From Flavobacterium tagetis (GTDB taxonomy: Bacteria > Bacteroidota > Bacteroidia > Flavobacteriales > Flavobacteriaceae): a DNA stretch of 64,000 nt. Location of the stretch: assembly GCF_016735615.1 (NCBI RefSeq), contig NZ_JAERSF010000004.1:62001-126000 (forward strand), written 5' to 3'. Every line of letters begins with the position of its first letter. Position 1 is the stretch's first letter. The notes beneath the pieces are model-generated. The model saw only the letters and a list, made by a program, of their open reading frames with translations, was not told the DNA's origin and did no database searches. Position numbers and translations under genes: made by a program. Of the stretch, positions 1 through 64,000 are shown piece by piece.

Positions 1-132
1 TGTGTTAAACTGAATTTCATTCCAAAACTGATTATATGTAGTGTTTTGTCCGTAGCTGTTTGTAATTAGTAAAACTACAAACAGACATCGGAATATTATA
101 ATTTTTGATTTTGAATTAGATTTTGAAAGCAT
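1..132 (-). CDS. DUF2490-like exported protein, N-terminal part only
   Basis: This gene is cut by the left edge; only the first 44 residues are visible, read leftward from an ATG at 132. They begin with a basic stretch (MLSKSNSKSK), then a hydrophobic segment ending LLITNSYG, which is a good signal peptide. The mature start then reads QNTTYNQFWNEIQFN. The FWNEIQF pattern shortly after the signal peptide resembles DUF2490 outer-membrane beta-barrel proteins common in Bacteroidota, but so little is visible that the family call is tentative. It lies 52 bases downstream of the rlmB stop on the same strand and might be co-transcribed with it. Secretion is well supported; function is unknown. Confidence 0.55.
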   Translation of the reverse strand, partial: MLSKSNSKSKIIIFRCLFVVLLITNSYGQNTTYNQFWNEIQFNT

Positions 133-184
133 TAATTAAAGGTATTTAATTATTTCATTCGCATCTTAATCTTTCAATTTGTTT

Positions 185-919
185 TTATGTTCTTTGGCGA
201 ACAGCTTCGTATAGAAAAGCGCCACAGGCAACAGATACGTTTAAAGATCCAATTGAACCAAACATTGGCAATTTGGCTTTTTCATCTACTATTTTTAGAA
301 CAGAAGGATTTATTCCTCGGTCTTCAGATCCCATAATAATAGCTACTGGTTCAGATAATGATATGTCGTATATGTTTTGATCTGTTTTTTCGGTTGCGGC
401 AACTGTTTTTATTCCAGAACCTTGCAAGTAAAAAATAGCGTCTTTTATGTGTTCAACCTTGCAAATAGGCACGTTGAATACAGCTCCAGCAGAAGTCTTA
501 ACTGTGTCTCCGTTTACTGGAGCAGAACCCGCTTTTTGTACAATGATTCCATTTACACCAGTACATTCTGCTGTTCTAATAATAGCACCAAAATTTCTAG
601 CGTCTGATATTTGATCTAATATAAGGAAAAGAGGTTTTTTACCTGACTCAATAGTAGATTCAACTAAATGTTCTAAATCGATAAAACCAATGGGAGAGAT
701 CGTTGCTACTGCACCCTGATGATTATTTGGAGTAAGGCGGTTTAGTTTTTCTACAGGAACATAAGAAAAATTAACGTTTGCACGTTTCATTACTTTCATT
801 AAGTCTTTCATAAGCTCTCCAGAAATATCTTTCTGAATGAAAACTTTGTCTACTTCTTTTCCTGCTTGAATTGCTTCTATGATGGCTCTAATGCCAAATA
901 TTTGATGTTCTTTTTCCAT
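185..919 (-). CDS. rlmB: 23S rRNA 2'-O-methyltransferase RlmB (TrmH/SpoU family)
   Basis: A 244-residue SPOUT methyltransferase. Its N-terminal substrate-binding domain (about 1-90, starting EKEHQIFGIRAI) is typical of RlmB. The three SpoU motifs are present: NFGAIIRTAE at 109-118, IIMGSEDRGI at 194-203 and IGSLNVSVACG at 223-233, which form the trefoil-knot SAM site. In E. coli RlmB methylates G2251 of 23S rRNA. I chose the ATG at 919. A longer reading frame to 958 exists, but its extra 13 codons run into the terminator of the neighbouring operon (948-979), and a TATATTTG -7 element sits directly before 919. The gene is cytoplasmic and apparently transcribed alone. Confidence 0.93.
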   Translation of the reverse strand: MEKEHQIFGIRAIIEAIQAGKEVDKVFIQKDISGELMKDLMKVMKRANVNFSYVPVEKLNRLTPNNHQGAVATISPIGFIDLEHLVESTIESGKKPLFLILDQISDARNFGAIIRTAECTGVNGIIVQKAGSAPVNGDTVKTSAGAVFNVPICKVEHIKDAIFYLQGSGIKTVAATEKTDQNIYDISLSEPVAIIMGSEDRGINPSVLKIVDEKAKLPMFGSIGSLNVSVACGAFLYEAVRQRT

Positions 920-923
920 TGGA

Positions 924-931
924 CAAATATA
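924..931 (-). promoter_or_regulatory. candidate -7 element of rlmB
   Basis: On the minus strand this reads TATATTTG, a full match to the Flavobacteriia -7 consensus TAnnTTTG. It ends only four bases before the rlmB ATG, so the transcript would start at or next to the start codon. No TTG is seen at the expected -33 distance, which lowers confidence. Confidence 0.45.
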
Positions 932-947
932 GGTAATATGTTTATAT

Positions 948-979
948 AAAAAAACCACCCCAAATTAATGGAGTGGTTT
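948..979 (-). terminator. intrinsic terminator of the SusC/SusD operon
   Basis: Read leftward, AAACCACTCC and GGGGTGGTTT pair over 10 bp (one G-U wobble) around an 8-base loop and run straight into a T-tract. It lies just downstream of the last lipoprotein gene (stop at 1007) and before rlmB, so it separates the two units. Confidence 0.85.
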
Positions 980-1006
980 AATATTTAGACTACTTGAATT
1001 AAAATC

Positions 1007-1507
1007 CTAGTATTCGTCTTCGTAGAAACCAGTTCTTTTGTGACCTTCATAAAGGATATCATACCCATCATCATCATAATCAAAGTGAGCTCTGAAAGAG
1101 ATTTTATCTACTTTATGACCGCCTTTAGAAACAGCAGCTCCTTTTTCGATTTTCCCGTCAGTGATTGTAACTTTAGTTCCAGGGTCCTGAATGTTATCAG
1201 CAGCAGTTGCTTTAAATGTTCCGGTTTTAGTATCAACCTCTACTTTACATTTGATATAATAACCACGTTTAGCATCATCAATCCACATTGTGTTGTCGTT
1301 TGCAGCAGTATTATATGTTGAGTGTAAAGCGTGTTCAACAACTACATGACCATCACTATCTGTTAGAGTGATGTACCAGTCTCCTGCCATTGATTCTACA
1401 GATGTTCCTCCCGGATCTGTGTCACCCACTTCATCGCAAGATACAAATGCCGTAAGTACAAACATTACTGCAAGTACACGAGTTATATTTAGTTTTAATT
1501 TTTTCAT
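1007..1507 (-). CDS. lipoprotein resembling the lipid-binding putative hydrolase family (PF12888-like)
   Basis: A 166-residue lipoprotein. A hydrophobic signal ends in the lipobox FVSC (Cys24) followed by DEVGDTD, an acidic flank of the kind associated with surface export of Bacteroidota lipoproteins. The mature part starts with a PGG...AGDWYITL motif typical of the small family annotated as lipid-binding putative hydrolase, often found as the last gene of SusC/SusD operons. The protein is acidic (FDYDDDGYD, YEDEY at the C-terminus), and no catalytic residues can be named. It is the last gene of the leftward operon, 10 bases after the Ig-like lipoprotein, with a terminator 28 bases beyond its stop. 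The family call comes from motif and context; the substrate is unknown. Confidence 0.7.
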   Translation of the reverse strand: MKKLKLNITRVLAVMFVLTAFVSCDEVGDTDPGGTSVESMAGDWYITLTDSDGHVVVEHALHSTYNTAANDNTMWIDDAKRGYYIKCKVEVDTKTGTFKATAADNIQDPGTKVTITDGKIEKGAAVSKGGHKVDKISFRAHFDYDDDGYDILYEGHKRTGFYEDEY

Positions 1508-1517
1508 TTTAATAATT

Positions 1518-2276
1518 TTAAAGTTGTACTTGAGTTAATGTTGCAACAAACTTATAATTAGTTGCCGCATCGGCAGCCCAATCAGTTGTTAGTACAAGTG
1601 TTTTGCTATCTGCATCAACAGTTAAACCTGATATTTTTGCAGATCCTCCGAAATAATCACATACTGGAATTCCAGGGAAAGTAAACTCACCAGTAGAAAT
1701 ATCACCTGTAATTGTTCCTCCTACAGCAGCAGAAGTTACACCAATATTTCTTGAGATATCATACCATCCTCCAAAAGCATCAGATACTTGGAAAGAACCA
1801 TCAGCGTTTTTCCAGATATAAATATATTTAACATTTTCTGAACTTCCTTGAGACGCAGGCATTAGTTGGCCATTTCTCTTAGTTGTAGCAATGTAAACAC
1901 CTTCAATACTAGTTTTAAGATCTCCAGTTTTGTATACAATTACTTTTCTTGTACTATTACCTGGAAAACCATCTACGTTTGTAGCGCTGTAAGTTTCAGT
2001 GTACTCGTCAATTTTACTGGTGTCAAGAGTCTTAGCCCCTCTATATTTTCCAGCAAAAGTGATAGCAAAAGGAATGTCTTGGCCGTTTTCAGTAACAGTA
2101 GCTCCTGGCTCAGTATATGTCGAACCTAATTCAACAAATTCTGTACTTTCGCCATTAAGTTCAAATACAGGGTAATTTGTAACCCTAGACACGTTTGCGC
2201 TTGAATCAGCATCACAAGAAGTAAGTAGCAAACCACTAACTACTACTGTCATCAGTTTTATGAATATATTTTTCAT
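1518..2276 (-). CDS. lipoprotein with N-terminal Ig-like (DUF5011/DUF5012-type) domain
   Basis: A 252-residue lipoprotein with lipobox LTSC (Cys21). After the anchor, the pattern VELGSTYTEPGATVTENG followed by a strand-rich stretch ending STRKVIVYK (about residues 45-115) is typical of the bacterial Ig-like DUF5011 fold. The C-terminal half (about 120-252) is a beta-rich region with WYDISR and a run of strands, as in DUF5012 proteins. These lipoproteins usually accompany SusC/SusD and are thought to bind substrate at the cell surface. Here the gene lies 14 bases after the SusD-like gene and before a second small lipoprotein. No enzyme motif is visible, so a binding role is inferred from position. 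Confidence 0.7.
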   Translation of the reverse strand: MKNIFIKLMTVVVSGLLLTSCDADSSANVSRVTNYPVFELNGESTEFVELGSTYTEPGATVTENGQDIPFAITFAGKYRGAKTLDTSKIDEYTETYSATNVDGFPGNSTRKVIVYKTGDLKTSIEGVYIATTKRNGQLMPASQGSSENVKYIYIWKNADGSFQVSDAFGGWYDISRNIGVTSAAVGGTITGDISTGEFTFPGIPVCDYFGGSAKISGLTVDADSKTLVLTTDWAADAATNYKFVATLTQVQL

Positions 2277-2290
2277 TTCGTAAATTTTAA

Positions 2291-3739
2291 TTAGTTAACA
2301 TCCCACCAAACTGGGTCTGTGATCGCCTTAAGAGCAGGTGCATTTGGATTTCTTGTTTTTACACTATTAGGTAAAACAACTCTTTTTGGGAATAAGTTTC
2401 CTGTTTGGCTGTTTACAGAAATTGCAAATTGTCCAGGTACGTAAGATTCACTTGTTTGAGCCACTGCAGATACTTTAGGGTATCCTGTTCTATTTTGTTC
2501 AAAGAAAGATTCGTATCCATTTCCAGGGAAACTAGCGATCCATTTTTGAGTGATAATAGCTTCGATTTGAGCAGCAGTTCCTGTTGCAGGGAATTCATAT
2601 TTACCTGCAGGGTCAGTGAAAGGCTTAGCAGCAGCTGCACCAGCTGCAGCAGAACCATAGTACTTAGTGAAGTTTGCAGCAACTCCTAAATTATATTTTG
2701 CTTGAGCTCCAGCGCCTCCATAATATCTTACAAGAGCTTCTGCCTGTAAGAAGTAGCTTTCTTCAGCACTAATAAAATAGAAAGGAGTAGTTGCTTTTAA
2801 GGTAACTAAAGAAAGATTAGTTGCACTATTTAAGAAATCTCCTTGATTATTAGGATTTCCCGCTCCATAGTATAAATCTTTACGTGGATCAACATTAACT
2901 TGTAAGTAAGAATATAACGTTTTACTAGCTCTAAGGTTTCCAGTAGTATTTAACTGTCTTCTGTCAGTTTCATATAATGGGTTACTTCTGTCTGCAGCAT
3001 CTTCAAATTGAGTCATTGCAGCGTCAACATCTAAAAATTCAGCACCTGAATTAATTAATGTAGTAATTCCTGTTTGAGCTAATGAAGGATCTACTTCTGT
3101 TAATCTTGTATATAATTTCAACAATAAAGTATTACCAAATTTTGTCCAATTTTCCATATTTCCACCAAAGATGAAATCATCGTTACCTGGATTGTCGCCA
3201 TTAGAAGCATTTAGATCTTTTGATAATGCCAATTTTAAATCAGCAATCATTAAGTCATAAGTTTCTTTACCTGTATTGAATTTAGGATATAAGATAGTTG
3301 TATTGTTTGCCTCTGCATAAGGAATAGCATCGTATGTGTCTGTTAAAACTTGTGAAGCTTCAACTTCTAATACAGTAGCCATTAGAAAATATTTTGTATT
3401 TCCTTCAGCAAGAGCTTGTTGTTTTACAGTTCTAATATCATTTAACGCATCATACATTGCTGCATATGCAGCTTGATAATCGTTAGTTCCAATACTGTAC
3501 TGGTCAACGTCTTTGTATTGATTAGAAGTATTGTTTTGTGTCCAGAATTGAGACCAAAATCCGCCAATTAAAGCGTAATATGATCCCTGTGCACCTGCTA
3601 AACCTGCGATTCCCGCAGGAAAAATAGTGCTATTTGCTTGTCCCGGAGGTAATAAATCCGGATCTCTATTAATGTCAAATGTATCATCACACGACACTAG
3701 TAAGAAAAGAGCTGTTATTATTGTTGCTATCTTTTTCAT
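2291..3739 (-). CDS. SusD/RagB-family surface lipoprotein (SusD-like_2 type)
   Basis: A 482-residue SusD homologue, the lid lipoprotein that captures ligand over a SusC channel. The lipobox LVSC (Cys17) is followed by DDTFDINRDPD. The early region around YYALIGGFWSQFWTQNNTSNQ and the TPR-like helical body (YDALNDIRTVKQQAL; EVEASQVLTDTYDAIPYAEA) match the SusD-like_2 subgroup. The C-terminal part carries the usual FISAEESYFLQAEALVRYYG and KWIASFPGNGYESFFEQNRTGYP motifs. It lies 16 bases downstream of its SusC partner. With no carbohydrate-active enzyme nearby, the ligand could be a sugar, a peptide or something else. Confidence 0.93.
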   Translation of the reverse strand: MKKIATIITALFLLVSCDDTFDINRDPDLLPPGQANSTIFPAGIAGLAGAQGSYYALIGGFWSQFWTQNNTSNQYKDVDQYSIGTNDYQAAYAAMYDALNDIRTVKQQALAEGNTKYFLMATVLEVEASQVLTDTYDAIPYAEANNTTILYPKFNTGKETYDLMIADLKLALSKDLNASNGDNPGNDDFIFGGNMENWTKFGNTLLLKLYTRLTEVDPSLAQTGITTLINSGAEFLDVDAAMTQFEDAADRSNPLYETDRRQLNTTGNLRASKTLYSYLQVNVDPRKDLYYGAGNPNNQGDFLNSATNLSLVTLKATTPFYFISAEESYFLQAEALVRYYGGAGAQAKYNLGVAANFTKYYGSAAAGAAAAKPFTDPAGKYEFPATGTAAQIEAIITQKWIASFPGNGYESFFEQNRTGYPKVSAVAQTSESYVPGQFAISVNSQTGNLFPKRVVLPNSVKTRNPNAPALKAITDPVWWDVN

Positions 3740-3755
3740 TTTATGATATATTTTT

Positions 3756-6700
3756 TTAGAATGATAATTTTAAAACTCCACCTACTGATCTTTGTGATGG
3801 GTTAGCTCCAAATTCTCCTAAATCTGAAAGTACACCAGTTCCGTAAGTACTTACCTCTGGATCAACATAAGGATTGTCTCCTGGAGTCCACATAAATAAG
3901 TTTCTTGCATAAACACCAACTGTAATTTTGTTTAATCCCATGTTTTTGCTAAGTGCAGAAGGGAAATCGTAGTTTAAATTTACCTCTCTTAGACGTACAA
4001 AAGTTTTGTCAATTACGTGATTTTTTTCGTATCCAGTGTTAGTTTGTGTATTGTAATAGTTAGCTACGTTAGCAAAAGAAACTGGAGTTGTGTTTTCTAC
4101 ATAAGTTACAGAACCATCTGCAGCAACAACTTCGTTTACAGAATTAGGCACAATGAAAGGGTTTCTATCATTGTAAGTAGTTTCAATACCATTTCCTACG
4201 AAATGCGCCAATCTTTTTGTATAAGAATACATTTCTCCTCCTTGTTTCCAGTCTAGAGAGAATCCTAAATTAAAGTTTTTGTATTTGAAAGTATTTTGTA
4301 ATCCCATTACGAAATCGCGTTGAGAGTTTCCAATATTTTGAGCTTCAGAACTAGCTAAGTTAACACCATTTGTTTTACTTACAATTGGTTGACCAGCTTC
4401 ATTTGTTTTTGGTACTAGTGAGTAGTATGATCCAATTGGTTCTCCTTTTACAGCTCTAAAAAATACGTTATAAGCTGGTGCTAGATCAACGTATGGAAGT
4501 CCACCGTTTATTTCAGTTACTTCGTTCCAGTTTTTAGTAAACGTGTAAGTTAAATTCCAAGTAAAGTTTTGGTTTTTGATTGGGCTTGCAGTAAGAGAAA
4601 GCTCAATACCTTTATTTTGGATTGTAGCAGCGTTAATTGTTTTTTGTGTATAACCAGTAGATGGATCTAAAGGTAAGTTAACAATTGCGTCTTTAGTTGT
4701 TTTGTGGTATACAGCCACATCATAACTGATTCTGTTTTTTAAGAATGATCCTTCAGCACCAAGCTCGTATTCAACAGTAGTTTCTGGTTTTAACTCTGGG
4801 TTACCAAGTCTACCGTTAGATTCGTAAAAACTAACTCCTCCAATTGGAGATGCAATAATACCAAAGTTGGCAGCAGCAGATCCAGGGATATAAGAATTTG
4901 CTGTTCTATAAGGATCTGTGTCATTTGCAATTTTAGAAGCAGCACCTCTTAATTTCAAGAAAGTATCTCCATTGTCGATTACAATTGCACCTAAAGATAA
5001 CGATGGGTAAAAATAAGCATTGTTTCCTATTGGTAATGTAGATGTAATATCTTCTCTACCTGTAATAGTAGCAAAATATCTGTTTTTGAAAGCAAATTCT
5101 GCAGAAGCGTAAACTGCTCCAGTTTTTCTTACACTATTAGATTGCGTAATTGTTGGTCTAACAGCAGAGTTGGAAAGTTCATAATATCCAGGAATACCTA
5201 AGTTAGTAATTGTATTGAATAATTGATCAGACTCTCTTTTGTTGAAGTTAACACCACCTAAAAGGTTTAATGTCCAATCTTCGCTTAAGTTTGTGTTGTA
5301 GTTTAAGTTGAAGAATGTGTCAAATTCAGAAAATTCAGATCTTCCTTCAGTAACTCCACCAACTGTTAAGCTTCCTGCAATGTCTTGTGGGCTTCCTGGT
5401 AAATAGTCAACAATAGCTCCATAACTTTTGAATCTTTCAGTTCTAACGTTACCACCAATTTGCCATGTAGCAGTTAATTTGTCAGTAATTTTGTAGCTTA
5501 AGTTAGCATTACCAAAAAAGTTACCACCATAAATTTTTGTGCTATTCTCGTTAATTGAGAAATATGGATTTGTAGCGTAAGGAGTAAAGTAATAAGAAGG
5601 AGAGTTGAAAGGATTATTTTTGTAATCTTTCAAGTCTACAATACTTACATCAGTAGGGATTTGTAATAAATCTTGTTGTAATGTAGAACCTTGTCCAGCA
5701 TCATCACCTTGACCAGTGTTTACAACACTTTGATCTTTGTAGATATAGTTTAAAGAAGTTCTTAAAGTAAATCTTTTACCTTTTAAACCTCCATTGAAAC
5801 CAATAGATTGTTTTCTGTATTCATCAGCATCAGTTGGTACAACACCATCACTGTTTACATTTGAAAATACTAAAGAGAAATCAGATGTATCTCCACCACC
5901 GCTTAAGTTTACAGATTGTGTAGACATAACACCTGTGTTGTAGAAGTCTCTAACATTGTTTTTTAAAGCCACATAAGGTTTAATTTGTTGGCTGTTGTTG
6001 TAAACAGATCCCCATGGTCTTATTTCTCCATTGAATGCAGGTCCCCAAGAACCATTTTCATTACTGTAAGAGTTAGATCCTGAGTAACCTACTCCATTCC
6101 AACCTTGTCCAAATTGAGTTTGGTTATGTGGAACTCTAGCTACTTCACTTAACTCTGTAGAAGCAAGCATGTCAACTTTAATTCCGCTGTTTGATTTTCC
6201 TTTTTTAGTTGTAATGATGATAACACCACCACCAGCTCTTGATCCATATAAAGCAGAAGCAGCAGCACCTTTAAGTACTGTCATACTTTCAATATTGTTA
6301 GGGTCAAGGTCACTAACACCGTTACCAGCATCGTAAGATCTTGTAGAAGTAGCTACTCCATTATTTCCTGTACCTGTTGGTGTATTGTTGATTGGTGTTC
6401 CGTCAATTACATAAAGAGGTCCGTTATTTCCTGTAATTGTGTTCAATCCACGAATAACAACTTTTGTAGAAGCTCCTGGTTGAGATGGAGCAGTAATGTC
6501 AACCCCAGCGATTTTTCCAGAAAGAGTTTCAAAAGGGTTCGCATTAACTACTTGAGTAATTGCGTCTGATTTTAAAGTTGTTGTTGCATATCCAAGAGAT
6601 TTTTTCTCTCTTTTGATACCAAAAGCTGTTACAACAACACCTTCAAGTTCTTGTGCTCCTGCATCTGCCATTTTAACATTTACAGTAGATGAACTTGCAG

Positions 6701-6950
6701 CCACTTCTTGAGTTTTCATCCCAATGTAGCTAAATACCAAAACTTGGCTTGGTGACACTTTGATCGAGAATTTACCATCAAAGTCAGTTTGTGTTCCTGT
6801 TTTAGTTCCTTTAACTAATACACTAACACCCGGTAAAGGCATTCCTGCATTATCAGAAACTGTACCAGAAACAGCTCTTTCTTGCGCAAAAGAAAGTTGC
6901 GCGACTAGTACTAATAAAAGCACTAAGAATCCATTGAACTTTAGTTTCAT
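3756..6950 (-). CDS. SusC/RagA-family TonB-linked outer-membrane receptor
   Basis: A 1064-residue TonB-dependent transporter. The signal peptide ends QLSFAQ (about residue 23). A carboxypeptidase-regulatory-like Ig domain follows (RAVSGTVSDNAGMPLPGVSVLVKG to about 95). Then come a TonB-box-like stretch, and the plug with LSGKIAGVDI, VVIRGLNTI and the SusC hallmark LKGAAASALYGSRAGGGVI. A 22-strand barrel closes with GGVLKLSF, ending in the expected C-terminal Phe. It imports a ligand across the outer membrane using TonB energy with the SusD-like protein encoded directly downstream. It is first in a four-gene operon after a 562-base noncoding stretch. It is clearly paralogous to the receptor at 8985-12263, especially at the N-terminus. 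Confidence 0.95.
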   Translation of the reverse strand: MKLKFNGFLVLLLVLVAQLSFAQERAVSGTVSDNAGMPLPGVSVLVKGTKTGTQTDFDGKFSIKVSPSQVLVFSYIGMKTQEVAASSSTVNVKMADAGAQELEGVVVTAFGIKREKKSLGYATTTLKSDAITQVVNANPFETLSGKIAGVDITAPSQPGASTKVVIRGLNTITGNNGPLYVIDGTPINNTPTGTGNNGVATSTRSYDAGNGVSDLDPNNIESMTVLKGAAASALYGSRAGGGVIIITTKKGKSNSGIKVDMLASTELSEVARVPHNQTQFGQGWNGVGYSGSNSYSNENGSWGPAFNGEIRPWGSVYNNSQQIKPYVALKNNVRDFYNTGVMSTQSVNLSGGGDTSDFSLVFSNVNSDGVVPTDADEYRKQSIGFNGGLKGKRFTLRTSLNYIYKDQSVVNTGQGDDAGQGSTLQQDLLQIPTDVSIVDLKDYKNNPFNSPSYYFTPYATNPYFSINENSTKIYGGNFFGNANLSYKITDKLTATWQIGGNVRTERFKSYGAIVDYLPGSPQDIAGSLTVGGVTEGRSEFSEFDTFFNLNYNTNLSEDWTLNLLGGVNFNKRESDQLFNTITNLGIPGYYELSNSAVRPTITQSNSVRKTGAVYASAEFAFKNRYFATITGREDITSTLPIGNNAYFYPSLSLGAIVIDNGDTFLKLRGAASKIANDTDPYRTANSYIPGSAAANFGIIASPIGGVSFYESNGRLGNPELKPETTVEYELGAEGSFLKNRISYDVAVYHKTTKDAIVNLPLDPSTGYTQKTINAATIQNKGIELSLTASPIKNQNFTWNLTYTFTKNWNEVTEINGGLPYVDLAPAYNVFFRAVKGEPIGSYYSLVPKTNEAGQPIVSKTNGVNLASSEAQNIGNSQRDFVMGLQNTFKYKNFNLGFSLDWKQGGEMYSYTKRLAHFVGNGIETTYNDRNPFIVPNSVNEVVAADGSVTYVENTTPVSFANVANYYNTQTNTGYEKNHVIDKTFVRLREVNLNYDFPSALSKNMGLNKITVGVYARNLFMWTPGDNPYVDPEVSTYGTGVLSDLGEFGANPSQRSVGGVLKLSF

Positions 6951-7140
6951 TTTTAAATATTTTGAATTAGTCCGACAAAAATCTTAATAATTTGTTAATC
7001 TACCTAATATAAAAAGCTTTTTTTTTAGTTAAATAATGATTTTAAGGTTAGATTTTGTTGTTTTATCGATTATAATCAGCTAAAAATTACAAAACCGTAA
7101 TTTTTAGTGTTAAATTTGATAATAATTAAAAATTTTATCA

Positions 7141-7173
7141 ACCCTTCAAATGTTAAATTTATAGATGAAGGGT
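7141..7173. repeat. perfect 8-bp inverted repeat upstream of the SusC gene
   Basis: ACCCTTCA (7141-7148) and TGAAGGGT (7166-7173) are perfect inverse complements around a 17-base AT-rich spacer. It lies about 190 bases upstream of the SusC start at 6950. It has no adjoining T-tract in the leftward direction that would make it a classic terminator, so an operator or a leader hairpin is possible. Confidence 0.5.
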
Positions 7174-7455
7174 GTTTAAATGTTTTTTTTATAACTTTTA
7201 TCTTAAAAAAACGTCAAGGCAAAACGGTAAATTTTGTTAAAAAACCGTGAACCTTTAATATTCAGGATTAATACAGGCATAATGTAATTATGTTATTATA
7301 CTTTTTCTGAACATAAAACAAAATCTTTTGGGTTTTATACAGATTGAAAATATTCTCTTCTTTTTAATGATTTTGATAACTTTTTGTTTTGTGTTTTCTG
7401 ATATCACTCCAATAATTTGACTCAATGTAAAATTAAAGTTAAGAGGTTTTGAAAT

Positions 7456-7489
7456 AAAAAGCGGTGGCATGTATTATGCAACCGCTTTT
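7456..7489 (-). terminator. intrinsic terminator after the second SusC/SusD pair
   Basis: Read leftward, AAAAGCGGTTGCAT pairs with ATGCCACCGCTTTT around a 5-base loop, with one internal mismatch, and ends in a T-rich tail. It begins 23 bases beyond the stop of the SusD-like gene at 7513. Confidence 0.85.
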
Positions 7490-7512
7490 CGTTTTTTATA
7501 ATTTTATAGATT

Positions 7513-8973
7513 TTAGAACTTATCCCAAAACAATTTAGTTTCAACAGCGTCACCCCCAATTGCGACACTTGCTTCTGTATAGCTTGCTTTATTTAGTGAC
7601 TGCTCAATAATTGGGTAGGTATAGCGCATTGGAAAACCTGATACAGCATCTGGCGGTGCAACCAATACAGGAAAGTCTAATCTTCTGTAGAATGACCATC
7701 CTTCAAATGAGTTATTATAAAAAGCGATCCAGCTTTGAGTTCCTATTTTCTGTTTCCAAGTTCCTGTAGCAGTTGTATAGGCAACATCAGGATTCGTTAA
7801 ATAAGTTGTAGCATCAGCTTCGGTTCCTCCCCAATCTAAAATAGAAGCGGTTATTGCTGCATTATAGTGTGCTTCTGCATTTGCAGGAGTTCCATATAAA
7901 GATCTTTCAGCGGCTTCTGCTAATAGGAATTCGGCTTCAGCATAGTCTAAAATTGTTCCTGGAAAATCCGGAGCCTGAATTGTTGGTGTAATGTGTGTGT
8001 TTTGTGAAAATGAATTTGCAGATCCATTCTCTCCACCTATATATTCTATTTCCGGAGTCGATGGGTCATCCATATTGTTGTCAAAGTATTTTGCACGTCT
8101 TGGGTCACTCAAATTATTCATCATATCTATTATAGTGCTAGTTGGAACAAAATCGTCACGACCACTTGCAACAAGATCTACATATAGCGGATTAGTGTTC
8201 GGTGTAGCTGTAAGATATTTTAGGTCTGCATTGTCGAGATTTGATGTGAATACAAATGGAGCGGCACTTGATACAGTAGCTTGAGCCAATGCACTTTCGG
8301 AAGGAATATCAGAAATCGTTATACCCATTCTTAATTTTAGAGTGTTTGCAAACTTAATCCATTTTGCTACATCACCTCCGTATATTCTGTCATTGTCCCC
8401 GAAGCTTTTGCCACCAGTATTTAGTTTCGCTATTGCATTGTTTAATCTGCTGATTAGATCTTTGTAAATTGTCAAGCCGTCATCGTACTTTGGTGTTTTG
8501 TAGTTAAGATCTATGGCTTGAGAATATGGAATATTGCCGAATGTCTCAACTAATACCGCATAAGTGTAAACATTTAAAACCTCTATGATTGCAAGTTTGT
8601 TTTGTTTGTCTAAAGGATTTTCTGTTAAGCCAAGCGGAGTATTAGTAATATTGATAGCGCTTTGATCTAAGTCTTTTAGTACATCTTTGTACAGGAATTG
8701 CCAGTGTTGTTCTGGGATTGTTCTTGTAACTAAGTCGTAATTACTTTCGTCTGTGTAAACTGTCTCTGTAAAATATTGATTAATTAGTCTGAATATATTA
8801 TTGTTGACATTTGTGTTTGTCATTTGGTCTACCAAACTTTTTTGCGCACTTGTAAACAGAGCTTCTCCTGGTACATTTGATGGGTCTTTTACATTCACAT
8901 TTAATTTTTCTATATCATCAGAGCAGGACGAGAATGTTACTGCGGTTAGTATGATTATAAATATCTTTTTCAT
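7513..8973 (-). CDS. SusD/RagB-family surface lipoprotein (second copy)
   Basis: A 486-residue SusD-like lipoprotein with lipobox FSSC (Cys17) followed by SDDIEKLN. The body matches the SusD-like_2 subgroup: INQYFTETVYTDESNYD near the N-terminus, the TPR-like DVLKDLDQSAINI, and GNIPYSQAIDLNY. The C-terminal signatures are LDYAEAEFLLAEAAERSLYG and KIGTQSWIAFYNNSFEGWSFYRRLDFP. It lies 11 bases after its SusC partner and forms a two-gene operon closed by the terminator at 7456-7489. It should close the SusC channel at 8985-12263 and hand over ligand. It is only distantly similar to the SusD at 2291-3739, so the two systems probably take different ligands. Confidence 0.93.
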   Translation of the reverse strand: MKKIFIIILTAVTFSSCSDDIEKLNVNVKDPSNVPGEALFTSAQKSLVDQMTNTNVNNNIFRLINQYFTETVYTDESNYDLVTRTIPEQHWQFLYKDVLKDLDQSAINITNTPLGLTENPLDKQNKLAIIEVLNVYTYAVLVETFGNIPYSQAIDLNYKTPKYDDGLTIYKDLISRLNNAIAKLNTGGKSFGDNDRIYGGDVAKWIKFANTLKLRMGITISDIPSESALAQATVSSAAPFVFTSNLDNADLKYLTATPNTNPLYVDLVASGRDDFVPTSTIIDMMNNLSDPRRAKYFDNNMDDPSTPEIEYIGGENGSANSFSQNTHITPTIQAPDFPGTILDYAEAEFLLAEAAERSLYGTPANAEAHYNAAITASILDWGGTEADATTYLTNPDVAYTTATGTWKQKIGTQSWIAFYNNSFEGWSFYRRLDFPVLVAPPDAVSGFPMRYTYPIIEQSLNKASYTEASVAIGGDAVETKLFWDKF

Positions 8974-8984
8974 GATTTCTTGTT

Positions 8985-11900
8985 TTAAAATTGGATTTTA
9001 ATGTTGAAGCTAATGTCTCTTGTAGATGGTAAAGATCCTGTTGAGTAGCCTTGCAAGTTACCTGCTCCTAATCCTGATTCTGGATCTGCATCTGGTAAGT
9101 TTTTGTGTATAATCCAAAGGTTTGTTCCAACAACGCTAAAGCTCATTCCGTTCATGAATGTATTTTTTAATACTTTTTCTGGTAAAGAATATGTGATTGC
9201 TGTTTGTCTTAGTTTGATATAGCTTGCGTCATATACAAATGCCTCATCTGGTAAGCCTCTTCTATAACCTTGAGCGCCAAATCGGCTTGCCTCAATTCTG
9301 GTAGTGTTTGGGGTGCCATCTGGATTTACTCCTGGATTTATAAATCCTCCGCTATCAGATCCAGAAGTTAATGGATTTCTGATAGGGTTTCCAAGTTCAT
9401 TTAAATATGCAGTGTCGTCTGGCAGACCTGTTGCTAAACCATAATAACGGTCTAGTGAAAATATCTGTCCGCCTTTTTGCATGTCGATTAAGAATTCAAG
9501 CGAAAAGTTTTTGTAAGTGAATTTGTTATTTAAACCTGCTGTGTAATCTGGATTTGCATTTCCAATCGCATTATCAGATGTTGAAGTTTTTATATATTGG
9601 CCATTACTTGGATCAACAACTCGTTGTCCGTTTAAGTAAGTATATTTTGTGCCATATATTACGCCATATGGCTGCCCGATAGCGGCATTTATTGTTACAC
9701 CTCCTTGAAAAGATCCTAGTTGCAGATTATCAATTCCGTCTAACAGGTCTAATACTTTGTTTCTGTTTCTGGCAAAGTTTAAGTTTATGTCCCATGAAAA
9801 AGTGTCTGTTTTTATAGGTGTACCACTTAAAGTTATTTCAATCCCTTTGTTTTCAATTTCTCCAGCATTAATCAATTCGTATAAGTATCCTGTAGAGGCA
9901 GTAAGTCTTAAAGGGATTATTTGATCGATTGAATTTGATTTGTAATAAGAGAAATCAAATCCTAATCTCTTTTTAAAGAAAGAAAGTTCTAGACCTGCTT
10001 CGTAACTTTTTGTACGCTCTGGTTTTAGGTTCGGATTGTTTTTCGTGTCTTTTACTGATGCTGATGCTGCTCCAAATGCTGTGTTAACTGCATAGGTGTC
10101 TAGGACTCTATCAAAACCAGGGCTGTTTCCAACTTCTGCATAATTAAGTCTTACTTTTCCAAAGGATAGCCAATCTGCTTTTACAAATTTAGAGAATACA
10201 AAACTAGTTGAAACGGAAGGATAGTAGTAAGTGCTATTTGCTTCTGGAAGAGTTGAAGAGTGATCCCTTCTAATTGTTCCTTCAAGAAATAAGTAATCTT
10301 CATAACCAAAAGATGCGCTGCCGTAAAGACCGTCTACGCCTATTGCTTCATCTCTTTCAACAGGTGCTAATAGTGGGCTTACTGTGTTTTGTAAAGAATA
10401 TAATTTTGGTATAGCAAGTCCGCCGTTTGTTGCTGCGAATATTGAATTGTAGTAGCTTCTTCTAATGTTTACTCCGACAACACCTTTCAGATTTAATTTT
10501 TCGGTAATGTCTGTGTTGTAATTTAGCATAAAGTCATAGTTGTATTCGCTGAATCCAATGTTTTTACGTGAGTAACCTGATGATGCTGGATTTCTATTAA
10601 GGGAGCCGTCGCCACCTCCAGTTCCAATACCAAAATCAACAGGTACACTTCCAATAGCTCTTCTTTCTTCTTGTAGCTCATCATATGTATCAACAGAAAT
10701 TCGGCCAAAAGCATCTAGCCAATTTGCAATCTTATAGTTTAAAGAAACGTTTCCAATGAATCTGCTTCTGCTATCTGATTCGTAATTTTCATAGCGTTGA
10801 AAGTATGGGTTGTCCCAAAATGCTGGAGTAGGATCCTGATAAGACTTTGGATTCCATGTTACATTGCGTCCTGTAAGTTCATAAGCTTGTCTTAGACTTT
10901 TTATGTCAACATTGGTTTGCCACCATTGTCTAAAATTACCAGCAATATTGTCATTGTATCCTGTGCTGTTTCTACCAATTGTACTTGTTTTTGTAAAGTT
11001 TCCATATCCAGCTACAGTCAATCTTTCGTTGATAAGAGTAGATGCGTTCAAAGTGAAAGTATTTCTCTTTAAGCTACTGTTTGGCAATAAGCCAGTTTGG
11101 TCAAGGTTATTAGCTCCTATTCTAAGATAACCATTTTCTAAACCTTTGTCGATTGAAATAGAATTGGTAAGGGCTACTGGTTTTTGGAAAAAAGTAATTG
11201 GGCCATTTTTTGCTGCCATCCAAGGTGTGGCTTTCATGTAATTTGGGGATTCAGGGTAAAATGCATCCCATTGGTAAACCATTAAATTTGGATTAAAAGC
11301 TTGTCCATAAGAAGCGTCTTCTGTTAATGGGGTTACATTGTCTAATACCCCGTCTCCATTTATATCGATACGATCTAAATACGAATCTTCGTCAGGACCA
11401 TAATAAGGACCATATCCAGCACCATATTGGTTTTGATATTTTATGAAAGTGCTTTTGTCTACAGAGCCAATTGTTACGCCTGAATTAACGGTGATGGAAT
11501 AGCCTTTGGCTTTTTTGTTTCCTTTTTTTGTTGTTATAACAACAACACCATTAGCGGCTCTTGATCCATAAAGCGCACTGGCAGCAGAGCCTTTAAGTAC
11601 ATTGATAGATTCAATGTCTTCAGGGTTGATGTCTGATGCTGCACTTCCGTAATCATAACCTGCTCCTGATTGTTCCTGATCTCTTGTGTTTGAGTTGTTA
11701 TTGCTTACAGGAACTCCATCAATTACAAATAATGCTTGGTTGTTTCCTGTTAGAGAAGAATTTCCTCTAATTACAATATTGGTGGAACCTCCAAAGTTTG
11801 TGGTTCTTTTTACCTGTACTCCAGATACTTTTCCTGATATTGCATTTACGAAGTTGTCGCTTTTAACTGCGGCTAGGTTCTCTCCTTTAACTTCTTGCGT

Positions 11901-12263
11901 TGCATAACCGAGAGATTTTTTCTCTCTTGATAATCCTAAAGCTGTAACAACAACTCCTTCTAGCTGTTGTGCGTCGCTTGATAGTTTAGCATTAATTTTT
12001 GTTGAGCTAGCTGGAAATTCTTGGGATTTCATTCCAATGTAGCTAAAAACTAAAACTTGACTTGGTGTTGCTTTGATAGAATATTTTCCATCAAAATCTG
12101 TTTGTGTTCCAGTTTTTGCTCCTTTTATTAATACACTCACGCCTGGTAATGGCATATTTGCATCATCGGTTACAATACCTGAAACAGTTCTTTCTTGCGC
12201 AAAGGTTAGCTGCGCGATTAGTGCTAGTGAAAACACTAAGAATCTGTTAAACTTTGGTTTCAT
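8985..12263 (-). CDS. SusC/RagA-family TonB-linked outer-membrane receptor (second copy)
   Basis: A 1092-residue TonB-dependent receptor. I place the start at the ATG at 12263 (MKPKFNRFLVFSLALIAQ), because it begins a proper signal peptide ending LTFAQ; the longer upstream reading has no such feature. A regulatory-like domain follows (RTVSGIVTDDANMPLPGVSVLIKG). Next are the plug with ISGKVSGVQV and IVIRGNSSLTG, the hallmark LKGSAASALYGSRAANGVVVITT, and a barrel ending FNIKIQF. There is an Asp-rich loop (DINGDGVLD) that could bind calcium. It is the partner of the SusD-like lipoprotein just downstream and a paralogue of the receptor at 3756-6950. Confidence 0.95.
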   Translation of the reverse strand: MKPKFNRFLVFSLALIAQLTFAQERTVSGIVTDDANMPLPGVSVLIKGAKTGTQTDFDGKYSIKATPSQVLVFSYIGMKSQEFPASSTKINAKLSSDAQQLEGVVVTALGLSREKKSLGYATQEVKGENLAAVKSDNFVNAISGKVSGVQVKRTTNFGGSTNIVIRGNSSLTGNNQALFVIDGVPVSNNNSNTRDQEQSGAGYDYGSAASDINPEDIESINVLKGSAASALYGSRAANGVVVITTKKGNKKAKGYSITVNSGVTIGSVDKSTFIKYQNQYGAGYGPYYGPDEDSYLDRIDINGDGVLDNVTPLTEDASYGQAFNPNLMVYQWDAFYPESPNYMKATPWMAAKNGPITFFQKPVALTNSISIDKGLENGYLRIGANNLDQTGLLPNSSLKRNTFTLNASTLINERLTVAGYGNFTKTSTIGRNSTGYNDNIAGNFRQWWQTNVDIKSLRQAYELTGRNVTWNPKSYQDPTPAFWDNPYFQRYENYESDSRSRFIGNVSLNYKIANWLDAFGRISVDTYDELQEERRAIGSVPVDFGIGTGGGDGSLNRNPASSGYSRKNIGFSEYNYDFMLNYNTDITEKLNLKGVVGVNIRRSYYNSIFAATNGGLAIPKLYSLQNTVSPLLAPVERDEAIGVDGLYGSASFGYEDYLFLEGTIRRDHSSTLPEANSTYYYPSVSTSFVFSKFVKADWLSFGKVRLNYAEVGNSPGFDRVLDTYAVNTAFGAASASVKDTKNNPNLKPERTKSYEAGLELSFFKKRLGFDFSYYKSNSIDQIIPLRLTASTGYLYELINAGEIENKGIEITLSGTPIKTDTFSWDINLNFARNRNKVLDLLDGIDNLQLGSFQGGVTINAAIGQPYGVIYGTKYTYLNGQRVVDPSNGQYIKTSTSDNAIGNANPDYTAGLNNKFTYKNFSLEFLIDMQKGGQIFSLDRYYGLATGLPDDTAYLNELGNPIRNPLTSGSDSGGFINPGVNPDGTPNTTRIEASRFGAQGYRRGLPDEAFVYDASYIKLRQTAITYSLPEKVLKNTFMNGMSFSVVGTNLWIIHKNLPDADPESGLGAGNLQGYSTGSLPSTRDISFNIKIQF

Positions 12264-12351
12264 ATTTGTCAAATATTTTGAATTAGTAGTGTAATATTCG
12301 TAATTTCTTACTAAAATTCCTAATATTTTGTTAACAGATTTTTGTAAAAGC

Positions 12352-14058
12352 TTAAAATTTAACATTATAACAGATCGTGAGTATACTGTTATAAAATTTT
12401 ATTTCGGTTTGATTTGTGCTACCATTAGCAATAATTATTTTTAATAAGCCGTTTTTTGTTAGTAGTCCTAAACCTACTCCAGCGCTAATTAGACTGTTGA
12501 ATTTTTCGCTATTTTTTATTGAAGTTCGATCTTGATAAATTCCATAATCGAGTATGGTGTGTGCGTATAAATTTGAGCTAAGTAAATATCTGTATTCGGT
12601 AATGAATAGATTTGCAATATTTCCTTGAAGACTATTTTCTGAGAAACCTCGAATTGAATTTAATCCTCCAAATCTAAAAAGTTCGTTTGTGATGTAATTG
12701 TCGCTTTTTAGATATAAGATTTGAGGGTTGATGTAGATAAAGTTTTTTTTATTTAATTCGAAATTGTAAGAGAGATTTAGATTAGTGTAAAATTGATTGG
12801 TTGTTTCTTTTATTTCAGTAGTGTTGTTTGTTGTTCTTTTTCCATAGCCAAATAATAGATTTGCATATGATTTTCTTGGAAACAGATTGTTAGAGCTGTT
12901 GTTTTTTTTGTGCTCTAGGGTAGAAGTAAAGTATGAGTTTTTGAAATCACTGATTGTTGCGTTGTTAGTATTTTGAATGTCGCTTGATTCTGTTGATTGA
13001 TACCCGATGTATACTTTAGAATTATAATTTAAATAATAGCCTAGATCTATTGCTGTTTTTGTGTTTTGAAATGTGCTATCCTGTTTAAAGATATTTAGTT
13101 GGGCTTTTATTCCTAGTGCTGTTTTGAAAATATATGGAATTTCAAGTTTTGTGTTAAAAGTTGTTTGTTTGTTGCCGTCGCTTTTCCAGTATAGAGAAAA
13201 TTGTTCGCCTGCATGAAGTGTATTTATTAAAGAGATATCTAAATATCCGTTGAGTTGTATTTTTTTACTATCATCATTTGAAAATCCAATATAGCCGTCA
13301 AAAGTGTTTGCTTTTCTTTTGTCTAAATAGGTGTAAACTTTTGTTGAGTCATTGGTAAATAAGATTTCTGGGTATTTAGCCTGAGAAACAAATTCAAAAC
13401 TATTTATGTCTTCAGAAAGTTTTTTAACAGTTTCTTGATTGAAGGTTTTATTGATGTATTTCCTGTTTAATTGTTTTAATGCTCCTTTAGGAAAATAATC
13501 TTTCAAAGAAGGATTTGTGTAATTTACAATAATAGCATTGAGGGTTCTTTTGATTTCAGAGTCAAAACTTAAGTCTGCGTAAATTATTGAATTCTTCTTT
13601 TTAATGTTTTCAAGTTTGATTTTTGAGAATGCAAAACCATCTTTTTCTTTATCTGATATTTTTTGGTTTAAGAAATTCTCCAGCTCGGTATAAGGTATGA
13701 TTATGCTGTCTTTTGTTTTTTTTTCTGAATCATAAAAAAAACTATTTGCTCCTATATATATGTGTATTTCTTTGATTTTTGATTTTATATCTATCAGAGC
13801 AGTGTAAGTGGTGTCGTTTGTTTTTTTATTTTCTAGTATTTCAGTGTCTATATAGCCTTGTCTTGTGAGTTTGTTTATTACAGATGAAATTTCATTATTC
13901 AGGGATTTTATGTTTTGATGTTTTTTTGTATAAAGAATGGAGTCAATAGTTTGATTTTGGTTTTTATTGATTCCGTTTATGTTAAGGTAGAAAGATTGTG
14001 CAAAACAATTTGATGATACGAGTAAAATGAATATGTAATATAATTGTTTCAAATGCAA
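12352..14058 (-). CDS. Omp85-superfamily outer-membrane protein (BamA/TamA/ShlB-like)
   Basis: A 568-residue protein. A signal peptide (LKQLYYIFILLVSSNCFAQ) is followed by a periplasmic part of about 230 residues with POTRA-like elements (LTRQGYIDTEI; the segment around LSEDINSFEFVSQAKYPEILF). The C-terminal beta-barrel contains RFGGLNSIRGFSENSLQG, the conserved Omp85 loop motif with the key Arg. The chain ends CYNVKF, giving the C-terminal aromatic signal. The family inserts or transports proteins in the outer membrane. It is shorter than BamA, so a TamA- or two-partner-secretion-like role is possible. The start is TTG (14058); no in-frame ATG lies between an upstream stop and the signal peptide. 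It precedes the SusC gene by 88 bases on the same strand. Confidence 0.75.
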   Translation of the reverse strand: MHLKQLYYIFILLVSSNCFAQSFYLNINGINKNQNQTIDSILYTKKHQNIKSLNNEISSVINKLTRQGYIDTEILENKKTNDTTYTALIDIKSKIKEIHIYIGANSFFYDSEKKTKDSIIIPYTELENFLNQKISDKEKDGFAFSKIKLENIKKKNSIIYADLSFDSEIKRTLNAIIVNYTNPSLKDYFPKGALKQLNRKYINKTFNQETVKKLSEDINSFEFVSQAKYPEILFTNDSTKVYTYLDKRKANTFDGYIGFSNDDSKKIQLNGYLDISLINTLHAGEQFSLYWKSDGNKQTTFNTKLEIPYIFKTALGIKAQLNIFKQDSTFQNTKTAIDLGYYLNYNSKVYIGYQSTESSDIQNTNNATISDFKNSYFTSTLEHKKNNSSNNLFPRKSYANLLFGYGKRTTNNTTEIKETTNQFYTNLNLSYNFELNKKNFIYINPQILYLKSDNYITNELFRFGGLNSIRGFSENSLQGNIANLFITEYRYLLSSNLYAHTILDYGIYQDRTSIKNSEKFNSLISAGVGLGLLTKNGLLKIIIANGSTNQTEIKFYNSILTICYNVKF

Positions 14059-14151
14059 TCGTTTTGTTAGTTAAATGTAAAGCAAATATCTAATGTTTCT
14101 TTGTGAAATCATAGATATAAATAATGTTGTTGAAAATTAATGATTTAACGT

Positions 14152-14181
14152 TTGTATAGTGAAAAATATTTTATACATTTG
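14152..14181 (+). promoter_or_regulatory. promoter of the rpsL-rpsG-fusA-rpsJ operon
   Basis: TTG (14152-14154), 19 bases, then TACATTTG (14174-14181) matches the Flavobacteriia sigma-A consensus TTG-N17-23-TAnnTTTG. The start site should fall near 14186, leaving a leader of about 50 bases. That leader opens with a small CCCG/CGGG hairpin (14186-14200). Confidence 0.85.
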
Positions 14182-14234
14182 CAACCCCGTAAAAAGCGGG
14201 AATTTAATAAACATAATAATTTTTAGTATTAATT

Positions 14235-14618
14235 ATGCCAACAATTCAACAATTAGTAAGAACAGGAAGAACTCAGATCACTAAGAAGAGTAAATCGGTT
14301 GCTTTAGATTCTTGTCCTCAAAGAAGAGGGGTTTGTACGCGTGTTTACACTACTACACCAAAAAAACCAAACTCTGCAATGCGTAAAGTTGCGCGTGTAC
14401 GTTTGACAAATGGTAATGAGGTGAATGCTTACATCCCAGGAGAAGGACATAATCTACAAGAGCACTCGATAGTATTAGTGCGAGGTGGAAGGGTAAAAGA
14501 TTTACCAGGTGTTAGATATCATATCGTTCGTGGAGCGCTTGATACGTCAGGTGTTGCAGGAAGAACGCAAAGAAGATCTAAGTACGGTGCTAAACGCCCA
14601 AAAGAAGCAAAAAAGTAA
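14235..14618 (+). CDS. rpsL: 30S ribosomal protein S12
   Basis: A 127-residue S12 of standard length. The diagnostic blocks are present: an N-terminal [11 protein letters not shown], the decoding-site loop [21 protein letters not shown], and the [12 protein letters not shown] loop with the Asp that is often beta-methylthiolated. The C-terminus is [14 protein letters not shown]12 monitors codon-anticodon pairing in the 30S A site, and changes in the two Lys loops give streptomycin phenotypes. Both loop lysines are wild type here. It is first in the str-type operon, 24 bases before rpsG, with its own consensus promoter at 14152-14181. Confidence 0.98.
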
Positions 14619-14642
14619 TTTAAAAACTTTTAAGAAAAAGAC

Positions 14643-15119
14643 ATGAGAAAAAGAGCGGCAAAGAAAAGACCACTTTTACCGGATCCAAGGTTTAACGACC
14701 AATTAGTAACACGTTTTGTGAACAACTTAATGTGGGATGGTAAGAAATCTACAGCTTTTAAAGTATTTTATGATGCTATTGACATCATCGAGACTAAAAA
14801 GCAAAATGATGAGAAAACTTCATTAGAGATCTGGAAAGATGCTTTAACAAACGTTATGCCTCACGTAGAAGTACGTAGCCGTAGAGTTGGTGGAGCTACA
14901 TTCCAAATCCCAATGCAAATTCGTCCAGACAGAAAAATTTCTATGGCAATGAAGTGGTTAATACTTTATTCAAGAAGAAGAAATGAAAAATCTATGGCGC
15001 AACGTTTAGCTTCTGAGTGTTTAGCTGCGGCTAAAGAAGAAGGTGCTGCGGTTAAGAAAAGAATGGATACTCACAAAATGGCAGAAGCTAACAAAGCATT
15101 CTCTCACTTTAGATTTTAA
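14643..15119 (+). CDS. rpsG: 30S ribosomal protein S7
   Basis: A 158-residue S7 that organises the 3' major domain (head) of 16S rRNA and lines the E site. The basic N-terminus [19 protein letters not shown], the central [21 protein letters not shown] signature and the C-terminal [13 protein letters not shown] fix the call. The gene sits between rpsL and fusA with short A-rich spacers (24 and 11 bases) and no Shine-Dalgarno sequence, as is usual for Bacteroidota. In E. coli S7 represses its own operon; no equivalent site can be recognised here by eye. Confidence 0.98.
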
Positions 15120-15130
15120 TTCGTAAAGAA

Positions 15131-17287
15131 ATGGCTAGAGATTTAAAATATACAAGAAATATCGGAATCGCTGCTCACATTGATGCTGGTAAAACAACAA
15201 CAACTGAGCGTATTCTTTTTTATACTGGAAAGTCACACAAAATTGGTGAGGTGCACGATGGTGCTGCAACAATGGACTGGATGGCTCAAGAGCAAGAAAG
15301 AGGTATTACAATTACTTCTGCTGCTACAACTTGTACTTGGAACTTCCCAACTGTACAAGGTAAAGTTATTCCAGAATCATTGCCGTACCACTTTAATATT
15401 ATTGATACTCCTGGACACGTTGACTTTACTGTAGAGGTAAACCGTTCTTTGCGTGTACTTGATGGTTTGGTTTTCTTATTTAGTGCTGTTGATGGTGTTG
15501 AGCCTCAGTCAGAAACTAACTGGAGACTTGCTGATCAATATAGAGTTCCTCGTATGGGATTCGTAAACAAAATGGACCGTCAAGGTGCTAACTTCTTAGC
15601 TGTGTGTGGTCAGGTTAAAGATATGTTGAAATCGAATGCGGTTGCAATTACTTTGCCTATTGGTGATGAGGCAGATTTTAAAGGTATTGTTGACTTAGTT
15701 AAAAATCAAGCTATTGTATGGCATGATGAAACTCAAGGAGCTACTTTTGATATTGTTGATATCCCAGCTGATATGGTTGATGATGTAAAACACTATCGTT
15801 CTATCCTTATCGAAGAGATTGCTACTTATGATGAGAATCTTTTAGATAAATACATGGAAGATGAAAACTCTATTACAGAGGAAGAAATTAACAATGCATT
15901 AAGAGCGGCTACTATTGATATGGCAATCATTCCTATGCTTGCTGGTTCTTCTTTCAAAAACAAAGGAGTTCAATTCATGTTAGATGCTGTTTGTAAGTAT
16001 TTACCATCTCCATTAGATAAAGAAGGTATCGAAGGAATTCACCCTGATGATGCTGAATTGTTAGAAGAAGATCAAACTAAAATCTTACGTCGCCCAGATG
16101 TAAAAGAGCCGTTTGCTGCTTTAGCATTTAAAATTGCTACTGACCCATTCGTAGGTCGTTTAGCTTTCTTCCGTGCTTATTCGGGACGTTTAGATGCTGG
16201 TTCTTATGTTTTAAATACTCGTTCTGGTAACAAAGAGAGAATCTCTCGTATTTACCAAATGCACGCTAACAAACAAAATCCAATCGAATTTATTGAGGCT
16301 GGAGATATTGGAGCTGCTGTAGGATTTAAAGATATCAAAACTGGAGATACTTTGTGTGATGAGAAGAGTCCAATTATCTTGGAATCTATGAAATTCCCAG
16401 AGCCTGTAATTGGTATCGCTATTGAGCCTAAAACTAAAGCTGATGTTGATAAAATGGGTATGGCTTTGGCTAAATTAGCTGAAGAGGATCCAACGTTTAC
16501 TGTAAGAACTGATGAGGCTTCAGGTCAAACTATTATTTCTGGTATGGGTGAGCTTCACTTAGATATCTTAGTTGATCGTATGAAACGTGAGTTTAAAGTA
16601 GAGGTTAATCAAGGTGAGCCACAAGTAGAGTATAAAGAGGCGTTTACTAAATCTGCTCAACATAGAGAAACTTACAAAAAACAATCTGGAGGTCGTGGTA
16701 AATTCGGTGATATCGTATTTAGAATCGAGCCTGCTGATGAAGTTGATGGTAAAGTTCCTGTAGGATTGCAGTTTGTTAATGAGGTAAAAGGTGGTAACGT
16801 TCCTAAAGAATATATCCCTGCTGTTGAAAAAGGTTTCCGTGAGGCTATGAAAACAGGTCCATTAGCTGGATATGCTGTTGATAGTTTGAAAGTAACTTTA
16901 TTAGATGGATCTTTCCACCCTGTGGATTCTGATGCTCTTTCTTTTGAATTAGCTGCAAGAATGGGTTATAAAGAGTCAGGACGTGCTGCTGGAGCTGTTA
17001 TTCTTGAGCCAATCATGAAAATCGAAGTTATTACTCCTGAAGAAAACATGGGTGATATCGTAGGTGACTTGAACCGTCGTAGAGGTCAAGTTAATGACAT
17101 GGGTGATAGAAATGGTGCTAAAACTATTAAAGCTGATGTGCCTTTATCAGAAATGTTTGGTTATGTAACTACATTAAGAACATTATCTTCTGGTAGAGCA
17201 ACTTCAACAATGGAGTTTTCTCACTATGCAGAAACACCTTCTAATATTTCAGAAGAGGTAATCAAAAAAGCAAAAGGTAACGCTTAA
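15131..17287 (+). CDS. fusA: elongation factor G
   Basis: A 718-residue translational GTPase that drives tRNA-mRNA translocation. The G motifs are clear: AHIDAGKTT (15-23), RGITI (58-62), DTPGH (92-96) and NKMD (146-149). Domain II follows ([15 protein letters not shown]). Domain III contains the [26 protein letters not shown] region, domain [19 protein letters not shown], and domain [28 protein letters not shown]. The presence of intact domains IV and V with a canonical switch I distinguishes it from LepA and TypA. It lies 11 bases after rpsG and 10 before rpsJ. The tuf gene is not next to it. Confidence 0.98.
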
Positions 17288-17297
17288 TTTTAAGAAA

Positions 17298-17603
17298 ATG
17301 AGTCAAAAAATCAGAATAAAACTAAAATCTTACGATCACATGTTGGTAGATAAATCTGCTGAAAAGATCGTAAAAACAGTAAAAACTACTGGAGCGGTTG
17401 TAACAGGTCCAATTCCGTTGCCAACTCACAAAAAACTTTTCACTGTATTGCGTTCTCCGCACGTTAACAAAAAAGCGAGAGAGCAATTTGAAGTAATGTC
17501 ATACAAGAGATTGATTGATATTTATTCATCTTCATCTAAAACTATTGATGCTTTAATGAAACTTGAATTGCCAAGTGGAGTTGAAGTGGAGATTAAAGTA
17601 TAA
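17298..17603 (+). CDS. rpsJ: 30S ribosomal protein S10
   Basis: A 101-residue S10 of normal size. The N-terminus [24 protein letters not shown] and the loop [13 protein letters not shown] are diagnostic. The mid-part [18 protein letters not shown] is the conserved head-binding region. S10 also serves as NusE, the partner of NusG and NusB in antitermination. That is relevant here because a NusG paralogue lies at 45549-46013. In many bacteria rpsJ opens the S10 operon, but here it closes the fusA operon. A strong terminator (17624-17654) and 394 noncoding bases separate it from rplC. Confidence 0.98.
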
Positions 17604-17623
17604 TTTTTTTATATTTTTCATAT

Positions 17624-17654
17624 AAAAAGCGAGACATTTTTTGTCTCGCTTTTT
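17624..17654 (+). terminator. intrinsic terminator of the rpsL-rpsJ operon
   Basis: AAAAAGCGAGACA and TGTCTCGCTTTTT pair perfectly over 13 bp around a 5-base T loop, and the right arm runs into a longer T-tract. It starts 20 bases after the rpsJ stop. Confidence 0.93.
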
Positions 17655-17897
17655 TTGTTTGTAAAAGTTGGTTTTAATTTGTAAAATTTTAAAGATTTGT
17701 GATTCTTTAAGTTTTGTAAAAGCCTTTGTTTTAGAGGGATGTGAGTTTTTTTTGTTGCGATTTTATTAATTAATTGTTATGTGTAAAATGTTTGAGGATG
17801 GAGAAATTGGGCTTGGATTTTGGTGTTGATAAAGTTTAGTTTGAAGGCGTTTTGATGCTTGGATTTTGATAATGAGCGATTTAATTTTTGTAACTGT

Positions 17898-17928
17898 TTG
17901 GTTTATTCAATTTTAATATCTACTTTTG
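17898..17928 (+). promoter_or_regulatory. promoter of the rplC-initiated S10-spc operon
   Basis: TTG (17898-17900), 20 bases, then TACTTTTG (17921-17928) fits the Flavobacteriia consensus. The expected start lies at about 17932-17935, exactly at the 5' foot of the leader hairpin. The leader to the rplC ATG is about 65 bases. Confidence 0.87.
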
Positions 17929-17931
17929 CAC

Positions 17932-17971
17932 TCCCTGTTTGGAAATTTCTGTTATTTTCAAATTGAAGGGA
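17932..17971 (+). promoter_or_regulatory. 5'-terminal hairpin in the rplC leader, candidate ribosomal-protein leader
   Basis: The two strands TCCCT (17932-17936) and AGGGA (17967-17971) form an outer stem. GTTTGGAAA (17937-17945) and TTTTCAAAT (17955-17963) form a 9-bp inner stem with two G-U pairs and a 9-base loop; TGA bulges between. No T-tract follows, so it is not a terminator. A binding site for an autoregulating protein of the operon (L4, say) or an mRNA-stabilising 5' hairpin are both possible. Confidence 0.55.
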
Positions 17972-17997
17972 ATTTTAGTAATTAATAATTAATATTT

Positions 17998-18615
17998 ATG
18001 TCTGGGTTAATTGGTAAGAAAATCGGCATGACTAGTATTTTCGACGAAAACGGGAAAAACATTCCTTGTACAGTAATCGAAGCTGGTCCATGCGTTGTTA
18101 CCCAAGTCAGAACCAATGAGGTTGACGGGTATGAAGCGTTGCAACTTGGTTTCGATGACAAAAACGAGAAACATTCTACTAAAGCTGCTTTAGGGCACTT
18201 TAAAAAAGCTGGAACTGTTGCTAAGAAAAAAGTCGTTGAATTCCAAGATTTTGCAACTGAACAAAAATTAGGAGATCTTATTGATGTTACTATTTTTGAA
18301 GAAGGAGAATTTGTAGATGTACAAGGTGTATCTAAAGGTAAAGGTTTCCAAGGTGTTGTTAAGCGTCACGGTTTTGGTGGGGTTGGACAAGCTACTCATG
18401 GTCAGCACAACCGTTTAAGAGCGCCAGGTTCTGTAGGAGCTTCTTCTTATCCATCTAGAGTGTTCAAAGGAATGCGTATGGCTGGAAGAATGGGAGGAGA
18501 AAATGTAAAAGTTCAAAACCTTAGAGTTTTAAAAGTAGTTGCTGAAAAGAATCTACTTGTTGTTAAGGGATGTATTCCTGGTCACAAAAACTCTTATGTA
18601 ATCATTCAGAAGTAA
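17998..18615 (+). CDS. rplC: 50S ribosomal protein L3
   Basis: A 205-residue L3. The N-terminus [31 protein letters not shown] and the tip-loop block [27 protein letters not shown] (about 122-148, with the Gln that is methylated in some bacteria) identify it. [20 protein letters not shown] follows as usual. L3 nucleates 50S assembly and reaches the peptidyl-transferase centre. It is the first gene of the long S10-spc-alpha transcript. Its stop TAA overlaps the rplD ATG by one base (TAATG), which suggests translational coupling. Confidence 0.98.
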
Positions 18616-19244
18616 TGGAAGTAAAAGTATTAGATTTCAACGGAAAAGATACTGGAAGAAAAGTTCAACTTTCTGATTCAGTATTCGCAATTGAACCAAA
18701 TAATCACGCTGTATATCTTGATGTTAAGCAATATCTTGCTAATCAAAGACAAGGTACTCACAAAGCTAAAGAAAGAGCTGAAGTAACTGGAAGTACGCGT
18801 AAGATTAAAAAACAAAAAGGAACTGGTACTGCTCGTGCAGGAAGTGTTAAGAATCCTTTGTTTAAGGGTGGGGGAACAGTTTTCGGTCCAAGACCAAGAA
18901 GTTATTCATTTAAATTGAATAAAGGTTTAAAAAGATTGGCTAGAAAATCTGCTTTCTCAATCAAAGCAAAAGAGTCAAATATCGTAGTTGTAGAAGACTT
19001 TAATTTTGAAGCACCAAACACTAAAAATTTCATTAACGTTTTGAAAGCTTTAGGGTTAGAGAATAAAAAATCTTTATTTGTATTGGGCGAGTCAAATAAA
19101 AACGTATATTTGTCGTCACGTAATTTAAAGGCTTCAAATGTCGTAACTAGCTCGGAATTAAGCACTTACGCAATATTAAACGCTAATAATTTAGTGCTTT
19201 TAGAGGGTTCTTTAGAGTTAATTGAAGAAAATTTAAGTAAATAA
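18615..19244 (+). CDS. rplD: 50S ribosomal protein L4
   Basis: A 209-residue L4. I use the ATG at 18615 ([14 protein letters not shown]), which starts at the homologous position and overlaps the rplC stop by one base; a GTG/ATG further upstream would read into rplC. The exit-tunnel extension [18 protein letters not shown] and the following [19 protein letters not shown] are diagnostic. L4 lines the peptide tunnel. In E. coli it represses its own operon by binding the S10 leader, so the rplC leader hairpin here could be its target, although no E. coli-like site is recognisable. rplW starts 7 bases downstream. Confidence 0.97.
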
Positions 19245-19251
19245 TAGGAAT

Positions 19252-19542
19252 ATGAGCATCATTATTAGACCTATAGTAACGGAAAAAGTAACCAAAGAAA
19301 GTGAAGTTCTAAACCGCTTCGGATTCGTTGTTAACAAAAAAGCAAACAAAGTTGAGATTAAGAAAGCTGTTGAGGCTGCTTATGGAGTAACTATCGTTTC
19401 TGTTAACACAATGAATGTGAGACCAGATAGATCTACTAAATACACTAAAAGTGGTTTAATCAGTGGAAAGACAAATGCATACAAAAAAGCAATTGTTCAA
19501 GTACAAGAAGGAGAAACAATTGATTTTTACAACAATATCTAA
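19252..19542 (+). CDS. rplW: 50S ribosomal protein L23
   Basis: A 96-residue L23. The opening IIIRPIVTEKVTKESE and the segment NKVEIKKAVEAAYGVTIVSVNTMNVRP are the family signature. L23 sits at the tunnel exit and docks trigger factor, SRP and the Sec translocon. The gene is tightly packed, 7 bases after rplD and 9 before rplB. Nothing unusual is seen in length or residues, and the start codon is supported by alignment of the N-terminus with other L23 proteins from memory. Confidence 0.97.
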   Translation: MSIIIRPIVTEKVTKESEVLNRFGFVVNKKANKVEIKKAVEAAYGVTIVSVNTMNVRPDRSTKYTKSGLISGKTNAYKKAIVQVQEGETIDFYNNI

Positions 19543-19551
19543 GATAGAAAA

Positions 19552-20376
19552 ATGTCAGTAAGAAAATTAAAACCTATTACCCCGGGTCAGCGATTTAGAG
19601 TTGTGAATGGTTATGACGCTATTACAACTGATAAGCCGGAACGCTCTTTGATAGCACCGATAAAAAACTCAGGAGGTAGAAATAGTCAAGGAAAGATGAC
19701 CATGCGTTATACGGGTGGTGGTCACAAGCAGAGATATCGTATCATCGATTTCAAAAGAACTAAAGATGGAATTCCAGCTACAGTGAAATCAATCGAATAC
19801 GATCCAAATCGTACTGCATTTATCGCTTTATTAGCTTATGCTGATGGAGAGAAAACTTATATTATCGCTCAAAATGGATTGAAAGTTGGTCAGAAATTAG
19901 TTTCTGGACCAGAGTCTCAACCGGAGATTGGTAATACTTTACCTTTAAGCAGAATTCCTCTTGGAACTGTTATATCTTGTATTGAGTTACGTCCAGGGCA
20001 AGGAGCTGTTATTGCTCGTTCAGCTGGAACTTTTGCTCAGTTAATGGCAAGAGACGGGAAATACGCAACAATTAAAATGCCATCAGGTGAGACAAGATTA
20101 ATCTTGTTGACTTGTTCAGCTACAATTGGAGCTGTTTCTAACTCTGACCACCAATTAGTTGTATCTGGTAAAGCAGGTAGAACAAGATGGTTAGGAAGAA
20201 GACCTAGAACTAGACCAGTAGCGATGAACCCTGTTGATCACCCTATGGGAGGTGGTGAAGGACGTTCTTCTGGAGGGCACCCACGTTCAAGAAACGGATT
20301 GCCAGCTAAAGGTTACAGAACTCGTTCTAAGAAAAACCCGAGTAACAAGTATATCGTAGAACGTAGAAAGAAATAA
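19552..20376 (+). CDS. rplB: 50S ribosomal protein L2
   Basis: A 274-residue L2, among the most conserved ribosomal proteins and needed for subunit joining and peptidyl transfer. The N-terminal [12 protein letters not shown], the block [19 protein letters not shown], and the C-terminal [19 protein letters not shown] with the functionally important His are all present, followed by [20 protein letters not shown]. The length is normal. It follows rplW by 9 bases and precedes rpsS by 6, part of the uninterrupted S10 block. Confidence 0.98.
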
Positions 20377-20382
20377 TAAGAT

Positions 20383-20661
20383 ATGGCACGTTCATTAAAA
20401 AAAGGACCTTTCGTTCATTATAAATTAGACAAGAAAGTTCAAGAAAACGTAGAAAGTGGTAAAAATGCAGTTGTAAAGACTTGGTCTAGAGCTTCAATGA
20501 TTACTCCAGATTTCGTTGGACAGACTATCGCAGTTCATAACGGTCGTCAATTTGTACCAGTTTACGTAACAGAAAACATGGTAGGTCACAAATTAGGAGA
20601 GTTTTCGCCAACTAGATCTTTTAGAGGTCATGCTGGAGCAAAAAATAAAGGTAAAAAATAA
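20383..20661 (+). CDS. rpsS: 30S ribosomal protein S19
   Basis: A 92-residue S19. [19 protein letters not shown] at the start and the block [32 protein letters not shown] are the family signature. S19 binds 16S rRNA in the head together with S13 and contacts the A site. It follows rplB by 6 bases and rplV follows by 8, with A-rich spacers. Length and sequence are ordinary for Bacteroidota. Confidence 0.98.
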
Positions 20662-20669
20662 AAGAAGCA

Positions 20670-21083
20670 ATGGGAGTTCGTAAAAGAGAAACAGCAGATG
20701 CGAGAAAAGAGGCTAATAAGTCTATCGCTTTCGCAAAATTGAATAACTGCCCTACTTCACCTAGAAAAATGCGCTTAGTAGCGGACTTGGTAAGAGGTCA
20801 GAAGGTAGAAAGAGCACTTAACATTTTAAGATTCAGTTCTAAAGAAGCTTCAAGAAAATTAGAAAAACTATTATTATCTGCAATCAATAACTGGGAGCAA
20901 AAAAATAGTGAAGGTAATTTAGAAGAAGCTGGATTATTTGTTAAAGAGATCAGAGTAGATGGAGGAATGATGTTAAAAAGACTTCGTCCAGCTCCACAAG
21001 GTCGTGCACACAGAATAAGAAAACGTTCTAATCACGTAACAATCGTGCTTGGAGCTATCAATAACACACAAAGCAATTCTTAA
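20670..21083 (+). CDS. rplV: 50S ribosomal protein L22
   Basis: A 137-residue L22. The central helix-turn region [25 protein letters not shown] and the beta-hairpin tip ending [28 protein letters not shown] identify it. That hairpin lines the nascent-peptide tunnel and is where macrolide-resistance changes occur in other bacteria; no insertion or deletion is visible in it. A Bacteroidota-type N-terminal extension ([16 protein letters not shown]) precedes the domain. The gene lies between rpsS and rpsC with 5-8-base gaps. Confidence 0.97.
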
Positions 21084-21088
21084 GCAGC

Positions 21089-21847
21089 ATGGGACAAAAG
21101 ACAAATCCAATTGGAAATAGACTTGGTATCATCAGAGGATGGGACTCAAACTGGTATGGTGGAAATGATTACGGTGATAAATTAGCCGAAGATCACAAAA
21201 TCAGAAAGTATATCCACGCTCGTTTATCAAAAGCTAGTGTATCAAAAGTAATCATCGAGAGAACTTTGAAACTTGTAACCGTTACTATCACTACTGCTAG
21301 ACCTGGTATCATTATCGGGAAAGGTGGACAAGAGGTAGACAAGTTAAAAGAAGAACTTAAGAAAGTTACTGACAAAGAGGTTCAAATCAACATCTTTGAA
21401 ATTAAAAGACCTGAGTTAGATGCTTATCTTGTGGCTACAAGCATCGCTCGTCAAATCGAAAGCCGTATTTCTTACAGACGTGCAATCAAAATGGCTATTG
21501 CTGCTTCTATGCGTATGAACGCTGAAGGTATCAAAGTTTTGATTTCTGGTCGTTTGAATGGTGCTGAGATGGCGCGTTCGGAAGGTTTCAAAGAAGGTAG
21601 AATTCCTCTATCAACTTTCAGAGCTGACATTGATTATGCTCTTGCTGAAGCTCATACTACTTACGGTAGAATGGGAATTAAAGTATGGATCATGAAAGGT
21701 GAAGTTTACGGTAAGAGAGAACTTTCTCCACTTGCTGGAATGGATAAAAAACAATCTGGTACAGGTGGTGGAAAAGGTGGAGATGCTCCTAGAGGCAAAT
21801 CTAACTTTAACAAAGGTGGAAAACCAGACGCTCGTAAAAGAAAGTAA
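21089..21847 (+). CDS. rpsC: 30S ribosomal protein S3
   Basis: A 252-residue S3. [25 protein letters not shown] opens the N-terminal domain. The KH domain carries [21 protein letters not shown] with its GKGG loop, and the C-terminal domain has [35 protein letters not shown] and [16 protein letters not shown]3 forms part of the mRNA entry tunnel with S4 and S5. A Gly/Lys-rich tail ([17 protein letters not shown]) of about 30 residues extends the C-terminus, as in other Bacteroidota. It lies 5 bases after rplV; rplP follows after 19. Confidence 0.98.
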
Positions 21848-21866
21848 ATTTTTAAACTAAAGAAAA

Positions 21867-22292
21867 ATGTTACAGCCTAAAAGAACAAAATACCGTAAGG
21901 TACAAAAAGGTAGAATGAAAGGTAACTCTCAAAGAGGGCATGAGCTTTCAAATGGAATGTTTGGTATTAAATCTGTACATGAAGATGGAATGTTCTTAAC
22001 TTCTCGTCAAATCGAAGCTGCGCGTATCGCTGCAACTCGTTACATGAAAAGAGAGGGACAATTATGGATTAAAATTTTCCCAGACAAACCTATTACTAAG
22101 AAACCTCTTGAAGTACGTATGGGTAAAGGTAAAGGAGCAGTTGAGTATTGGGCTGCTGTTGTTAAACCAGGAAGAATTATGTTTGAAGTTGGAGGAGTTC
22201 CATTGTCAGTTGCAAAAGAGGCTTTACGCCTTGCAGCTCAAAAACTTCCAGTAAAAACTAAGTTCGTCGTTGCTAGAGATTTCGAAGCATAA
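21867..22292 (+). CDS. rplP: 50S ribosomal protein L16
   Basis: A 141-residue L16. [19 protein letters not shown] is the canonical start, and [13 protein letters not shown]-like (here [29 protein letters not shown]) and the [23 protein letters not shown] block identify the protein. L16 binds 23S rRNA near the A site and helps organise the peptidyl-transferase centre. The loop with GKGKG is the position hydroxylated on Arg in some bacteria. It follows rpsC by 19 bases and precedes rpmC by 13. Confidence 0.98.
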
Positions 22293-22305
22293 TTTATAAT
22301 TTATT

Positions 22306-22497
22306 ATGAAACAATCAGAAATAAAAGATCTTTCTGCAGCGGAGTTGCAAGAAAAGCTTAGTCAAACTAAGAAAGTATATGCTGACCTAAAAATGGCTCA
22401 TGCTATCTCTCCAATTGCTAACCCACTTCAAATTAGAAGCGTTAGAAGAACAGTTGCAAGATTAGCTACAGAGTTAACTAAAAGAGAGTTACAATAA
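22306..22497 (+). CDS. rpmC: 50S ribosomal protein L29
   Basis: A 63-residue L29, a two-helix protein at the tunnel exit next to L23. MKQSEIKDLSAAELQEKLSQ and the pattern HAISPIANPLQIRSVRRTVARLATEL match the family, where the second helix carries the (N/K)xxxIRxxRRxIAR motif. The length is normal. It lies 13 bases after rplP, and rpsQ follows 17 bases later. Nothing unusual is apparent. Confidence 0.97.
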   Translation: MKQSEIKDLSAAELQEKLSQTKKVYADLKMAHAISPIANPLQIRSVRRTVARLATELTKRELQ

Positions 22498-22514
22498 TTG
22501 TATTCTGCTGAAAG

Positions 22515-22775
22515 ATGGAAGAAAAAAGAAATTTAAGAAAAGAAAGAATAGGTGTTGTTACTTCAAACAAGATGGATAAATCTATCGTGATTTCTGAAGT
22601 AAGAAAAGTAAAACACCCATTATACGGTAAGTTCGTGTTGAAAACTAAGAAATATGTTGCACACGACGAAACAAACGACTGTAACATTGGAGATACTGTA
22701 AGAATTAGCGAAACGCGTCCTTTAAGTAAAACAAAATGTTGGAGATTAGTTGAAATCTTAGAAAGAGCTAAATAA
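22515..22775 (+). CDS. rpsQ: 30S ribosomal protein S17
   Basis: An 86-residue S17 with an OB-fold. [40 protein letters not shown]-type sequence is diagnostic, in particular KMDKSIVI and the HPLYGKF turn. [25 protein letters not shown] closes the fold. S17 is a primary 16S-binding protein that folds the 5' and central domains. It lies 2 bases before rplN. The length is ordinary and there is no C-terminal extension. Confidence 0.97.
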
Positions 22776-22777
22776 TT

Positions 22778-23146
22778 ATGGTACAACAAGAATCAAGACT
22801 AAAAGTAGCAGATAACACGGGAGCTAAAGAAGTTTTAACTATTCGTGTTTTAGGAGGTACTAAAAGAAGATATGCCTCTGTTGGTGACAAAATTGTAGTT
22901 TCTATCAAAGATGCAACTCCAAACGGAAACGTGAAAAAAGGAGCTGTTTCAACTGCAGTTGTTGTACGTACTAAAAAAGAAGTGAGAAGAGCTGATGGTT
23001 CTTATATCCGTTTCGATGACAATGCATGTGTTCTTTTGAATGCTGCAGGAGAAATGAGAGGAACTCGTGTTTTTGGTCCGGTAGCAAGAGAACTTCGTGA
23101 AAAACAATTCATGAAAATTGTATCATTAGCACCAGAAGTGCTTTAA
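22778..23146 (+). CDS. rplN: 50S ribosomal protein L14
   Basis: A 122-residue L14 of exactly the usual length. [27 protein letters not shown] is the signature opening. The centre [35 protein letters not shown] and the closing [28 protein letters not shown] are highly conserved. L14 forms intersubunit bridge B8 and is the docking site for the silencing factor RsfS. The gene starts 2 bases after rpsQ, close enough for translational coupling, and rplX follows after 11 bases. Confidence 0.98.
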
Positions 23147-23157
23147 TTCGTTTTAAG

Positions 23158-23472
23158 ATGATAAAGCTAAAAATAAAATCAGGAGATATCGTAAGAGTTA
23201 TTGCTGGAGACCATAAAGGTGCTGAAGGTAAAGTTTTACGTGTTTACCGTGAGAAAAATAAAGCGATAGTTGAAGGTGTAAACATGGTTTCAAAACATAC
23301 AAAACCAAGTGCTAAAAACCCTCAAGGTGGTATCGTTAAGAAAGAAGCTTCTATTCAAATTTCTAACATTTCTCTAATTGATCCTAAAACTAAGGAAACA
23401 ACTAGAGTAGGTATTAGAGTAGAAGGAGATAAGAAAGTAAGATTTTCAAAAAAATCTAATCAAGTACTATAG
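23158..23472 (+). CDS. rplX: 50S ribosomal protein L24
   Basis: A 104-residue L24 with an N-terminal KOW motif: [38 protein letters not shown]. The block [34 protein letters not shown] follows as in other L24 proteins. L24 initiates 50S assembly and later sits near the tunnel exit. The gene is separated from rplE by 2 bases only. The two KOW-containing proteins of this window, L24 and the NusG-like protein at 45549-46013, are otherwise unrelated. Confidence 0.97.
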
Positions 23473-23474
23473 TA

Positions 23475-24026
23475 ATGGCATATACACCTAGACTAAAAGA
23501 AGAATATAAGAGTAGAGTAATCTCTGCTCTTAAAGAAGAGTTCGGATATACAAACGTAATGCAAGTTCCTAAACTTGAAAAAATCGTTTTGAGCCGTGGA
23601 GTTGGTGCAGCTGTATCTGATAAAAAACTTATTGACTATGCAGTTGATGAGTTAACAAAGATCACTGGACAAAAAGCAGTTTCTACAATCTCTAAGAAAG
23701 ACGTTGCGTCTTTCAAATTGAGAAAAGGAATGCCTATTGGAGCAAAAGTTACTTTACGTGGAGAAAGAATGTACGAGTTTTTAGATAGACTTATTACTTC
23801 TGCTTTACCACGTGTTAGAGATTTCGGTGGTATTAAAGCTACTGGTTTTGACGGAAGAGGTAACTACAATCTTGGAGTTTTAGAGCAAATCATTTTCCCA
23901 GAAATTGATATTGACAAAGTAAACAAAATTTCAGGAATGGATATTACTTTTGTTACTACTGCAAAAACAGACAAGGAAGCAAAGTCATTATTGGCTGAAT
24001 TAGGATTACCTTTTAAAAAGAATTAA
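23475..24026 (+). CDS. rplE: 50S ribosomal protein L5
   Basis: A 183-residue L5. [42 protein letters not shown]-like opening, with the P-site-contacting loop and [40 protein letters not shown], are diagnostic. L5 binds 5S rRNA and bridges to S13 in the head. In E. coli the S8 repressor site lies at the start of this gene. Here the candidate control region lies instead just before rpsH. rpsN follows after 3 bases. Confidence 0.97.
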
Positions 24027-24029
24027 GAC

Positions 24030-24299
24030 ATGGCTAAAGAATCAATGAAGGCCCGTGAGGTTAAAAGAGAGAAAACGGTAGCTAAGTATGCTGAAAAGAG
24101 AAAAGCTTTATTAGAAGCTGGAGACTATGAAGGTTTACAAAAATTACCTAAAAATGCTTCACCAGTTCGTTTACACAACCGTTGTAAATTAACAGGTAGA
24201 CCAAGAGGTTATATTCGTCAATTTGGTATTTCTCGTGTAACTTTCCGTGAAATGGCTAATAATGGATTAATTCCTGGTGTTAAAAAAGCATCTTGGTAA
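24030..24299 (+). CDS. rpsN: 30S ribosomal protein S14, zinc-free long form
   Basis: An 89-residue S14 of the long, cysteine-poor (C-minus) type. The core [41 protein letters not shown] lacks the CxxC...CxxC zinc knuckle found in the 61-residue form; only one Cys is present. S14 helps assemble the 30S head with S3 and S10. Being zinc-independent, it should not respond to zinc limitation. It starts 3 bases after rplE. A gap of 104 bases with a promoter and hairpin separates it from rpsH. Confidence 0.97.
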
Positions 24300-24323
24300 T
24301 CTCGCAATAAGTTATTACTTTTG
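24293..24323 (+). promoter_or_regulatory. internal promoter before rpsH
   Basis: TTG (24293-24295, inside the end of rpsN), 20 bases, then TACTTTTG (24316-24323) matches the Flavobacteriia consensus. The start site would be about 24328. It gives an extra input for rpsH onward and places the following hairpin in a leader of about 75 bases. Confidence 0.78.
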
Positions 24324-24353
24324 CAAACCAAAAAATAATTTTAATTGATTAAA

Positions 24354-24383
24354 GGTTCGGGAGACGTGTGTCTCCCGAAAACC
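24354..24383 (+). promoter_or_regulatory. strong hairpin in the rpsH leader, candidate ribosomal-protein leader
   Basis: TTCGGGAGAC (24356-24365) and GTCTCCCGAA (24370-24379) pair perfectly over 10 bp around a GTGT loop. GG (24354-24355) can further pair with CC (24382-24383) across an AA bulge. No T-tract follows, so it is not an intrinsic terminator. It ends 20 bases before the rpsH ATG. GC-rich against its AT-rich surroundings, it is a good candidate for protein binding (S8 by analogy) or for blocking initiation. Confidence 0.65.
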
Positions 24384-24403
24384 ATAATCGCAATCAAATA
24401 CAT

Positions 24404-24802
24404 ATGTATACAGATCCTATTGCAGATTATTTGACTAGAGTTCGTAACGCTGTGGCTGCAAACCACAAAGTTGTTGAAATTCCAGCTTCTAATCTTAAAA
24501 AAGAGATAACTAAGATCTTATTTGATCAAGGTTACATCTTAAGTTACAAATTTGAGCAGAACACAGTTCAAGGTTCTATCAAAATCGCTTTAAAGTATGA
24601 TAAAGATACTAAAGAGCCTGTAATCAAAGATATCCAAAGAATTAGTAAACCAGGTTTACGTAAGTATGCTGGTGCTGCCAAATTACCAAGAATCCTTAAC
24701 GGATTAGGAATTGCTATTGTTTCTACGTCAAAAGGTTTGATGACTGGAAAACAAGCTAAGCAATTAAATGTAGGTGGTGAAGTAATTTGTTACGTATACT
24801 AA
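24404..24802 (+). CDS. rpsH: 30S ribosomal protein S8
   Basis: A 132-residue S8. I place the start at the ATG at 24404 (MYTDPIADYLTRVRNA), the homologous N-terminus; an upstream GTG frame would begin inside the leader hairpin. The C-terminal block GLGIAIVSTSKGLMTGKQAKQLNVGGEVICYVY carries the STSKG rRNA-binding motif. S8 is a primary central-domain binder and the repressor of the spc operon in E. coli. It is preceded by its own promoter and a strong hairpin, unlike any other gene in the block apart from rplC. Confidence 0.98.
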   Translation: MYTDPIADYLTRVRNAVAANHKVVEIPASNLKKEITKILFDQGYILSYKFEQNTVQGSIKIALKYDKDTKEPVIKDIQRISKPGLRKYAGAAKLPRILNGLGIAIVSTSKGLMTGKQAKQLNVGGEVICYVY

Positions 24803-24820
24803 TTTTAAACACTAGATAAG

Positions 24821-25363
24821 ATGTCAAGAATAGGTAAAAGCCCAATTGTAATCCCTGCTGGTGTAACTGTTGAAGTTAAAGACGGTAATATTACAGTAAA
24901 AGGAAAAAGAGGTCAACTAGTACAAGAGTTTTCGGACGTTAATGTAACAGTTGAAGGCGATCAAGTTTTAGTTGAAAGATCGTCTGATCATAAAGACCAT
25001 AGAGCAAAACACGGATTATTTAGATCTTTGATCAATAATATGATTGTGGGTGTTTCTGAAGGTTTCACAAAAGAACTAGAATTAGTTGGAGTTGGTTATA
25101 GAGCTTCAAACCAAGGTCAAAAATTAGATTTAGCTCTTGGATATTCTCACAATATTGTTTTAGAGATTGCTCCTGAAGTAACTTTAGAAACAGTATCTGA
25201 AAAAGGTAAGAACCCAATCGTAAAATTAACATCATTTGATAAACAACTTTTAGGACAAGTTGCTGCGAAAATCAGAGGTTTCCGTAAGCCAGAGCCGTAC
25301 AAAGGAAAAGGTGTTAAATTTGTGGGTGAAGTATTAAGAAGAAAAGCAGGTAAATCAGCTTAA
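24821..25363 (+). CDS. rplF: 50S ribosomal protein L6
   Basis: A 180-residue L6 with its two repeated domains. [33 protein letters not shown] is the N-terminal repeat, and the C-terminal repeat ends [30 protein letters not shown], the family signature. L6 sits near the factor-binding site by the sarcin-ricin loop. The gene lies 18 bases after rpsH and 11 before rplR. Length and motifs are normal. Confidence 0.98.
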
Positions 25364-25374
25364 AATATAAGATT

Positions 25375-25725
25375 ATGTCATTAACAAAATCTGAAAGAAG
25401 ACAGAGAATTAAATTCAGAATTAGAAAATCGGTTAGTGGTTCAGCTGCAAGACCTAGACTTTCTGTTTTTAGAAGTAATAAAGAAATTTACGCTCAAATT
25501 ATTGATGATGTAAATGGAGTTACTATATTAGCTGCATCTTCGAGAGAAAAAGAAATAGGAAAAGGTACTAACGTTGAAATCGCTGCTGCTGTTGGAAAAT
25601 TAGTTGCAGAGAAAGCGTTAAAAGCTGGGATTGATACCATCACTTTTGATAGAGGTGGATATTTGTATCACGGTCGTATTAAATCATTAGCAGAAGGCGC
25701 AAGAGCCGCTGGACTTAAATTCTAA
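25375..25725 (+). CDS. rplR: 50S ribosomal protein L18
   Basis: A 116-residue L18. The basic N-terminus ([19 protein letters not shown]-like, here starting [19 protein letters not shown]) binds 5S r[30 protein letters not shown] and the C-terminal [27 protein letters not shown] are the diagnostic blocks. L18 carries 5S rRNA into the large subunit with L5 and L25. It starts 11 bases after rplF and ends 6 bases before rpsE. Confidence 0.98.
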
Positions 25726-25731
25726 TATATT

Positions 25732-26253
25732 ATGTCTAAATACAAAAATGTAGAATTGGTAAAACCTAGTGGTCTTGAACTTAAAGATCGTCTAGTTAGT
25801 GTTAATCGTGTTACTAAAGTTACAAAAGGTGGTAGAGCTTTCGGTTTTTCTGCTATTGTAGTTGTAGGTGATGAAAATGGAGTAGTTGGTCACGGATTAG
25901 GAAAATCTAAAGACGTTTCTGAAGCAATTGCGAAAGCGGTAGAAGATGCTAAGAAAAATTTAGTTAGAATTCCTTTGAATGGACAATCTGTTCCTCACGA
26001 ACAAAAAGGTAAATTTGGTGGTGCACGTGTATTCCTAATTCCAGCATCTCATGGTACTGGAGTTATTGCTGGTGGAGCTGTTCGTTCAGTTCTTGAGTCA
26101 GTAGGTATTCACGATGTATTGTCTAAATCTCAAGGATCATCAAATCCACATAACGTAGTAAAAGCAACTTTTGATGCTTTATTGCAAATGAGAAGCGCTC
26201 ATACTGTTGCAAAACAGAGAGGTATTTCTTTAGAAAAAGTTTTTAAAGGTTAA
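25732..26253 (+). CDS. rpsE: 30S ribosomal protein S5
   Basis: A 173-residue S5. The N-terminal dsRBD-like domain has [46 protein letters not shown]; the C-terminal domain contains [31 protein letters not shown]5 helps fidelity and mRNA unwinding at the entry channel. The loop GGRAFGFSA, where spectinomycin-resistance changes arise in other bacteria, appears complete. It follows rplR by 6 bases and precedes rpmD by 11. Confidence 0.98.
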
Positions 26254-26264
26254 TTCAGGAAATT

Positions 26265-26447
26265 ATGGCTAAATTATTAGTAAAACAAGTAAGAAGCAAA
26301 ATCAACTGTCCTCTTTCTCAAAAGAGAGGGTTGGAAGCTTTAGGTCTACGTAAAATTGGACAAGTTGTGGAGCATGAGTCAAATCCTGCTATCCTTGGGA
26401 TGATAAACAAAGTTAAACACTTAGTTTCTGTAGAAGAAGCTAAATAA
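26265..26447 (+). CDS. rpmD: 50S ribosomal protein L30
   Basis: A 60-residue L30 of the short bacterial type. [53 protein letters not shown]-type sequence covers nearly the whole family domain, with the LGLRKIGQ turn being the most telling part. L30 lies on the solvent side of the large subunit. It is the smallest gene of this stretch, between rpsE and rplO, with 11-base gaps on both sides. Confidence 0.96.
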
Positions 26448-26458
26448 CAAATACTGTT

Positions 26459-26911
26459 ATGAATTTAAGTAACTTACAACCTGCTGAAGGATCTACGCAC
26501 AATCAAAATAAAAGATTAGGTAGAGGAGAAGGTTCTGGAAAAGGTGGTACCGCTGCACGTGGACACAAAGGAGCAAAATCTCGTTCTGGTTATTCTAAAA
26601 AGATTGGTTTTGAAGGAGGGCAGATGCCGCTTCAAAGACGTGTACCTAAGTTTGGTTTCAAAAACATCAATCGTAAAGAATACGAAGGTGTTAATTTAGA
26701 TACTCTTCAATTATTAGTTGATAACGGTGTGATTACTGATTCTGTTTCAATGACAGATTTCGTAGCAAATCGTTTGGCTACTAAAAATGAAATCGTTAAG
26801 ATTTTAGGTAGAGGAGAATTGAAAGCGAAATTAAAAGTAACTGCCCACAAATTTACCGCTACTGCAAAAGCTGCTATTGAAGCTGCTGGTGGAGAGGCTG
26901 TAACTATATAA
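26459..26911 (+). CDS. rplO: 50S ribosomal protein L15
   Basis: A 150-residue L15. The Gly-rich basic N-terminus RLGRGEGSGKGGTAARGHKGAKSRSG and the block FEGGQMPLQRRVPKFGFKNINR are the family signature. The C-terminal globular part has LGRGELKAKLKVTAHKFTATAKAAIEAAGG. L15 is a late assembly protein of the 50S subunit. As in most bacteria it directly precedes secY (13 bases), linking ribosomal protein and translocon synthesis. Confidence 0.98.
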   Translation: MNLSNLQPAEGSTHNQNKRLGRGEGSGKGGTAARGHKGAKSRSGYSKKIGFEGGQMPLQRRVPKFGFKNINRKEYEGVNLDTLQLLVDNGVITDSVSMTDFVANRLATKNEIVKILGRGELKAKLKVTAHKFTATAKAAIEAAGGEAVTI

Positions 26912-26924
26912 CTTATCTATTAAG

Positions 26925-28271
26925 ATGAAGAAATTTATTGAATCAATAAGTAATGTTTGGAAAATCGAAGAACTAAAGAATAGAATCTTAATTACTTTAG
27001 GATTACTTTTAGTATATCGTTTTGGAGCACACGTTACGCTTCCTGGAATTGACGCAACGCAATTGACTGGTTTAGCGGGACAAACTAAAAATGGTCTAGG
27101 ATCTATTCTAGACATGTTCACCGGGGGTGCTTTCTCTAAGGCTTCAGTTTTTGCCTTAGGTATCATGCCTTATATTTCTGCGTCTATTGTTGTTCAGTTG
27201 ATGGGGATTGCGATTCCATATTTACAAAAACTTCAAAATGATGGGGAAAGTGGTAGAAAAAAGATTAATCAAATCACTCGTTGGTTGACAATCGCTATCA
27301 CATTGGTTCAAGGTCCAACTTATATCTATAATTTATACAGAACATTGCCTAGTAATGCATTTTTGCTAGGCTTTAATTCTCCTGAATTTTTGTTCTCTTC
27401 TGTTATCATTTTAGTTACAGGTACAATTTTTGCTATGTGGCTTGGTGAGAAAATTACAGATAAAGGTATTGGAAATGGTATTTCATTGTTAATTATGGTT
27501 GGTATTTTAGCTCGTTTACCACAAGCTTTTATACAAGAGTTTACTACTCGTGTTACCAATAACAATGGAGGTCCAATGTTATTAGTTATTGAAATTATTG
27601 TGTGGCTATTAGTTATCATTTCTTGTGTATTGCTTACAATGGCAGTGCGTAGAATCCCAGTACAGTATGCGCGTCGTACAACTACAGGAGATTACGAGCA
27701 AGATTTGGCAGGTGGTAATAGACAATGGATTCCTCTAAAGCTTAATGCTTCTGGAGTAATGCCAATCATTTTTGCTCAAGCAATTATGTTTATCCCTGCA
27801 GCTGTGGCTGGATTGTCTAAATCAGATACATCACAATCTATTGTTGGTGCATTTAGTAATATGTTTGGTTTCTGGTATAATTTTGTTTTTGCAACTTTAA
27901 TTATTGTATTTACATTCTTTTATACTGCAATCACCGTTCCTACTAACAAAATGGCTGATGATTTAAAAAGAAGCGGCGGTTTTATTCCTGGAGTTCGTCC
28001 GGGAGCAGAAACTTCTGATTTCCTTGATAAAGTGATGTCTTTAATAACTTTCCCAGGATCTTTATTCCTTGCTTTGATTGCTGTGTTCCCAGCTATTGTT
28101 GTAAGTATTATGGATGTACAACAATCTTGGGCAATGTTTTTTGGAGGTACCTCATTAATAATTATGGTTGGTGTTGCAATAGATACTATTCAGCAGATCA
28201 ATTCATATTTGTTAAACAAACATTATGATGGTTTAATGAAGACTGGTAAAAATAGAAAAGCGGTAGCTTAA
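26925..28271 (+). CDS. secY: protein translocase channel subunit SecY
   Basis: A 448-residue inner-membrane protein with about ten membrane segments, the pore of the general secretion pathway. [20 protein letters not shown] opens TM1. The plug/TM2 block is [27 protein letters not shown], and the cytosolic loop ([10 protein letters not shown]...) that contacts ribosome and SecA is present. The C-terminal region has [23 protein letters not shown]. It sits in the usual spc-operon position between rplO and infA. In E. coli adk would not follow; here infA comes 7 bases downstream, the arrangement of Bacteroidota lacking map/adk at this site. Confidence 0.97.
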
Positions 28272-28278
28272 TATATTT

Positions 28279-28494
28279 ATGGCAAAACAATCAGCAATAG
28301 AACAAGACGGATCAATTATAGAAGCATTGTCAAATGCGATGTTCCGTGTAGAGTTAGAAAATGGACATATTGTAATTGCTCATATTTCTGGTAAAATGCG
28401 AATGCATTACATCAAATTATTACCTGGTGATAAAGTGAAACTAGAAATGAGTCCTTACGATTTGTCAAAAGCAAGAATTACTTATCGATATTAA
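28279..28494 (+). CDS. infA: translation initiation factor IF-1
   Basis: A 71-residue IF-1, one OB domain. [71 protein letters not shown]-type sequence is full-length for the family, with the rRNA-contacting [12 protein letters not shown] block. IF-1 occupies the A site during initiation and helps IF-2 and IF-3. It lies 7 bases after secY and 12 before rpmJ. The secY-infA-rpmJ-rpsM order is common outside Gammaproteobacteria. Confidence 0.97.
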
Positions 28495-28506
28495 AGGATA
28501 TTCACT

Positions 28507-28623
28507 ATGAAAGTTAGAGCATCAGTAAAAAAGAGAAGTGCCGAGTGCATTATCGTGCGTAGAAAAGGGAGACTGTACGTAATAAACAAAAAGAATCCTA
28601 GATTTAAACAAAGACAAGGATAA
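28507..28623 (+). CDS. rpmJ: 50S ribosomal protein L36, zinc-free form
   Basis: A 38-residue L36: [20 protein letters not shown] opens it and [11 protein letters not shown] closes it. The zinc-binding C(x)2C...C(x)nH set of the classical protein is reduced to a single Cys, so this is the C-minus type, which should be zinc-independent. L36 stabilises domains II, V and VI of 23S rRNA. It lies 12 bases after infA and only 2 before rpsM. The gene is easily missed because of its length, but position and sequence leave little doubt. Confidence 0.95.
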
Positions 28624-28625
28624 TT

Positions 28626-29000
28626 ATGGCAAGAATAGCAGGGGTAGATATCCCAAAAAACAAAAGAGGTGTTATTGCACTTACCTACATCTTCGGATTA
28701 GGAAAAAGTAGAGCTATTGAGATTTTAGAAAAAGCTCAAGTAAGCCAAGATAAAAAAGTTCAAGATTGGAATGACGATGAAATCGGAGCAATTCGTGAAG
28801 CTGTTTCATTTTACAAAATTGAAGGAGAATTACGTTCTGAAATTTCTTTAAACATTAAACGTTTAATGGATATTGGTTGTTACAGAGGTATTCGTCACAG
28901 ATCTGGTCTTCCATTAAGAGGACAAAGAACTAAAAACAACTCAAGAACAAGAAAAGGTAAAAGAAAAACTGTTGCTAACAAGAAAAAAGCAACTAAATAA
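28626..29000 (+). CDS. rpsM: 30S ribosomal protein S13
   Basis: A 124-residue S13. [30 protein letters not shown] is the canonical start with the helix-hairpin region. [44 protein letters not shown] carries the basic tail that reaches P-site tRNA. S13 forms head bridges to L5 and 23S helix 38. It opens the alpha-type block (rpsM-rpsK-rpsD-rpoA-rplQ), 2 bases after rpmJ and 8 before rpsK. Confidence 0.98.
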
Positions 29001-29008
29001 TAAGTAAT

Positions 29009-29392
29009 ATGGCTAAAGCAACTGCAAAAAAACGTAAAGTTATCGTTGAATCAACGGGTGAGGCTCATATTTCTGCCACTTTTAATAACATTATTATTTC
29101 TTTGACTAATAAGAAAGGTGAAGTTATCTCTTGGTCTTCAGCTGGTAAAATGGGTTTCAGAGGTTCTAAAAAGAACACTCCTTATGCAGCTCAAATGGCA
29201 GCAGAAGATTGTGCTAAAGTAGCACTTGAGGCAGGACTTAAAAAAGTGAAAGTTTATGTAAAAGGACCAGGTAACGGACGTGAGTCTGCTATCCGTTCTA
29301 TTCATAACGGTGGAATTGAAGTTACTGAAATTATTGATGTTACTCCAATGCCGCACAACGGATGTCGTCCTCCAAAAAGACGTAGAGTTTAA
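29009..29392 (+). CDS. rpsK: 30S ribosomal protein S11
   Basis: A 127-residue S11. A basic N-terminus is followed by [50 protein letters not shown] and [48 protein letters not shown], both diagnostic. The C-terminal [13 protein letters not shown] is the 16S/mRNA platform contact. The gene is 8 bases after rpsM. A 92-base gap with a terminator-like structure separates it from rpsD, an unusual break inside this tight cluster. Confidence 0.98.
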
Positions 29393-29415
29393 TTTTTTAT
29401 TTTTATAGTATAAAC

Positions 29416-29481
29416 AAGGTAGAACATAGATTATCGAAGGATTAGACCTGAATTCATAATTTCTACCTTAAAATTTTTTTT
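29416..29481 (+). promoter_or_regulatory. attenuator-like structure before rpsD, candidate S4 leader
   Basis: AAGGTAGAA (29416-29424) and TTCTACCTT (29461-29469) pair perfectly over 9 bp. Inside, ATTAT (29430-29434) and ATAAT (29456-29460) stack on it, and AGG...CCT can pair at the tip. Four As then T8 (29474-29481) follow, ending three bases before the rpsD ATG. It resembles an intrinsic terminator or a ribosomal-protein leader. S4 is the classic autorepressor, so feedback by S4 at this site is a reasonable inference. Confidence 0.6.
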
Positions 29482-29484
29482 AAA

Positions 29485-30090
29485 ATGGCAAGATATACTG
29501 GTCCTAAAACCAAAATCGCTCGTAAATTTGGCGAAGCAATCTTCGGAGATGATAAATCTTTCGAAAAAAGAAATTACCCACCTGGACAACACGGGATGGC
29601 TAAAAAAAGAGGAAAAAAATCTGAGTACGCTGTTCAGTTAATGGAAAAGCAAAAAGCTAAATATTCTTATGGAATTTTAGAAAAACAATTCAGAAATTTA
29701 TTCGAAAAAGCATCAGCGACTAAAGGAGTAACTGGTGAAGTTTTATTACAATTATGCGAAGCAAGATTAGATAATGTTGTTTTTAGAATGGGAATTGCTC
29801 CATCTAGAAGAGGTGCGCGTCAAATCGTTTCTCACAGACACATTACTGTAAATGGAGAGGTTGTTAATATTCCTTCTTACCACCTTAAGCCTGGTGATAA
29901 AGTTGCAGTTCGTGAAAAATCTAAATCTTTAGAAGCTATCGAACGTTCTTTATCAAATTCAAGTCATGTTTATGAATGGATTACTTGGAACAATGATCTT
30001 AAAGAAGGAACTTTCGTTTCTGTACCTGCGAGACTTCAAATTCCAGAAAACATTAAAGAACAATTAATCGTAGAGTTGTACAACAAATAA
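29485..30090 (+). CDS. rpsD: 30S ribosomal protein S4
   Basis: A 201-residue S4. [37 protein letters not shown] is the Bacteroidota-type N-terminus, lacking the four-Cys zinc site of the other S4 type. The S4 RNA-binding domain reads [51 protein letters not shown]4 nucleates the 5' domain of 16S rRNA and is a repressor of the alpha operon in E. coli. Its start follows a hairpin/T8 element, and 21 bases later rpoA begins. Confidence 0.98.
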
Positions 30091-30111
30091 TAATTGACTT
30101 AGTCGAAATTT

Positions 30112-31104
30112 ATGGCAATATTTAATTTTCAAAAGCCCGATAAAGTTATCATGATCGATTCAACCGATTTTGAAGGTAAATTTGAGTTTAGACCTTTAGA
30201 ACCTGGTTATGGATTGACAGTTGGTAATGCACTTAGAAGAGTTTTGCTTTCAGCGTTAGAAGGTTATGCAATTACATCTGTTCGTATCGAAGGTGTAGAT
30301 CATGAGTTTTCTACTATTTCAGGTGTTGTTGAGGATGTTACCGAAATTATCCTTAATCTAAAACAAGTACGTTTCAAACGTCAGATTGAAGATATCGATA
30401 ATGAATCAGTTACTATTTCTGTTTCTGGTAAAGATCAATTAACAGCAGGTGATTTTCAAAAATTTATCTCAGGTTTTCAAGTTTTGAATCCAGACCTTGT
30501 TATCTGTAATTTAGATTCTAAAATCAAATTGAACTTCGATTTAACAATCGAAAAAGGTAGAGGATACGTTCCTGCTGAAGAGAACAAAAAACAGAATGCT
30601 GCAATTGGAACAATTTTTACAGATTCTATTTTTACTCCGGTAAAAAATGTAAAATATGCAATCGAAAATTTCCGTGTAGAGCAAAAAACAGATTACGAAA
30701 AATTAGTTTTTGAAATCAAAACTGATGGATCTATTAATCCAAAAGATGCTCTTACTGAAGCTGCTAAAGTTTTAATTCACCATTTCATGTTATTCTCTGA
30801 CGAAAGAATTACACTTGAGGCTGACGAAATTGCACAAACAGAATCGTATGATGAAGAGTCATTGCATATGAGACAATTGCTTAAAACTAAGCTTGTTGAT
30901 ATGGATTTATCTGTGAGAGCATTAAATTGCTTGAAAGCGGCTGAAGTTGATACACTTGGTGATTTAGTATCGTTCAATAAAAATGACCTAATGAAATTCC
31001 GTAATTTTGGTAAAAAATCTCTAACTGAACTTGATGAACTTGTTGCAGTGAAGAATTTAACTTTCGGAATGGATTTAGCTAAATACAAATTAGATAAAGA
31101 ATAA
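30112..31104 (+). CDS. rpoA: RNA polymerase alpha subunit
   Basis: A 330-residue alpha subunit. The N-terminal dimerisation domain (about 1-230) carries [46 protein letters not shown]. The C-terminal domain (about 250-325) has [50 protein letters not shown], with the helix-hairpin-helix that binds UP elements and regulators. It lies in the usual place between rpsD (21 bases) and rplQ (62 bases). Confidence 0.98.
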
Positions 31105-31166
31105 TTTACTTCATATTTTGCTCTCCATAGTGGATTGTAGCAAGATGAAGATAAAAAAAACACGTC

Positions 31167-31658
31167 ATGAGACACGGAAAAAAATTCAACCACTTAAGCA
31201 GACAGACTGGACATAGAAAAGCTATGTTGGCTAATATGGCTTGTTCTCTTATTGAGCACAAACGTATTAACACTACTGTTGCTAAAGCTAAAGCGCTTAA
31301 ACAATTTGTTGAGCCTTTAATCACAAAGTCAAAAGAGGATACGACTCACAATCGTCGTATTGTTTTTGCTTACTTACGTAACAAATACGCTGTTACTGAT
31401 TTGTTCAGAGATGTTGCCGCTAAAGTAGGTGACCGTCCAGGTGGATACACTCGTATCATTAAAGTTGGAAATCGTTTGGGAGATAACGCTGATATGGCGA
31501 TGATCGAACTTGTTGACTTCAATGAACTTTACAACGGAGGTAAAAAAGAAGTTAAAAAAGCGAAAAGCCGTCGTGGTGGTAAAGCTAAAAAAGCTGAAAC
31601 TGCTGCTCCTGAAGCCCCTGCTGCTGAATCAGAAACGACTACTGAAGCTTCTGAATAA
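31167..31658 (+). CDS. rplQ: 50S ribosomal protein L17 with C-terminal extension
   Basis: A 163-residue L17. The core (1-120) begins [64 protein letters not shown], the family signature. A low-complexity tail of about 45 residues follows ([17 protein letters not shown], then an Ala/Glu/Thr-rich end [21 protein letters not shown]), which is usual in Bacteroidota but absent from E. coli L17. It closes the translation cluster and is followed 27 bases later by an intrinsic terminator. Confidence 0.97.
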
Positions 31659-31685
31659 TTATGAGAGTAATCATTCTATAATATT

Positions 31686-31722
31686 AAAGGATAAACTAAT
31701 TTTTAGTTTATCCTTTTTTTTT
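31686..31722 (+). terminator. intrinsic terminator of the ribosomal-protein cluster
   Basis: AAAGGATAAACTA (31686-31698) and TAGTTTATCCTTT (31704-31716) form a perfect 13-bp stem with a 5-base loop, and the right arm continues into a T-tract. It ends the transcript 27 bases after the rplQ stop. Confidence 0.93.
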
Positions 31723-31800
31723 GATTTTTTTGAAACGAAAGAAATGTAACTTATTTAAAATGATAGGTTTTATTTTTACGAATGAAAGTTTTAAAAAATC

Positions 31801-31831
31801 TTGGAAGGGCTATTTTAAAGAAGTAAATTTG
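31801..31831 (+). promoter_or_regulatory. promoter of carA
   Basis: TTG (31801-31803), 20 bases, then TAAATTTG (31824-31831) matches the Flavobacteriia consensus. The start would be near 31836, giving a leader of about 70 bases before the carA ATG. A short AAACC...GGTTT-type pairing (31853-31869) is visible in it, with no convincing attenuator. Confidence 0.82.
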
Positions 31832-31905
31832 CAAAATTCTAATTACACTTAAAACCTACGTTTTGGTTTTATAACTTGATTAAAAAAAACAATACAAATT
31901 AAATA

Positions 31906-33015
31906 ATGAAATACACAACACGACAAAGCGCCATTTTATTACTTAGTGATGGGACAATCTTTCACGGAAAATCTATCGGAATCAGCGGTAAAACTTTCGG
32001 TGAAGTTTGTTTTAATACTGGAATGACAGGGTATCAGGAAATCTTTACTGATCCTTCTTATTTCGGACAAATTATGGTTGCTACAAATACACATATCGGA
32101 AACTATGGTGTTAATGATTCTGAGGTGGAATCTGATAGTATTAAAATTGCTGGTTTAGTTTGTAAAAACTTTAGTTTTAATTATTCTAGAGAAAATGCTT
32201 CTGGAAGTTTAGAAGATTATTTTGCTAAACAAAACTTAATCTGTATTTCTGATGTAGATACTCGTGCACTTGTGAGTTACATTCGTGATAACGGTGCTAT
32301 GAATGCTGTAATTTGTACAGATGGTACTTCAATTGAAGACTTGAAGAAAGAATTGGCTAATGTGCCAAATATGGAAGGTTTAGAGTTGGCATCAAAAGTT
32401 TCTGCCAAAGAGCCATACTTCTTTGGAGACGAAAATGCTACTTACAAAATCTCGGCTTTAGACCTTGGTATCAAAAAGAATATCTTGAGAAATCTTGCAA
32501 AAAGAGATTGTTACATTAAGGTTTATCCTTTCGATTCAACTTACAAAGATATGACTGAGTTTAATCCTGATGGATATTTCTTGTCAAATGGACCTGGTGA
32601 TCCAGATCCTTTATTTGGAGCAATTCAGGTGGCAAAAGAAATTTTAGCCGATAATAAACCTTTATTTGGAATCTGTTTAGGGCACCAAGTGATTGGTCTT
32701 GCAAATGGTATTGAAACTTATAAAATGTTTAATGGCCACCGAGGAATTAATCATCCAGTTAAAAACATCATTACAGGCAAAGGTGAAATAACTTCTCAAA
32801 ATCACGGGTTTGCTGTTAGAAAAGAACAATTAGAAAATCATCCAGAGTTAGAAATTACTCACTTACATTTAAATGATGGCACTGTTGCTGGAATGCGAAT
32901 GAAAAACAAAAATTGCTTTTCAGTGCAATATCACCCAGAGGCTAGTCCAGGACCACACGATTCGTCATATTTGTTTGACCAATTTGTGGAGAATATTAAA
33001 AGTAGCAAAGTCTAA
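31906..33015 (+). CDS. carA: carbamoyl-phosphate synthase small (glutaminase) subunit
   Basis: A 369-residue CarA, which hydrolyses glutamine and passes ammonia to CarB for pyrimidine and arginine synthesis. The N-terminal domain has LLSDGTIFHGKSIGISGKTFGEVCFNTGMTGYQEIFTDPSY. The C-terminal class-I amidotransferase domain has LFGICLGHQVIGLA with nucleophile Cys257, and QYHPEASPGP with His343 and Glu345. All triad residues are present. It stands alone between the ribosomal cluster and eno with its own promoter. carB is not in the window, so the two subunit genes are unlinked or lie far apart. Confidence 0.97.
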   Translation: MKYTTRQSAILLLSDGTIFHGKSIGISGKTFGEVCFNTGMTGYQEIFTDPSYFGQIMVATNTHIGNYGVNDSEVESDSIKIAGLVCKNFSFNYSRENASGSLEDYFAKQNLICISDVDTRALVSYIRDNGAMNAVICTDGTSIEDLKKELANVPNMEGLELASKVSAKEPYFFGDENATYKISALDLGIKKNILRNLAKRDCYIKVYPFDSTYKDMTEFNPDGYFLSNGPGDPDPLFGAIQVAKEILADNKPLFGICLGHQVIGLANGIETYKMFNGHRGINHPVKNIITGKGEITSQNHGFAVRKEQLENHPELEITHLHLNDGTVAGMRMKNKNCFSVQYHPEASPGPHDSSYLFDQFVENIKSSKV

Positions 33016-33116
33016 AACGATGTAGTTAATAAATAAACGGGTTTAATGACTAAAGCTCGCTTATAGTATTAAATATTTTTATAATTTCGAAAAAAAAAAA
33101 TATAATTTATTAATAA

Positions 33117-34421
<1,305 letters not shown>

Positions 34422-34441
34422 TTGAACAAATTATATATTGG

Positions 34442-34473
34442 AAAAAACCATCCGCCGCCGCGGATGGTTTTTT
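34442..34473 (+). terminator. intrinsic terminator of eno
   Basis: CCATCCGC (34448-34455) and GCGGATGG (34460-34467) pair perfectly around a CGCC loop, with flanking A6 and T6 extending the stem and a T-tract after it. It is the most GC-rich spot between genes in this part of the window. Confidence 0.95.
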
Positions 34474-34530
34474 TTTGGACTTTTAACAAATTCATAGCAG
34501 TATTCTTTTTTTAATTAGTCTTAAATTCAT

Positions 34531-34538
34531 TAGATTTG
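34531..34538 (+). promoter_or_regulatory. candidate -7 element of gltA
   Basis: TAGATTTG matches TAnnTTTG exactly, 36 bases before the gltA ATG. At the expected -33 spacing the sequence is TTT rather than TTG, so this is a moderate call. Confidence 0.45.
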
Positions 34539-34574
34539 ATAAATTATTATTTAAAGAATTATTTCCAGTATATT

Positions 34575-35852
34575 ATGTCAAAAATAGCTACATTAGAAAT
34601 AGATGGTAAGAAGGTTGAGCTTCCAGTAATCACAGGAAGTGAAAACGAATCAGCTATCGATATTAACAAATTACGTGATTTAACAGGTTATATTACTCTT
34701 GATCCAGGGTATAAAAATTCAGGATCTTGTACAAGTGAAATTACTTTCCTAGATGGAGAGGAAGGAATTTTGCGTTACAGAGGATATTCAATCGAAGATC
34801 TTGCTGAAAAAGCTAGTTTCTTAGAGGTTTCATATCTTTTGATTTTTGGTGAATTACCTACAGCTAAGCAATTAGAAGATTTTGAAAATGGTATTAAAAA
34901 ACATTCTTTGGTAAACGAAGAAATGAAAAATATCATTGACGGTTTCCCTAAAACAGCTCACCCAATGGGAGTGTTATCTGCTTTAACAAGCGCTTTAACA
35001 GCTTTTAATCCAAAAGCAGTTAATGTAGATAATGAAAAAGAAATGTACGAGGCTATTTGTAAAACAATGGCAAAATTTTTAGTGATTGCTACATGGACTT
35101 ACAGAAAGTCTATGGGTTATCCTCTAAATTACTATGATAACACAAAAGGTTATGTAGAAAGTTTCATGCAATTAATGTTTAAATTGCCTACAGGACCTTA
35201 TGCTGCAAATCCAGTAATTGTAAACGCTTTAGATAAATTATTTATTCTTCATGCAGATCATGAGCAAAACTGTTCTACTTCTACAGTTAGAATGGTAGGT
35301 TCTTCTCATGCTGGTTTATTTGCTTCAGTTTCTGCAGGGGTTTCTGCTTTATGGGGGCCACTTCATGGAGGTGCAAACCAAGCGGTACTTGAAATGTTAG
35401 AAGAAATTAATAAAGACGGTGGAGATACTGATAAATTTTTAGCGAAAGCGAAAGATAAAAATGACCCATTCCGTTTAATGGGATTCGGACATAGAGTTTA
35501 TAAAAACTTTGATCCAAGAGCTAAAATCATCAAAAAAGCAGCAACAGAAGTATTAGAAACTTTAGGTGTTGAAGATCCGATTTTGGATATTGCTAGAAAA
35601 TTAGAGAAAGCTGCTCTTGAAGATGAATACTTCAAATCAAGAAACTTATATCCAAACGTTGATTTCTACTCTGGAATTATCTACAGGGCTTTAGGAATTC
35701 CAACAGATATGTTTACTGTAATGTTTGCAATTGGAAGATTACCAGGTTGGATTGCGCAATGGAAAGAAATGCGTGAAAATAAAGAGCCAATCGGAAGACC
35801 AAGACAAATTTATACAGGACATCCTTTAAGAGAATTTAAGTCTAATAAATAA
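34575..35852 (+). CDS. gltA: citrate synthase
   Basis: A 425-residue type II (NADH-regulated-size) citrate synthase, which condenses oxaloacetate and acetyl-CoA. I use the ATG at 34575 (MSKIATLEIDGKKVELP), the usual N-terminus, rather than an upstream TTG. Catalytic features are visible: the active-site His in GPLHGGANQAVL, the His in MGFGHRVYKNFDPRA, and the downstream Asp in NVDFYSGII. The substrate loop SSHAGLFASVSAGVSALWG precedes them. It lies alone between the terminators after eno and after itself (35859). Confidence 0.97.
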   Translation: MSKIATLEIDGKKVELPVITGSENESAIDINKLRDLTGYITLDPGYKNSGSCTSEITFLDGEEGILRYRGYSIEDLAEKASFLEVSYLLIFGELPTAKQLEDFENGIKKHSLVNEEMKNIIDGFPKTAHPMGVLSALTSALTAFNPKAVNVDNEKEMYEAICKTMAKFLVIATWTYRKSMGYPLNYYDNTKGYVESFMQLMFKLPTGPYAANPVIVNALDKLFILHADHEQNCSTSTVRMVGSSHAGLFASVSAGVSALWGPLHGGANQAVLEMLEEINKDGGDTDKFLAKAKDKNDPFRLMGFGHRVYKNFDPRAKIIKKAATEVLETLGVEDPILDIARKLEKAALEDEYFKSRNLYPNVDFYSGIIYRALGIPTDMFTVMFAIGRLPGWIAQWKEMRENKEPIGRPRQIYTGHPLREFKSNK

Positions 35853-35858
35853 AAAACG

Positions 35859-35888
35859 AAAGCTTTACTTTACTGTGAAGCTTTTTTT
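35859..35888 (+). terminator. intrinsic terminator of gltA
   Basis: AAAGCTT (35859-35865) and AAGCTTT (35878-35884) form a 7-bp stem with a 12-base loop followed by a T-tract. The T-tract merges with the TATATTTG (35888-35895) that may promote the next gene. Confidence 0.75.
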
Positions 35889-35895
35889 ATATTTG
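35888..35895 (+). promoter_or_regulatory. candidate -7 element of the guanidino-hydrolase pair
   Basis: TATATTTG fits TAnnTTTG and starts in the last T of the gltA terminator. The leader to the ATG at 35915 would be about 13-15 bases. At the -33 distance the sequence is TTA instead of TTG. Confidence 0.45.
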
Positions 35896-35914
35896 CTCAA
35901 AATATAATAAAGTT

Positions 35915-36829
35915 ATGTTGCAATTAAATGTAAAGAACGAAACGTCTCGGCTTCGGGCTGTAGTTTTGGGTTCTGCTGTTCATAATGGTCCAACTCCAAC
36001 TATAGATGAGGCTTATGACCCTAAATCATTGGAACATATTAAGGCAGGGACTTATCCTGTAGAAAAAGATATGGTTGCTGAAATGGAAGCTTTTAATGCT
36101 GTTTTTCAGAAGTATGATGTAACTGTTTATCGTCCAGAAATGATCGAAAATTACAATCAGATTTTTGCTCGTGATATTGGATTTGTAATTGATGATGTTT
36201 TTGTGAAATCTAATATTCTGCCGGATAGAGAAAGAGAATTAGATGCTATTCAATATGTAATTGATCAGATTGATCCTTTGAAAGTGGTTCGTCCTCCAGA
36301 AGAAGTTCATATCGAAGGAGGAGATGTTATGCTTTGGAATGATCATATTTTTATCGGAACTTATAAAGGAAGCGATTATAAAGATTATATTACTGCAAGG
36401 ACAAATATGCATGGTGTAAATTATATTAAATCTTTGTTTCCTAATAAGATTGTGAAGGAATTTGATCTTGTAAAATCTTCATTGGAAGCGAGGGATAATG
36501 CTTTGCATTTAGATTGTTGTTTTCAACCTGTTGGAAAAAATAAAGGAATTATCTACAAAAGAGGTTTTCGCGAAGAAGCAGATTATCGTTATTTGGTAAA
36601 ACTTTTTGGAAAAGAAAATTTATTTCATATCGAAAGAAATGAAATGTATAATATGTTTTCGAATGTGTTTTCGATAGATGAAAATGTCGTTGTTTCTGAG
36701 AAGAATTTTACGAGGTTGAATAACTGGCTTCGTGAAAATGGTTTTACTGTGGAAGAAATTCCATATGCTGAAATTTCAAAGCAGGAAGGTTTGTTGAGAT
36801 GTTCAACTTTACCATTAATTAGAGACTAA
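35915..36829 (+). CDS. guanidino-group hydrolase/amidinotransferase-family enzyme (DDAH/arginine-deiminase-like)
   Basis: A 304-residue member of the guanidino-modifying enzyme superfamily (five-bladed propeller). The catalytic scaffold is visible: ARDIGF (85-90), HIEGGDV (132-138), HLDCCFQP with His198 and a C-terminal GLLRCSTLPL with the nucleophile Cys296. The family covers arginine deiminases, dimethylarginine hydrolases and glycine amidinotransferases, which differ by small loops, so the substrate (arginine, methylarginine or citrulline-like) cannot be settled by eye. It precedes a CtlX-like homologue by 37 bases. The pair probably acts in arginine/citrulline breakdown. Confidence 0.8.
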   Translation: MLQLNVKNETSRLRAVVLGSAVHNGPTPTIDEAYDPKSLEHIKAGTYPVEKDMVAEMEAFNAVFQKYDVTVYRPEMIENYNQIFARDIGFVIDDVFVKSNILPDRERELDAIQYVIDQIDPLKVVRPPEEVHIEGGDVMLWNDHIFIGTYKGSDYKDYITARTNMHGVNYIKSLFPNKIVKEFDLVKSSLEARDNALHLDCCFQPVGKNKGIIYKRGFREEADYRYLVKLFGKENLFHIERNEMYNMFSNVFSIDENVVVSEKNFTRLNNWLRENGFTVEEIPYAEISKQEGLLRCSTLPLIRD

Positions 36830-36866
36830 AAATTCGTTTCAAGTTTGAAACAAAAAAAGATAAAAA

Positions 36867-37802
36867 ATGAGACAAACTACTAATGCTATCGTGATGATTC
36901 GTCCAGTTGCTTTCAGAATGAATGAGCAGACGGCTGTAAATAATTATTATCAAAAAGTATTAGACGGACTTTTGCCAAGTACGGTTAATGCTAAAGCACA
37001 GCAAGAATTTGATGCTTTTGTAGAAAAACTAAGAGCGGTTGGTGTTGATGTAACTGTGGTAGATGACAATATAGAGACTGATACTCCGGATAGTATTTTT
37101 CCAAACAATTGGGTTTCATTTCATGAAAATGGAGATGTGGCGCTTTATCCAATGTTTGCTGAAAATCGTCGTCAAGAACGTCGTGAAGATATTTTAGATA
37201 CTTTAGAAGAAAAAGGATTTGAAATTTCTAATATTATGGATTATACTTCTGCAGAAGAAGATGGCATTTTCTTAGAAGGGACAGGAAGCTTATTATTAGA
37301 TAGAGCTAATGGAAAAGCGTATTGTGCATTATCACCAAGAGCTGATGAAGAATTGTTTATAGAGTTCTGTGAAGATTTTGATTATGCTCCAGTAATTTTC
37401 GAAGCTTTCCAAACTGTTGATGGCGAGCGCAAATTAATTTATCATACTAATGTAATGATGTGTCTAGGAGAAACTTTTGCAGTTATCTGTGCCGATTCTA
37501 TTGATGATAAGAAAGAGCGTAAAATGGTTTTGGATAATTTGAAAGCAGATAAAAAAGAAGTTATTTTAATTTCAGAAGATCAATTAAATAATTTTGCTGG
37601 TAATATGTTGGAAGTTCGTGGGAAAGATGATAAGAGATATATTGTAATGAGCGCATCGGCACATCAAAGCTTGACTCCAAAACAAATTGCACAGTTAGAA
37701 AATCACGCAGAGATTTTAAGTTCAAGTTTGGATACTATAGAAGCCTGTGGCGGTGGTAGTGCTAGATGTATGATGGCAGAAGTTTTCTTGCCAAGAGATT
37801 AA
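36867..37802 (+). CDS. ctlX: citrulline-utilisation hydrolase CtlX-like (arginine-deiminase-related)
   Basis: A 311-residue protein of the same superfamily. PDSIFPNNWVSF (74-85) replaces the simple ARD motif, LEGTGS (136-141) holds the acidic substrate contact, YHTNV (192-196) gives His193, and CGGGSARCMMAEVFLP gives the nucleophile Cys301. This pattern is that of CtlX, reported from Francisella as a citrulline ureidase producing ornithine. The call to this subfamily is from remembered motif pattern. It shares an operon with the preceding homologue. The convergent terminator at 37823-37868 closes it. Confidence 0.78.
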   Translation: MRQTTNAIVMIRPVAFRMNEQTAVNNYYQKVLDGLLPSTVNAKAQQEFDAFVEKLRAVGVDVTVVDDNIETDTPDSIFPNNWVSFHENGDVALYPMFAENRRQERREDILDTLEEKGFEISNIMDYTSAEEDGIFLEGTGSLLLDRANGKAYCALSPRADEELFIEFCEDFDYAPVIFEAFQTVDGERKLIYHTNVMMCLGETFAVICADSIDDKKERKMVLDNLKADKKEVILISEDQLNNFAGNMLEVRGKDDKRYIVMSASAHQSLTPKQIAQLENHAEILSSSLDTIEACGGGSARCMMAEVFLPRD

Positions 37803-37822
37803 AATAAGAAGACTTTAATAAA

Positions 37823-37868
37823 AAAAGAAAAGGGATAGAATCACAATTGATTTTATCCCTTTTCTTTT
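37823..37868. terminator. bidirectional intrinsic terminator between ctlX and marC
   Basis: A long near-perfect inverted repeat: AAAAGAAAAGGGATA on the left and TATCCCTTTTCTTTT on the right, with GAATC/GATTT partly pairing inside and a short loop. A-runs on one side and T-runs on the other let it work for both convergent genes. Confidence 0.88.
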
Positions 37869-37884
37869 GGAAAATATATTTGAA

Positions 37885-38511
37885 TTAGAAATTTCCTTTG
37901 ATGATATTAACAATTGCACTTACAATATATTGAATGCCGATTGAAATAACTATAAAACCAACAATTCTAGAGATTGCCACGATTCCTGAAGCACCTAGTA
38001 TTCTAGCTAGATAATGAGCACTTTTTAGAATTGCAAAAATGGCTACTGCGATTGCTAAAATTGCTAAAGAAGATATTATGATTTCATTTATCTCGTGATG
38101 TTCTTGGTAAAAGGCAATTAAAAGCGACATTGATCCAGGGCCAGCAAGCATTGGTATTGCTAAAGGTGTTAGTGCAATATCATTTCTGTGCTGTGCTTCA
38201 TTTTCAATTTTTTTGTTGATTCCTCTTTTCTTGTTGAATTTTCCAGAAAGTAAAGAAAAACCAGAATTTACAATTACAATTCCGCCAGCAATTCGTAAGG
38301 CGTCTATGCTAATTCCGAAAAAAGTTAAAACATATTGGCCAATAAAATAAGAAACCAATAATATGATGAAAACATTGATTGCTGTCCAAAGAGAGATTCG
38401 GGATCTTTCTTTTTGAGAATCATGTTGCGTTAATCCAACAAAAATTGGCACCGTTCCGATTGGGTTTAAAACCGAGAATAAAGCGGCAAATAGATAAATA
38501 AATAATTCCAT
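37885..38511 (-). CDS. MarC-family integral membrane protein
   Basis: A 208-residue inner-membrane protein with about six hydrophobic segments. FAALFSVLNPIGTVPIFVGLT at the N-terminus is the MarC/YhgN signature. IDALRIAGGIVIVNSGFSLLSG and LTPLAIPMLAGPGSMSLLIAF are the other conserved blocks. The family's transport substrate is not known, and despite the name it is not shown to give multiple-antibiotic resistance. It is the only leftward gene between 14.2 and 64 kb, sharing a terminator with ctlX and lying divergent from the CoA-binding protein gene. Confidence 0.9.
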   Translation of the reverse strand: MELFIYLFAALFSVLNPIGTVPIFVGLTQHDSQKERSRISLWTAINVFIILLVSYFIGQYVLTFFGISIDALRIAGGIVIVNSGFSLLSGKFNKKRGINKKIENEAQHRNDIALTPLAIPMLAGPGSMSLLIAFYQEHHEINEIIISSLAILAIAVAIFAILKSAHYLARILGASGIVAISRIVGFIVISIGIQYIVSAIVNIIKGNF

Positions 38512-38638
38512 ATGATATTGGTTAGTGAAGTAAATGTAGTTATTTTTTAATGCTTTTGTGTGAAATTATGTTATAATAATGTTTTTAATTGTTATCGATT
38601 CTGAATCAAAGACATAAAGTTAAATCGTTCTTTTTGAT

Positions 38639-38646
38639 TACTTTTG
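38639..38646 (+). promoter_or_regulatory. candidate -7 element of the CoA-binding protein gene
   Basis: TACTTTTG matches TAnnTTTG exactly, 17 bases before the ATG at 38664. No TTG is seen at -33. Confidence 0.4.
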
Positions 38647-38663
38647 CAGTCTAAATAAAAACT

Positions 38664-39029
38664 ATGAAAAGTAAAAAAACATTAGTTATAGGAGCATCAA
38701 CAAATCCTGAACGTTATTCATATAGAGCTGTAAATATGTTGGTAGGAAAAGGACATTCTGTTTTAGCAATTGGTCAAAAAGCAGGTGAAGTTGCTGGAGT
38801 AAAAATCCAAACTAAAGCATTACCAGTAAAAAATATTGATACTATTACTTTGTATTTAAATCCTGTTCGTCAACGAGATTATTATAATTATATTATTGAA
38901 GCGCATCCTAAAAGGGTGATTTTTAATCCTGGGACAGAAAATCCAGAACTGTATCAATTGTTAGAGTTAAATGAAATTCAAGTTGAAGTAGCTTGTACAT
39001 TGGTTTTATTGGCTACAAATCAATATTAA
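38664..39029 (+). CDS. CoA-binding-domain protein (YccU-like)
   Basis: A 121-residue single-domain Rossmann protein. KKTLVIGASTNPERYSYRAVNMLVGKGHSVLAIGQKAGEVAGVKI is the CoA_binding_2 pattern, with the GASxxxxRYS turn that binds the nucleotide. PVKNIDTITLYLNPVRQRDYYNYII and RVIFNPGTENPEL follow, where a Gly/Pro/Asn loop replaces catalytic residues. It resembles the CoA-binding part of succinyl-CoA synthetase without the catalytic domain. The biological role of this small family is unclear. It has its own likely promoter and precedes recR by 95 bases. Confidence 0.88.
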   Translation: MKSKKTLVIGASTNPERYSYRAVNMLVGKGHSVLAIGQKAGEVAGVKIQTKALPVKNIDTITLYLNPVRQRDYYNYIIEAHPKRVIFNPGTENPELYQLLELNEIQVEVACTLVLLATNQY

Positions 39030-39111
39030 ATAAAATATTTGATAGTGATTTCTTACTATTATTGAGACTTGAATTTAATGGCTGTAATGTAGGCTAAACC
39101 ATTAAAAGTAT

Positions 39112-39119
39112 TACTTTTG
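39112..39119 (+). promoter_or_regulatory. candidate -7 element of recR
   Basis: TACTTTTG ends five bases before the recR ATG (39125). If used, the transcript would be leaderless or nearly so. No TTG stands at the expected -33 distance. Confidence 0.4.
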
Positions 39120-39124
39120 TCGTC

Positions 39125-39745
39125 ATGGAATTTTCATCAAAATTAATTGAAAAAGCAGTAAACGAAATGTCACAATTACCTGGTATTGGTAAACGTACAG
39201 CACTTCGATTAGTTCTTCATTTGTTAAAACAGCCTAAAGAACAAACCGCTTTTTTATCTCAAGCATTATTGAACATGCGTGAGAATATTAAATTTTGTGA
39301 AAGTTGCTATAATATTTCTGATACTAAAACTTGTGAGATCTGTGCTAATCCAGTTAGAAATCATGAGACTATATGTATTGTTGAAGATATTCGAGATGTT
39401 ATGGCGATAGAAAATACTGGGCAATTTAAAGGAATATATCATGTGCTTGGTGGAAAAATTTCTCCGATTGAAGGAGTTGGTCCTAACCAGTTAAATATTT
39501 CTAGTTTGGTAACAAAAGTAAAATCTGGAAATGTATCGGAGATTATTTTTGCATTAAGTTCAACAATGGAAGGAGATACAACAAATTTTTATATCTATAA
39601 ACAAATTGCAGATAGTGAAATTATAATTTCAACAATTGCGAGAGGAATATCGGTTGGAGATGAATTAGAATATGCAGACGAAATAACATTAGGGCGAAGT
39701 ATTTTACACAGAATCCCTTTTGAAAAAACATTTAAAAATAATTAA
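39125..39745 (+). CDS. recR: recombination mediator RecR
   Basis: A 206-residue RecR, which with RecF and RecO loads RecA at single-strand gaps. The helix-hairpin-helix region has [17 protein letters not shown] (18-34). The zinc finger uses Cys58, Cys61, Cys70 and Cys73 ([17 protein letters not shown]). The TOPRIM domain has [32 protein letters not shown]. The C-terminus keeps [22 protein letters not shown]. Length is typical. It is followed after 71 bases by the polysaccharide genes, which may have their own control region containing an inverted repeat. Confidence 0.97.
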
Positions 39746-39768
39746 CTAAACCCCAAATAGCAATTAGA

Positions 39769-39793
39769 CTTTTCCTGTCATTATAAGGAAAAG
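39769..39793. repeat. 8-bp inverted repeat before wza
   Basis: CTTTTCCT (39769-39776) and AGGAAAAG (39786-39793) are perfect inverse complements with a 9-base loop. It lies between the recR stop and the wza ATG (39817). No T-tract follows, so a weak terminator, an operator or an mRNA hairpin are all possible. Confidence 0.5.
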
Positions 39794-39816
39794 ATCTTTG
39801 CAATAACATTGAACGA

Positions 39817-40608
39817 ATGACAAAAAACAGTTTTTTTCTTTTTTTACTAGTTTCAACATTATTTACCTCATGTATTCCGATTAAAGATTTGGTGTATCTT
39901 CAGGATAAAAATGATTCAGGCGAACAAAAATCAATTGCAGCGGTAGAATCAAAACCATATAGATTACAAGCTAATGATATTTTAAAAATCAATATTAAAG
40001 CAATCGATCCTAAATTAGTATCTATTTTTAATACAACTGATGATCAAAATGGACAAGGAGGAAAAAGTGAATCTGGTTTATATTTTGATGGTTTTACTGT
40101 TGATGATCATGGAAATATAAGAATGCCTATTCTAGGAGAAATAAATGTAATTGGCTATACTCTTGAAGAAGTTCGCGTAAAAATTGAAAAGAAATTATTA
40201 GAGGAATATTTTAAAAGTGAAGCCAATATTTTTGTTACTGTTAAGCTGGCTGGTTTTAGGTATACTATTAATGGAGAAGTTGGGAGCACTGGAACCAAAA
40301 CGCTATTTAAGGACAATGTAACCATTTTGGAAGCTGTTGCAAATGCAGGAGATATTACTACAGTTGGTAACAGAAAAGAGGTCACAGTAATTCGTCAAAC
40401 TCCAACGGGAGTTCAAATGCATGATATTGATCTTACTGACGTGAATGTAATGAAATCGCCATACTATTACTTGCAGCCAAATGATTATATATACGTAAAG
40501 CCATTGAGACAAAAAACTTGGGGAACTGGACAAACGGGAATACAATCTATAGGGACAATAATTACATTGTTATCTTTGGCTACAACAGTTTATCTAATTA
40601 TAAAATAA
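39817..40608 (+). CDS. wza: Wza-type polysaccharide export lipoprotein
   Basis: A 263-residue outer-membrane export protein. The lipobox FTSC (Cys19) follows a hydrophobic leader, and the mature chain opens with IPIKDLVYLQDK, typical of Bacteroidota members. The Poly_export domain reads YRLQANDILKINIKAID, then GNIRMPILGEINVIGYTLEEV. One SLBB-like repeat follows (YTINGEVGSTGTKTLFKDNVTILEAVANAGDITTVGNRKEVTVIRQ), and a C-terminal hydrophobic segment (IGTIITLLSLATTVYLII) may form the membrane-spanning helix. It starts the first polysaccharide block. It pairs with the Wzc-like kinase 15 bases downstream. Confidence 0.92.
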   Translation: MTKNSFFLFLLVSTLFTSCIPIKDLVYLQDKNDSGEQKSIAAVESKPYRLQANDILKINIKAIDPKLVSIFNTTDDQNGQGGKSESGLYFDGFTVDDHGNIRMPILGEINVIGYTLEEVRVKIEKKLLEEYFKSEANIFVTVKLAGFRYTINGEVGSTGTKTLFKDNVTILEAVANAGDITTVGNRKEVTVIRQTPTGVQMHDIDLTDVNVMKSPYYYLQPNDYIYVKPLRQKTWGTGQTGIQSIGTIITLLSLATTVYLIIK

Positions 40609-40623
40609 AAATAGATTTTTAAA

Positions 40624-43071
40624 ATGTTAGACATTAAGGATTTTGCTATTTTTGAAAATCATTCACACTTTGATTTTAAAGGATTTCTGTTGAAAATTGT
40701 AAGTTACTGGAAGTGGTTTCTTGCAAGTTTGATTATTACATTCACCATTGCTCACCAGGTAAATATTCGTAAAGAAAAAATTTACGGAATGCAAACCATG
40801 ATTTCTATTAAAGAAGAAAGCAATCCTTTTTTTACTTCAAATACAAGTTTAGTTTTTAATTGGGGAGGAATTTCAGATCAAGTAAATGGTATTTCTACAA
40901 TTTTGCAATCAAGATCTCATAATGAGTTAGTTGTAGATAAGCTTCAATTTTATATTGATTATTTAGAACAGGGAAAATACAATTTAATAGATTCTTATGG
41001 AGCGGTACCATTTTATGTAGATATTGACAAAACAAAAGGACAGCTTGCAAATGCATTAATTGGCATAAAATTTTTAAGCGAAAATGAGTATCAAATCCAA
41101 ATTCCGTTTGAAAGCAATACAGTTTCATTAATTACTTACAGTAATAACTCTTATAGTAATACCTCAGTATATCCTACAACTTTTGTCAAAAAGTACAAGA
41201 CAGGAGAAAGTGTTAATCTTCCTTTTTTAAACTGGAAACTTCAAATAGTTGATAATCCAGGATTTTATAAAGGGAAAGAATATTTTGTTAGATTCAATGA
41301 TTTTGACGGAACCGTATCGAGATATAAAGGCATAAATGTAGATGCAGGAAAAACTAGTGGATCGTTATTGACCTTATCGATGCAGGGAACAAATAAAAAA
41401 AGAATGGTTGATTATTTGAATTCCACTGTAAAGATGCTTATGAAATTGCAATTAGATGGTAAAAACCAATTTGCAACAAACACCATTAGGTTCATAGATA
41501 GTACTCTTGTTGCAATGGAATCTCAGCTTAAAGAAACGGGAAACGAATTAAAATCTTTTCAAAAAGATAAAAATATTTACCAGATAGAAGGTGGTGGTTC
41601 TCTAGTTTCAGAGAAAATAATGAATTTTGATGTTGAAAAAGATCAAGTTACTAGGAAAATAGCTTACTATAATTCGTTAAAATCATATTTAAATAGTAGC
41701 GAGGATTATTCTAGATTGCCGGCACCTTCTGTTGCTGGAATTGAAGACCCTAATATTCTTGCTAATGTTTCCAAACTTATAGCACTTTCTACACAAAGAT
41801 CAGAAATGGCATATGCTGTAAAAAGTGAAAAAATTTTTAAAGATTTTGATAATCAAATGGCTGCAGTAAAAAATGTTCTTCAAGAGAATATTGTTACGGC
41901 AAAGTCTTCTTTGGTTTATGATTTATCTTTGCTAAATGCTAAAATCGGCCAAGCTGAAAGCACAGTTAAAAAACTTCCAGCTGAGCAACAAGAATTACTG
42001 AAGATTAAAAGAAAGTATGATTTAAATGATAATATCTATACAGAGTTTCTTCAAAAAAGAAATGAGGCAGAAATTGTAAGAGCCTCTAATCTATCCGATA
42101 TTCATTTTATTGATCCTGCCAAAGATATTGGTGGAGGTTTAATAGGTCCTAAAACTTCTGTAAATTATGTAATGGCTTTGTTTTTAGGGGTTTTAGTGCC
42201 TTTGTTATTTATTCTTGTAATATTTTTTATTAATAATTCAATTCAGAATAGCGAAGATATTAGTAAATTAACTCAGATTCCATTACTTGGCGTAGTTGGT
42301 TTCAATAAAGACTCTAGTAGTATGGCTGTTTTTGAAAAGCCAAAATCAGCTCTTTCGGAATCATTTAGAGGTATAAGGTCTTCACTTCAGTTTTTATATA
42401 AAAAACAACAGGTTAGTGGTTCTAAAACACTAATGATAACTTCTTCAATTAGTGGCGAAGGAAAAACATTCTGTTCTATTAATATAGCTACTGTTTTCGC
42501 ATTAAGCGAAAAGAAAACAGTAATTGTTGGTTTAGATTTAAGAAAACCGAGATTAGCAGATGAATTTGAGTTAAAATCATCTTTAGGAGTTGTTAATTAT
42601 TTAATAAAGCAGAATAGCTTGAAAGAAATTACCAATTCAACACAGATTCCAAATTTAGATGTAATACTTTCGGGGCCAATTCCTCCGAACCCTTCAGAGT
42701 TGATTTTAAGTGATGGAATGAAAGAGATGATTGATGAATTGAAACAGAAATATGATTATATTGTTTTAGATACCCCGCCAGTAGGTTTAGTGGCTGATTC
42801 GTTAGAGTTAGTTCAGTTTGCAGATGTCACATTATATATTGTAAGACAAAACTATACTAAGAAAGACATGATCACGTTGTTAAATACTAGACTTAAACGT
42901 GGAGAGTTGAGCAATGTGAGTATTGTATTAAACGGTTATGAAAATAAAGCAAAATATGGTAGTGGCTACGGATATGGCTATGGCTATGGAGCTTATTCAA
43001 ATGGTTATCACGAAGAAGAAGTTAAAAGTGGGTTTTGGAAGACATTTTTGAATCGAATTAGAAAAAGCTAA
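40624..43071 (+). CDS. wzc: Wzc-type bacterial tyrosine kinase, polysaccharide copolymerase
   Basis: An 815-residue inner-membrane BY-kinase. The N-terminal Wzz domain has one TM near 31-46, a long periplasmic part with coiled-coil helices (about 260-490), and a second TM near 516-538. The cytoplasmic kinase has Walker A SISGEGKT (about 608-615), Walker A' VIVGLDLRKPR (about 633-643) and Walker B YIVLDTPP (about 712-719). The C-terminal tail has alternating Gly and Tyr (YGSGYGYGYGYGAYSNGY, about 777-794), the autophosphorylation cluster. It controls chain polymerisation and export with Wza. No Wzb-like phosphatase gene is in this window. Confidence 0.95.
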   Translation: MLDIKDFAIFENHSHFDFKGFLLKIVSYWKWFLASLIITFTIAHQVNIRKEKIYGMQTMISIKEESNPFFTSNTSLVFNWGGISDQVNGISTILQSRSHNELVVDKLQFYIDYLEQGKYNLIDSYGAVPFYVDIDKTKGQLANALIGIKFLSENEYQIQIPFESNTVSLITYSNNSYSNTSVYPTTFVKKYKTGESVNLPFLNWKLQIVDNPGFYKGKEYFVRFNDFDGTVSRYKGINVDAGKTSGSLLTLSMQGTNKKRMVDYLNSTVKMLMKLQLDGKNQFATNTIRFIDSTLVAMESQLKETGNELKSFQKDKNIYQIEGGGSLVSEKIMNFDVEKDQVTRKIAYYNSLKSYLNSSEDYSRLPAPSVAGIEDPNILANVSKLIALSTQRSEMAYAVKSEKIFKDFDNQMAAVKNVLQENIVTAKSSLVYDLSLLNAKIGQAESTVKKLPAEQQELLKIKRKYDLNDNIYTEFLQKRNEAEIVRASNLSDIHFIDPAKDIGGGLIGPKTSVNYVMALFLGVLVPLLFILVIFFINNSIQNSEDISKLTQIPLLGVVGFNKDSSSMAVFEKPKSALSESFRGIRSSLQFLYKKQQVSGSKTLMITSSISGEGKTFCSINIATVFALSEKKTVIVGLDLRKPRLADEFELKSSLGVVNYLIKQNSLKEITNSTQIPNLDVILSGPIPPNPSELILSDGMKEMIDELKQKYDYIVLDTPPVGLVADSLELVQFADVTLYIVRQNYTKKDMITLLNTRLKRGELSNVSIVLNGYENKAKYGSGYGYGYGYGAYSNGYHEEEVKSGFWKTFLNRIRKS

Positions 43072-43081
43072 AGTTTGATAA

Positions 43082-44065
43082 ATGGAAAGTAAAATAAAAA
43101 ATACAATTTTAATTACGGGAGGAGCTGGATTTATTGGTTCAAATTTGACGGAGTATTTTTTAGGCTTAGATTATAAGGTGGTTTGTCTAGATAATTTTTC
43201 TACAGGACATCGCCATAATTTAAAAGACTTTTTAGATAATCCAAATTTTAAATTAATAGAAGGTGATATTCGAAATTTGGCCGATTGTAATTTGGCGGTT
43301 GAAGGAGTAAATTATGTTTTGCATCAAGCAGCTTTAGGTTCTGTTCCGAGATCAATAAAAGATCCAATTACGACAAATGATGTAAATGTTTCTGGTTTTT
43401 TAAATATGCTTACTGCAGCTCGAGATGCCAAAGTAAAACGATTTGTATATGCTGCAAGTTCTTCTACCTATGGAGACTCTCAAGGATTACCAAAAGTAGA
43501 AGATGTTATAGGGAAGCCATTGTCTCCTTATGCAATTACGAAATATGTAAATGAATTGTATGCAGAAATTTTTAGTAAGACATACGGATTAGAAACAATT
43601 GGGCTTCGTTACTTTAACGTTTTTGGACGAAAACAAGACCCAAATGGAGCTTATGCTGCTGTAATTCCAAAGTTTGTGAAACAATTTATGAATCATGAGA
43701 GCCCAGTAATTAATGGTGATGGAAATTATTCTCGTGATTTTACATATATAGATAATGTTATTCAAATGAATGAGTTGGCAATGACTTCTCAGAATCCAGA
43801 AGCCATTAACACTGTTTATAACACAGCATTTGGAGATAGAAATACATTGAATGACTTAGTTAAATATTTAAGGGAATATTTGTCGGATTTTGATTCAAAA
43901 ATTAAGGATGTTCCAGTTGTATATGGCGAAAATCGAGTAGGAGATATTCCTCATTCTTTAGCAAGTATCGAGAAAGCAAAAAGAAATCTTGGTTATAACC
44001 CAAAGTATTCTTTGCAAGATGGATTAAGGAAAGCTGTTGAATGGTATTGGAATAATTTAAAATAA
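43082..44065 (+). CDS. wbpP: UDP-N-acetylglucosamine(-uronate) 4-epimerase, WbpP/TviC type
   Basis: A 327-residue extended SDR enzyme. The NAD-binding GGAGFIG (13-19), the Ser-rich AASSSTYG (124-131) and the catalytic YxxxK as Tyr150/Lys154 are visible. The stretch HQAALGSVPRSIKDPITTNDVNVSGFLNML is very close to WbpP and TviC, which epimerise UDP-GlcNAc or its uronic acid at C4. The partner dehydrogenase is the WbpO/TviB-like gene at 46297, in the next operon. The precise substrate (neutral or uronic form) is not settled by sequence. It lies 10 bases after wzc. Confidence 0.87.
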   Translation: MESKIKNTILITGGAGFIGSNLTEYFLGLDYKVVCLDNFSTGHRHNLKDFLDNPNFKLIEGDIRNLADCNLAVEGVNYVLHQAALGSVPRSIKDPITTNDVNVSGFLNMLTAARDAKVKRFVYAASSSTYGDSQGLPKVEDVIGKPLSPYAITKYVNELYAEIFSKTYGLETIGLRYFNVFGRKQDPNGAYAAVIPKFVKQFMNHESPVINGDGNYSRDFTYIDNVIQMNELAMTSQNPEAINTVYNTAFGDRNTLNDLVKYLREYLSDFDSKIKDVPVVYGENRVGDIPHSLASIEKAKRNLGYNPKYSLQDGLRKAVEWYWNNLK

Positions 44066-44092
44066 ATTTAAGATCAAGATAAAATAGATCAA

Positions 44093-45484
44093 ATGAAAAT
44101 TACAAAAATTTGCTGCATTGGTGCAGGATATGTTGGTGGACCTACAATGGCTGTTATTGCTCAAAAATGCCCTCACATTCAGGTTACGGTTGTTGATTTA
44201 AATGAACAAAGAATAGCAGATTGGAATGATCCGAATCCTGAAAATATTCCGATATATGAACCTGGACTTTCTGAAATTGTTGCAGAAGCGAGAGGTAGAA
44301 ATCTGTTTTTTTCTACTGATGTTGACAAAGCAATAGATGAAGCTCAAATGATATTTATTTCTGTAAATACACCAACCAAAACCTATGGAAAAGGGAAAGG
44401 TATGGCGGCCGATTTAAAATATATCGAATTATGTGCTAGACAAATTGCAAGAGTTGCAAAACAAAATAAAATTGTAGTAGAGAAATCTACTCTGCCAGTT
44501 AGGACTGCTGAAGCTATAAAAAGCATTTTAGATAATACAGGAAATGGCGTTCAATTTCAAATTTTATCTAATCCTGAGTTTTTGGCAGAAGGTACTGCAG
44601 TTACAGATTTATTAAATCCAGATCGAATTTTAATTGGCGGAGATACAACTCAAGAAGGAGAAGAAGCTATTAATTCATTAGTGGAAGTTTATTCCAATTG
44701 GGTAAGAAGAGATCAAATTTTAACAACAAATGTTTGGTCATCAGAATTGTCTAAACTTACGGCTAATGCATTTTTAGCACAACGTATTTCTTCAATTAAT
44801 GCAATGTCAGAACTTTGCGAAAAAACTGGTGCAGATGTAAATGAAGTTGCAAAAGCAATAGGTATGGATAGCAGAATTGGACCTAAATTCTTAAGAGCTT
44901 CTGTAGGATTCGGTGGTTCTTGCTTTCAAAAAGATATTTTGAATCTGGTTTATATAGCAAAATCATACGGATTGAATGAAGTTGCAGATTATTGGGAGCA
45001 AGTTATTATTATGAACGATCATCAAAAAAGACGATTCTCCAGCAAAATTGTTCAGACATTATATAATACTGTAGCCGATAAGAAAATTACATTTTTAGGC
45101 TGGGCTTTTAAAAAAGATACAAACGACACTAGAGAATCTGCGGCAATTTATGTTGCTGATGATTTAATAAATGAACAGGCAAAAATCTCGGTTTTCGATC
45201 CGAAAGTTTCAAAAAATAAAATGCTAAGCGACTTAGATTATTTAGAGACACGATCAAGTGAAGATAATCGTGATGCAATAAGCGTTTTTGATAATGCGTA
45301 TGATGCATGTAAAGGAGCACATGCTATTGCCATTTTAACTGAGTGGGACGAATTTACGACTTACGATTGGAAAAAGATTTATGATTCTATGCATAAACCA
45401 GCGTTTATTTTTGATGGAAGAAATATTTTGAATGCTAAGCAATTAGAATCAATCGGATTCGTTTATAGAGGTATTGGATCATAA
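44093..45484 (+). CDS. ugd: UDP-glucose 6-dehydrogenase (long, eukaryote-like type)
   Basis: A 463-residue dehydrogenase that makes UDP-glucuronic acid from UDP-glucose. [22 protein letters not shown] opens the NAD fold. The segment [15 protein letters not shown] and the Lys/Asn region before the active-site loop follow. The catalytic loop [17 protein letters not shown] holds Cys277. [15 protein letters not shown] lies in the C-terminal domain. The form with IPIYEPGL and FQKD is the long class shared with animals and many Bacteroidota. It lies between the epimerase and the NusG-like gene. Confidence 0.94.
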
Positions 45485-45548
45485 ACCGATTATTGTGTTT
45501 GTAAATAAAATGAAGTAAAATGTGTTGCTTCAAGCTAAATGAAAAAGA

Positions 45549-46013
45549 ATGAATTGGTACGTAGTTTATACAAAGCCTAAATGGGAGAAGAAAGTTGCAG
45601 ATAAACTTAATCAGTTGGGAATAGAATGTTATTGTCCGCTGATTACTCAGATAAAACAGTGGTCAGACCGAAAAAAGAAAGTTGAAACACCTCTTTTTAA
45701 TTCTTATGTTTTTGTTCATTTATCAGATTCTGATCGTAATTTAGTTTTTCAAGCTCAAGGAGTAGTTAGATATTTATTTTGGTTAGGAAAAGCTGCAATT
45801 GTAAAAGATCAAGAAATTGAAATTATTAGAACAAGTTTAAAAGATCCCAATTTGAGTGATGTTTCAGTTTCGGCTATTCAGGTTGGAGATAAAATTAAAC
45901 TAGAGTCTGGTGTGTTTATCAATCAAAATGCAATTGTTCAGGAAGTCTCTAATAATTACTATGTGCTGGTGCTTGAAGCTTTAGGATGTGTCTTGAAAAT
46001 AAAATATAAATAA
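45549..46013 (+). CDS. NusG-family specialised antitermination factor (UpxY/LoaP-like)
   Basis: A 154-residue NusG paralogue. The NGN domain (1-100) begins MNWYVVYTKPKWEKKVADKL and contains the RNAP-binding region around ETPLFNSYVFVHL and GVVRYLFWLG. A short KOW-like domain (about 108-154) reads VGDKIKLESGVF and VLVLEALGCVLKI. It is much shorter than housekeeping NusG and lacks its usual central sequence. In Bacteroides, UpxY proteins near capsule loci antiterminate their own operon through the 5' leader. This gene lies 40 bases before a strong terminator and 170 before the promoter/structured leader of the long operon, which suggests that leader is its target. Confidence 0.88.
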   Translation: MNWYVVYTKPKWEKKVADKLNQLGIECYCPLITQIKQWSDRKKKVETPLFNSYVFVHLSDSDRNLVFQAQGVVRYLFWLGKAAIVKDQEIEIIRTSLKDPNLSDVSVSAIQVGDKIKLESGVFINQNAIVQEVSNNYYVLVLEALGCVLKIKYK

Positions 46014-46036
46014 CAACGTTATTCAATAAAAAGTAA

Positions 46037-46081
46037 ACAGAAGAGAAGTCTTTTTTTAGATTTTTTTCTTCTGTTTTTTTT
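46037..46081 (+). terminator. intrinsic terminator after the NusG-like gene
   Basis: AAACAGAAGA (46035-46044) and TCTTCTGTTT (46067-46076) form a 10-bp stem with a T-rich 22-base loop, ending in T8. It closes the first polysaccharide block, unless antitermination carries transcription through. Confidence 0.85.
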
Positions 46082-46173
46082 ATAAAGTAATTATTTACAG
46101 CCTGATTAATAACGCATTGTGGTTAAGCGTTTTTTTATTAACAATTTGTTTTTGAGTATTACGGGAAACCGTA

Positions 46174-46204
46174 TTGATTAACTAGAGTTATTATACTATA
46201 TTTG
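46174..46204 (+). promoter_or_regulatory. promoter of the long polysaccharide operon
   Basis: TTG (46174-46176), 20 bases, then TATATTTG (46197-46204) fits the Flavobacteriia consensus perfectly. The start should fall at about 46209, directly before the structured leader. Confidence 0.87.
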
Positions 46205-46219
46205 CGCGAAAATGATTAA

Positions 46220-46284
46220 TTTAGGCATCTGAGTCAGATATTGTGACTTGGAACGGCGAAGCCGTGAATTTTTAAGAGCCTAAA
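46220..46284 (+). ncRNA. compact structured leader RNA of the polysaccharide operon
   Basis: Outer stem TTTAGGC (46220-46226) with GCCTAAA (46278-46284), 7 bp. Inside, ATCTG (46227-46231) pairs with CAGAT (46235-46239), and ACGGC (46253-46257) with GCCGT (46261-46265) on a GAA loop, giving a three-way-junction shape. AGTCA (46232-46236) can instead pair with TGACT (46244-46248), which excludes the first arm, so two conformations are possible. No T-tract follows. It ends 12 bases before the dehydrogenase ATG and fills nearly the whole leader. It may be the recognition site of the NusG-like factor or a sensor RNA. Confidence 0.6.
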
Positions 46285-46296
46285 GAAATTAAGAAA

Positions 46297-47586
46297 ATGA
46301 AGTTAGAAAAAAATATTAAAATTGCAGTTATTGGTTTAGGCTATGTCGGATTGCCATTAGCTAGACTGTTTGCAACAAAATATTCTGTCATTGGTTTTGA
46401 TATAAATGAATCGAGAGTTAGTTCTCTGAAATCAGGAACAGATACTACTTTAGAAGTAGAGGATGATGTTTTGCAAAGCGTTTTAGTAGAGAAAACCTCT
46501 GAAAAAGAAGGATTATATTGTACTGCCTCTATAAAGGATATTGTTGAATGTAATTATTATATTGTCACAGTTCCTACACCAGTAGACAAAAATAATAGAC
46601 CAGATTTAACGCCTCTTTATAAATCTAGTGAAACCGTTGGTAAAGTTTTAAAAAGAGGGGATGTAGTTATTTACGAATCTACAGTTTATCCAGGAGTAAC
46701 AGAAGAACAATGTGTGCCAGTTTTAGAGCAGGTTTCAGGATTGAAATTTAATGAAGATTTTTTCGCAGGATATTCGCCAGAAAGGATTAATCCAGGCGAT
46801 AAAGAGCATACAGTTGAAAAAATTTTAAAAGTAACATCGGGTTCAACACCAGAAATAGGTTTAAAAGTTGATGCTTTATACAAGTCTGTAATTACTGCCG
46901 GAACCCATTTAGCTCCCACAATAAAAGTAGCAGAAGCAGCGAAAGTTATTGAGAACTCTCAGCGAGACATTAATATTGCTTTTGTTAACGAATTAGCTAA
47001 GATATTCAACTTAATGAATATCGATACTCAAGAAGTATTAGCTGCAGCTTCAACAAAATGGAATTTTTTGCCTTTTAAACCAGGTCTTGTAGGTGGACAT
47101 TGTATTGGTGTAGATCCCTACTACTTGGCACAAAGAGCACAAGAGTTCGGTTATCACCCTGAAATAATTTTGGCAGGAAGACGATTGAATGATAGCATGG
47201 GCGAATACGTAGCGTCACAAATAGTGAAGTTAATGATTAAAAAAGGCATTTCTGTTAATGGTGCTGAATTGCTAATGCTTGGAATTACTTTCAAAGAGAA
47301 CTGCCCAGATGTTAGAAATACAAAAATTGTGGATGTTGTTAACGGCTTAAAGGAATATGGAATTTTAGTAACTATATTTGATCCCCTTGCCAATGCACAT
47401 GATGTAATAAAAGAATATAATTTAGTAACATTAAACTCTATTCCAAACAATAAATTTGATGCAATAGTTCTTGGAGTTTCACATACTGAATTTTTAGAAC
47501 TGGATTTTGCTAAATTGCAAAAATCAAATAGTTTATTGTATGATGTAAAAGGAGTTTTGGGTACTATAGCAGATAATAGATTATAG
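46297..47586 (+). CDS. wbpO: UDP-N-acetylhexosamine 6-dehydrogenase, WbpO/TviB type
   Basis: A 429-residue nucleotide-sugar dehydrogenase. The NAD fold opens KIAVIGLGYVGLPLARLFATKY. YIVTVPTPVD, YESTVYPGVTEE and FAGYSPERINPGDKEHTVEKI are typical of the UDP-HexNAc class. VGGHCIGVDPYYLAQRA holds the catalytic Cys269. The GITFKENCPDVRNTKIVDVV block closes the enzyme. It oxidises UDP-GalNAc or UDP-GlcNAc to the uronic acid, working with the WbpP/TviC-like epimerase at 43082. It is the first gene of the long operon, right after the structured leader. A short terminator-like hairpin overlaps its stop. Confidence 0.9.
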   Translation: MKLEKNIKIAVIGLGYVGLPLARLFATKYSVIGFDINESRVSSLKSGTDTTLEVEDDVLQSVLVEKTSEKEGLYCTASIKDIVECNYYIVTVPTPVDKNNRPDLTPLYKSSETVGKVLKRGDVVIYESTVYPGVTEEQCVPVLEQVSGLKFNEDFFAGYSPERINPGDKEHTVEKILKVTSGSTPEIGLKVDALYKSVITAGTHLAPTIKVAEAAKVIENSQRDINIAFVNELAKIFNLMNIDTQEVLAAASTKWNFLPFKPGLVGGHCIGVDPYYLAQRAQEFGYHPEIILAGRRLNDSMGEYVASQIVKLMIKKGISVNGAELLMLGITFKENCPDVRNTKIVDVVNGLKEYGILVTIFDPLANAHDVIKEYNLVTLNSIPNNKFDAIVLGVSHTEFLELDFAKLQKSNSLLYDVKGVLGTIADNRL

Positions 47587-47606
47587 GGTCATAAACCCTT
47601 TTTTAT
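47585..47606 (+). terminator. weak terminator-like hairpin between the first two genes of the long operon
   Basis: AGGGT (47585-47589) and ACCCT (47595-47599) pair over 5 bp around CATAA, followed by T6 and more Ts. The stem is short, so it may only pause polymerase; an antitermination factor would pass it easily. Confidence 0.4.
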
Positions 47607-47618
47607 TTTTTAGAGGAA

Positions 47619-48626
47619 ATGGAAACAAAAGAATCAATAGTACATGTAGTTTTGACAGGTGGAGTAGGAAGTAGATTATGGCCACTTTCTCGTAAAAGTC
47701 AACCTAAACAATATTTAGAGATATTTGAAGGGAAATCTTTATTCGAAATGACTATAGAACGAAACAGTCATTTAGCTGATAAAGTGATGGTTGTAGGGAA
47801 TGTAGATAATCATCATTTAAGTGGAAAAGTGATGGATAAAACTAAAACTTCTTACACAAATATTGTTGAAGCAACACCTCGAAATACAGCAGCGGCAATT
47901 GCCTTTGCTGCTTTTGCTTCAAAGTCAGAAGATATACTAATAATTACGCCTTCCGATCATATAATTGATAAAATAGAAGATTATAATAATGCAATTCAAG
48001 AAGCAATCTCTAAAGCAAAAGATGGTTTTATTGTAACTTTTGGAATTATTCCAACTAAACCAGAGACTGGTTATGGTTATATTGAATCTAAGGGTGACAA
48101 AGTCTTGTCATTTAGAGAAAAACCAAACGAAACTACAGCTAAAGAGTTTATTGCAAGAGGAAACTTTTTATGGAATAGTGGTATGTTTTGCTTTAAAGCT
48201 GGTGTTTTATTGGATGAATTAAAGCAATTTCAGCCAGATGTTTATGAAAAATCTAAAGCAGTTTGGGAAGCTTCTGAAAGAGGATTTTTAGATTTAGAAT
48301 TATCAATGCAAATTCCATCAATTAGTATTGATTACGCTGTGATGGAAAGGAGTAAAAAAATAAAAGTAGTTCCTGCATCTTTTTCTTGGTCTGATCTCGG
48401 TTCTTTTGAATCAGTATACGAATATTTAGTTTCAAAAGGACATCCTGTAGATTCTAACGGTAATATGGTAATAGGCTGCGATAGTCATACAACTTTTTTA
48501 GGTTTAAGAAATACTATTTTTGTACATACAGATAATGCTAATTTGATTTTGCAAAAAGAAAATTCGCAGGATGTAAAAGATATATATAACGAACTGGAAA
48601 AGCAAAATTCGGATTTATTAAATTAA
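47619..48626 (+). CDS. manC: mannose-1-phosphate guanylyltransferase
   Basis: A 335-residue sugar-nucleotide transferase that makes GDP-mannose. The pyrophosphorylase signature GGVGSRLWPLSRKSQPKQYLEIF is close to the N-terminus. EATPRNTAAAIAFAAFAS, ITPSDHIIDK, FGIIPTKPETGYGYIE and VLSFREKPNE are characteristic, followed by FLWNSGMFCFKAGVLLDEL and DYAVMERSKKIKVVPASFSWSDLGSFES. It lacks the C-terminal phosphomannose isomerase domain of AlgA-type fusions. It follows the dehydrogenase by 32 bases. No GDP-mannose dehydratase or phosphomannomutase is seen in the window. Confidence 0.93.
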   Translation: METKESIVHVVLTGGVGSRLWPLSRKSQPKQYLEIFEGKSLFEMTIERNSHLADKVMVVGNVDNHHLSGKVMDKTKTSYTNIVEATPRNTAAAIAFAAFASKSEDILIITPSDHIIDKIEDYNNAIQEAISKAKDGFIVTFGIIPTKPETGYGYIESKGDKVLSFREKPNETTAKEFIARGNFLWNSGMFCFKAGVLLDELKQFQPDVYEKSKAVWEASERGFLDLELSMQIPSISIDYAVMERSKKIKVVPASFSWSDLGSFESVYEYLVSKGHPVDSNGNMVIGCDSHTTFLGLRNTIFVHTDNANLILQKENSQDVKDIYNELEKQNSDLLN

Positions 48627-48642
48627 TAGAAAGTATTCAAGA

Positions 48643-49689
48643 ATGAAAAAAATTCTAATAACTGGCGGTGCTGGTTTTATTGGTTCTCATGTGGTAAGAC
48701 GTTTCGTAAACAAGTATCCGCAATATCAGATTTTTAATTTAGATGCTTTAACATATGCAGGAAATCTGGAAAACATAAAAGATATTGAAAATAATTCAAA
48801 TTATACCTTTGTAAAAGGAGATATAGTAGATGAAAGTTTTATAAATGATCTTTTTAAACTTCACGATTTTGATGGAGTTTTACATTTAGCGGCAGAATCA
48901 CATGTTGATCGCTCAATTGAAGATCCATTAGCATTTGTAAAAACAAATGTTATTGGAACAATGAATTTGTTAAATGCAGCTAAAAATCAATGGAAAGATA
49001 ATTTTGCGGGTAAAAGATTTTATCATATAAGTACTGACGAGGTTTATGGCTCATTAGGAGCAACAGGATTATTTACAGAGGAAACTCCTTATGATCCAAA
49101 TTCACCATATTCAGCTTCAAAAGCAAGTTCTGATCATTTTGTTAGAGCTTATGGAGAAACTTATGGACTTCCATATGTTTTAACTAACTGTTCAAACAAT
49201 TACGGATCATATCATTTTCCTGAAAAGCTTATTCCTCTTTTTATTAATAATATTATAAACAATAAGTCATTACCTGTTTATGGAGATGGAAATTACACGC
49301 GTGATTGGCTTTTTGTGGAAGATCATGCAATAGCAATAGATTTAGTTTTTCATGAAGGAAAGAATCATGAGACGTATAATATTGGCGGATTTAATGAATG
49401 GAAAAATATAGATCTGGTTAAGTTACTATGTAAAATAATGGATGGAAAATTAGGACGAGAACAAGGTACTTCTGAAAAACTAATTACCTATGTAAAAGAT
49501 AGACCAGGTCATGATTTACGTTATGCTATAGATGCTTCAAAAATTAATAGAGAACTAGGTTGGAAACCTTCAGTTACTTTTGAAGAAGGGTTAGAAAGAA
49601 CTATCAATTGGTACCTGAATAACCAAGAATGGCTTCAAAATGTTACTTCAGGAGCTTATAAGGATTACTATCAAAAACAATACTCATAA
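48643..49689 (+). CDS. rmlB: dTDP-glucose 4,6-dehydratase
   Basis: A 348-residue extended SDR. GGAGFIGSHVVRRFVNKYP opens the NAD site. The long RmlB signature includes HLAAESHVDRSIEDPLAFVKTNVIGT, HISTDEVYGSLG, and YSASKASSDHFVRAYGETYGLP with the catalytic Tyr/Lys. TNCSNNYGSYHFPEKLIPLFINN and YTRDWLFVEDHAIAI follow. It makes the 4-keto-6-deoxy intermediate for rhamnose or other 6-deoxy sugars. rmlA, rmlC and rmlD are not seen here, so the final sugar is open. It lies 16 bases after manC. Confidence 0.93.
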   Translation: MKKILITGGAGFIGSHVVRRFVNKYPQYQIFNLDALTYAGNLENIKDIENNSNYTFVKGDIVDESFINDLFKLHDFDGVLHLAAESHVDRSIEDPLAFVKTNVIGTMNLLNAAKNQWKDNFAGKRFYHISTDEVYGSLGATGLFTEETPYDPNSPYSASKASSDHFVRAYGETYGLPYVLTNCSNNYGSYHFPEKLIPLFINNIINNKSLPVYGDGNYTRDWLFVEDHAIAIDLVFHEGKNHETYNIGGFNEWKNIDLVKLLCKIMDGKLGREQGTSEKLITYVKDRPGHDLRYAIDASKINRELGWKPSVTFEEGLERTINWYLNNQEWLQNVTSGAYKDYYQKQYS

Positions 49690-49739
49690 AAGAAGATATT
49701 AAAATAATAAAAATTCTTTTAAATAATTTTCTCATAAAC

Positions 49740-52244
49740 ATGAAAAAAATAATATACGTTCTTGCCCTATTTTTTACTTTATTAATTTCTTTCAATGCAA
49801 ACGCCCAGGATATTATAAAATCTAAAGACCTTAGTACTGTAAAAGTAGATTATTTATCAGATGATGAAATTGCAAAAATTGTTTCTCAATTAAAAAGTAA
49901 CAAAGCAACAATTAATGATGTTGAATCTATGGCTTTATCAAAAGGCATGAGCCAAGTGGAATTTGATAAGTTAAGAGCTCGTGTTATTGAATACGAAAGA
50001 AAGAATACTTCAGATAAGGATAAAGATAAAAGTAAAAAGGATCAAGATAAATTAAAAAAGACAGATAAGGAATCGGAGTTTGGAAGAAAGCAAGAAAAAA
50101 TAAAAAATGAAAAAATAAAAGATTCTTTAAATGCTTTAATTTTTGGTTCAGAACTATTTGATAATCCTACATTAAATTTTGAACCAGATTTAAACTTAGC
50201 CACTCCTATGAACTACGTTTTAGGTCCTGGTGATGAATTGCAGATAAGTATATATGGTGTCCAAGAATATAATGCCAATATACCAGTAAGCGTTGAAGGG
50301 AAAGTAAGTATTGATTATGTGGGACAAATATCCGTTTCAGGAATGTCTATTGAAGCAGCAACGCAGAAAATAAAAGCAGCTATTGCTAGAGTGTATAGCA
50401 CTGTTCGCTCTGGACAATCTCAGGTGAGTATCAGTTTAGGAAAGATACGTACTATAAAAGTAACAATCGTTGGGGGTAAACAACCTGGTAATTATTCAAT
50501 ATCTTCTTTGGCAACTGTTTATAATGCGTTGCACTTAGCAGGTGGACCTGGAAAGAATGGCAGTTATAGAAATATTGAATTGATACGAAATAACAAGGTT
50601 TACAAGAATATTGATATTTATCGATTTTTAATTAAAGGAGATCAATCTGATAATGTCAGTTTAAAAGAAAATGATGTAATTAGAATCCCAGCATATACTC
50701 AAAGAGTTACTGTTGAAGGTGAAGTAAAAAGACCAGGAATTTTTGAAATGAGAAAAGGGGAGAAATTTTCTGATTTATTGAATTTTGCATCTGGGTTTAA
50801 TGAATTTGCTTATACTGCTTCGGTTAATGTTCTTCAAAAAACAGGAAAAGAGTTTAAAGTTCACGATGTAAACGAAAGTGAATACAGTTCTTATGAGCCT
50901 CAATCGGGAGATGTTTTTAAGGTTACAAAAATTTTGAACCGATTTGAAAATCGTATTAAGATTGAAGGCGCCGTTTTTAGACCAGATTATTATTCTTTTA
51001 CTGAGGGAATGAGAATTTCAGATCTTATTATTAGAGCAGAAGGATTAAAAGAAGACGCTTATAGCAAACGAGCGAGAGTTATTCGTTTAAAAACAGATCT
51101 AACAACAGAAATTGTTAATGTAGATTTAGGTGCTGCCTTATCAGGTGATTTAAATGCAGATATTGAATTAAAAAGAGAAGATATAGTAACTGTATATTCT
51201 ATTTTAGAATTTAGAGAGGAGTATAAAGTTACTATAGATGGTGAGGTAAAAAATCCAGGAGAATATGAATATTTCGAGAATCTTACTTTAAATGATTTAG
51301 TGGTTCAAGTAGGAGGCTTAACAGGCTCTGCTTCAAAAAGAGTTGAAATTGCAAGGATGATTAAATCTGATGCTATTGATGATGCTGATCCTAAACGTAT
51401 AGAATTAGTTGAACTAGAGATAACAGCAGATAATAATGAGCAAGTAAAGAATTTTGTCTTAAAACCTTTTGACGTTATTAATATTCGTAGAATGGCAGTT
51501 TATGAAAAACCTGAAATGGTTAAAGTAAGTGGAGCTGTTACATATCCAGGGAAATATGTTCTAGCAAATAAGAAAGAGAGAGTTTACAATGTAGTAATGA
51601 GAGCGGGTGGATTGACATCTATTGCAAATTTAGATGGTATGAAGATAAAAAGACCGATCAAAGAAGAACAAATAGAACAATTAGAAAGTATAAATCTTAA
51701 TTTGGAGAAAAAAGAAACATTAGAGAAAAAAGAAGGAGCTTTAGAAGAATCAAATCTTAAAACTAAAGATACTCTCAAATCTAAATTATCAAAAAAATTA
51801 AGAGACGAACTAAAGTACACAACAATTCCTGTTAATTGGGAGAAAATTGTAAAGGATAAGAATCACTATTCTAATGTTACATTGTTTCCTGGTGATGAAA
51901 TAGAAGTTGCTGTCTATAATGAAGGCGTAAAAGTGACAGGAAATGTGTTATTGACTTCAGAAATACCTTATAGAAACGGAAAAGGATTTAAATATTACAT
52001 TAATTCTGTTGGTGGAGTTGACAGTAAAGGATGGAAAAGAAAAGCTTATATAATTTATCCAAATGGGAAAGCTGCGGTAACTAGTTCATTTTTATTTTTT
52101 AGATCTTATCCTAAAGTTGAACCAGATTCGCAAATAGTTGTACCTGAAAAACCTGAAAAGAAGAAGATGACTGCAGGAGAATGGGTTGGGATTGGAAGTG
52201 TTTTGGCTAGTCTAGCCTTATTAATTGTTACGGCTTTTAAATAA
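49740..52244 (+). CDS. long SLBB-domain polysaccharide export protein
   Basis: An 834-residue periplasmic/outer-membrane export protein. The signal peptide is KKIIYVLALFFTLLISFNANAQ. A charged, Lys/Glu-rich and coiled part (about 85-130, SDKDKDKSKKDQDK) follows. The Poly_export core begins YVLGPGDELQISIYG (about 158-172). Several SLBB repeats are spread to the C-terminus (around 250, 320, 410, 500, 600 and 730; for instance RVTVEGEVKRPGIFEMRKGE and YKVTIDGEVKNPGEYEY). A final hydrophobic helix reads WVGIGSVLASLALLIVTAF. It is three times larger than the Wza at 39817 and pairs with the kinase-less Wzz directly downstream. Confidence 0.9.
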   Translation: MKKIIYVLALFFTLLISFNANAQDIIKSKDLSTVKVDYLSDDEIAKIVSQLKSNKATINDVESMALSKGMSQVEFDKLRARVIEYERKNTSDKDKDKSKKDQDKLKKTDKESEFGRKQEKIKNEKIKDSLNALIFGSELFDNPTLNFEPDLNLATPMNYVLGPGDELQISIYGVQEYNANIPVSVEGKVSIDYVGQISVSGMSIEAATQKIKAAIARVYSTVRSGQSQVSISLGKIRTIKVTIVGGKQPGNYSISSLATVYNALHLAGGPGKNGSYRNIELIRNNKVYKNIDIYRFLIKGDQSDNVSLKENDVIRIPAYTQRVTVEGEVKRPGIFEMRKGEKFSDLLNFASGFNEFAYTASVNVLQKTGKEFKVHDVNESEYSSYEPQSGDVFKVTKILNRFENRIKIEGAVFRPDYYSFTEGMRISDLIIRAEGLKEDAYSKRARVIRLKTDLTTEIVNVDLGAALSGDLNADIELKREDIVTVYSILEFREEYKVTIDGEVKNPGEYEYFENLTLNDLVVQVGGLTGSASKRVEIARMIKSDAIDDADPKRIELVELEITADNNEQVKNFVLKPFDVINIRRMAVYEKPEMVKVSGAVTYPGKYVLANKKERVYNVVMRAGGLTSIANLDGMKIKRPIKEEQIEQLESINLNLEKKETLEKKEGALEESNLKTKDTLKSKLSKKLRDELKYTTIPVNWEKIVKDKNHYSNVTLFPGDEIEVAVYNEGVKVTGNVLLTSEIPYRNGKGFKYYINSVGGVDSKGWKRKAYIIYPNGKAAVTSSFLFFRSYPKVEPDSQIVVPEKPEKKKMTAGEWVGIGSVLASLALLIVTAFK

Positions 52245-52253
52245 ATTAATTTA

Positions 52254-53327
52254 ATGGATAAAACAGTTGCTGAAAACGATGAAATATCGTTAAAAGAATT
52301 AATACAAGAAATAAAACAATGGTATCAGTACTTACTGTCTAAATGGAAGATTATTACATTAGCTGGGGTTGTGGGAGTTGTTTTAGGATTGACTTACTCG
52401 TTCATCAAGAAACCTGTCTATACGGCTACTTTGTCATTTGCTTTAGAGGATGATAAATCTGGAGGTAGCGGTATTGGAGGGGCATTAGGACTTGCTAGCT
52501 CTTTTGGTTTAGATTTAGGTGGGGGTGGAGGAGGAATATTTACTGGGTCTAATTTAACAGAGTTGTTTAAATCGAGAGCGATGGTTGAGAAAACTCTTTT
52601 GTCGCCAATAACTTTAAATGGAAAAGTAATTTCATTGGCTGAAATGTATATCCAAAATAATAATTGGCGTAAAAAATGGAATGAAAGCCCCAAACTAATG
52701 AATATTAAGTTTTTGCCAAATGACGATCGCACAAAATTTAATCGTGTTCAGGACAGTATAATGGGCGTGATGTATAAAAATTTATCAGAAGGTGGATTAT
52801 CTGTTGCTCAAAAAGATAAAAAAGTATCAATCATTAGTATTGATGTTATATCAAAAAATGAACTTTTTGCAAAGTATTTTTGTGAAGCTCTAGCTAGGGA
52901 GGTTGGTAAATTTTATGTCGAAACAAAAAGCAAAAAAGCAAGAATGAACATGGCTATTTTAGAGCGGCAAGTAGATTCAATTCGACAAGAATTGAATGGT
53001 GCTATTACTGGAGTAGCGGTAGCAAATGATAACACTTTTAATTTAAATCCAGCACTTAATATACGTCGCGCACCGTCAGCAAGAAGGCAAGTTGATGTGC
53101 AGGCCAATACGGCTATATTAACAGAGCTGGTAAAACAATCAGAATTAGCTAAGGTTACTTTACGTAAAGAAACACCTTTAATTCAAGTTATTGATAGGCC
53201 AATTTTGCCACTAGCTAAAGAGAAATTTGGTAAAGCTAAAGGGGTTTTAATAGGTGGGTTTTTGGCAGGATTTTTAATGATCTTGTATTTAATTTTAAAA
53301 AGAATTTTTGTCGTTATTGCAAAATAG
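52254..53327 (+). CDS. wzz: Wzz-type chain-length/copolymerase protein without kinase domain
   Basis: A 357-residue inner-membrane protein. A cytosolic N-terminus precedes TM1 (WKIITLAGVVGVVLGLTYSFI, about 36-56). The periplasmic domain contains a marked Gly-rich stretch (SGGSGIGGALGLASSFGLDLGGGGGG, about 73-100) typical of Bacteroidota Wzz proteins. A coiled region around MAILERQVDSIRQEL follows, then the Pro-rich motif before TM2 (VIDRPILPLAKEKFGKAKGVLIGGFLAGFLMILYLIL). No Walker motif is present, unlike the Wzc at 40624. It lies 9 bases after the SLBB protein and 18 before pseB. Confidence 0.87.
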   Translation: MDKTVAENDEISLKELIQEIKQWYQYLLSKWKIITLAGVVGVVLGLTYSFIKKPVYTATLSFALEDDKSGGSGIGGALGLASSFGLDLGGGGGGIFTGSNLTELFKSRAMVEKTLLSPITLNGKVISLAEMYIQNNNWRKKWNESPKLMNIKFLPNDDRTKFNRVQDSIMGVMYKNLSEGGLSVAQKDKKVSIISIDVISKNELFAKYFCEALAREVGKFYVETKSKKARMNMAILERQVDSIRQELNGAITGVAVANDNTFNLNPALNIRRAPSARRQVDVQANTAILTELVKQSELAKVTLRKETPLIQVIDRPILPLAKEKFGKAKGVLIGGFLAGFLMILYLILKRIFVVIAK

Positions 53328-53345
53328 AATTTAATAATATATCAT

Positions 53346-54356
53346 ATGACTTTTGAGAACAAAACAATATTAATTACTGGAGGTACCGGTTCTTTAGGTA
53401 AAGCACTGACTTCACATATTTTTTCTGAATACCCAAATATAAAAAAACTTGTAATTCTATCTAGAGATGAGCAAAAGCAATTTCAAATGGCTCAAGAATA
53501 TCCAGAAAAAGATTACCCTCAAATTAGATTTTTTTTAGGAGATGTTCGTGATCAGGAAAGGCTAATAAGAGCATTTCAAGGAGTTGATATTGTGATTCAT
53601 GCCGCAGCAATGAAACACGTTCATTTAGCTGAGTATAATCCGGATGAGTGTATTAAAACTAATATTGGAGGAGCTCAAAACGTTATTCATGCGGCTCTCG
53701 AAACTGGAGTTCAGGATGTTGTAGCTTTATCTACAGATAAAGCTTGTGCACCTATCAATTTGTATGGAGCAACAAAGTTAACTTCTGATAAATTATTTGT
53801 TGCTGCAAATAATATAAAAGGAAAAAATCCAATAAAATTTTCTGTTGTTAGGTATGGAAATGTTATGGGATCAAATGGTTCTGTAATTCCTTTTTTTATG
53901 AAGAAAAAAGAGCAAGGTATACTGCCTATAACAGATGTGGCTATGACAAGATTTAATATTTCACTTCAAGGAGGTGTTGATATGGTTATGCATGCGATTA
54001 AAAATGCTTGGGGTGGCGAGATATTTATACCAAAAATTCCATCATATAAAATTACTGATGTTGCAGAAGCTATTGCTCCTGAATGTGAATTAAATATTAT
54101 AGGTATTAGGCCAGGAGAAAAAATTCATGAAGAAATGATAACTTCTTCTGATTCTTATCACACATTTGATCTAGGTAAATATTTTACAATTCTTCCCTCT
54201 ATCCCTAATTTTGATTTGTCAAAATTTATTTCAAACTTTAATGCTGTTAAAGTGCCAGAAGGATTCAACTATAATTCAGGTACTAATACAGAATGGGAAA
54301 CTGTTGATACTTTAAGAAAACTTATTAAAGAGCATGTAGATGGGACATTTAACTAA
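53346..54356 (+). CDS. pseB: UDP-N-acetylglucosamine 4,6-dehydratase (inverting), PseB
   Basis: A 336-residue SDR dehydratase that opens pseudaminic acid synthesis. KTILITGGTGSLGKALTSHIF is the NAD motif. SRDEQKQFQMAQEYPEK, GDVRDQERLIRAFQGVDIVIHAAAMKHVHLAEYNPDECIKTNIGGAQNVIHAAL and LSTDKACAPINLYGATKLTSDKLFVAANN are strongly characteristic of PseB/FlaA1, with the catalytic Thr/Asp/Lys set and YGATK. The C5-inverting class is indicated by this overall pattern. It lies 18 bases after wzz and overlaps pseC by 17 bases. Confidence 0.95.
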   Translation: MTFENKTILITGGTGSLGKALTSHIFSEYPNIKKLVILSRDEQKQFQMAQEYPEKDYPQIRFFLGDVRDQERLIRAFQGVDIVIHAAAMKHVHLAEYNPDECIKTNIGGAQNVIHAALETGVQDVVALSTDKACAPINLYGATKLTSDKLFVAANNIKGKNPIKFSVVRYGNVMGSNGSVIPFFMKKKEQGILPITDVAMTRFNISLQGGVDMVMHAIKNAWGGEIFIPKIPSYKITDVAEAIAPECELNIIGIRPGEKIHEEMITSSDSYHTFDLGKYFTILPSIPNFDLSKFISNFNAVKVPEGFNYNSGTNTEWETVDTLRKLIKEHVDGTFN

Positions 54357-55554
54357 AATAGATAAACCAATAGCATATGGTAGGCAAAATATAACTCAAG
54401 AAGATATAAATTGTGTTATAGAAGCTTTACAATCTGACTACTTAACACAAGGGCCAAAAATTGCTGAATTTGAAAAGAATTTCGCAGAATATATTGGGGC
54501 TAAATATGCTGTAGCAGTATCTAATGGAACAGCTGCGCTGCATTTGTGTGCTTTAGCTTTAAATGTTGCAGAAGGAGATAAGGTTATTACTACTCCAATT
54601 ACTTTTGCAGCGTCAGCAAATTGCATACGTTATTGTGGAGGTGATATAGTATTTTCGGATATAGATCCTCTAAGTTATCTTCTAGATATAAATAAAGTAA
54701 GAAATTTGCTTGAATCTTCACCAAGAGGAACTTATAAAGGTATTATACCTGTAGATTTTGCTGGAAGGGCTGTTGATCTTGAAGCTTTCAGAAAGCTTGC
54801 TGATGAATATGATCTTTGGATTATTGAAGATGCATGCCATGCACCTGGTGGATTTTTTCAAGATTCTTTAGGCAAATCACAAAAATGTGGCAATAGTAAA
54901 TTTGCTGATTTAGCAATTTTTTCTTTTCATCCCGTTAAACATATAGCTTGTGGGGAAGGTGGTATGATAACAACTGATGATGAAAAATTGTATAAAAAAC
55001 TCTTAGCATTGCGAACGCATGGTATCGTTAAGAATGAAAGCGAATATACAAATAGCATTGAGTTTGCTGCTGGTACTGATATAGCCCAAAACTATCCCGC
55101 TTGGTATATGGAAATGCAAACTCTTGGTTTTAATTATAGATTAACTGACTTTCAAGCGGCACTTGGTATATCTCAACTTGGAAGAGCTGATGAAGGAGTT
55201 GAAAAAAGAAAAAATATTGCTGAGATTTACAATACTGAATTTTCCGGTAAGAATTATATAAAAGGACAATCGGGATTGGTAGAAGGACATGCTTATCATT
55301 TGTATGTAATTGAAGTTGAAGATAGATTAGGGTTATACAATTATTTGAGAGAAAATAAAATCTTTGCGCAGATACATTATATTCCTTGTCATTTGATGCC
55401 TTATTATAAGCAGTATGGTTGGAAAGAAGGAGATATGCCAATAGCTGAAAGCTATTATAAAAACTGTATAAGTCTTCCTATGTATCCTACATTATCAAGT
55501 GTAGAACAGAATTATGTAATAGAATGTATTAATTCTTATTATGGAAGCAAATAA
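54340..55554 (+). CDS. pseC: UDP-4-amino-4,6-dideoxy-N-acetyl-beta-L-altrosamine transaminase, PseC
   Basis: A 404-residue DegT/AryC1-family PLP enzyme. IAYGRQNITQEDINCVIEALQSDYLTQGPKI opens it, with the substrate region EYIGAKYAVAVSNGTAALHL. The PLP Lys is K200 in FSFHPVKHIACGEGG. The Asp of IIEDACHAPGG contacts the cofactor. The C-terminal part keeps GFNYRLTDFQAALGISQL and HIHYIPCHLMPYY-like (here QIHYIPCHLMPYY) motifs. It transfers an amino group to the 4-keto product of PseB. It overlaps pseB by 17 bases and the methyltransferase by 14, a coupled arrangement. Confidence 0.94.
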   Translation: MGHLTKIDKPIAYGRQNITQEDINCVIEALQSDYLTQGPKIAEFEKNFAEYIGAKYAVAVSNGTAALHLCALALNVAEGDKVITTPITFAASANCIRYCGGDIVFSDIDPLSYLLDINKVRNLLESSPRGTYKGIIPVDFAGRAVDLEAFRKLADEYDLWIIEDACHAPGGFFQDSLGKSQKCGNSKFADLAIFSFHPVKHIACGEGGMITTDDEKLYKKLLALRTHGIVKNESEYTNSIEFAAGTDIAQNYPAWYMEMQTLGFNYRLTDFQAALGISQLGRADEGVEKRKNIAEIYNTEFSGKNYIKGQSGLVEGHAYHLYVIEVEDRLGLYNYLRENKIFAQIHYIPCHLMPYYKQYGWKEGDMPIAESYYKNCISLPMYPTLSSVEQNYVIECINSYYGSK

Positions 55555-56215
55555 TCAAAAAGGCTCTTTTCTTTCTTATGAAGCAAACGCATGGTTTGAG
55601 AGAAACAAATCAGTTATTGAAAATTACAGCCTAGAAAGAGATAGGGTAGTTACTCTTATAAAAGAGTACGATTTGAAGGCTGAAAGTATTTTAGAGATTG
55701 GTTGTTCTGCTGGTTATAGATTAAATGCTATAAAATCAATTTTTGCTGACAGTGAAGTGTTTGGTGTCGAGCCATCTGAGAAAGCTATTGAGTATGGAGA
55801 AAGTCATTTTCCTAGCGTAAATTTTATTCATGGAACGGCTGACAATCTAGAACAATTTGATAAGGAGTCCCTCGATATTGTTATAGTTGGATTTGTATTT
55901 TATGTGATTGATAGAAATATTTTGCTAAAAGTTGTTGCTGAAATTGATAGGGTATTAAGAAATGGTGGTATTTTAATTATCGTTGATTTTTTTTCAGAAA
56001 ATTCCCTTAAAAATGTTTATGAACATATCCAGGAGTTTACAGCTTTTTCATTTAAACAAAATTATGACGAAGTATTTACAGCATCTAAGTTATATTATCT
56101 TTTAGATAAATCGACTTGGAATCATTCAGAAAAAAAACTTGATGCATCAAATAACTACTATGACAAATATAGTATTTCATTGTTAAAAAAAGATATTGAA
56201 TCAAGTTACAAATAA
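55541..56215 (+). CDS. class-I SAM-dependent methyltransferase
   Basis: A 224-residue methyltransferase. Motif I is SILEIGCSAGYRLNAIK (about 49-65), followed by motif II-like VFGVEPSEKAIEYGE and the DIVIVGFVFYVIDR/VLRNGGILIIVDFF motif. It lacks any family label I recognise. The N-terminus (SFLSYEANAWFERNKSVIENY) is like that of methyltransferases in sugar and nonulosonic acid loci, so it may methylate a sugar intermediate or the finished glycan. It overlaps pseC by 14 bases and precedes the aldo/keto reductase by 48. The acceptor is unknown. Confidence 0.8.
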   Translation: MEANNQKGSFLSYEANAWFERNKSVIENYSLERDRVVTLIKEYDLKAESILEIGCSAGYRLNAIKSIFADSEVFGVEPSEKAIEYGESHFPSVNFIHGTADNLEQFDKESLDIVIVGFVFYVIDRNILLKVVAEIDRVLRNGGILIIVDFFSENSLKNVYEHIQEFTAFSFKQNYDEVFTASKLYYLLDKSTWNHSEKKLDASNNYYDKYSISLLKKDIESSYK

Positions 56216-56263
56216 ATAATTGTATAATCAAGCTGGTTTTAATGTTGCAAAATTAAAATAAAA

Positions 56264-57130
56264 TTGGAGAAGAAGTTAGTATTAGGTACGGTTCAGATGG
56301 GGCTTGATTATGGAATAAATAATAAGGCGGGTAAAATTCCAGTAGAGGAGAGTTTTAGGATTTTGAAAAAAGCTTTTGAATTAGGAATAAATACAATTGA
56401 TACAGCCGAAGCTTATGGAAGTGCACATCAAGTAATTGGTAATTTTCATAGATTGAATTCGAATATTCAATATAAAATTATTACAAAATTCCCTCATGAA
56501 ATTAAAAAGGATGAAGTTGAACAAAAGATAGTTTCGTATGTTGAGGAACTTAATGTAAATAATTTAGAGGTTTTAATGTTTCATTCCTTCGATTCTTATC
56601 AAAAGAACAAAGAGACTCTTCCTATACTAAATAATTTGAAAAGTAGGGGTTTAATAAAAAATATTGGTGTTTCTGTCTATACTAATTTTCAAATAGAAGT
56701 ACTTCTTTCTGAGGATGAAGTTTCAGTAATTCAATTACCATTTAATTTACTGGACAATGAGTTTCAACGTGGCGATTTGTTAGAAAAAGCTAAATTAGCA
56801 AATAAAGAAATTCATACTCGATCTGCTTTTTTACAAGGTTTGTTTTTTAAGAATCAATTTAATGATGAAGTATCACTGCAATTAGAAGATCATCTCGTTA
56901 AGATTAATAATATTTCTGAAAAAGAAGGTATTAGTCTTACTGAACTTGCTTTAAGCTATTGTTTGGCTCAAAGAAATATTGATAAAGTGTTAATTGGTGT
57001 AGATTCTGAAAACCAACTTATTGAAAATGTATTGGCCGCTGATTATAAAATCAGTGATGATATTATCGGTAAAATAAAAAATATTAAAGTTAAGAATATA
57101 GATTTATTAAACCCATCTTTATGGAAGTAA
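56264..57130 (+). CDS. aldo/keto reductase of the nonulosonic-acid cluster
   Basis: A 288-residue AKR-superfamily protein. It opens LVLGTVQMGLDYGINN. The catalytic region GINTIDTAEAYGSAHQVIG supplies Asp and Tyr, and IKNIGVSVYTNFQIEVLL and VIQLPFNLLDNEFQRG are other conserved parts. The start is TTG at 56264: upstream in frame there is a stop at 56240 and no ATG between. The enzyme would reduce a keto or aldehyde group with NAD(P)H. In this operon it precedes the SpsF-like gene, which it overlaps by 10 bases. Together with the aminotransferase at 57883 it hints at a variant nonulosonic acid step. Confidence 0.82.
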   Translation: MEKKLVLGTVQMGLDYGINNKAGKIPVEESFRILKKAFELGINTIDTAEAYGSAHQVIGNFHRLNSNIQYKIITKFPHEIKKDEVEQKIVSYVEELNVNNLEVLMFHSFDSYQKNKETLPILNNLKSRGLIKNIGVSVYTNFQIEVLLSEDEVSVIQLPFNLLDNEFQRGDLLEKAKLANKEIHTRSAFLQGLFFKNQFNDEVSLQLEDHLVKINNISEKEGISLTELALSYCLAQRNIDKVLIGVDSENQLIENVLAADYKISDDIIGKIKNIKVKNIDLLNPSLWK

Positions 57131-57879
57131 AGACAATTTTAGTTACTCAGGCTAGAAGTGGCAGTACAAGATTACCTGGAAAAGTATTATTGGAAATAGA
57201 AGGGAAATCATTGCTTCAAATTCATCTGGGAAGATTGAAAAGAAGTAAAAAGGCTTCAGAAATAATTGTAGCTACAACTACCAACGAGATCGATGATGAA
57301 CTATTTGATAAGGTTTGTGATTGGGGATATAACTGTTTTAGAGGTTCTGAAACTGATGTGCTTGATCGTTTTTATCAAGCTGTTAAAGATAAAAAACCCG
57401 AATGGATTGTGAGATTGACTTCAGATTGTCCCCTAATAGATCCGGAATTGGTTGATAATATAATAACTTTTGTTCAGGAAAATAATAAGGACTATGGCTC
57501 GAATACATTGATTGAGAATTTTCCTGATGGACAAGATATTGAAGTCTTTAAATTTTCTGTACTTGAAAGGGCGTGGAAAGAAGCTAAGCTTCTGTCTGAA
57601 AGGGAACACGTAACTCCTTATATTAGAAATAATTCAGATTTTAACGGAGGTGTATTATTTAGCTCTATTAATTTTCCATGCGAATTTGATTTCTCAAAAA
57701 TAAGGATGACTGTTGATGAAGATAAAGATTTTAAATTAATAGAGACTCTTATAATGGCTTTGGGATTTAACAAAAATTGGATTGAATATACTAATTATAT
57801 TATTGAAAACAATCTCGAACATATTAATAAAGATATTATTAGAAATGAAGGACTATTAAAGTCTTTAAAAAAAGATTAA
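57121..57879 (+). CDS. SpsF/NeuA-like cytidylyltransferase-family protein
   Basis: A 252-residue nucleotidyltransferase-fold protein (PF02348-like). The CTP-binding signature QARSGSTRLPGKVLLEIEGKSLL lies at about 10-32. GSETDVLDRFYQAVKDKKPEWIVRLTSDCPLIDPELVDNII follows, as in SpsF and CMP-sugar synthetases. It may activate the nonulosonic acid as its CMP derivative, the job of PseF, which is otherwise absent from the visible cluster. The family also includes proteins annotated as glycosyltransferases, so assignment is by context. It overlaps the reductase by 10 bases and precedes the aminotransferase by 3. Confidence 0.85.
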   Translation: MEVKTILVTQARSGSTRLPGKVLLEIEGKSLLQIHLGRLKRSKKASEIIVATTTNEIDDELFDKVCDWGYNCFRGSETDVLDRFYQAVKDKKPEWIVRLTSDCPLIDPELVDNIITFVQENNKDYGSNTLIENFPDGQDIEVFKFSVLERAWKEAKLLSEREHVTPYIRNNSDFNGGVLFSSINFPCEFDFSKIRMTVDEDKDFKLIETLIMALGFNKNWIEYTNYIIENNLEHINKDIIRNEGLLKSLKKD

Positions 57880-57882
57880 TAA

Positions 57883-59190
57883 ATGGGAACAGGACAAGAA
57901 TTGTATAAAAAAGCTAAAAGTTTAATTCCGGGAGGTACAATGTTGTTATCCAAAAGACCGGAAATGTTTTTGCCAGATCATTGGCCATCATATTTTTCTA
58001 AAGCAAAAGGATGTAAAGTTTGGGATCTGGATGGGAAAGAATTTTTGGATATGTCAATTATGGGCATTGGAACGAATACTCTAGGTTATGGAAATGATGA
58101 GGTAGATGCAGCTGTTTTAGAAACAGTAAAAAAAGGCAATATGAGTACTCTTAGTTGTCCTGAAGAAGTTTATCTCGCTGAAAGACTTATCGAAATGAAT
58201 CCATGGGCCGATATGGTACGTTTCGCAAGAAGTGGAGGTGAAGCAAATGCTATAGCAATTAGGATTGCTAGAGCAGCATCTGGAAAAGATAAAGTTGCTA
58301 TATGTGGATATCATGGCTGGCATGATTGGTATCTCTCTGCAAATCATAATGGAGGAGATGATCTTTCAGGGCATTTATTGGCAGGGTTAAATCCTGGAGG
58401 AGTGCCTAAAAGTTTAAAAGATACTGTATTACCATTTCACTATAATAATTATGAAGAACTAGTTGACCTTGTTGAGAATAATGATATAGGTGTAATTAAA
58501 ATGGAAGTAGTCCGTAATTTTGGACCAGAAGATAACTTTTTGCATAAAGTAAGAGAATTGGCAACAAGAAAAAATATTGTGCTTATTTTTGATGAATGTA
58601 CTTCAGGCTTTAGAGAAACTTTTGGAGGTATTTATAAGAAATATGGAGTTGAACCAGATGTTGCTATGTTTGGTAAAACAATTGGTAATGGATATGCGCT
58701 TACTGCGGTTGTTGGAAAAAAATCAGTTATGGAAGCAGCACAAAATACTTTCATAAGCAGTACTTTCTGGACAGAGAGGATCGGACCGACAGCGGCTTTA
58801 GAAACTTTGAAAGTAATGGAAAAAGTTAAATCATGGGAAGTAATCACTGAAATTGGATTAAACATGAAACAGGGATGGCAAAATCTTGCCAATCTGCATA
58901 AGTTAGATATTACTATTTCGGGAATACCAGCTCTATCTACTTATAGTTTTAATAGTGAAAATGCGTTGGCCTATAAAACATTAATTGCACAAGAAATGTT
59001 AAAAAAAGGTTTTTTGGCTAGTACTAATTTTTATGCTGCAACAACACATACAGAGAATGATCTTGATTTGTATTTTAATGCATTAAGTGAAGTCTATAAA
59101 ACAATTGCTGACTGCGAAAATGAAGTGTTAAAAATTGAGAATCTTTTAGAAGGTCCAATTTGCCATGGTGGTTTTAAGAGATTAAATTAG
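57883..59190 (+). CDS. class-III aminotransferase (glutamate-1-semialdehyde aminomutase-like)
   Basis: A 435-residue PLP enzyme. LYKKAKSLIPGGTMLLSKRPEMF is typical of HemL-like proteins. ARSGGEANAIAIRIARAASG binds the cofactor phosphate, YHGWHDWY stacks on the ring, IFDECTSGFRETFGG gives the pyridine-N Asp, and FGKTIGNGYALTAVVG gives the PLP lysine (K265). A housekeeping hemL would be expected elsewhere, so this copy probably has its own substrate. Its place between the SpsF-like and GNAT genes suggests it aminates a sugar-derived carbonyl of the nonulosonic acid or a related residue. Confidence 0.86.
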   Translation: MGTGQELYKKAKSLIPGGTMLLSKRPEMFLPDHWPSYFSKAKGCKVWDLDGKEFLDMSIMGIGTNTLGYGNDEVDAAVLETVKKGNMSTLSCPEEVYLAERLIEMNPWADMVRFARSGGEANAIAIRIARAASGKDKVAICGYHGWHDWYLSANHNGGDDLSGHLLAGLNPGGVPKSLKDTVLPFHYNNYEELVDLVENNDIGVIKMEVVRNFGPEDNFLHKVRELATRKNIVLIFDECTSGFRETFGGIYKKYGVEPDVAMFGKTIGNGYALTAVVGKKSVMEAAQNTFISSTFWTERIGPTAALETLKVMEKVKSWEVITEIGLNMKQGWQNLANLHKLDITISGIPALSTYSFNSENALAYKTLIAQEMLKKGFLASTNFYAATTHTENDLDLYFNALSEVYKTIADCENEVLKIENLLEGPICHGGFKRLN

Positions 59191-59193
59191 ATA

Positions 59194-59754
59194 GTGAAAA
59201 AATATAAATGTTTAATCCAATCTGAATGGATTTCTGATAATTTTAGTTTAATTCCTATAAGGAATGATGATAAATTAGCAATTCTAAAGATGAGAAATGA
59301 GCAGATTTATCATTTAAGGCAAGCAGAGTTATTAACACTAGAAATGCAAGAAGCTTATTTTGAAAATGTTGTAGCTAAATTATTTGACCAAAAAAATCCA
59401 AATCAAATTCTCTTCACTTTTCTTGAAAAAGGAGAATTTATAGGTTATGGAGGATTAGTTCATATAAATTGGATCGACAAGAATGCAGAAGTTTCTTTTA
59501 TAATGCGTACAGAACTTGAAAAGGAAAAATTTTCCTATTACTGGGAAAATTACCTCTCGCTTCTTGAAAAAGTTGCATTCAAAGATTTAAATTTTCACAA
59601 AATTTTCACTTACGCTTTTGATTTGCGACCGCATTTATATTCTGTGTTAGAAAAATCTGGATTTCGCGAAGAGGCACGTCTTAAAGAGCATTGCTGTTTT
59701 CAAGGCAAATATTTGGATGTTGTGATAAACTCAAAATTAAATAGAAATGCTTAG
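59194..59754 (+). CDS. GNAT-family N-acetyltransferase
   Basis: A 186-residue acetyltransferase-fold protein. The central part FTFLEKGEFIGYGGLVHINWIDKNAEVSFIM is the GNAT beta4-beta5 region, and the C-terminal LEKVAFKDLNFHKIFTYAFDLRPHLYSVLEKSGFREEARLKEH contains the LxxxGFxxEgxxr motif of RimJ-like members. The start is GTG at 59194, 3 bases after the aminotransferase stop; no ATG occurs in the early frame. It could N-acetylate an aminosugar intermediate, one of the two candidate PseH functions here. It overlaps the next GNAT gene by 8 bases. Confidence 0.83.
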   Translation: MKKYKCLIQSEWISDNFSLIPIRNDDKLAILKMRNEQIYHLRQAELLTLEMQEAYFENVVAKLFDQKNPNQILFTFLEKGEFIGYGGLVHINWIDKNAEVSFIMRTELEKEKFSYYWENYLSLLEKVAFKDLNFHKIFTYAFDLRPHLYSVLEKSGFREEARLKEHCCFQGKYLDVVINSKLNRNA

Positions 59755-60208
59755 TTTTAGAAAAGCGACGTTAGATGACTTGGATTTGTATTTTGACTGG
59801 GCAAATAATTATGAAGTTAGAGCACAGTCTTATAATTCAGATCCAATAGTTTTTGAAAATCATAAAAAATGGTTTGAAGCTGCTATTAAAAATAGCTTAA
59901 TAGACATGTTTGTTTTTAAAAATTTAGATAATAATCTAATAGGTCAGGTGCGCATTCAAAAACAAAATGATAGAGAAGCTTTAATTGGAGTATCAGTTAG
60001 CCCTGATCAAAGGGGGAAAGGTTATGCGAAAGAAATGTTGTCATTGGCGACAGATTTTTTTTTACAATCTAATAATGGTTTTTTAATCAATGCATATATA
60101 AAAGAAAGTAATTTGATTTCTAAGTTTTCTTTCGAAAAAGCAGGATTTAAATTTAAAGAAATGGTTTCGTATGAAAACTTTATGAGTTTTCATTATATAA
60201 AACAATAG
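59747..60208 (+). CDS. PseH-like/PseG-C-terminal-like GNAT acetyltransferase
   Basis: A 153-residue GNAT. It opens LSFRKATLDDLDLYFDWANNYEVRAQSYNSDPI and continues HKKWFEAAIKNSLIDMFVF. That W-N-VR-S-H-WF pattern is shared with PseH and with the acetyltransferase domain that some PseG proteins carry at their C-terminus. The acetyl-CoA motif A is VSVSPDQRGKGYAKEMLSLA. It probably acetylates the 4-amino group formed by PseC. It lies 3 bases before pseI. The PseG hydrolase domain itself is not present in or next to it. Confidence 0.84.
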   Translation: MLSFRKATLDDLDLYFDWANNYEVRAQSYNSDPIVFENHKKWFEAAIKNSLIDMFVFKNLDNNLIGQVRIQKQNDREALIGVSVSPDQRGKGYAKEMLSLATDFFLQSNNGFLINAYIKESNLISKFSFEKAGFKFKEMVSYENFMSFHYIKQ

Positions 60209-60211
60209 TAA

Positions 60212-61246
60212 ATGAAAATAGATAATTTCAAGATAGATCAAGATAGTAGGGTTTTTATTATTGCAGAGCTTTCAGCTAATCATAATGGTAGTATCGAAAC
60301 TGCTATTGAAACTATTCGTGCTGCAAAACGTGCAGGAGCTGATTGTATAAAATTTCAGACTTATACAGCTGATACGATAACAATAGATAGCAATAAAGAA
60401 GATTTCTTAATTAAAGGTACAATTTGGGAGGGAAAAAATCTTTATAAATTGTATCAAGAGGCTTATACTCCATGGGAGTGGCATAAAGAATTATTTAAAG
60501 TAGCAAAAGAAGAGGGGTTAGTCTATTTTTCTTCTCCATTCGACAAAACAGCTGTTGATTTTTTAGAAACATTGAATGTACCTGCTTATAAGATTGCTTC
60601 CTTTGAAATTACAGACATTCCCTTAATTGAATATGTAGCATCAAAAGGAAAACCAGTAATTATATCTACCGGTATAGCTGAATTAGAGGATATCGAATTA
60701 GCTTTAGATGCATGTCATAGAATGGGTAATAAAGATGTAGCATTGTTGAAATGTACATCTAGTTATCCTGCACCAATTGAAGAGGCCAATATGTGTATGA
60801 TAAAGGATTTATCTGAACGTTACAATGTAATTAGTGGTCTTTCTGATCATACAATGGGATCGACTGTTCCAATTGTTGCAACTGTATTTGGAGCTAAAAT
60901 TATTGAGAAACATTTTATATTAGATCGATCTATTGGTGGTCCAGATTCTTCTTTTTCAATGAATGAAGAAGAGTTTACTTCAATGGTAAAAGCAGTCCGT
61001 GAAGCAGAGAGTGCAATAGGTATAGTAGATTACACCTTGACAGAGAAACAAGTAAAAGGAAAAGATTTTTCGAGATCTCTTTATGTAGTTGAAGACATGA
61101 TGGAAGGGGATATTATAACGGAAGAAAATGTTCGTTCTATTAGGCCAGGTTTTGGTTTGCACCCTAAGTATTATACTCAAATTTTGGGAAAAAAAGTAAA
61201 TTTTGCCATAGAAAAGGGTACTGCTTTTAATGATAAAATGGTATGA
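60212..61246 (+). CDS. pseI: pseudaminic acid synthase (N-acetylneuraminate synthase family)
   Basis: A 344-residue NeuB-type enzyme that condenses phosphoenolpyruvate with a 6-deoxy diacetamido sugar. VFIIAELSANHNGSIETAIETIRAAKRAGADCIKFQTYTADTIT forms the start of the TIM barrel. GTIWEGKNLYKLYQEAYTPWEWH is a hallmark of the PseI branch. KIASFEITDIPLIEYVASKGKPVIISTGIA, LLKCTSSYPAPIEEANM and SGLSDHTMGSTVPIVATVFGAKIIEKHFIL follow. A C-terminal SAF (antifreeze-like) domain starts near 285 (SLYVVEDMMEGDIITEENVRSIRPG). Its ATGA stop overlaps the next start by four bases. Confidence 0.93.
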   Translation: MKIDNFKIDQDSRVFIIAELSANHNGSIETAIETIRAAKRAGADCIKFQTYTADTITIDSNKEDFLIKGTIWEGKNLYKLYQEAYTPWEWHKELFKVAKEEGLVYFSSPFDKTAVDFLETLNVPAYKIASFEITDIPLIEYVASKGKPVIISTGIAELEDIELALDACHRMGNKDVALLKCTSSYPAPIEEANMCMIKDLSERYNVISGLSDHTMGSTVPIVATVFGAKIIEKHFILDRSIGGPDSSFSMNEEEFTSMVKAVREAESAIGIVDYTLTEKQVKGKDFSRSLYVVEDMMEGDIITEENVRSIRPGFGLHPKYYTQILGKKVNFAIEKGTAFNDKMV

Positions 61247-62595
61247 TACCAACAGTTTTATTTTTTGCGAGAGATTATCAATCCAAATTGTTCCCTCTAC
61301 TATCTTCTAATCTTTATCATTCGGTATTTGCTGTTATAAGTAAAAAAGAAAAACAAATTGTTATTGATAACGGAGGAATTGAAGTGATTTGTTTTGAAGA
61401 AGAATTTGATAATTTAGAATATGAAGGTACATTAAATTCTTATTTGCAATATTCATATGGTTGCGATAGAAATTACATTGGTTTATCTCTTTTTGAAAGA
61501 GAAAAAATATTGCAAAAAACAATTATTTTTTGGAAAAATATTTTAGAACGTTATAGTCCTAAATTAATTATTAATGAAACGGTTGCAATTGAATTTGCGG
61601 AGGTCTTGGCAATTGAAGCAGAAAAGAAAGGAATTAAATATCTTTCCTGGATGAGTTTTCCTAAGAATAATACTTTTTATTGGCAGACAAGTCCTTTTCA
61701 TAATTCTTTGAATGGAGTAATTAATGATGTTATCCCTTGTCAAAGTAATATTGATGAGGCGAAGGAGTTTATTAATGGTGTTAAACAAGGAGCTGAACGT
61801 CCTTTTTATGTTAGAAATACTACTTCTCGATATTCTTTAAAAAAATTTATAGGATACTTTAAGTTAATTCTACTTGAATTACGAATGTATTTCATAATGA
61901 ATAAAATTAAAAGAAGGATTATATATGGTACTTCATTAAAACAAAATTTATGTCATATTAAACGCTATTTTTTATCTTTTTTTTATTCTAAAAGTTATTC
62001 TAGAATTGAAGATTTTACTGATTCAGACTTGGTTTTTTATCCATTGCATTATGAGCCTGAGGCAGTTTTATTCTATATGGCTTATTTTTTTGATAATCAG
62101 ATTTATGTCATCGAAAATTTATTAAAATGTCTAAATCAAAACCAAATTCTAGTTGTTAAAGAACACCCACAGCAGCTTGGAGTGCTATTAGAGAAACGGT
62201 TTAGAGATATAAAAAAAAGATACCCTAATTTGATTTTTATTAAAGGAGAAGAGCCTACTGTAAAAATACTTAACAAATGCGATATTATCATCACTCTAGG
62301 TAGCACTGCAGGTTTTGAAGCTTTAGCTCTAAATAAAAAAGTTGTTGTTTTGGGCAGGGTATTTTATGATTCATTTGAAGGGGTTAATGTCTGTAAATCA
62401 TTTAGTGAATTGTATGATTTACTTAGAGGACGTGCAAAATTTCAGATTTCTAGTAATTTTGATTTGTTTGTAGCAAAGATGTTGAAATATGTCAAAGATG
62501 GAAATCCGTTTCCACATAATGAATTATATAAAACTAGTAATATCAATTCAATCATAAGTGCTATCGAATATGAAATTGCTAATGAAAATAAATAA
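61243..62595 (+). CDS. capsule-biosynthesis-type glycosyltransferase (KpsS/GT-B-like)
   Basis: A 450-residue protein of the capsule-synthesis family by motif. LVFYPLHYEPEAVLFYMAYFFDNQIYVIENLLKCL sits mid-chain, and the C-terminal half has ILVVKEHPQQLGVLLEKRFRDI followed by IIITLGSTAGFEALALNKKVVVLGRVFYD, the donor-binding region of such enzymes. The N-terminal half (TVLFFARDYQSKLFPLLSSN) resembles a Rossmann start. It might transfer the nonulosonic acid or a neighbouring sugar; it does not look like PseG. It is very AT-rich and overlaps pseI by 4 bases and the acyltransferase by 14. Confidence 0.7.
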   Translation: MIPTVLFFARDYQSKLFPLLSSNLYHSVFAVISKKEKQIVIDNGGIEVICFEEEFDNLEYEGTLNSYLQYSYGCDRNYIGLSLFEREKILQKTIIFWKNILERYSPKLIINETVAIEFAEVLAIEAEKKGIKYLSWMSFPKNNTFYWQTSPFHNSLNGVINDVIPCQSNIDEAKEFINGVKQGAERPFYVRNTTSRYSLKKFIGYFKLILLELRMYFIMNKIKRRIIYGTSLKQNLCHIKRYFLSFFYSKSYSRIEDFTDSDLVFYPLHYEPEAVLFYMAYFFDNQIYVIENLLKCLNQNQILVVKEHPQQLGVLLEKRFRDIKKRYPNLIFIKGEEPTVKILNKCDIIITLGSTAGFEALALNKKVVVLGRVFYDSFEGVNVCKSFSELYDLLRGRAKFQISSNFDLFVAKMLKYVKDGNPFPHNELYKTSNINSIISAIEYEIANENK

Positions 62596-63580
62596 TTTAG
62601 TTAATTTTATTCTTAATAAAATTAAATTGTATTCCTTTAAATTAAGTCTTAAAAGTAGTTTTATTGTAGGCAATAAGCCTCAATTTAAAAATACTTCTAG
62701 AATAAATGTTTGGGGTAAAGAAGGAAAAATTATTATTGGAGATAACTTCTCAATGGGATTTAATTCTGAATTATACTCTTGGAATGATAATTTAATTATC
62801 GGAAGAGAAACTTCCTTAAATGATAATTGTAAGATTTATGGTGAAGTTTCCATAGGAGCAAATTGTTTGTTTGCTTCAAATATTTTTATTTCGTCAGGGA
62901 CGCATAATTTTTCTTATAACCCTTATTTGCCAATAAAGCAACAGGATAAATTGAAATCTATAAGCAAAGGAGTTCTCGTAGAAGATGATTGCTGGTTGGG
63001 ATTTGGTGTTGTTGTAATGCCAGGTGTTTATATTGGAAAAGGTGCAATTATTGGTTCAAATAGTGTTGTTACAAAAGATGTTTTCCCATATACCATAAAT
63101 GGTGGCGTACCTAGTCGTGAGATAGGTAAAAGGTTGGAATTTAATAATTCATATGATGAGATTAATTGCAATAAGGCTGAGCATTGGCCGTTCTTTTATA
63201 GAGGGTGTAATTATAATCAGTTTAATGATTTAAATACATTAGAAGATGGAATTGAGATAATTGATTCAACAGCTGTGTTTTTAGTTTCGCAGAATTTAAC
63301 AAACAAAATAAGAATAAAAGGTGTTGCTAATTGTAAAATAAAACTTAAGATATTTGTAAATAAGTATCATTTTGAAGAAGTTCAAGTTAATTCAGGTTAT
63401 TTTGATTTTAATTTAAGTTTAGTATTTCAGGAATTATATTGCTCTAATGTTTTTAATAGGCTTTCGAATGATATCATTAATAAGTTTGACGTAATAGTTG
63501 TAGAGACGCATATGTATGATGGAGAAGAATTTAATAAAAAGATATGGAAAGTCTTATCAATAGGATATAATGAAAATTAG
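62582..63580 (+). CDS. left-handed beta-helix (hexapeptide) acyltransferase with C-terminal extension
   Basis: A 332-residue protein from the ATG at 62582 (ATG 62570 or GTG 62558 are alternatives). The first part, to about residue 185, is a hexapeptide-repeat acetyltransferase of the WbbJ/LacA type: IIIGDNFSMGFNSELYSW, LIIGRETSLNDNCKIYGEVSIGANC, SSGTHNFSYN with the catalytic His, DDCWLGFGVVVMPGVYIGKGAIIGSNSVVTKDVFPYTINGGVPSREIG. The remaining 130 residues are of a beta-rich type I do not recognise. It likely O- or N-acylates a sugar of the surface glycan. It overlaps both neighbours slightly. Confidence 0.85.
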   Translation: MKINNLVNFILNKIKLYSFKLSLKSSFIVGNKPQFKNTSRINVWGKEGKIIIGDNFSMGFNSELYSWNDNLIIGRETSLNDNCKIYGEVSIGANCLFASNIFISSGTHNFSYNPYLPIKQQDKLKSISKGVLVEDDCWLGFGVVVMPGVYIGKGAIIGSNSVVTKDVFPYTINGGVPSREIGKRLEFNNSYDEINCNKAEHWPFFYRGCNYNQFNDLNTLEDGIEIIDSTAVFLVSQNLTNKIRIKGVANCKIKLKIFVNKYHFEEVQVNSGYFDFNLSLVFQELYCSNVFNRLSNDIINKFDVIVVETHMYDGEEFNKKIWKVLSIGYNEN

Positions 63581-64000
63581 AGAATTAATTGTAAACCCAC
63601 AGTTTAAATACATTTACATAACATTTTTAATAAGTGCAATTGGATTTCTAAAATCTTTTATATTATTAAATTTTTTTGATTTTGATAAGTTAGGAATAGT
63701 TGCTTTGGCTCAAACATTTACTTCAACAATAAGTTTAATGCAAATAGGAGTAGTAACAGGTGGGTATAGATTGTTTGCCTACAAAAGAGAAAGTGTTTTA
63801 AAAAAGATAAATGCTACGGTTCTGTTTTTTTTTCTTTTCCTTACTGCTTTACTTTGCACTTTAGGATGTTTTGTATGTTATTTTTTTGATATAGGTGTAA
63901 GTTTTTTATTTTGTCAGTTATTCATTTTAATTGGCATATTATCGTTATATTCTAATTGGGTTATATGTAAATTACTTGGAACTAAAAATATTAAGATTGT
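63570..64000 (+). CDS. Wzx-like polysaccharide flippase, N-terminal part
   Basis: The gene is cut by the right edge; 143 residues are visible. It opens MKIRELIVNPQFKYIYITFLISAIGFLKSFILLNFF and has at least three further hydrophobic segments (LIGVVTGG-like IGVVTGGYRLFAYKR; TVLFFFLFLTALLCTLGCFVCYFF; VSFLFCQLFILIGILSLYSNWVI). The pattern of two N-terminal helices, a Gly-rich turn and a basic loop is that of the PST/Wzx oligosaccharide flippase family, which moves lipid-linked units across the inner membrane. It overlaps the acyltransferase by 11 bases. Only the N-terminus was seen, so the family call rests on topology and context. Confidence 0.72.
   Translation, partial: MKIRELIVNPQFKYIYITFLISAIGFLKSFILLNFFDFDKLGIVALAQTFTSTISLMQIGVVTGGYRLFAYKRESVLKKINATVLFFFLFLTALLCTLGCFVCYFFDIGVSFLFCQLFILIGILSLYSNWVICKLLGTKNIKI

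Follow-up and report, generated by a model that had tools for sequence, protein, structure and literature searches.

The closest described relatives of the locus analyzed here are built around paralogues of NusG. RfaH of Escherichia coli is tied to ops, a leader element with the sequence GGCGGTAGCGTG (PMC5995543), and LoaP of Bacillus to the hairpin dfn. Antitermination by UpxY is known from Bacteroides capsule operons: the B. fragilis proteins prevent termination in leaders (PMC7819879), and a remark citing Saba et al. (2024, Nat Commun 15:10862) holds that UpxY contacts the upstream DNA duplex. Outside Bacteroides, UpxY-type targeting appears little studied, and the surface-polysaccharide operons of Bacteroidota are long and costly.

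We analyzed a stretch of 64,000 nucleotides from Flavobacterium tagetis (assembly GCF_016735615.1, contig NZ_JAERSF010000004.1, positions 62,001 to 126,000), hereafter called the window, in which upxY and every feature of the leader and operon behind it lie on the forward strand. The original prediction had read the open reading frame at 45549–46013 as a NusG paralogue, and this reading proved accurate: its product, a NusG-family antiterminator with an NGN and a KOW domain, reaches 137.1 bits with the NCBIfam model antiterm_UpxY (NF033644; cut-off 100) and hence belongs to the UpxY antiterminator family. Its scores against the RfaH, NusG, and LoaP models all stay below the respective cut-offs; the Pfam NusG model gives 71 bits. 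The best AlphaFold2 model (pLDDT 89.4, with 75.9–80.0 for the remaining four models; pTM 0.70) retrieves NusG and RfaH in Foldseek, including RfaH on the ops-paused complex. As modeled, the fold of UpxY is that of NusG and RfaH, NGN plus KOW, with a KOW domain that is β-structured and not α-helical. Among the 76 UpxY proteins compared, W3, P30, D40, R41, F55, and G121 are invariant. A search of the genome yielded two proteins with a NusG domain, namely UpxY on contig 4 and one on contig 1.

According to Pfam and NCBIfam, upxY is flanked on both sides by polysaccharide genes (Wza, Wzc, nucleotide-sugar enzymes, PseI). Wza-, Wzc-, epimerase-, and UDP-glucose-dehydrogenase-like genes precede it, and an operon that includes a pseudaminic acid synthase (PseI) follows at 46297–63580 and may extend beyond the window. 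The first gene of this operon (46297–47586) encodes a TviB-like nucleotide-sugar dehydrogenase, which scores 546.7 bits with the TviB model, below its cut-off of 592, and 383.6 bits with the NDP-sugDHase model, above its cut-off of 189.8. No match named UpxZ occurs among the 21 proteins scanned between 39817 and 63577 (Pfam and NCBIfam; the last two with NCBIfam only).

A structured leader at 46220–46284 directly precedes the operon. Its minimum-free-energy fold (−26.1 kcal/mol, z −4.13, matched by 0 of 200 shuffles) consists, as originally proposed, of the outer stem TTTAGGC/GCCTAAA (46220–46226 with 46278–46284) and two arms. The first arm, H1, is a 9-bp hairpin at 46228–46252 (46228–46236 paired with 46244–46252), a putative nascent-RNA pause hairpin, and carries TGTGACT at 46242–46248. 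Behind it lies GGCGAAGCCGTG (46255–46266), which comprises the hairpin H2 with its core GCGAAGC at 46256–46262 and a putative pause; by analogy with ops, the pause is predicted at T46265/G46266. The segments AGTCA (46232–46236) and TGACT (46244–46248) had been taken for a mutually exclusive pairing that would break the first arm. Both strands, however, pair within that arm and form the top five pairs of H1. Because the supposed alternative pairing is part of H1 and does not compete with it, we rejected the two-state switch. Rfam 15 yields no family at threshold at the element in the window, where it gives sub-threshold matches only, and no family at threshold at the element in the 16 element-bearing loci scanned, the window locus included; the single Rfam match in these loci, Bacteroid-trp in L212, lies away from the element. 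Elsewhere in the window, at 29429–29461, there is an ordinary S4-Flavobacteria ribosomal protein leader (47.2 bits).

Relatives retain the structured leader before the glycan operon. When 150 genomes of the genus were searched at the DNA level, 42 gave matches, and the 27 long ones, that of the window genome included, were aligned; the short AT-rich matches L030–L032 were excluded, and the set also leaves out the matches of the 12 other genomes. One of these twelve (G004) is matched by the covariance model R1, which was built from the 27 leaders, with an E-value of 5.5e-7. All 27 leaders, which were recovered through DNA similarity, carry an unchanged GGCGNAGCC, and the stem letters GGC/GCC of H2 are constant among them. 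UpxY ends 239–274 nt 5′ of the element on the same strand in 27/27 cases, and a TviB-like frame follows the element in 26/27. The outer stem fared less well: although the closest relatives share it, 6 of 200 permutations of its arms among the 27 leaders paired as well as the real arrangement. RNAalifold alone supports nine pairs, and the outer stem is absent from these. On the strength of the permutations, we downgraded the outer stem, which is weak, from a core feature.

Two elements of the original prediction that precede the leader were borne out. The first is the intrinsic terminator 3′ of upxY (about 46035–46083), in which a AAACAGAAGA/TCTTCTGTTT stem is followed by a T-tract; the region 46020–46085 folds with z −4.66 and none of 200 shuffles is as good, and a simple terminator scan did not flag the hairpin at 46035–46083. 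The second is the promoter at 46174–46204, of the Bacteroidetes type and composed of TTG (46174–46176) and the box TATATTTG (46197–46204). The box is kept in 27/27 leaders, with ATATTTGC at the same place in the window leader and in the 26 from other genomes. The promoter call rests on this conservation and not on a σ70-style scan, which found no excess (9 promoters versus 9.2 expected). Directly 5′ of the −33 region lies an imperfect inverted repeat, TACGGGAAACCGTA (46160–46173), a possible operator; its right half is nearly constant in the 27 leaders.

With E-values up to 0.1, R1 matches 46/150 genomes of the genus. Since many of its weak matches sat directly 3′ of other UpxY genes on the same strand, we fetched 78 further UpxY loci, i.e., 78 of the 79 further UpxY genes above the cut-off used (G069, at a contig end, was left out). 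The stretches mostly covered 1.5 kb 5′ and 6 kb 3′ of upxY, and L083 was extended for a known match 17 kb away. The pattern TG[TG]G[AG]-N7..10-GCGNAGC gave 66 raw matches on the strand of upxY compared with 0 on the opposite strand, with a mean of 0.65 after single-base shuffling. Dropping five matches within upxY and two duplicates left 59 distinct elements in 58 loci, of which 56 lie 3′ of upxY (33 within 400 nt) and three just 5′ of it, a ratio biased by the fetched stretches being longer 3′ of the gene. The pattern inside upxY (L063, L083, L106, L116, and L118) lies 27 bases into the upxY match, where the conserved N-terminal coding sequence probably produces it by chance. The fetched stretches of 20/78 loci contain no element by this pattern; in at least one of them (L130), GGCGAAGCC is present and the first part is altered. 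Seven loci (L121, L125, L126, L128, L129, L132, and L138) have UpxY without a nearby element, followed by a convergent small gene that, judged by eye, resembles a helix-turn-helix regulator. A TAnnTTTG box precedes GCGNAGC by 49–58 nt in 27/59 of the other elements compared with 1/59 in a control window, and occurs at any distance within the window tested in 31/59. Promoter and element thus often form one module, in which the element would lie roughly 15–55 nt into the transcript when the start is placed from the box.

In its general design, the element consists of H1 with TGKGAST, followed 13–15 nt on by GCGNAGC (H2). Compensatory changes in homologous loci, which the original prediction had put forward as a check, are present: across 86 elements, the arms of H1 score 902 for covariation compared with 639 (sd 20, maximum 692) in 500 permutations of the 3′ arms. 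The H1 stem measures 7–9 bp in 76 elements and less than 7 bp in ten, and GCG follows TGK at a spacing of 14 nt in 63 elements, 13 in 21, and 15 in two. That GCG.AGC is constant in the wider set is due in part to construction, since the pattern used for searching required it. The same pattern left the outer pair of H2 free, and its letters vary as pairs (n = 72: G-C 49, C-G 6, U-G 5, A-U 3, G-U 3, other 6). When any triplet was allowed between GC and GC behind TGKGA, a GNA loop was found in 28/35 cases in Flavobacterium and in 5/10 in other families, where 1 in 16 would be expected.

These properties bear on two alternatives. One holds that the element is a site for a regulator of duplex DNA and its hairpins are incidental, for which the strong conservation of the primary sequence and the separate conserved palindrome 5′ of the promoter would speak. 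The element, however, occurs in one orientation relative to upxY (66 to 0), lies mostly 49–58 nt behind the box where a box is found, and has covarying stems that an operator would not need, and we consider such a site very improbable. The other is an attenuator: H2 would be a weak intrinsic terminator at which the leader transcript aborts unless UpxY or another factor acts. A terminator scan does flag ACGGCGAAGCCGT plus GAATTTTTAA in the window as terminator-like, and B. fragilis UpxY prevents termination in leaders (PMC7819879). Yet the stem has 3–5 bp, and within the 12 nt past H2, 19/86 elements have at least five T in some window of 8 nt; with the T-tract not conserved, we dropped the attenuator as improbable.

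For the phylum, we used the model R2, built from the UpxY-linked Flavobacterium elements with 14 of the 86 omitted as near-copies or unclear. Among 247 genomes, R2 matches 117 at E up to 0.1 and UpxY is found in 138 at E up to 1e-25: both occur in 98 genomes, the element only in 19, UpxY only in 40, and neither in 90 (Fisher p 1.2e-17). Genomes with an R2 match at E up to 1e-3 contain UpxY in 60/62 cases. Sixty UpxY loci from other families, picked from the phylum list of UpxY genes, comprise 18 with an element, and all 19 elements in these lie on the upxY strand, 0 on the opposite one; in the fetched stretches of the other 42, among them 20/20 of one family (f17), the pattern detects no element. 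Several f17 genomes have unlinked R2 matches, and two of the four inspected lie near Wzc-type genes, as would be expected if UpxY works in trans there. One genome, G213, has 23 R2 matches; its locus L197 (3010–4300; also L198 and L199) carries three elements that recur about every 526 bases, and among open reading frames of at least 60 aa this stretch holds only two short ones of 67 and 76 aa.

A search blind to UpxY, with one exact pattern against genomes of named species, gave at least 121 elements in at least 119 stretches. Among the matches listed, Bacteroidota appear in 73/80 titles and UpxY is encoded in the stretch (up to 8 kb) for 54 elements, on the same strand in 54/54, with the element 3′ of UpxY in 45 and 5′ in nine. 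The first genes 3′ of 108 elements among the matches listed include 24 UDP-glucose/GDP-mannose dehydrogenases, 13 epimerases, six Poly_export proteins, five nucleotidyl transferases, and five cytidylyltransferases. By computation, the two-part element, often a short fixed distance 3′ of a promoter, is tied to UpxY and to polysaccharide operons across Bacteroidota; relatedness among the genomes inflates the underlying sequence counts.

That the leader acts on its own, as a riboswitch or RNA thermometer for the TviB-like gene, might be suggested by its being a short, structured 5′ leader directly before a start codon. We regard this as scarcely credible: the first genes span 70 Pfam families among the 108 proteins in the matches listed, the element goes with UpxY, and the competing pairing is part of H1. 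The ligand-sensing RNA of the original prediction likewise finds no support, given that no Rfam family reaches threshold at the element in the window or the other loci scanned and the constant part is a short motif. Switch and riboswitch were dropped on these grounds. What stands is the idea of a factor and a leader that jointly control the long glycan operon, strongly supported by same-strand linkage in 27/27 leaders and in 54/54 blind matches among those listed and by the 60/62 genomes; the two-state switch fails, and the ligand-sensing RNA is unsupported.

Within its own genome, UpxY appears to have a second target. The strict pattern TGKGAST-N6/7-GCGNAGC occurs at exactly two sites in 5.1 Mb, the reversed pattern at none, and the third-best match of R2 has an E-value of 0.2. 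The second strict site is located on contig 5 at the head of another polysaccharide operon, which encodes a cytidylyltransferase, an O-antigen polymerase, a flippase-like protein (below the Pfam cut-off), pyruvyl and glycosyl transferases, a sugar transferase, Wza, and Wzc. Since the genome search reveals no second UpxY, the single UpxY on contig 4 may serve both sites, the one on contig 5 in trans.

Taken together, we consider it likely that the leader is an ops-like loading site at which UpxY boards RNA polymerase, with H1 as pause hairpin and GCGNAGC as a mini-hairpin in the non-template DNA. RNA polymerase would transcribe about 55 nt and pause at GGCGAAGCCGT|G, where H1 would form in the RNA exit channel and hold the pause. 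The displaced non-template strand would then fold into a d(GCGNAGC) mini-hairpin to be read by UpxY, which would probably also read TGKGAST in the duplex behind. Bound to the polymerase via its NGN domain, UpxY would stay on through the polysaccharide operon of roughly 17 kb, and the same protein would probably serve the second site in trans on the other contig.

Several features are consistent with such a pause. The consensus pause has the form G−11 G−10 ... Y−1 G+1, and by its letters GGCGAAGCCGTG has GG at the start and TG at positions 11–12. Counted by hand, the base of H1 would lie about 11–13 nt from the RNA end if the pause is at T; a distance of 11–13 nt is the spacing of hairpin-stabilized pauses. 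With the geometry of other pauses, GCGNAGC would be placed in the bubble and its RNA copy in the hybrid, leaving only the non-template DNA free. UpxY is also reported, by Saba et al. (2024), to recognize the paused polymerase via the non-template and upstream duplex DNA, helped by nascent RNA hairpins, and the anatomy of the window element agrees with this. GNA and GNNA loops on G-C stems yield ultra-stable mini-hairpins in DNA; the melting point of d(GCGAAGC) is near 78 °C (PMC4686876). The ops core, GC-GGTA-GC, likewise contains a GNNA loop. A DNA energy model gave no difference between the GAA loop and a CAA control (both −1.7 kcal/mol); because it shows no advantage of GAA, the claim of a DNA hairpin rests on literature and conservation.

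The main competitor of the loading site with a DNA hairpin is recognition of nascent RNA: UpxY would bind H1 and/or H2 as RNA hairpins, in the manner of LoaP, and not the non-template DNA. H1 is a covarying stem of the RNA type, the outer pair of H2 covaries as well, and the paralogue LoaP requires an RNA hairpin in the leader (PMC12691694). It is difficult to reconcile with this that the letters of H1 vary freely whereas the GGC/GCC letters of H2 are fixed in the 27 leaders, unlike those of a stem under selection for pairing only. Moreover, at the expected pause, GCGNAGC would sit in the RNA–DNA hybrid if the geometry is that of other pauses. We thus judge RNA recognition rather unlikely, albeit the most serious of the alternatives. 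For GCGNAGC, we also favor a signal read on the paused polymerase, probably in the form of DNA, over an RNA that binds a ligand.

A broader reading generalizes the DNA-hairpin loading site to a code valid throughout the phylum, in which an ultra-stable GNA-loop DNA mini-hairpin, formed by the displaced non-template strand 13–15 nt behind the TGKGAST of a pause hairpin, loads UpxY, and ops, with the GNNA loop of its core, uses the same trick by descent or convergence. We advance it tentatively and would not yet call it likely: outside the 27 leaders the constancy of GCG.AGC is partly due to construction, which shifts weight from this code toward recognition of RNA. If the code is true, one UpxY would control several unlinked polysaccharide operons as an RfaH-like regulon factor. 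We found no description of the TGKGAST/GCGNAGC signature in the literature outside subscription papers. In its searchable form, TGKGAST-N6/7-GCGNAGC, often about 55 nt behind TAnnTTTG, the signature gives a testable list of targets for the phylum and predicts the operons that a single UpxY would govern in trans. The element may also be a second natural case, besides ops, of a DNA hairpin in the bubble recruiting a factor.

The original prediction had regarded the locus as a candidate for an undescribed regulatory system, and this claim does not survive comparison with Bacteroides. Genomes of the order searched showed at most two UpxY genes each, and the comparison draws on five loci read from plasmid records. 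In the four from Bacteroidaceae (two B. finegoldii, two Phocaeicola massiliensis), GCGNAGC lies 21–60 nt 5′ of the UpxY match in 4/4, the full two-part pattern is present in 2/4, and an H1-like hairpin appears in the fold at 3/4 sites, where single folds are not significant (z −0.98 to −1.75). In the fifth locus, from Spirosoma, the pattern is absent and a bare GCGCAGC lies inside the gene preceding upxY. In three loci (L387, L388, and L389, about 3417–3510), the coding sequence of upxY has an N-terminal extension (annotated for L387 and L388, read by eye for L389) inside which the element falls. The Bacteroides/Phocaeicola element may thus be both coding and regulatory. The window element thus looks like a relative of the site used by the Bacteroides UpxY, a protein whose antitermination is already known.

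Among known systems, the leader families of Rfam share with the element its cis-regulatory position in a leader, and none reaches threshold at it in the window or the other loci scanned. LoaP, likewise a paralogue of NusG, is directed by a hairpin that lies in a long operon's leader (PMC12691694); that hairpin, dfn, consists of RNA and has a UNCG tetraloop, whereas here the loops of H1 vary and GCGNAGC is constant. RfaH/ops resembles the present system in combining a specialized NusG paralogue that acts, here probably, on unlinked operons with a 12-nt leader element that has consensus-pause ends (GG..GTG) and a mini-hairpin with a GC stem. GGCGAAGCCGTG is nevertheless not the ops 12-mer: it shares 8/12 letters with GGCGGTAGCGTG and differs in the middle, where it has a GNA triloop instead of GGTA and no T6 to flip out, and H1 is added. 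The ops-contacting residues H20, R23, Q24, and R73 of RfaH fall on the variable UpxY positions 19, 22, 23, and 70; as they are not kept, recognition by UpxY must use other residues. The KOW domain of the UpxY model, too, is β-structured where that of RfaH would be α-helical. UpxY of Bacteroides (Chatzidaki-Livanis 2009; Saba 2024) belongs to the same protein family and likewise acts in connection with the 5′ region of a polysaccharide operon. In contrast to that system, upxY here, as in 27/27 leaders, lies 5′ of an element that leads another operon, no UpxZ match accompanies it among the 21 proteins scanned, and one UpxY appears to serve two operons. The locus represents a variant of the UpxY system already known; what sets it apart is its gene order, the probable action of UpxY in trans, and the reach of the signature across the phylum.
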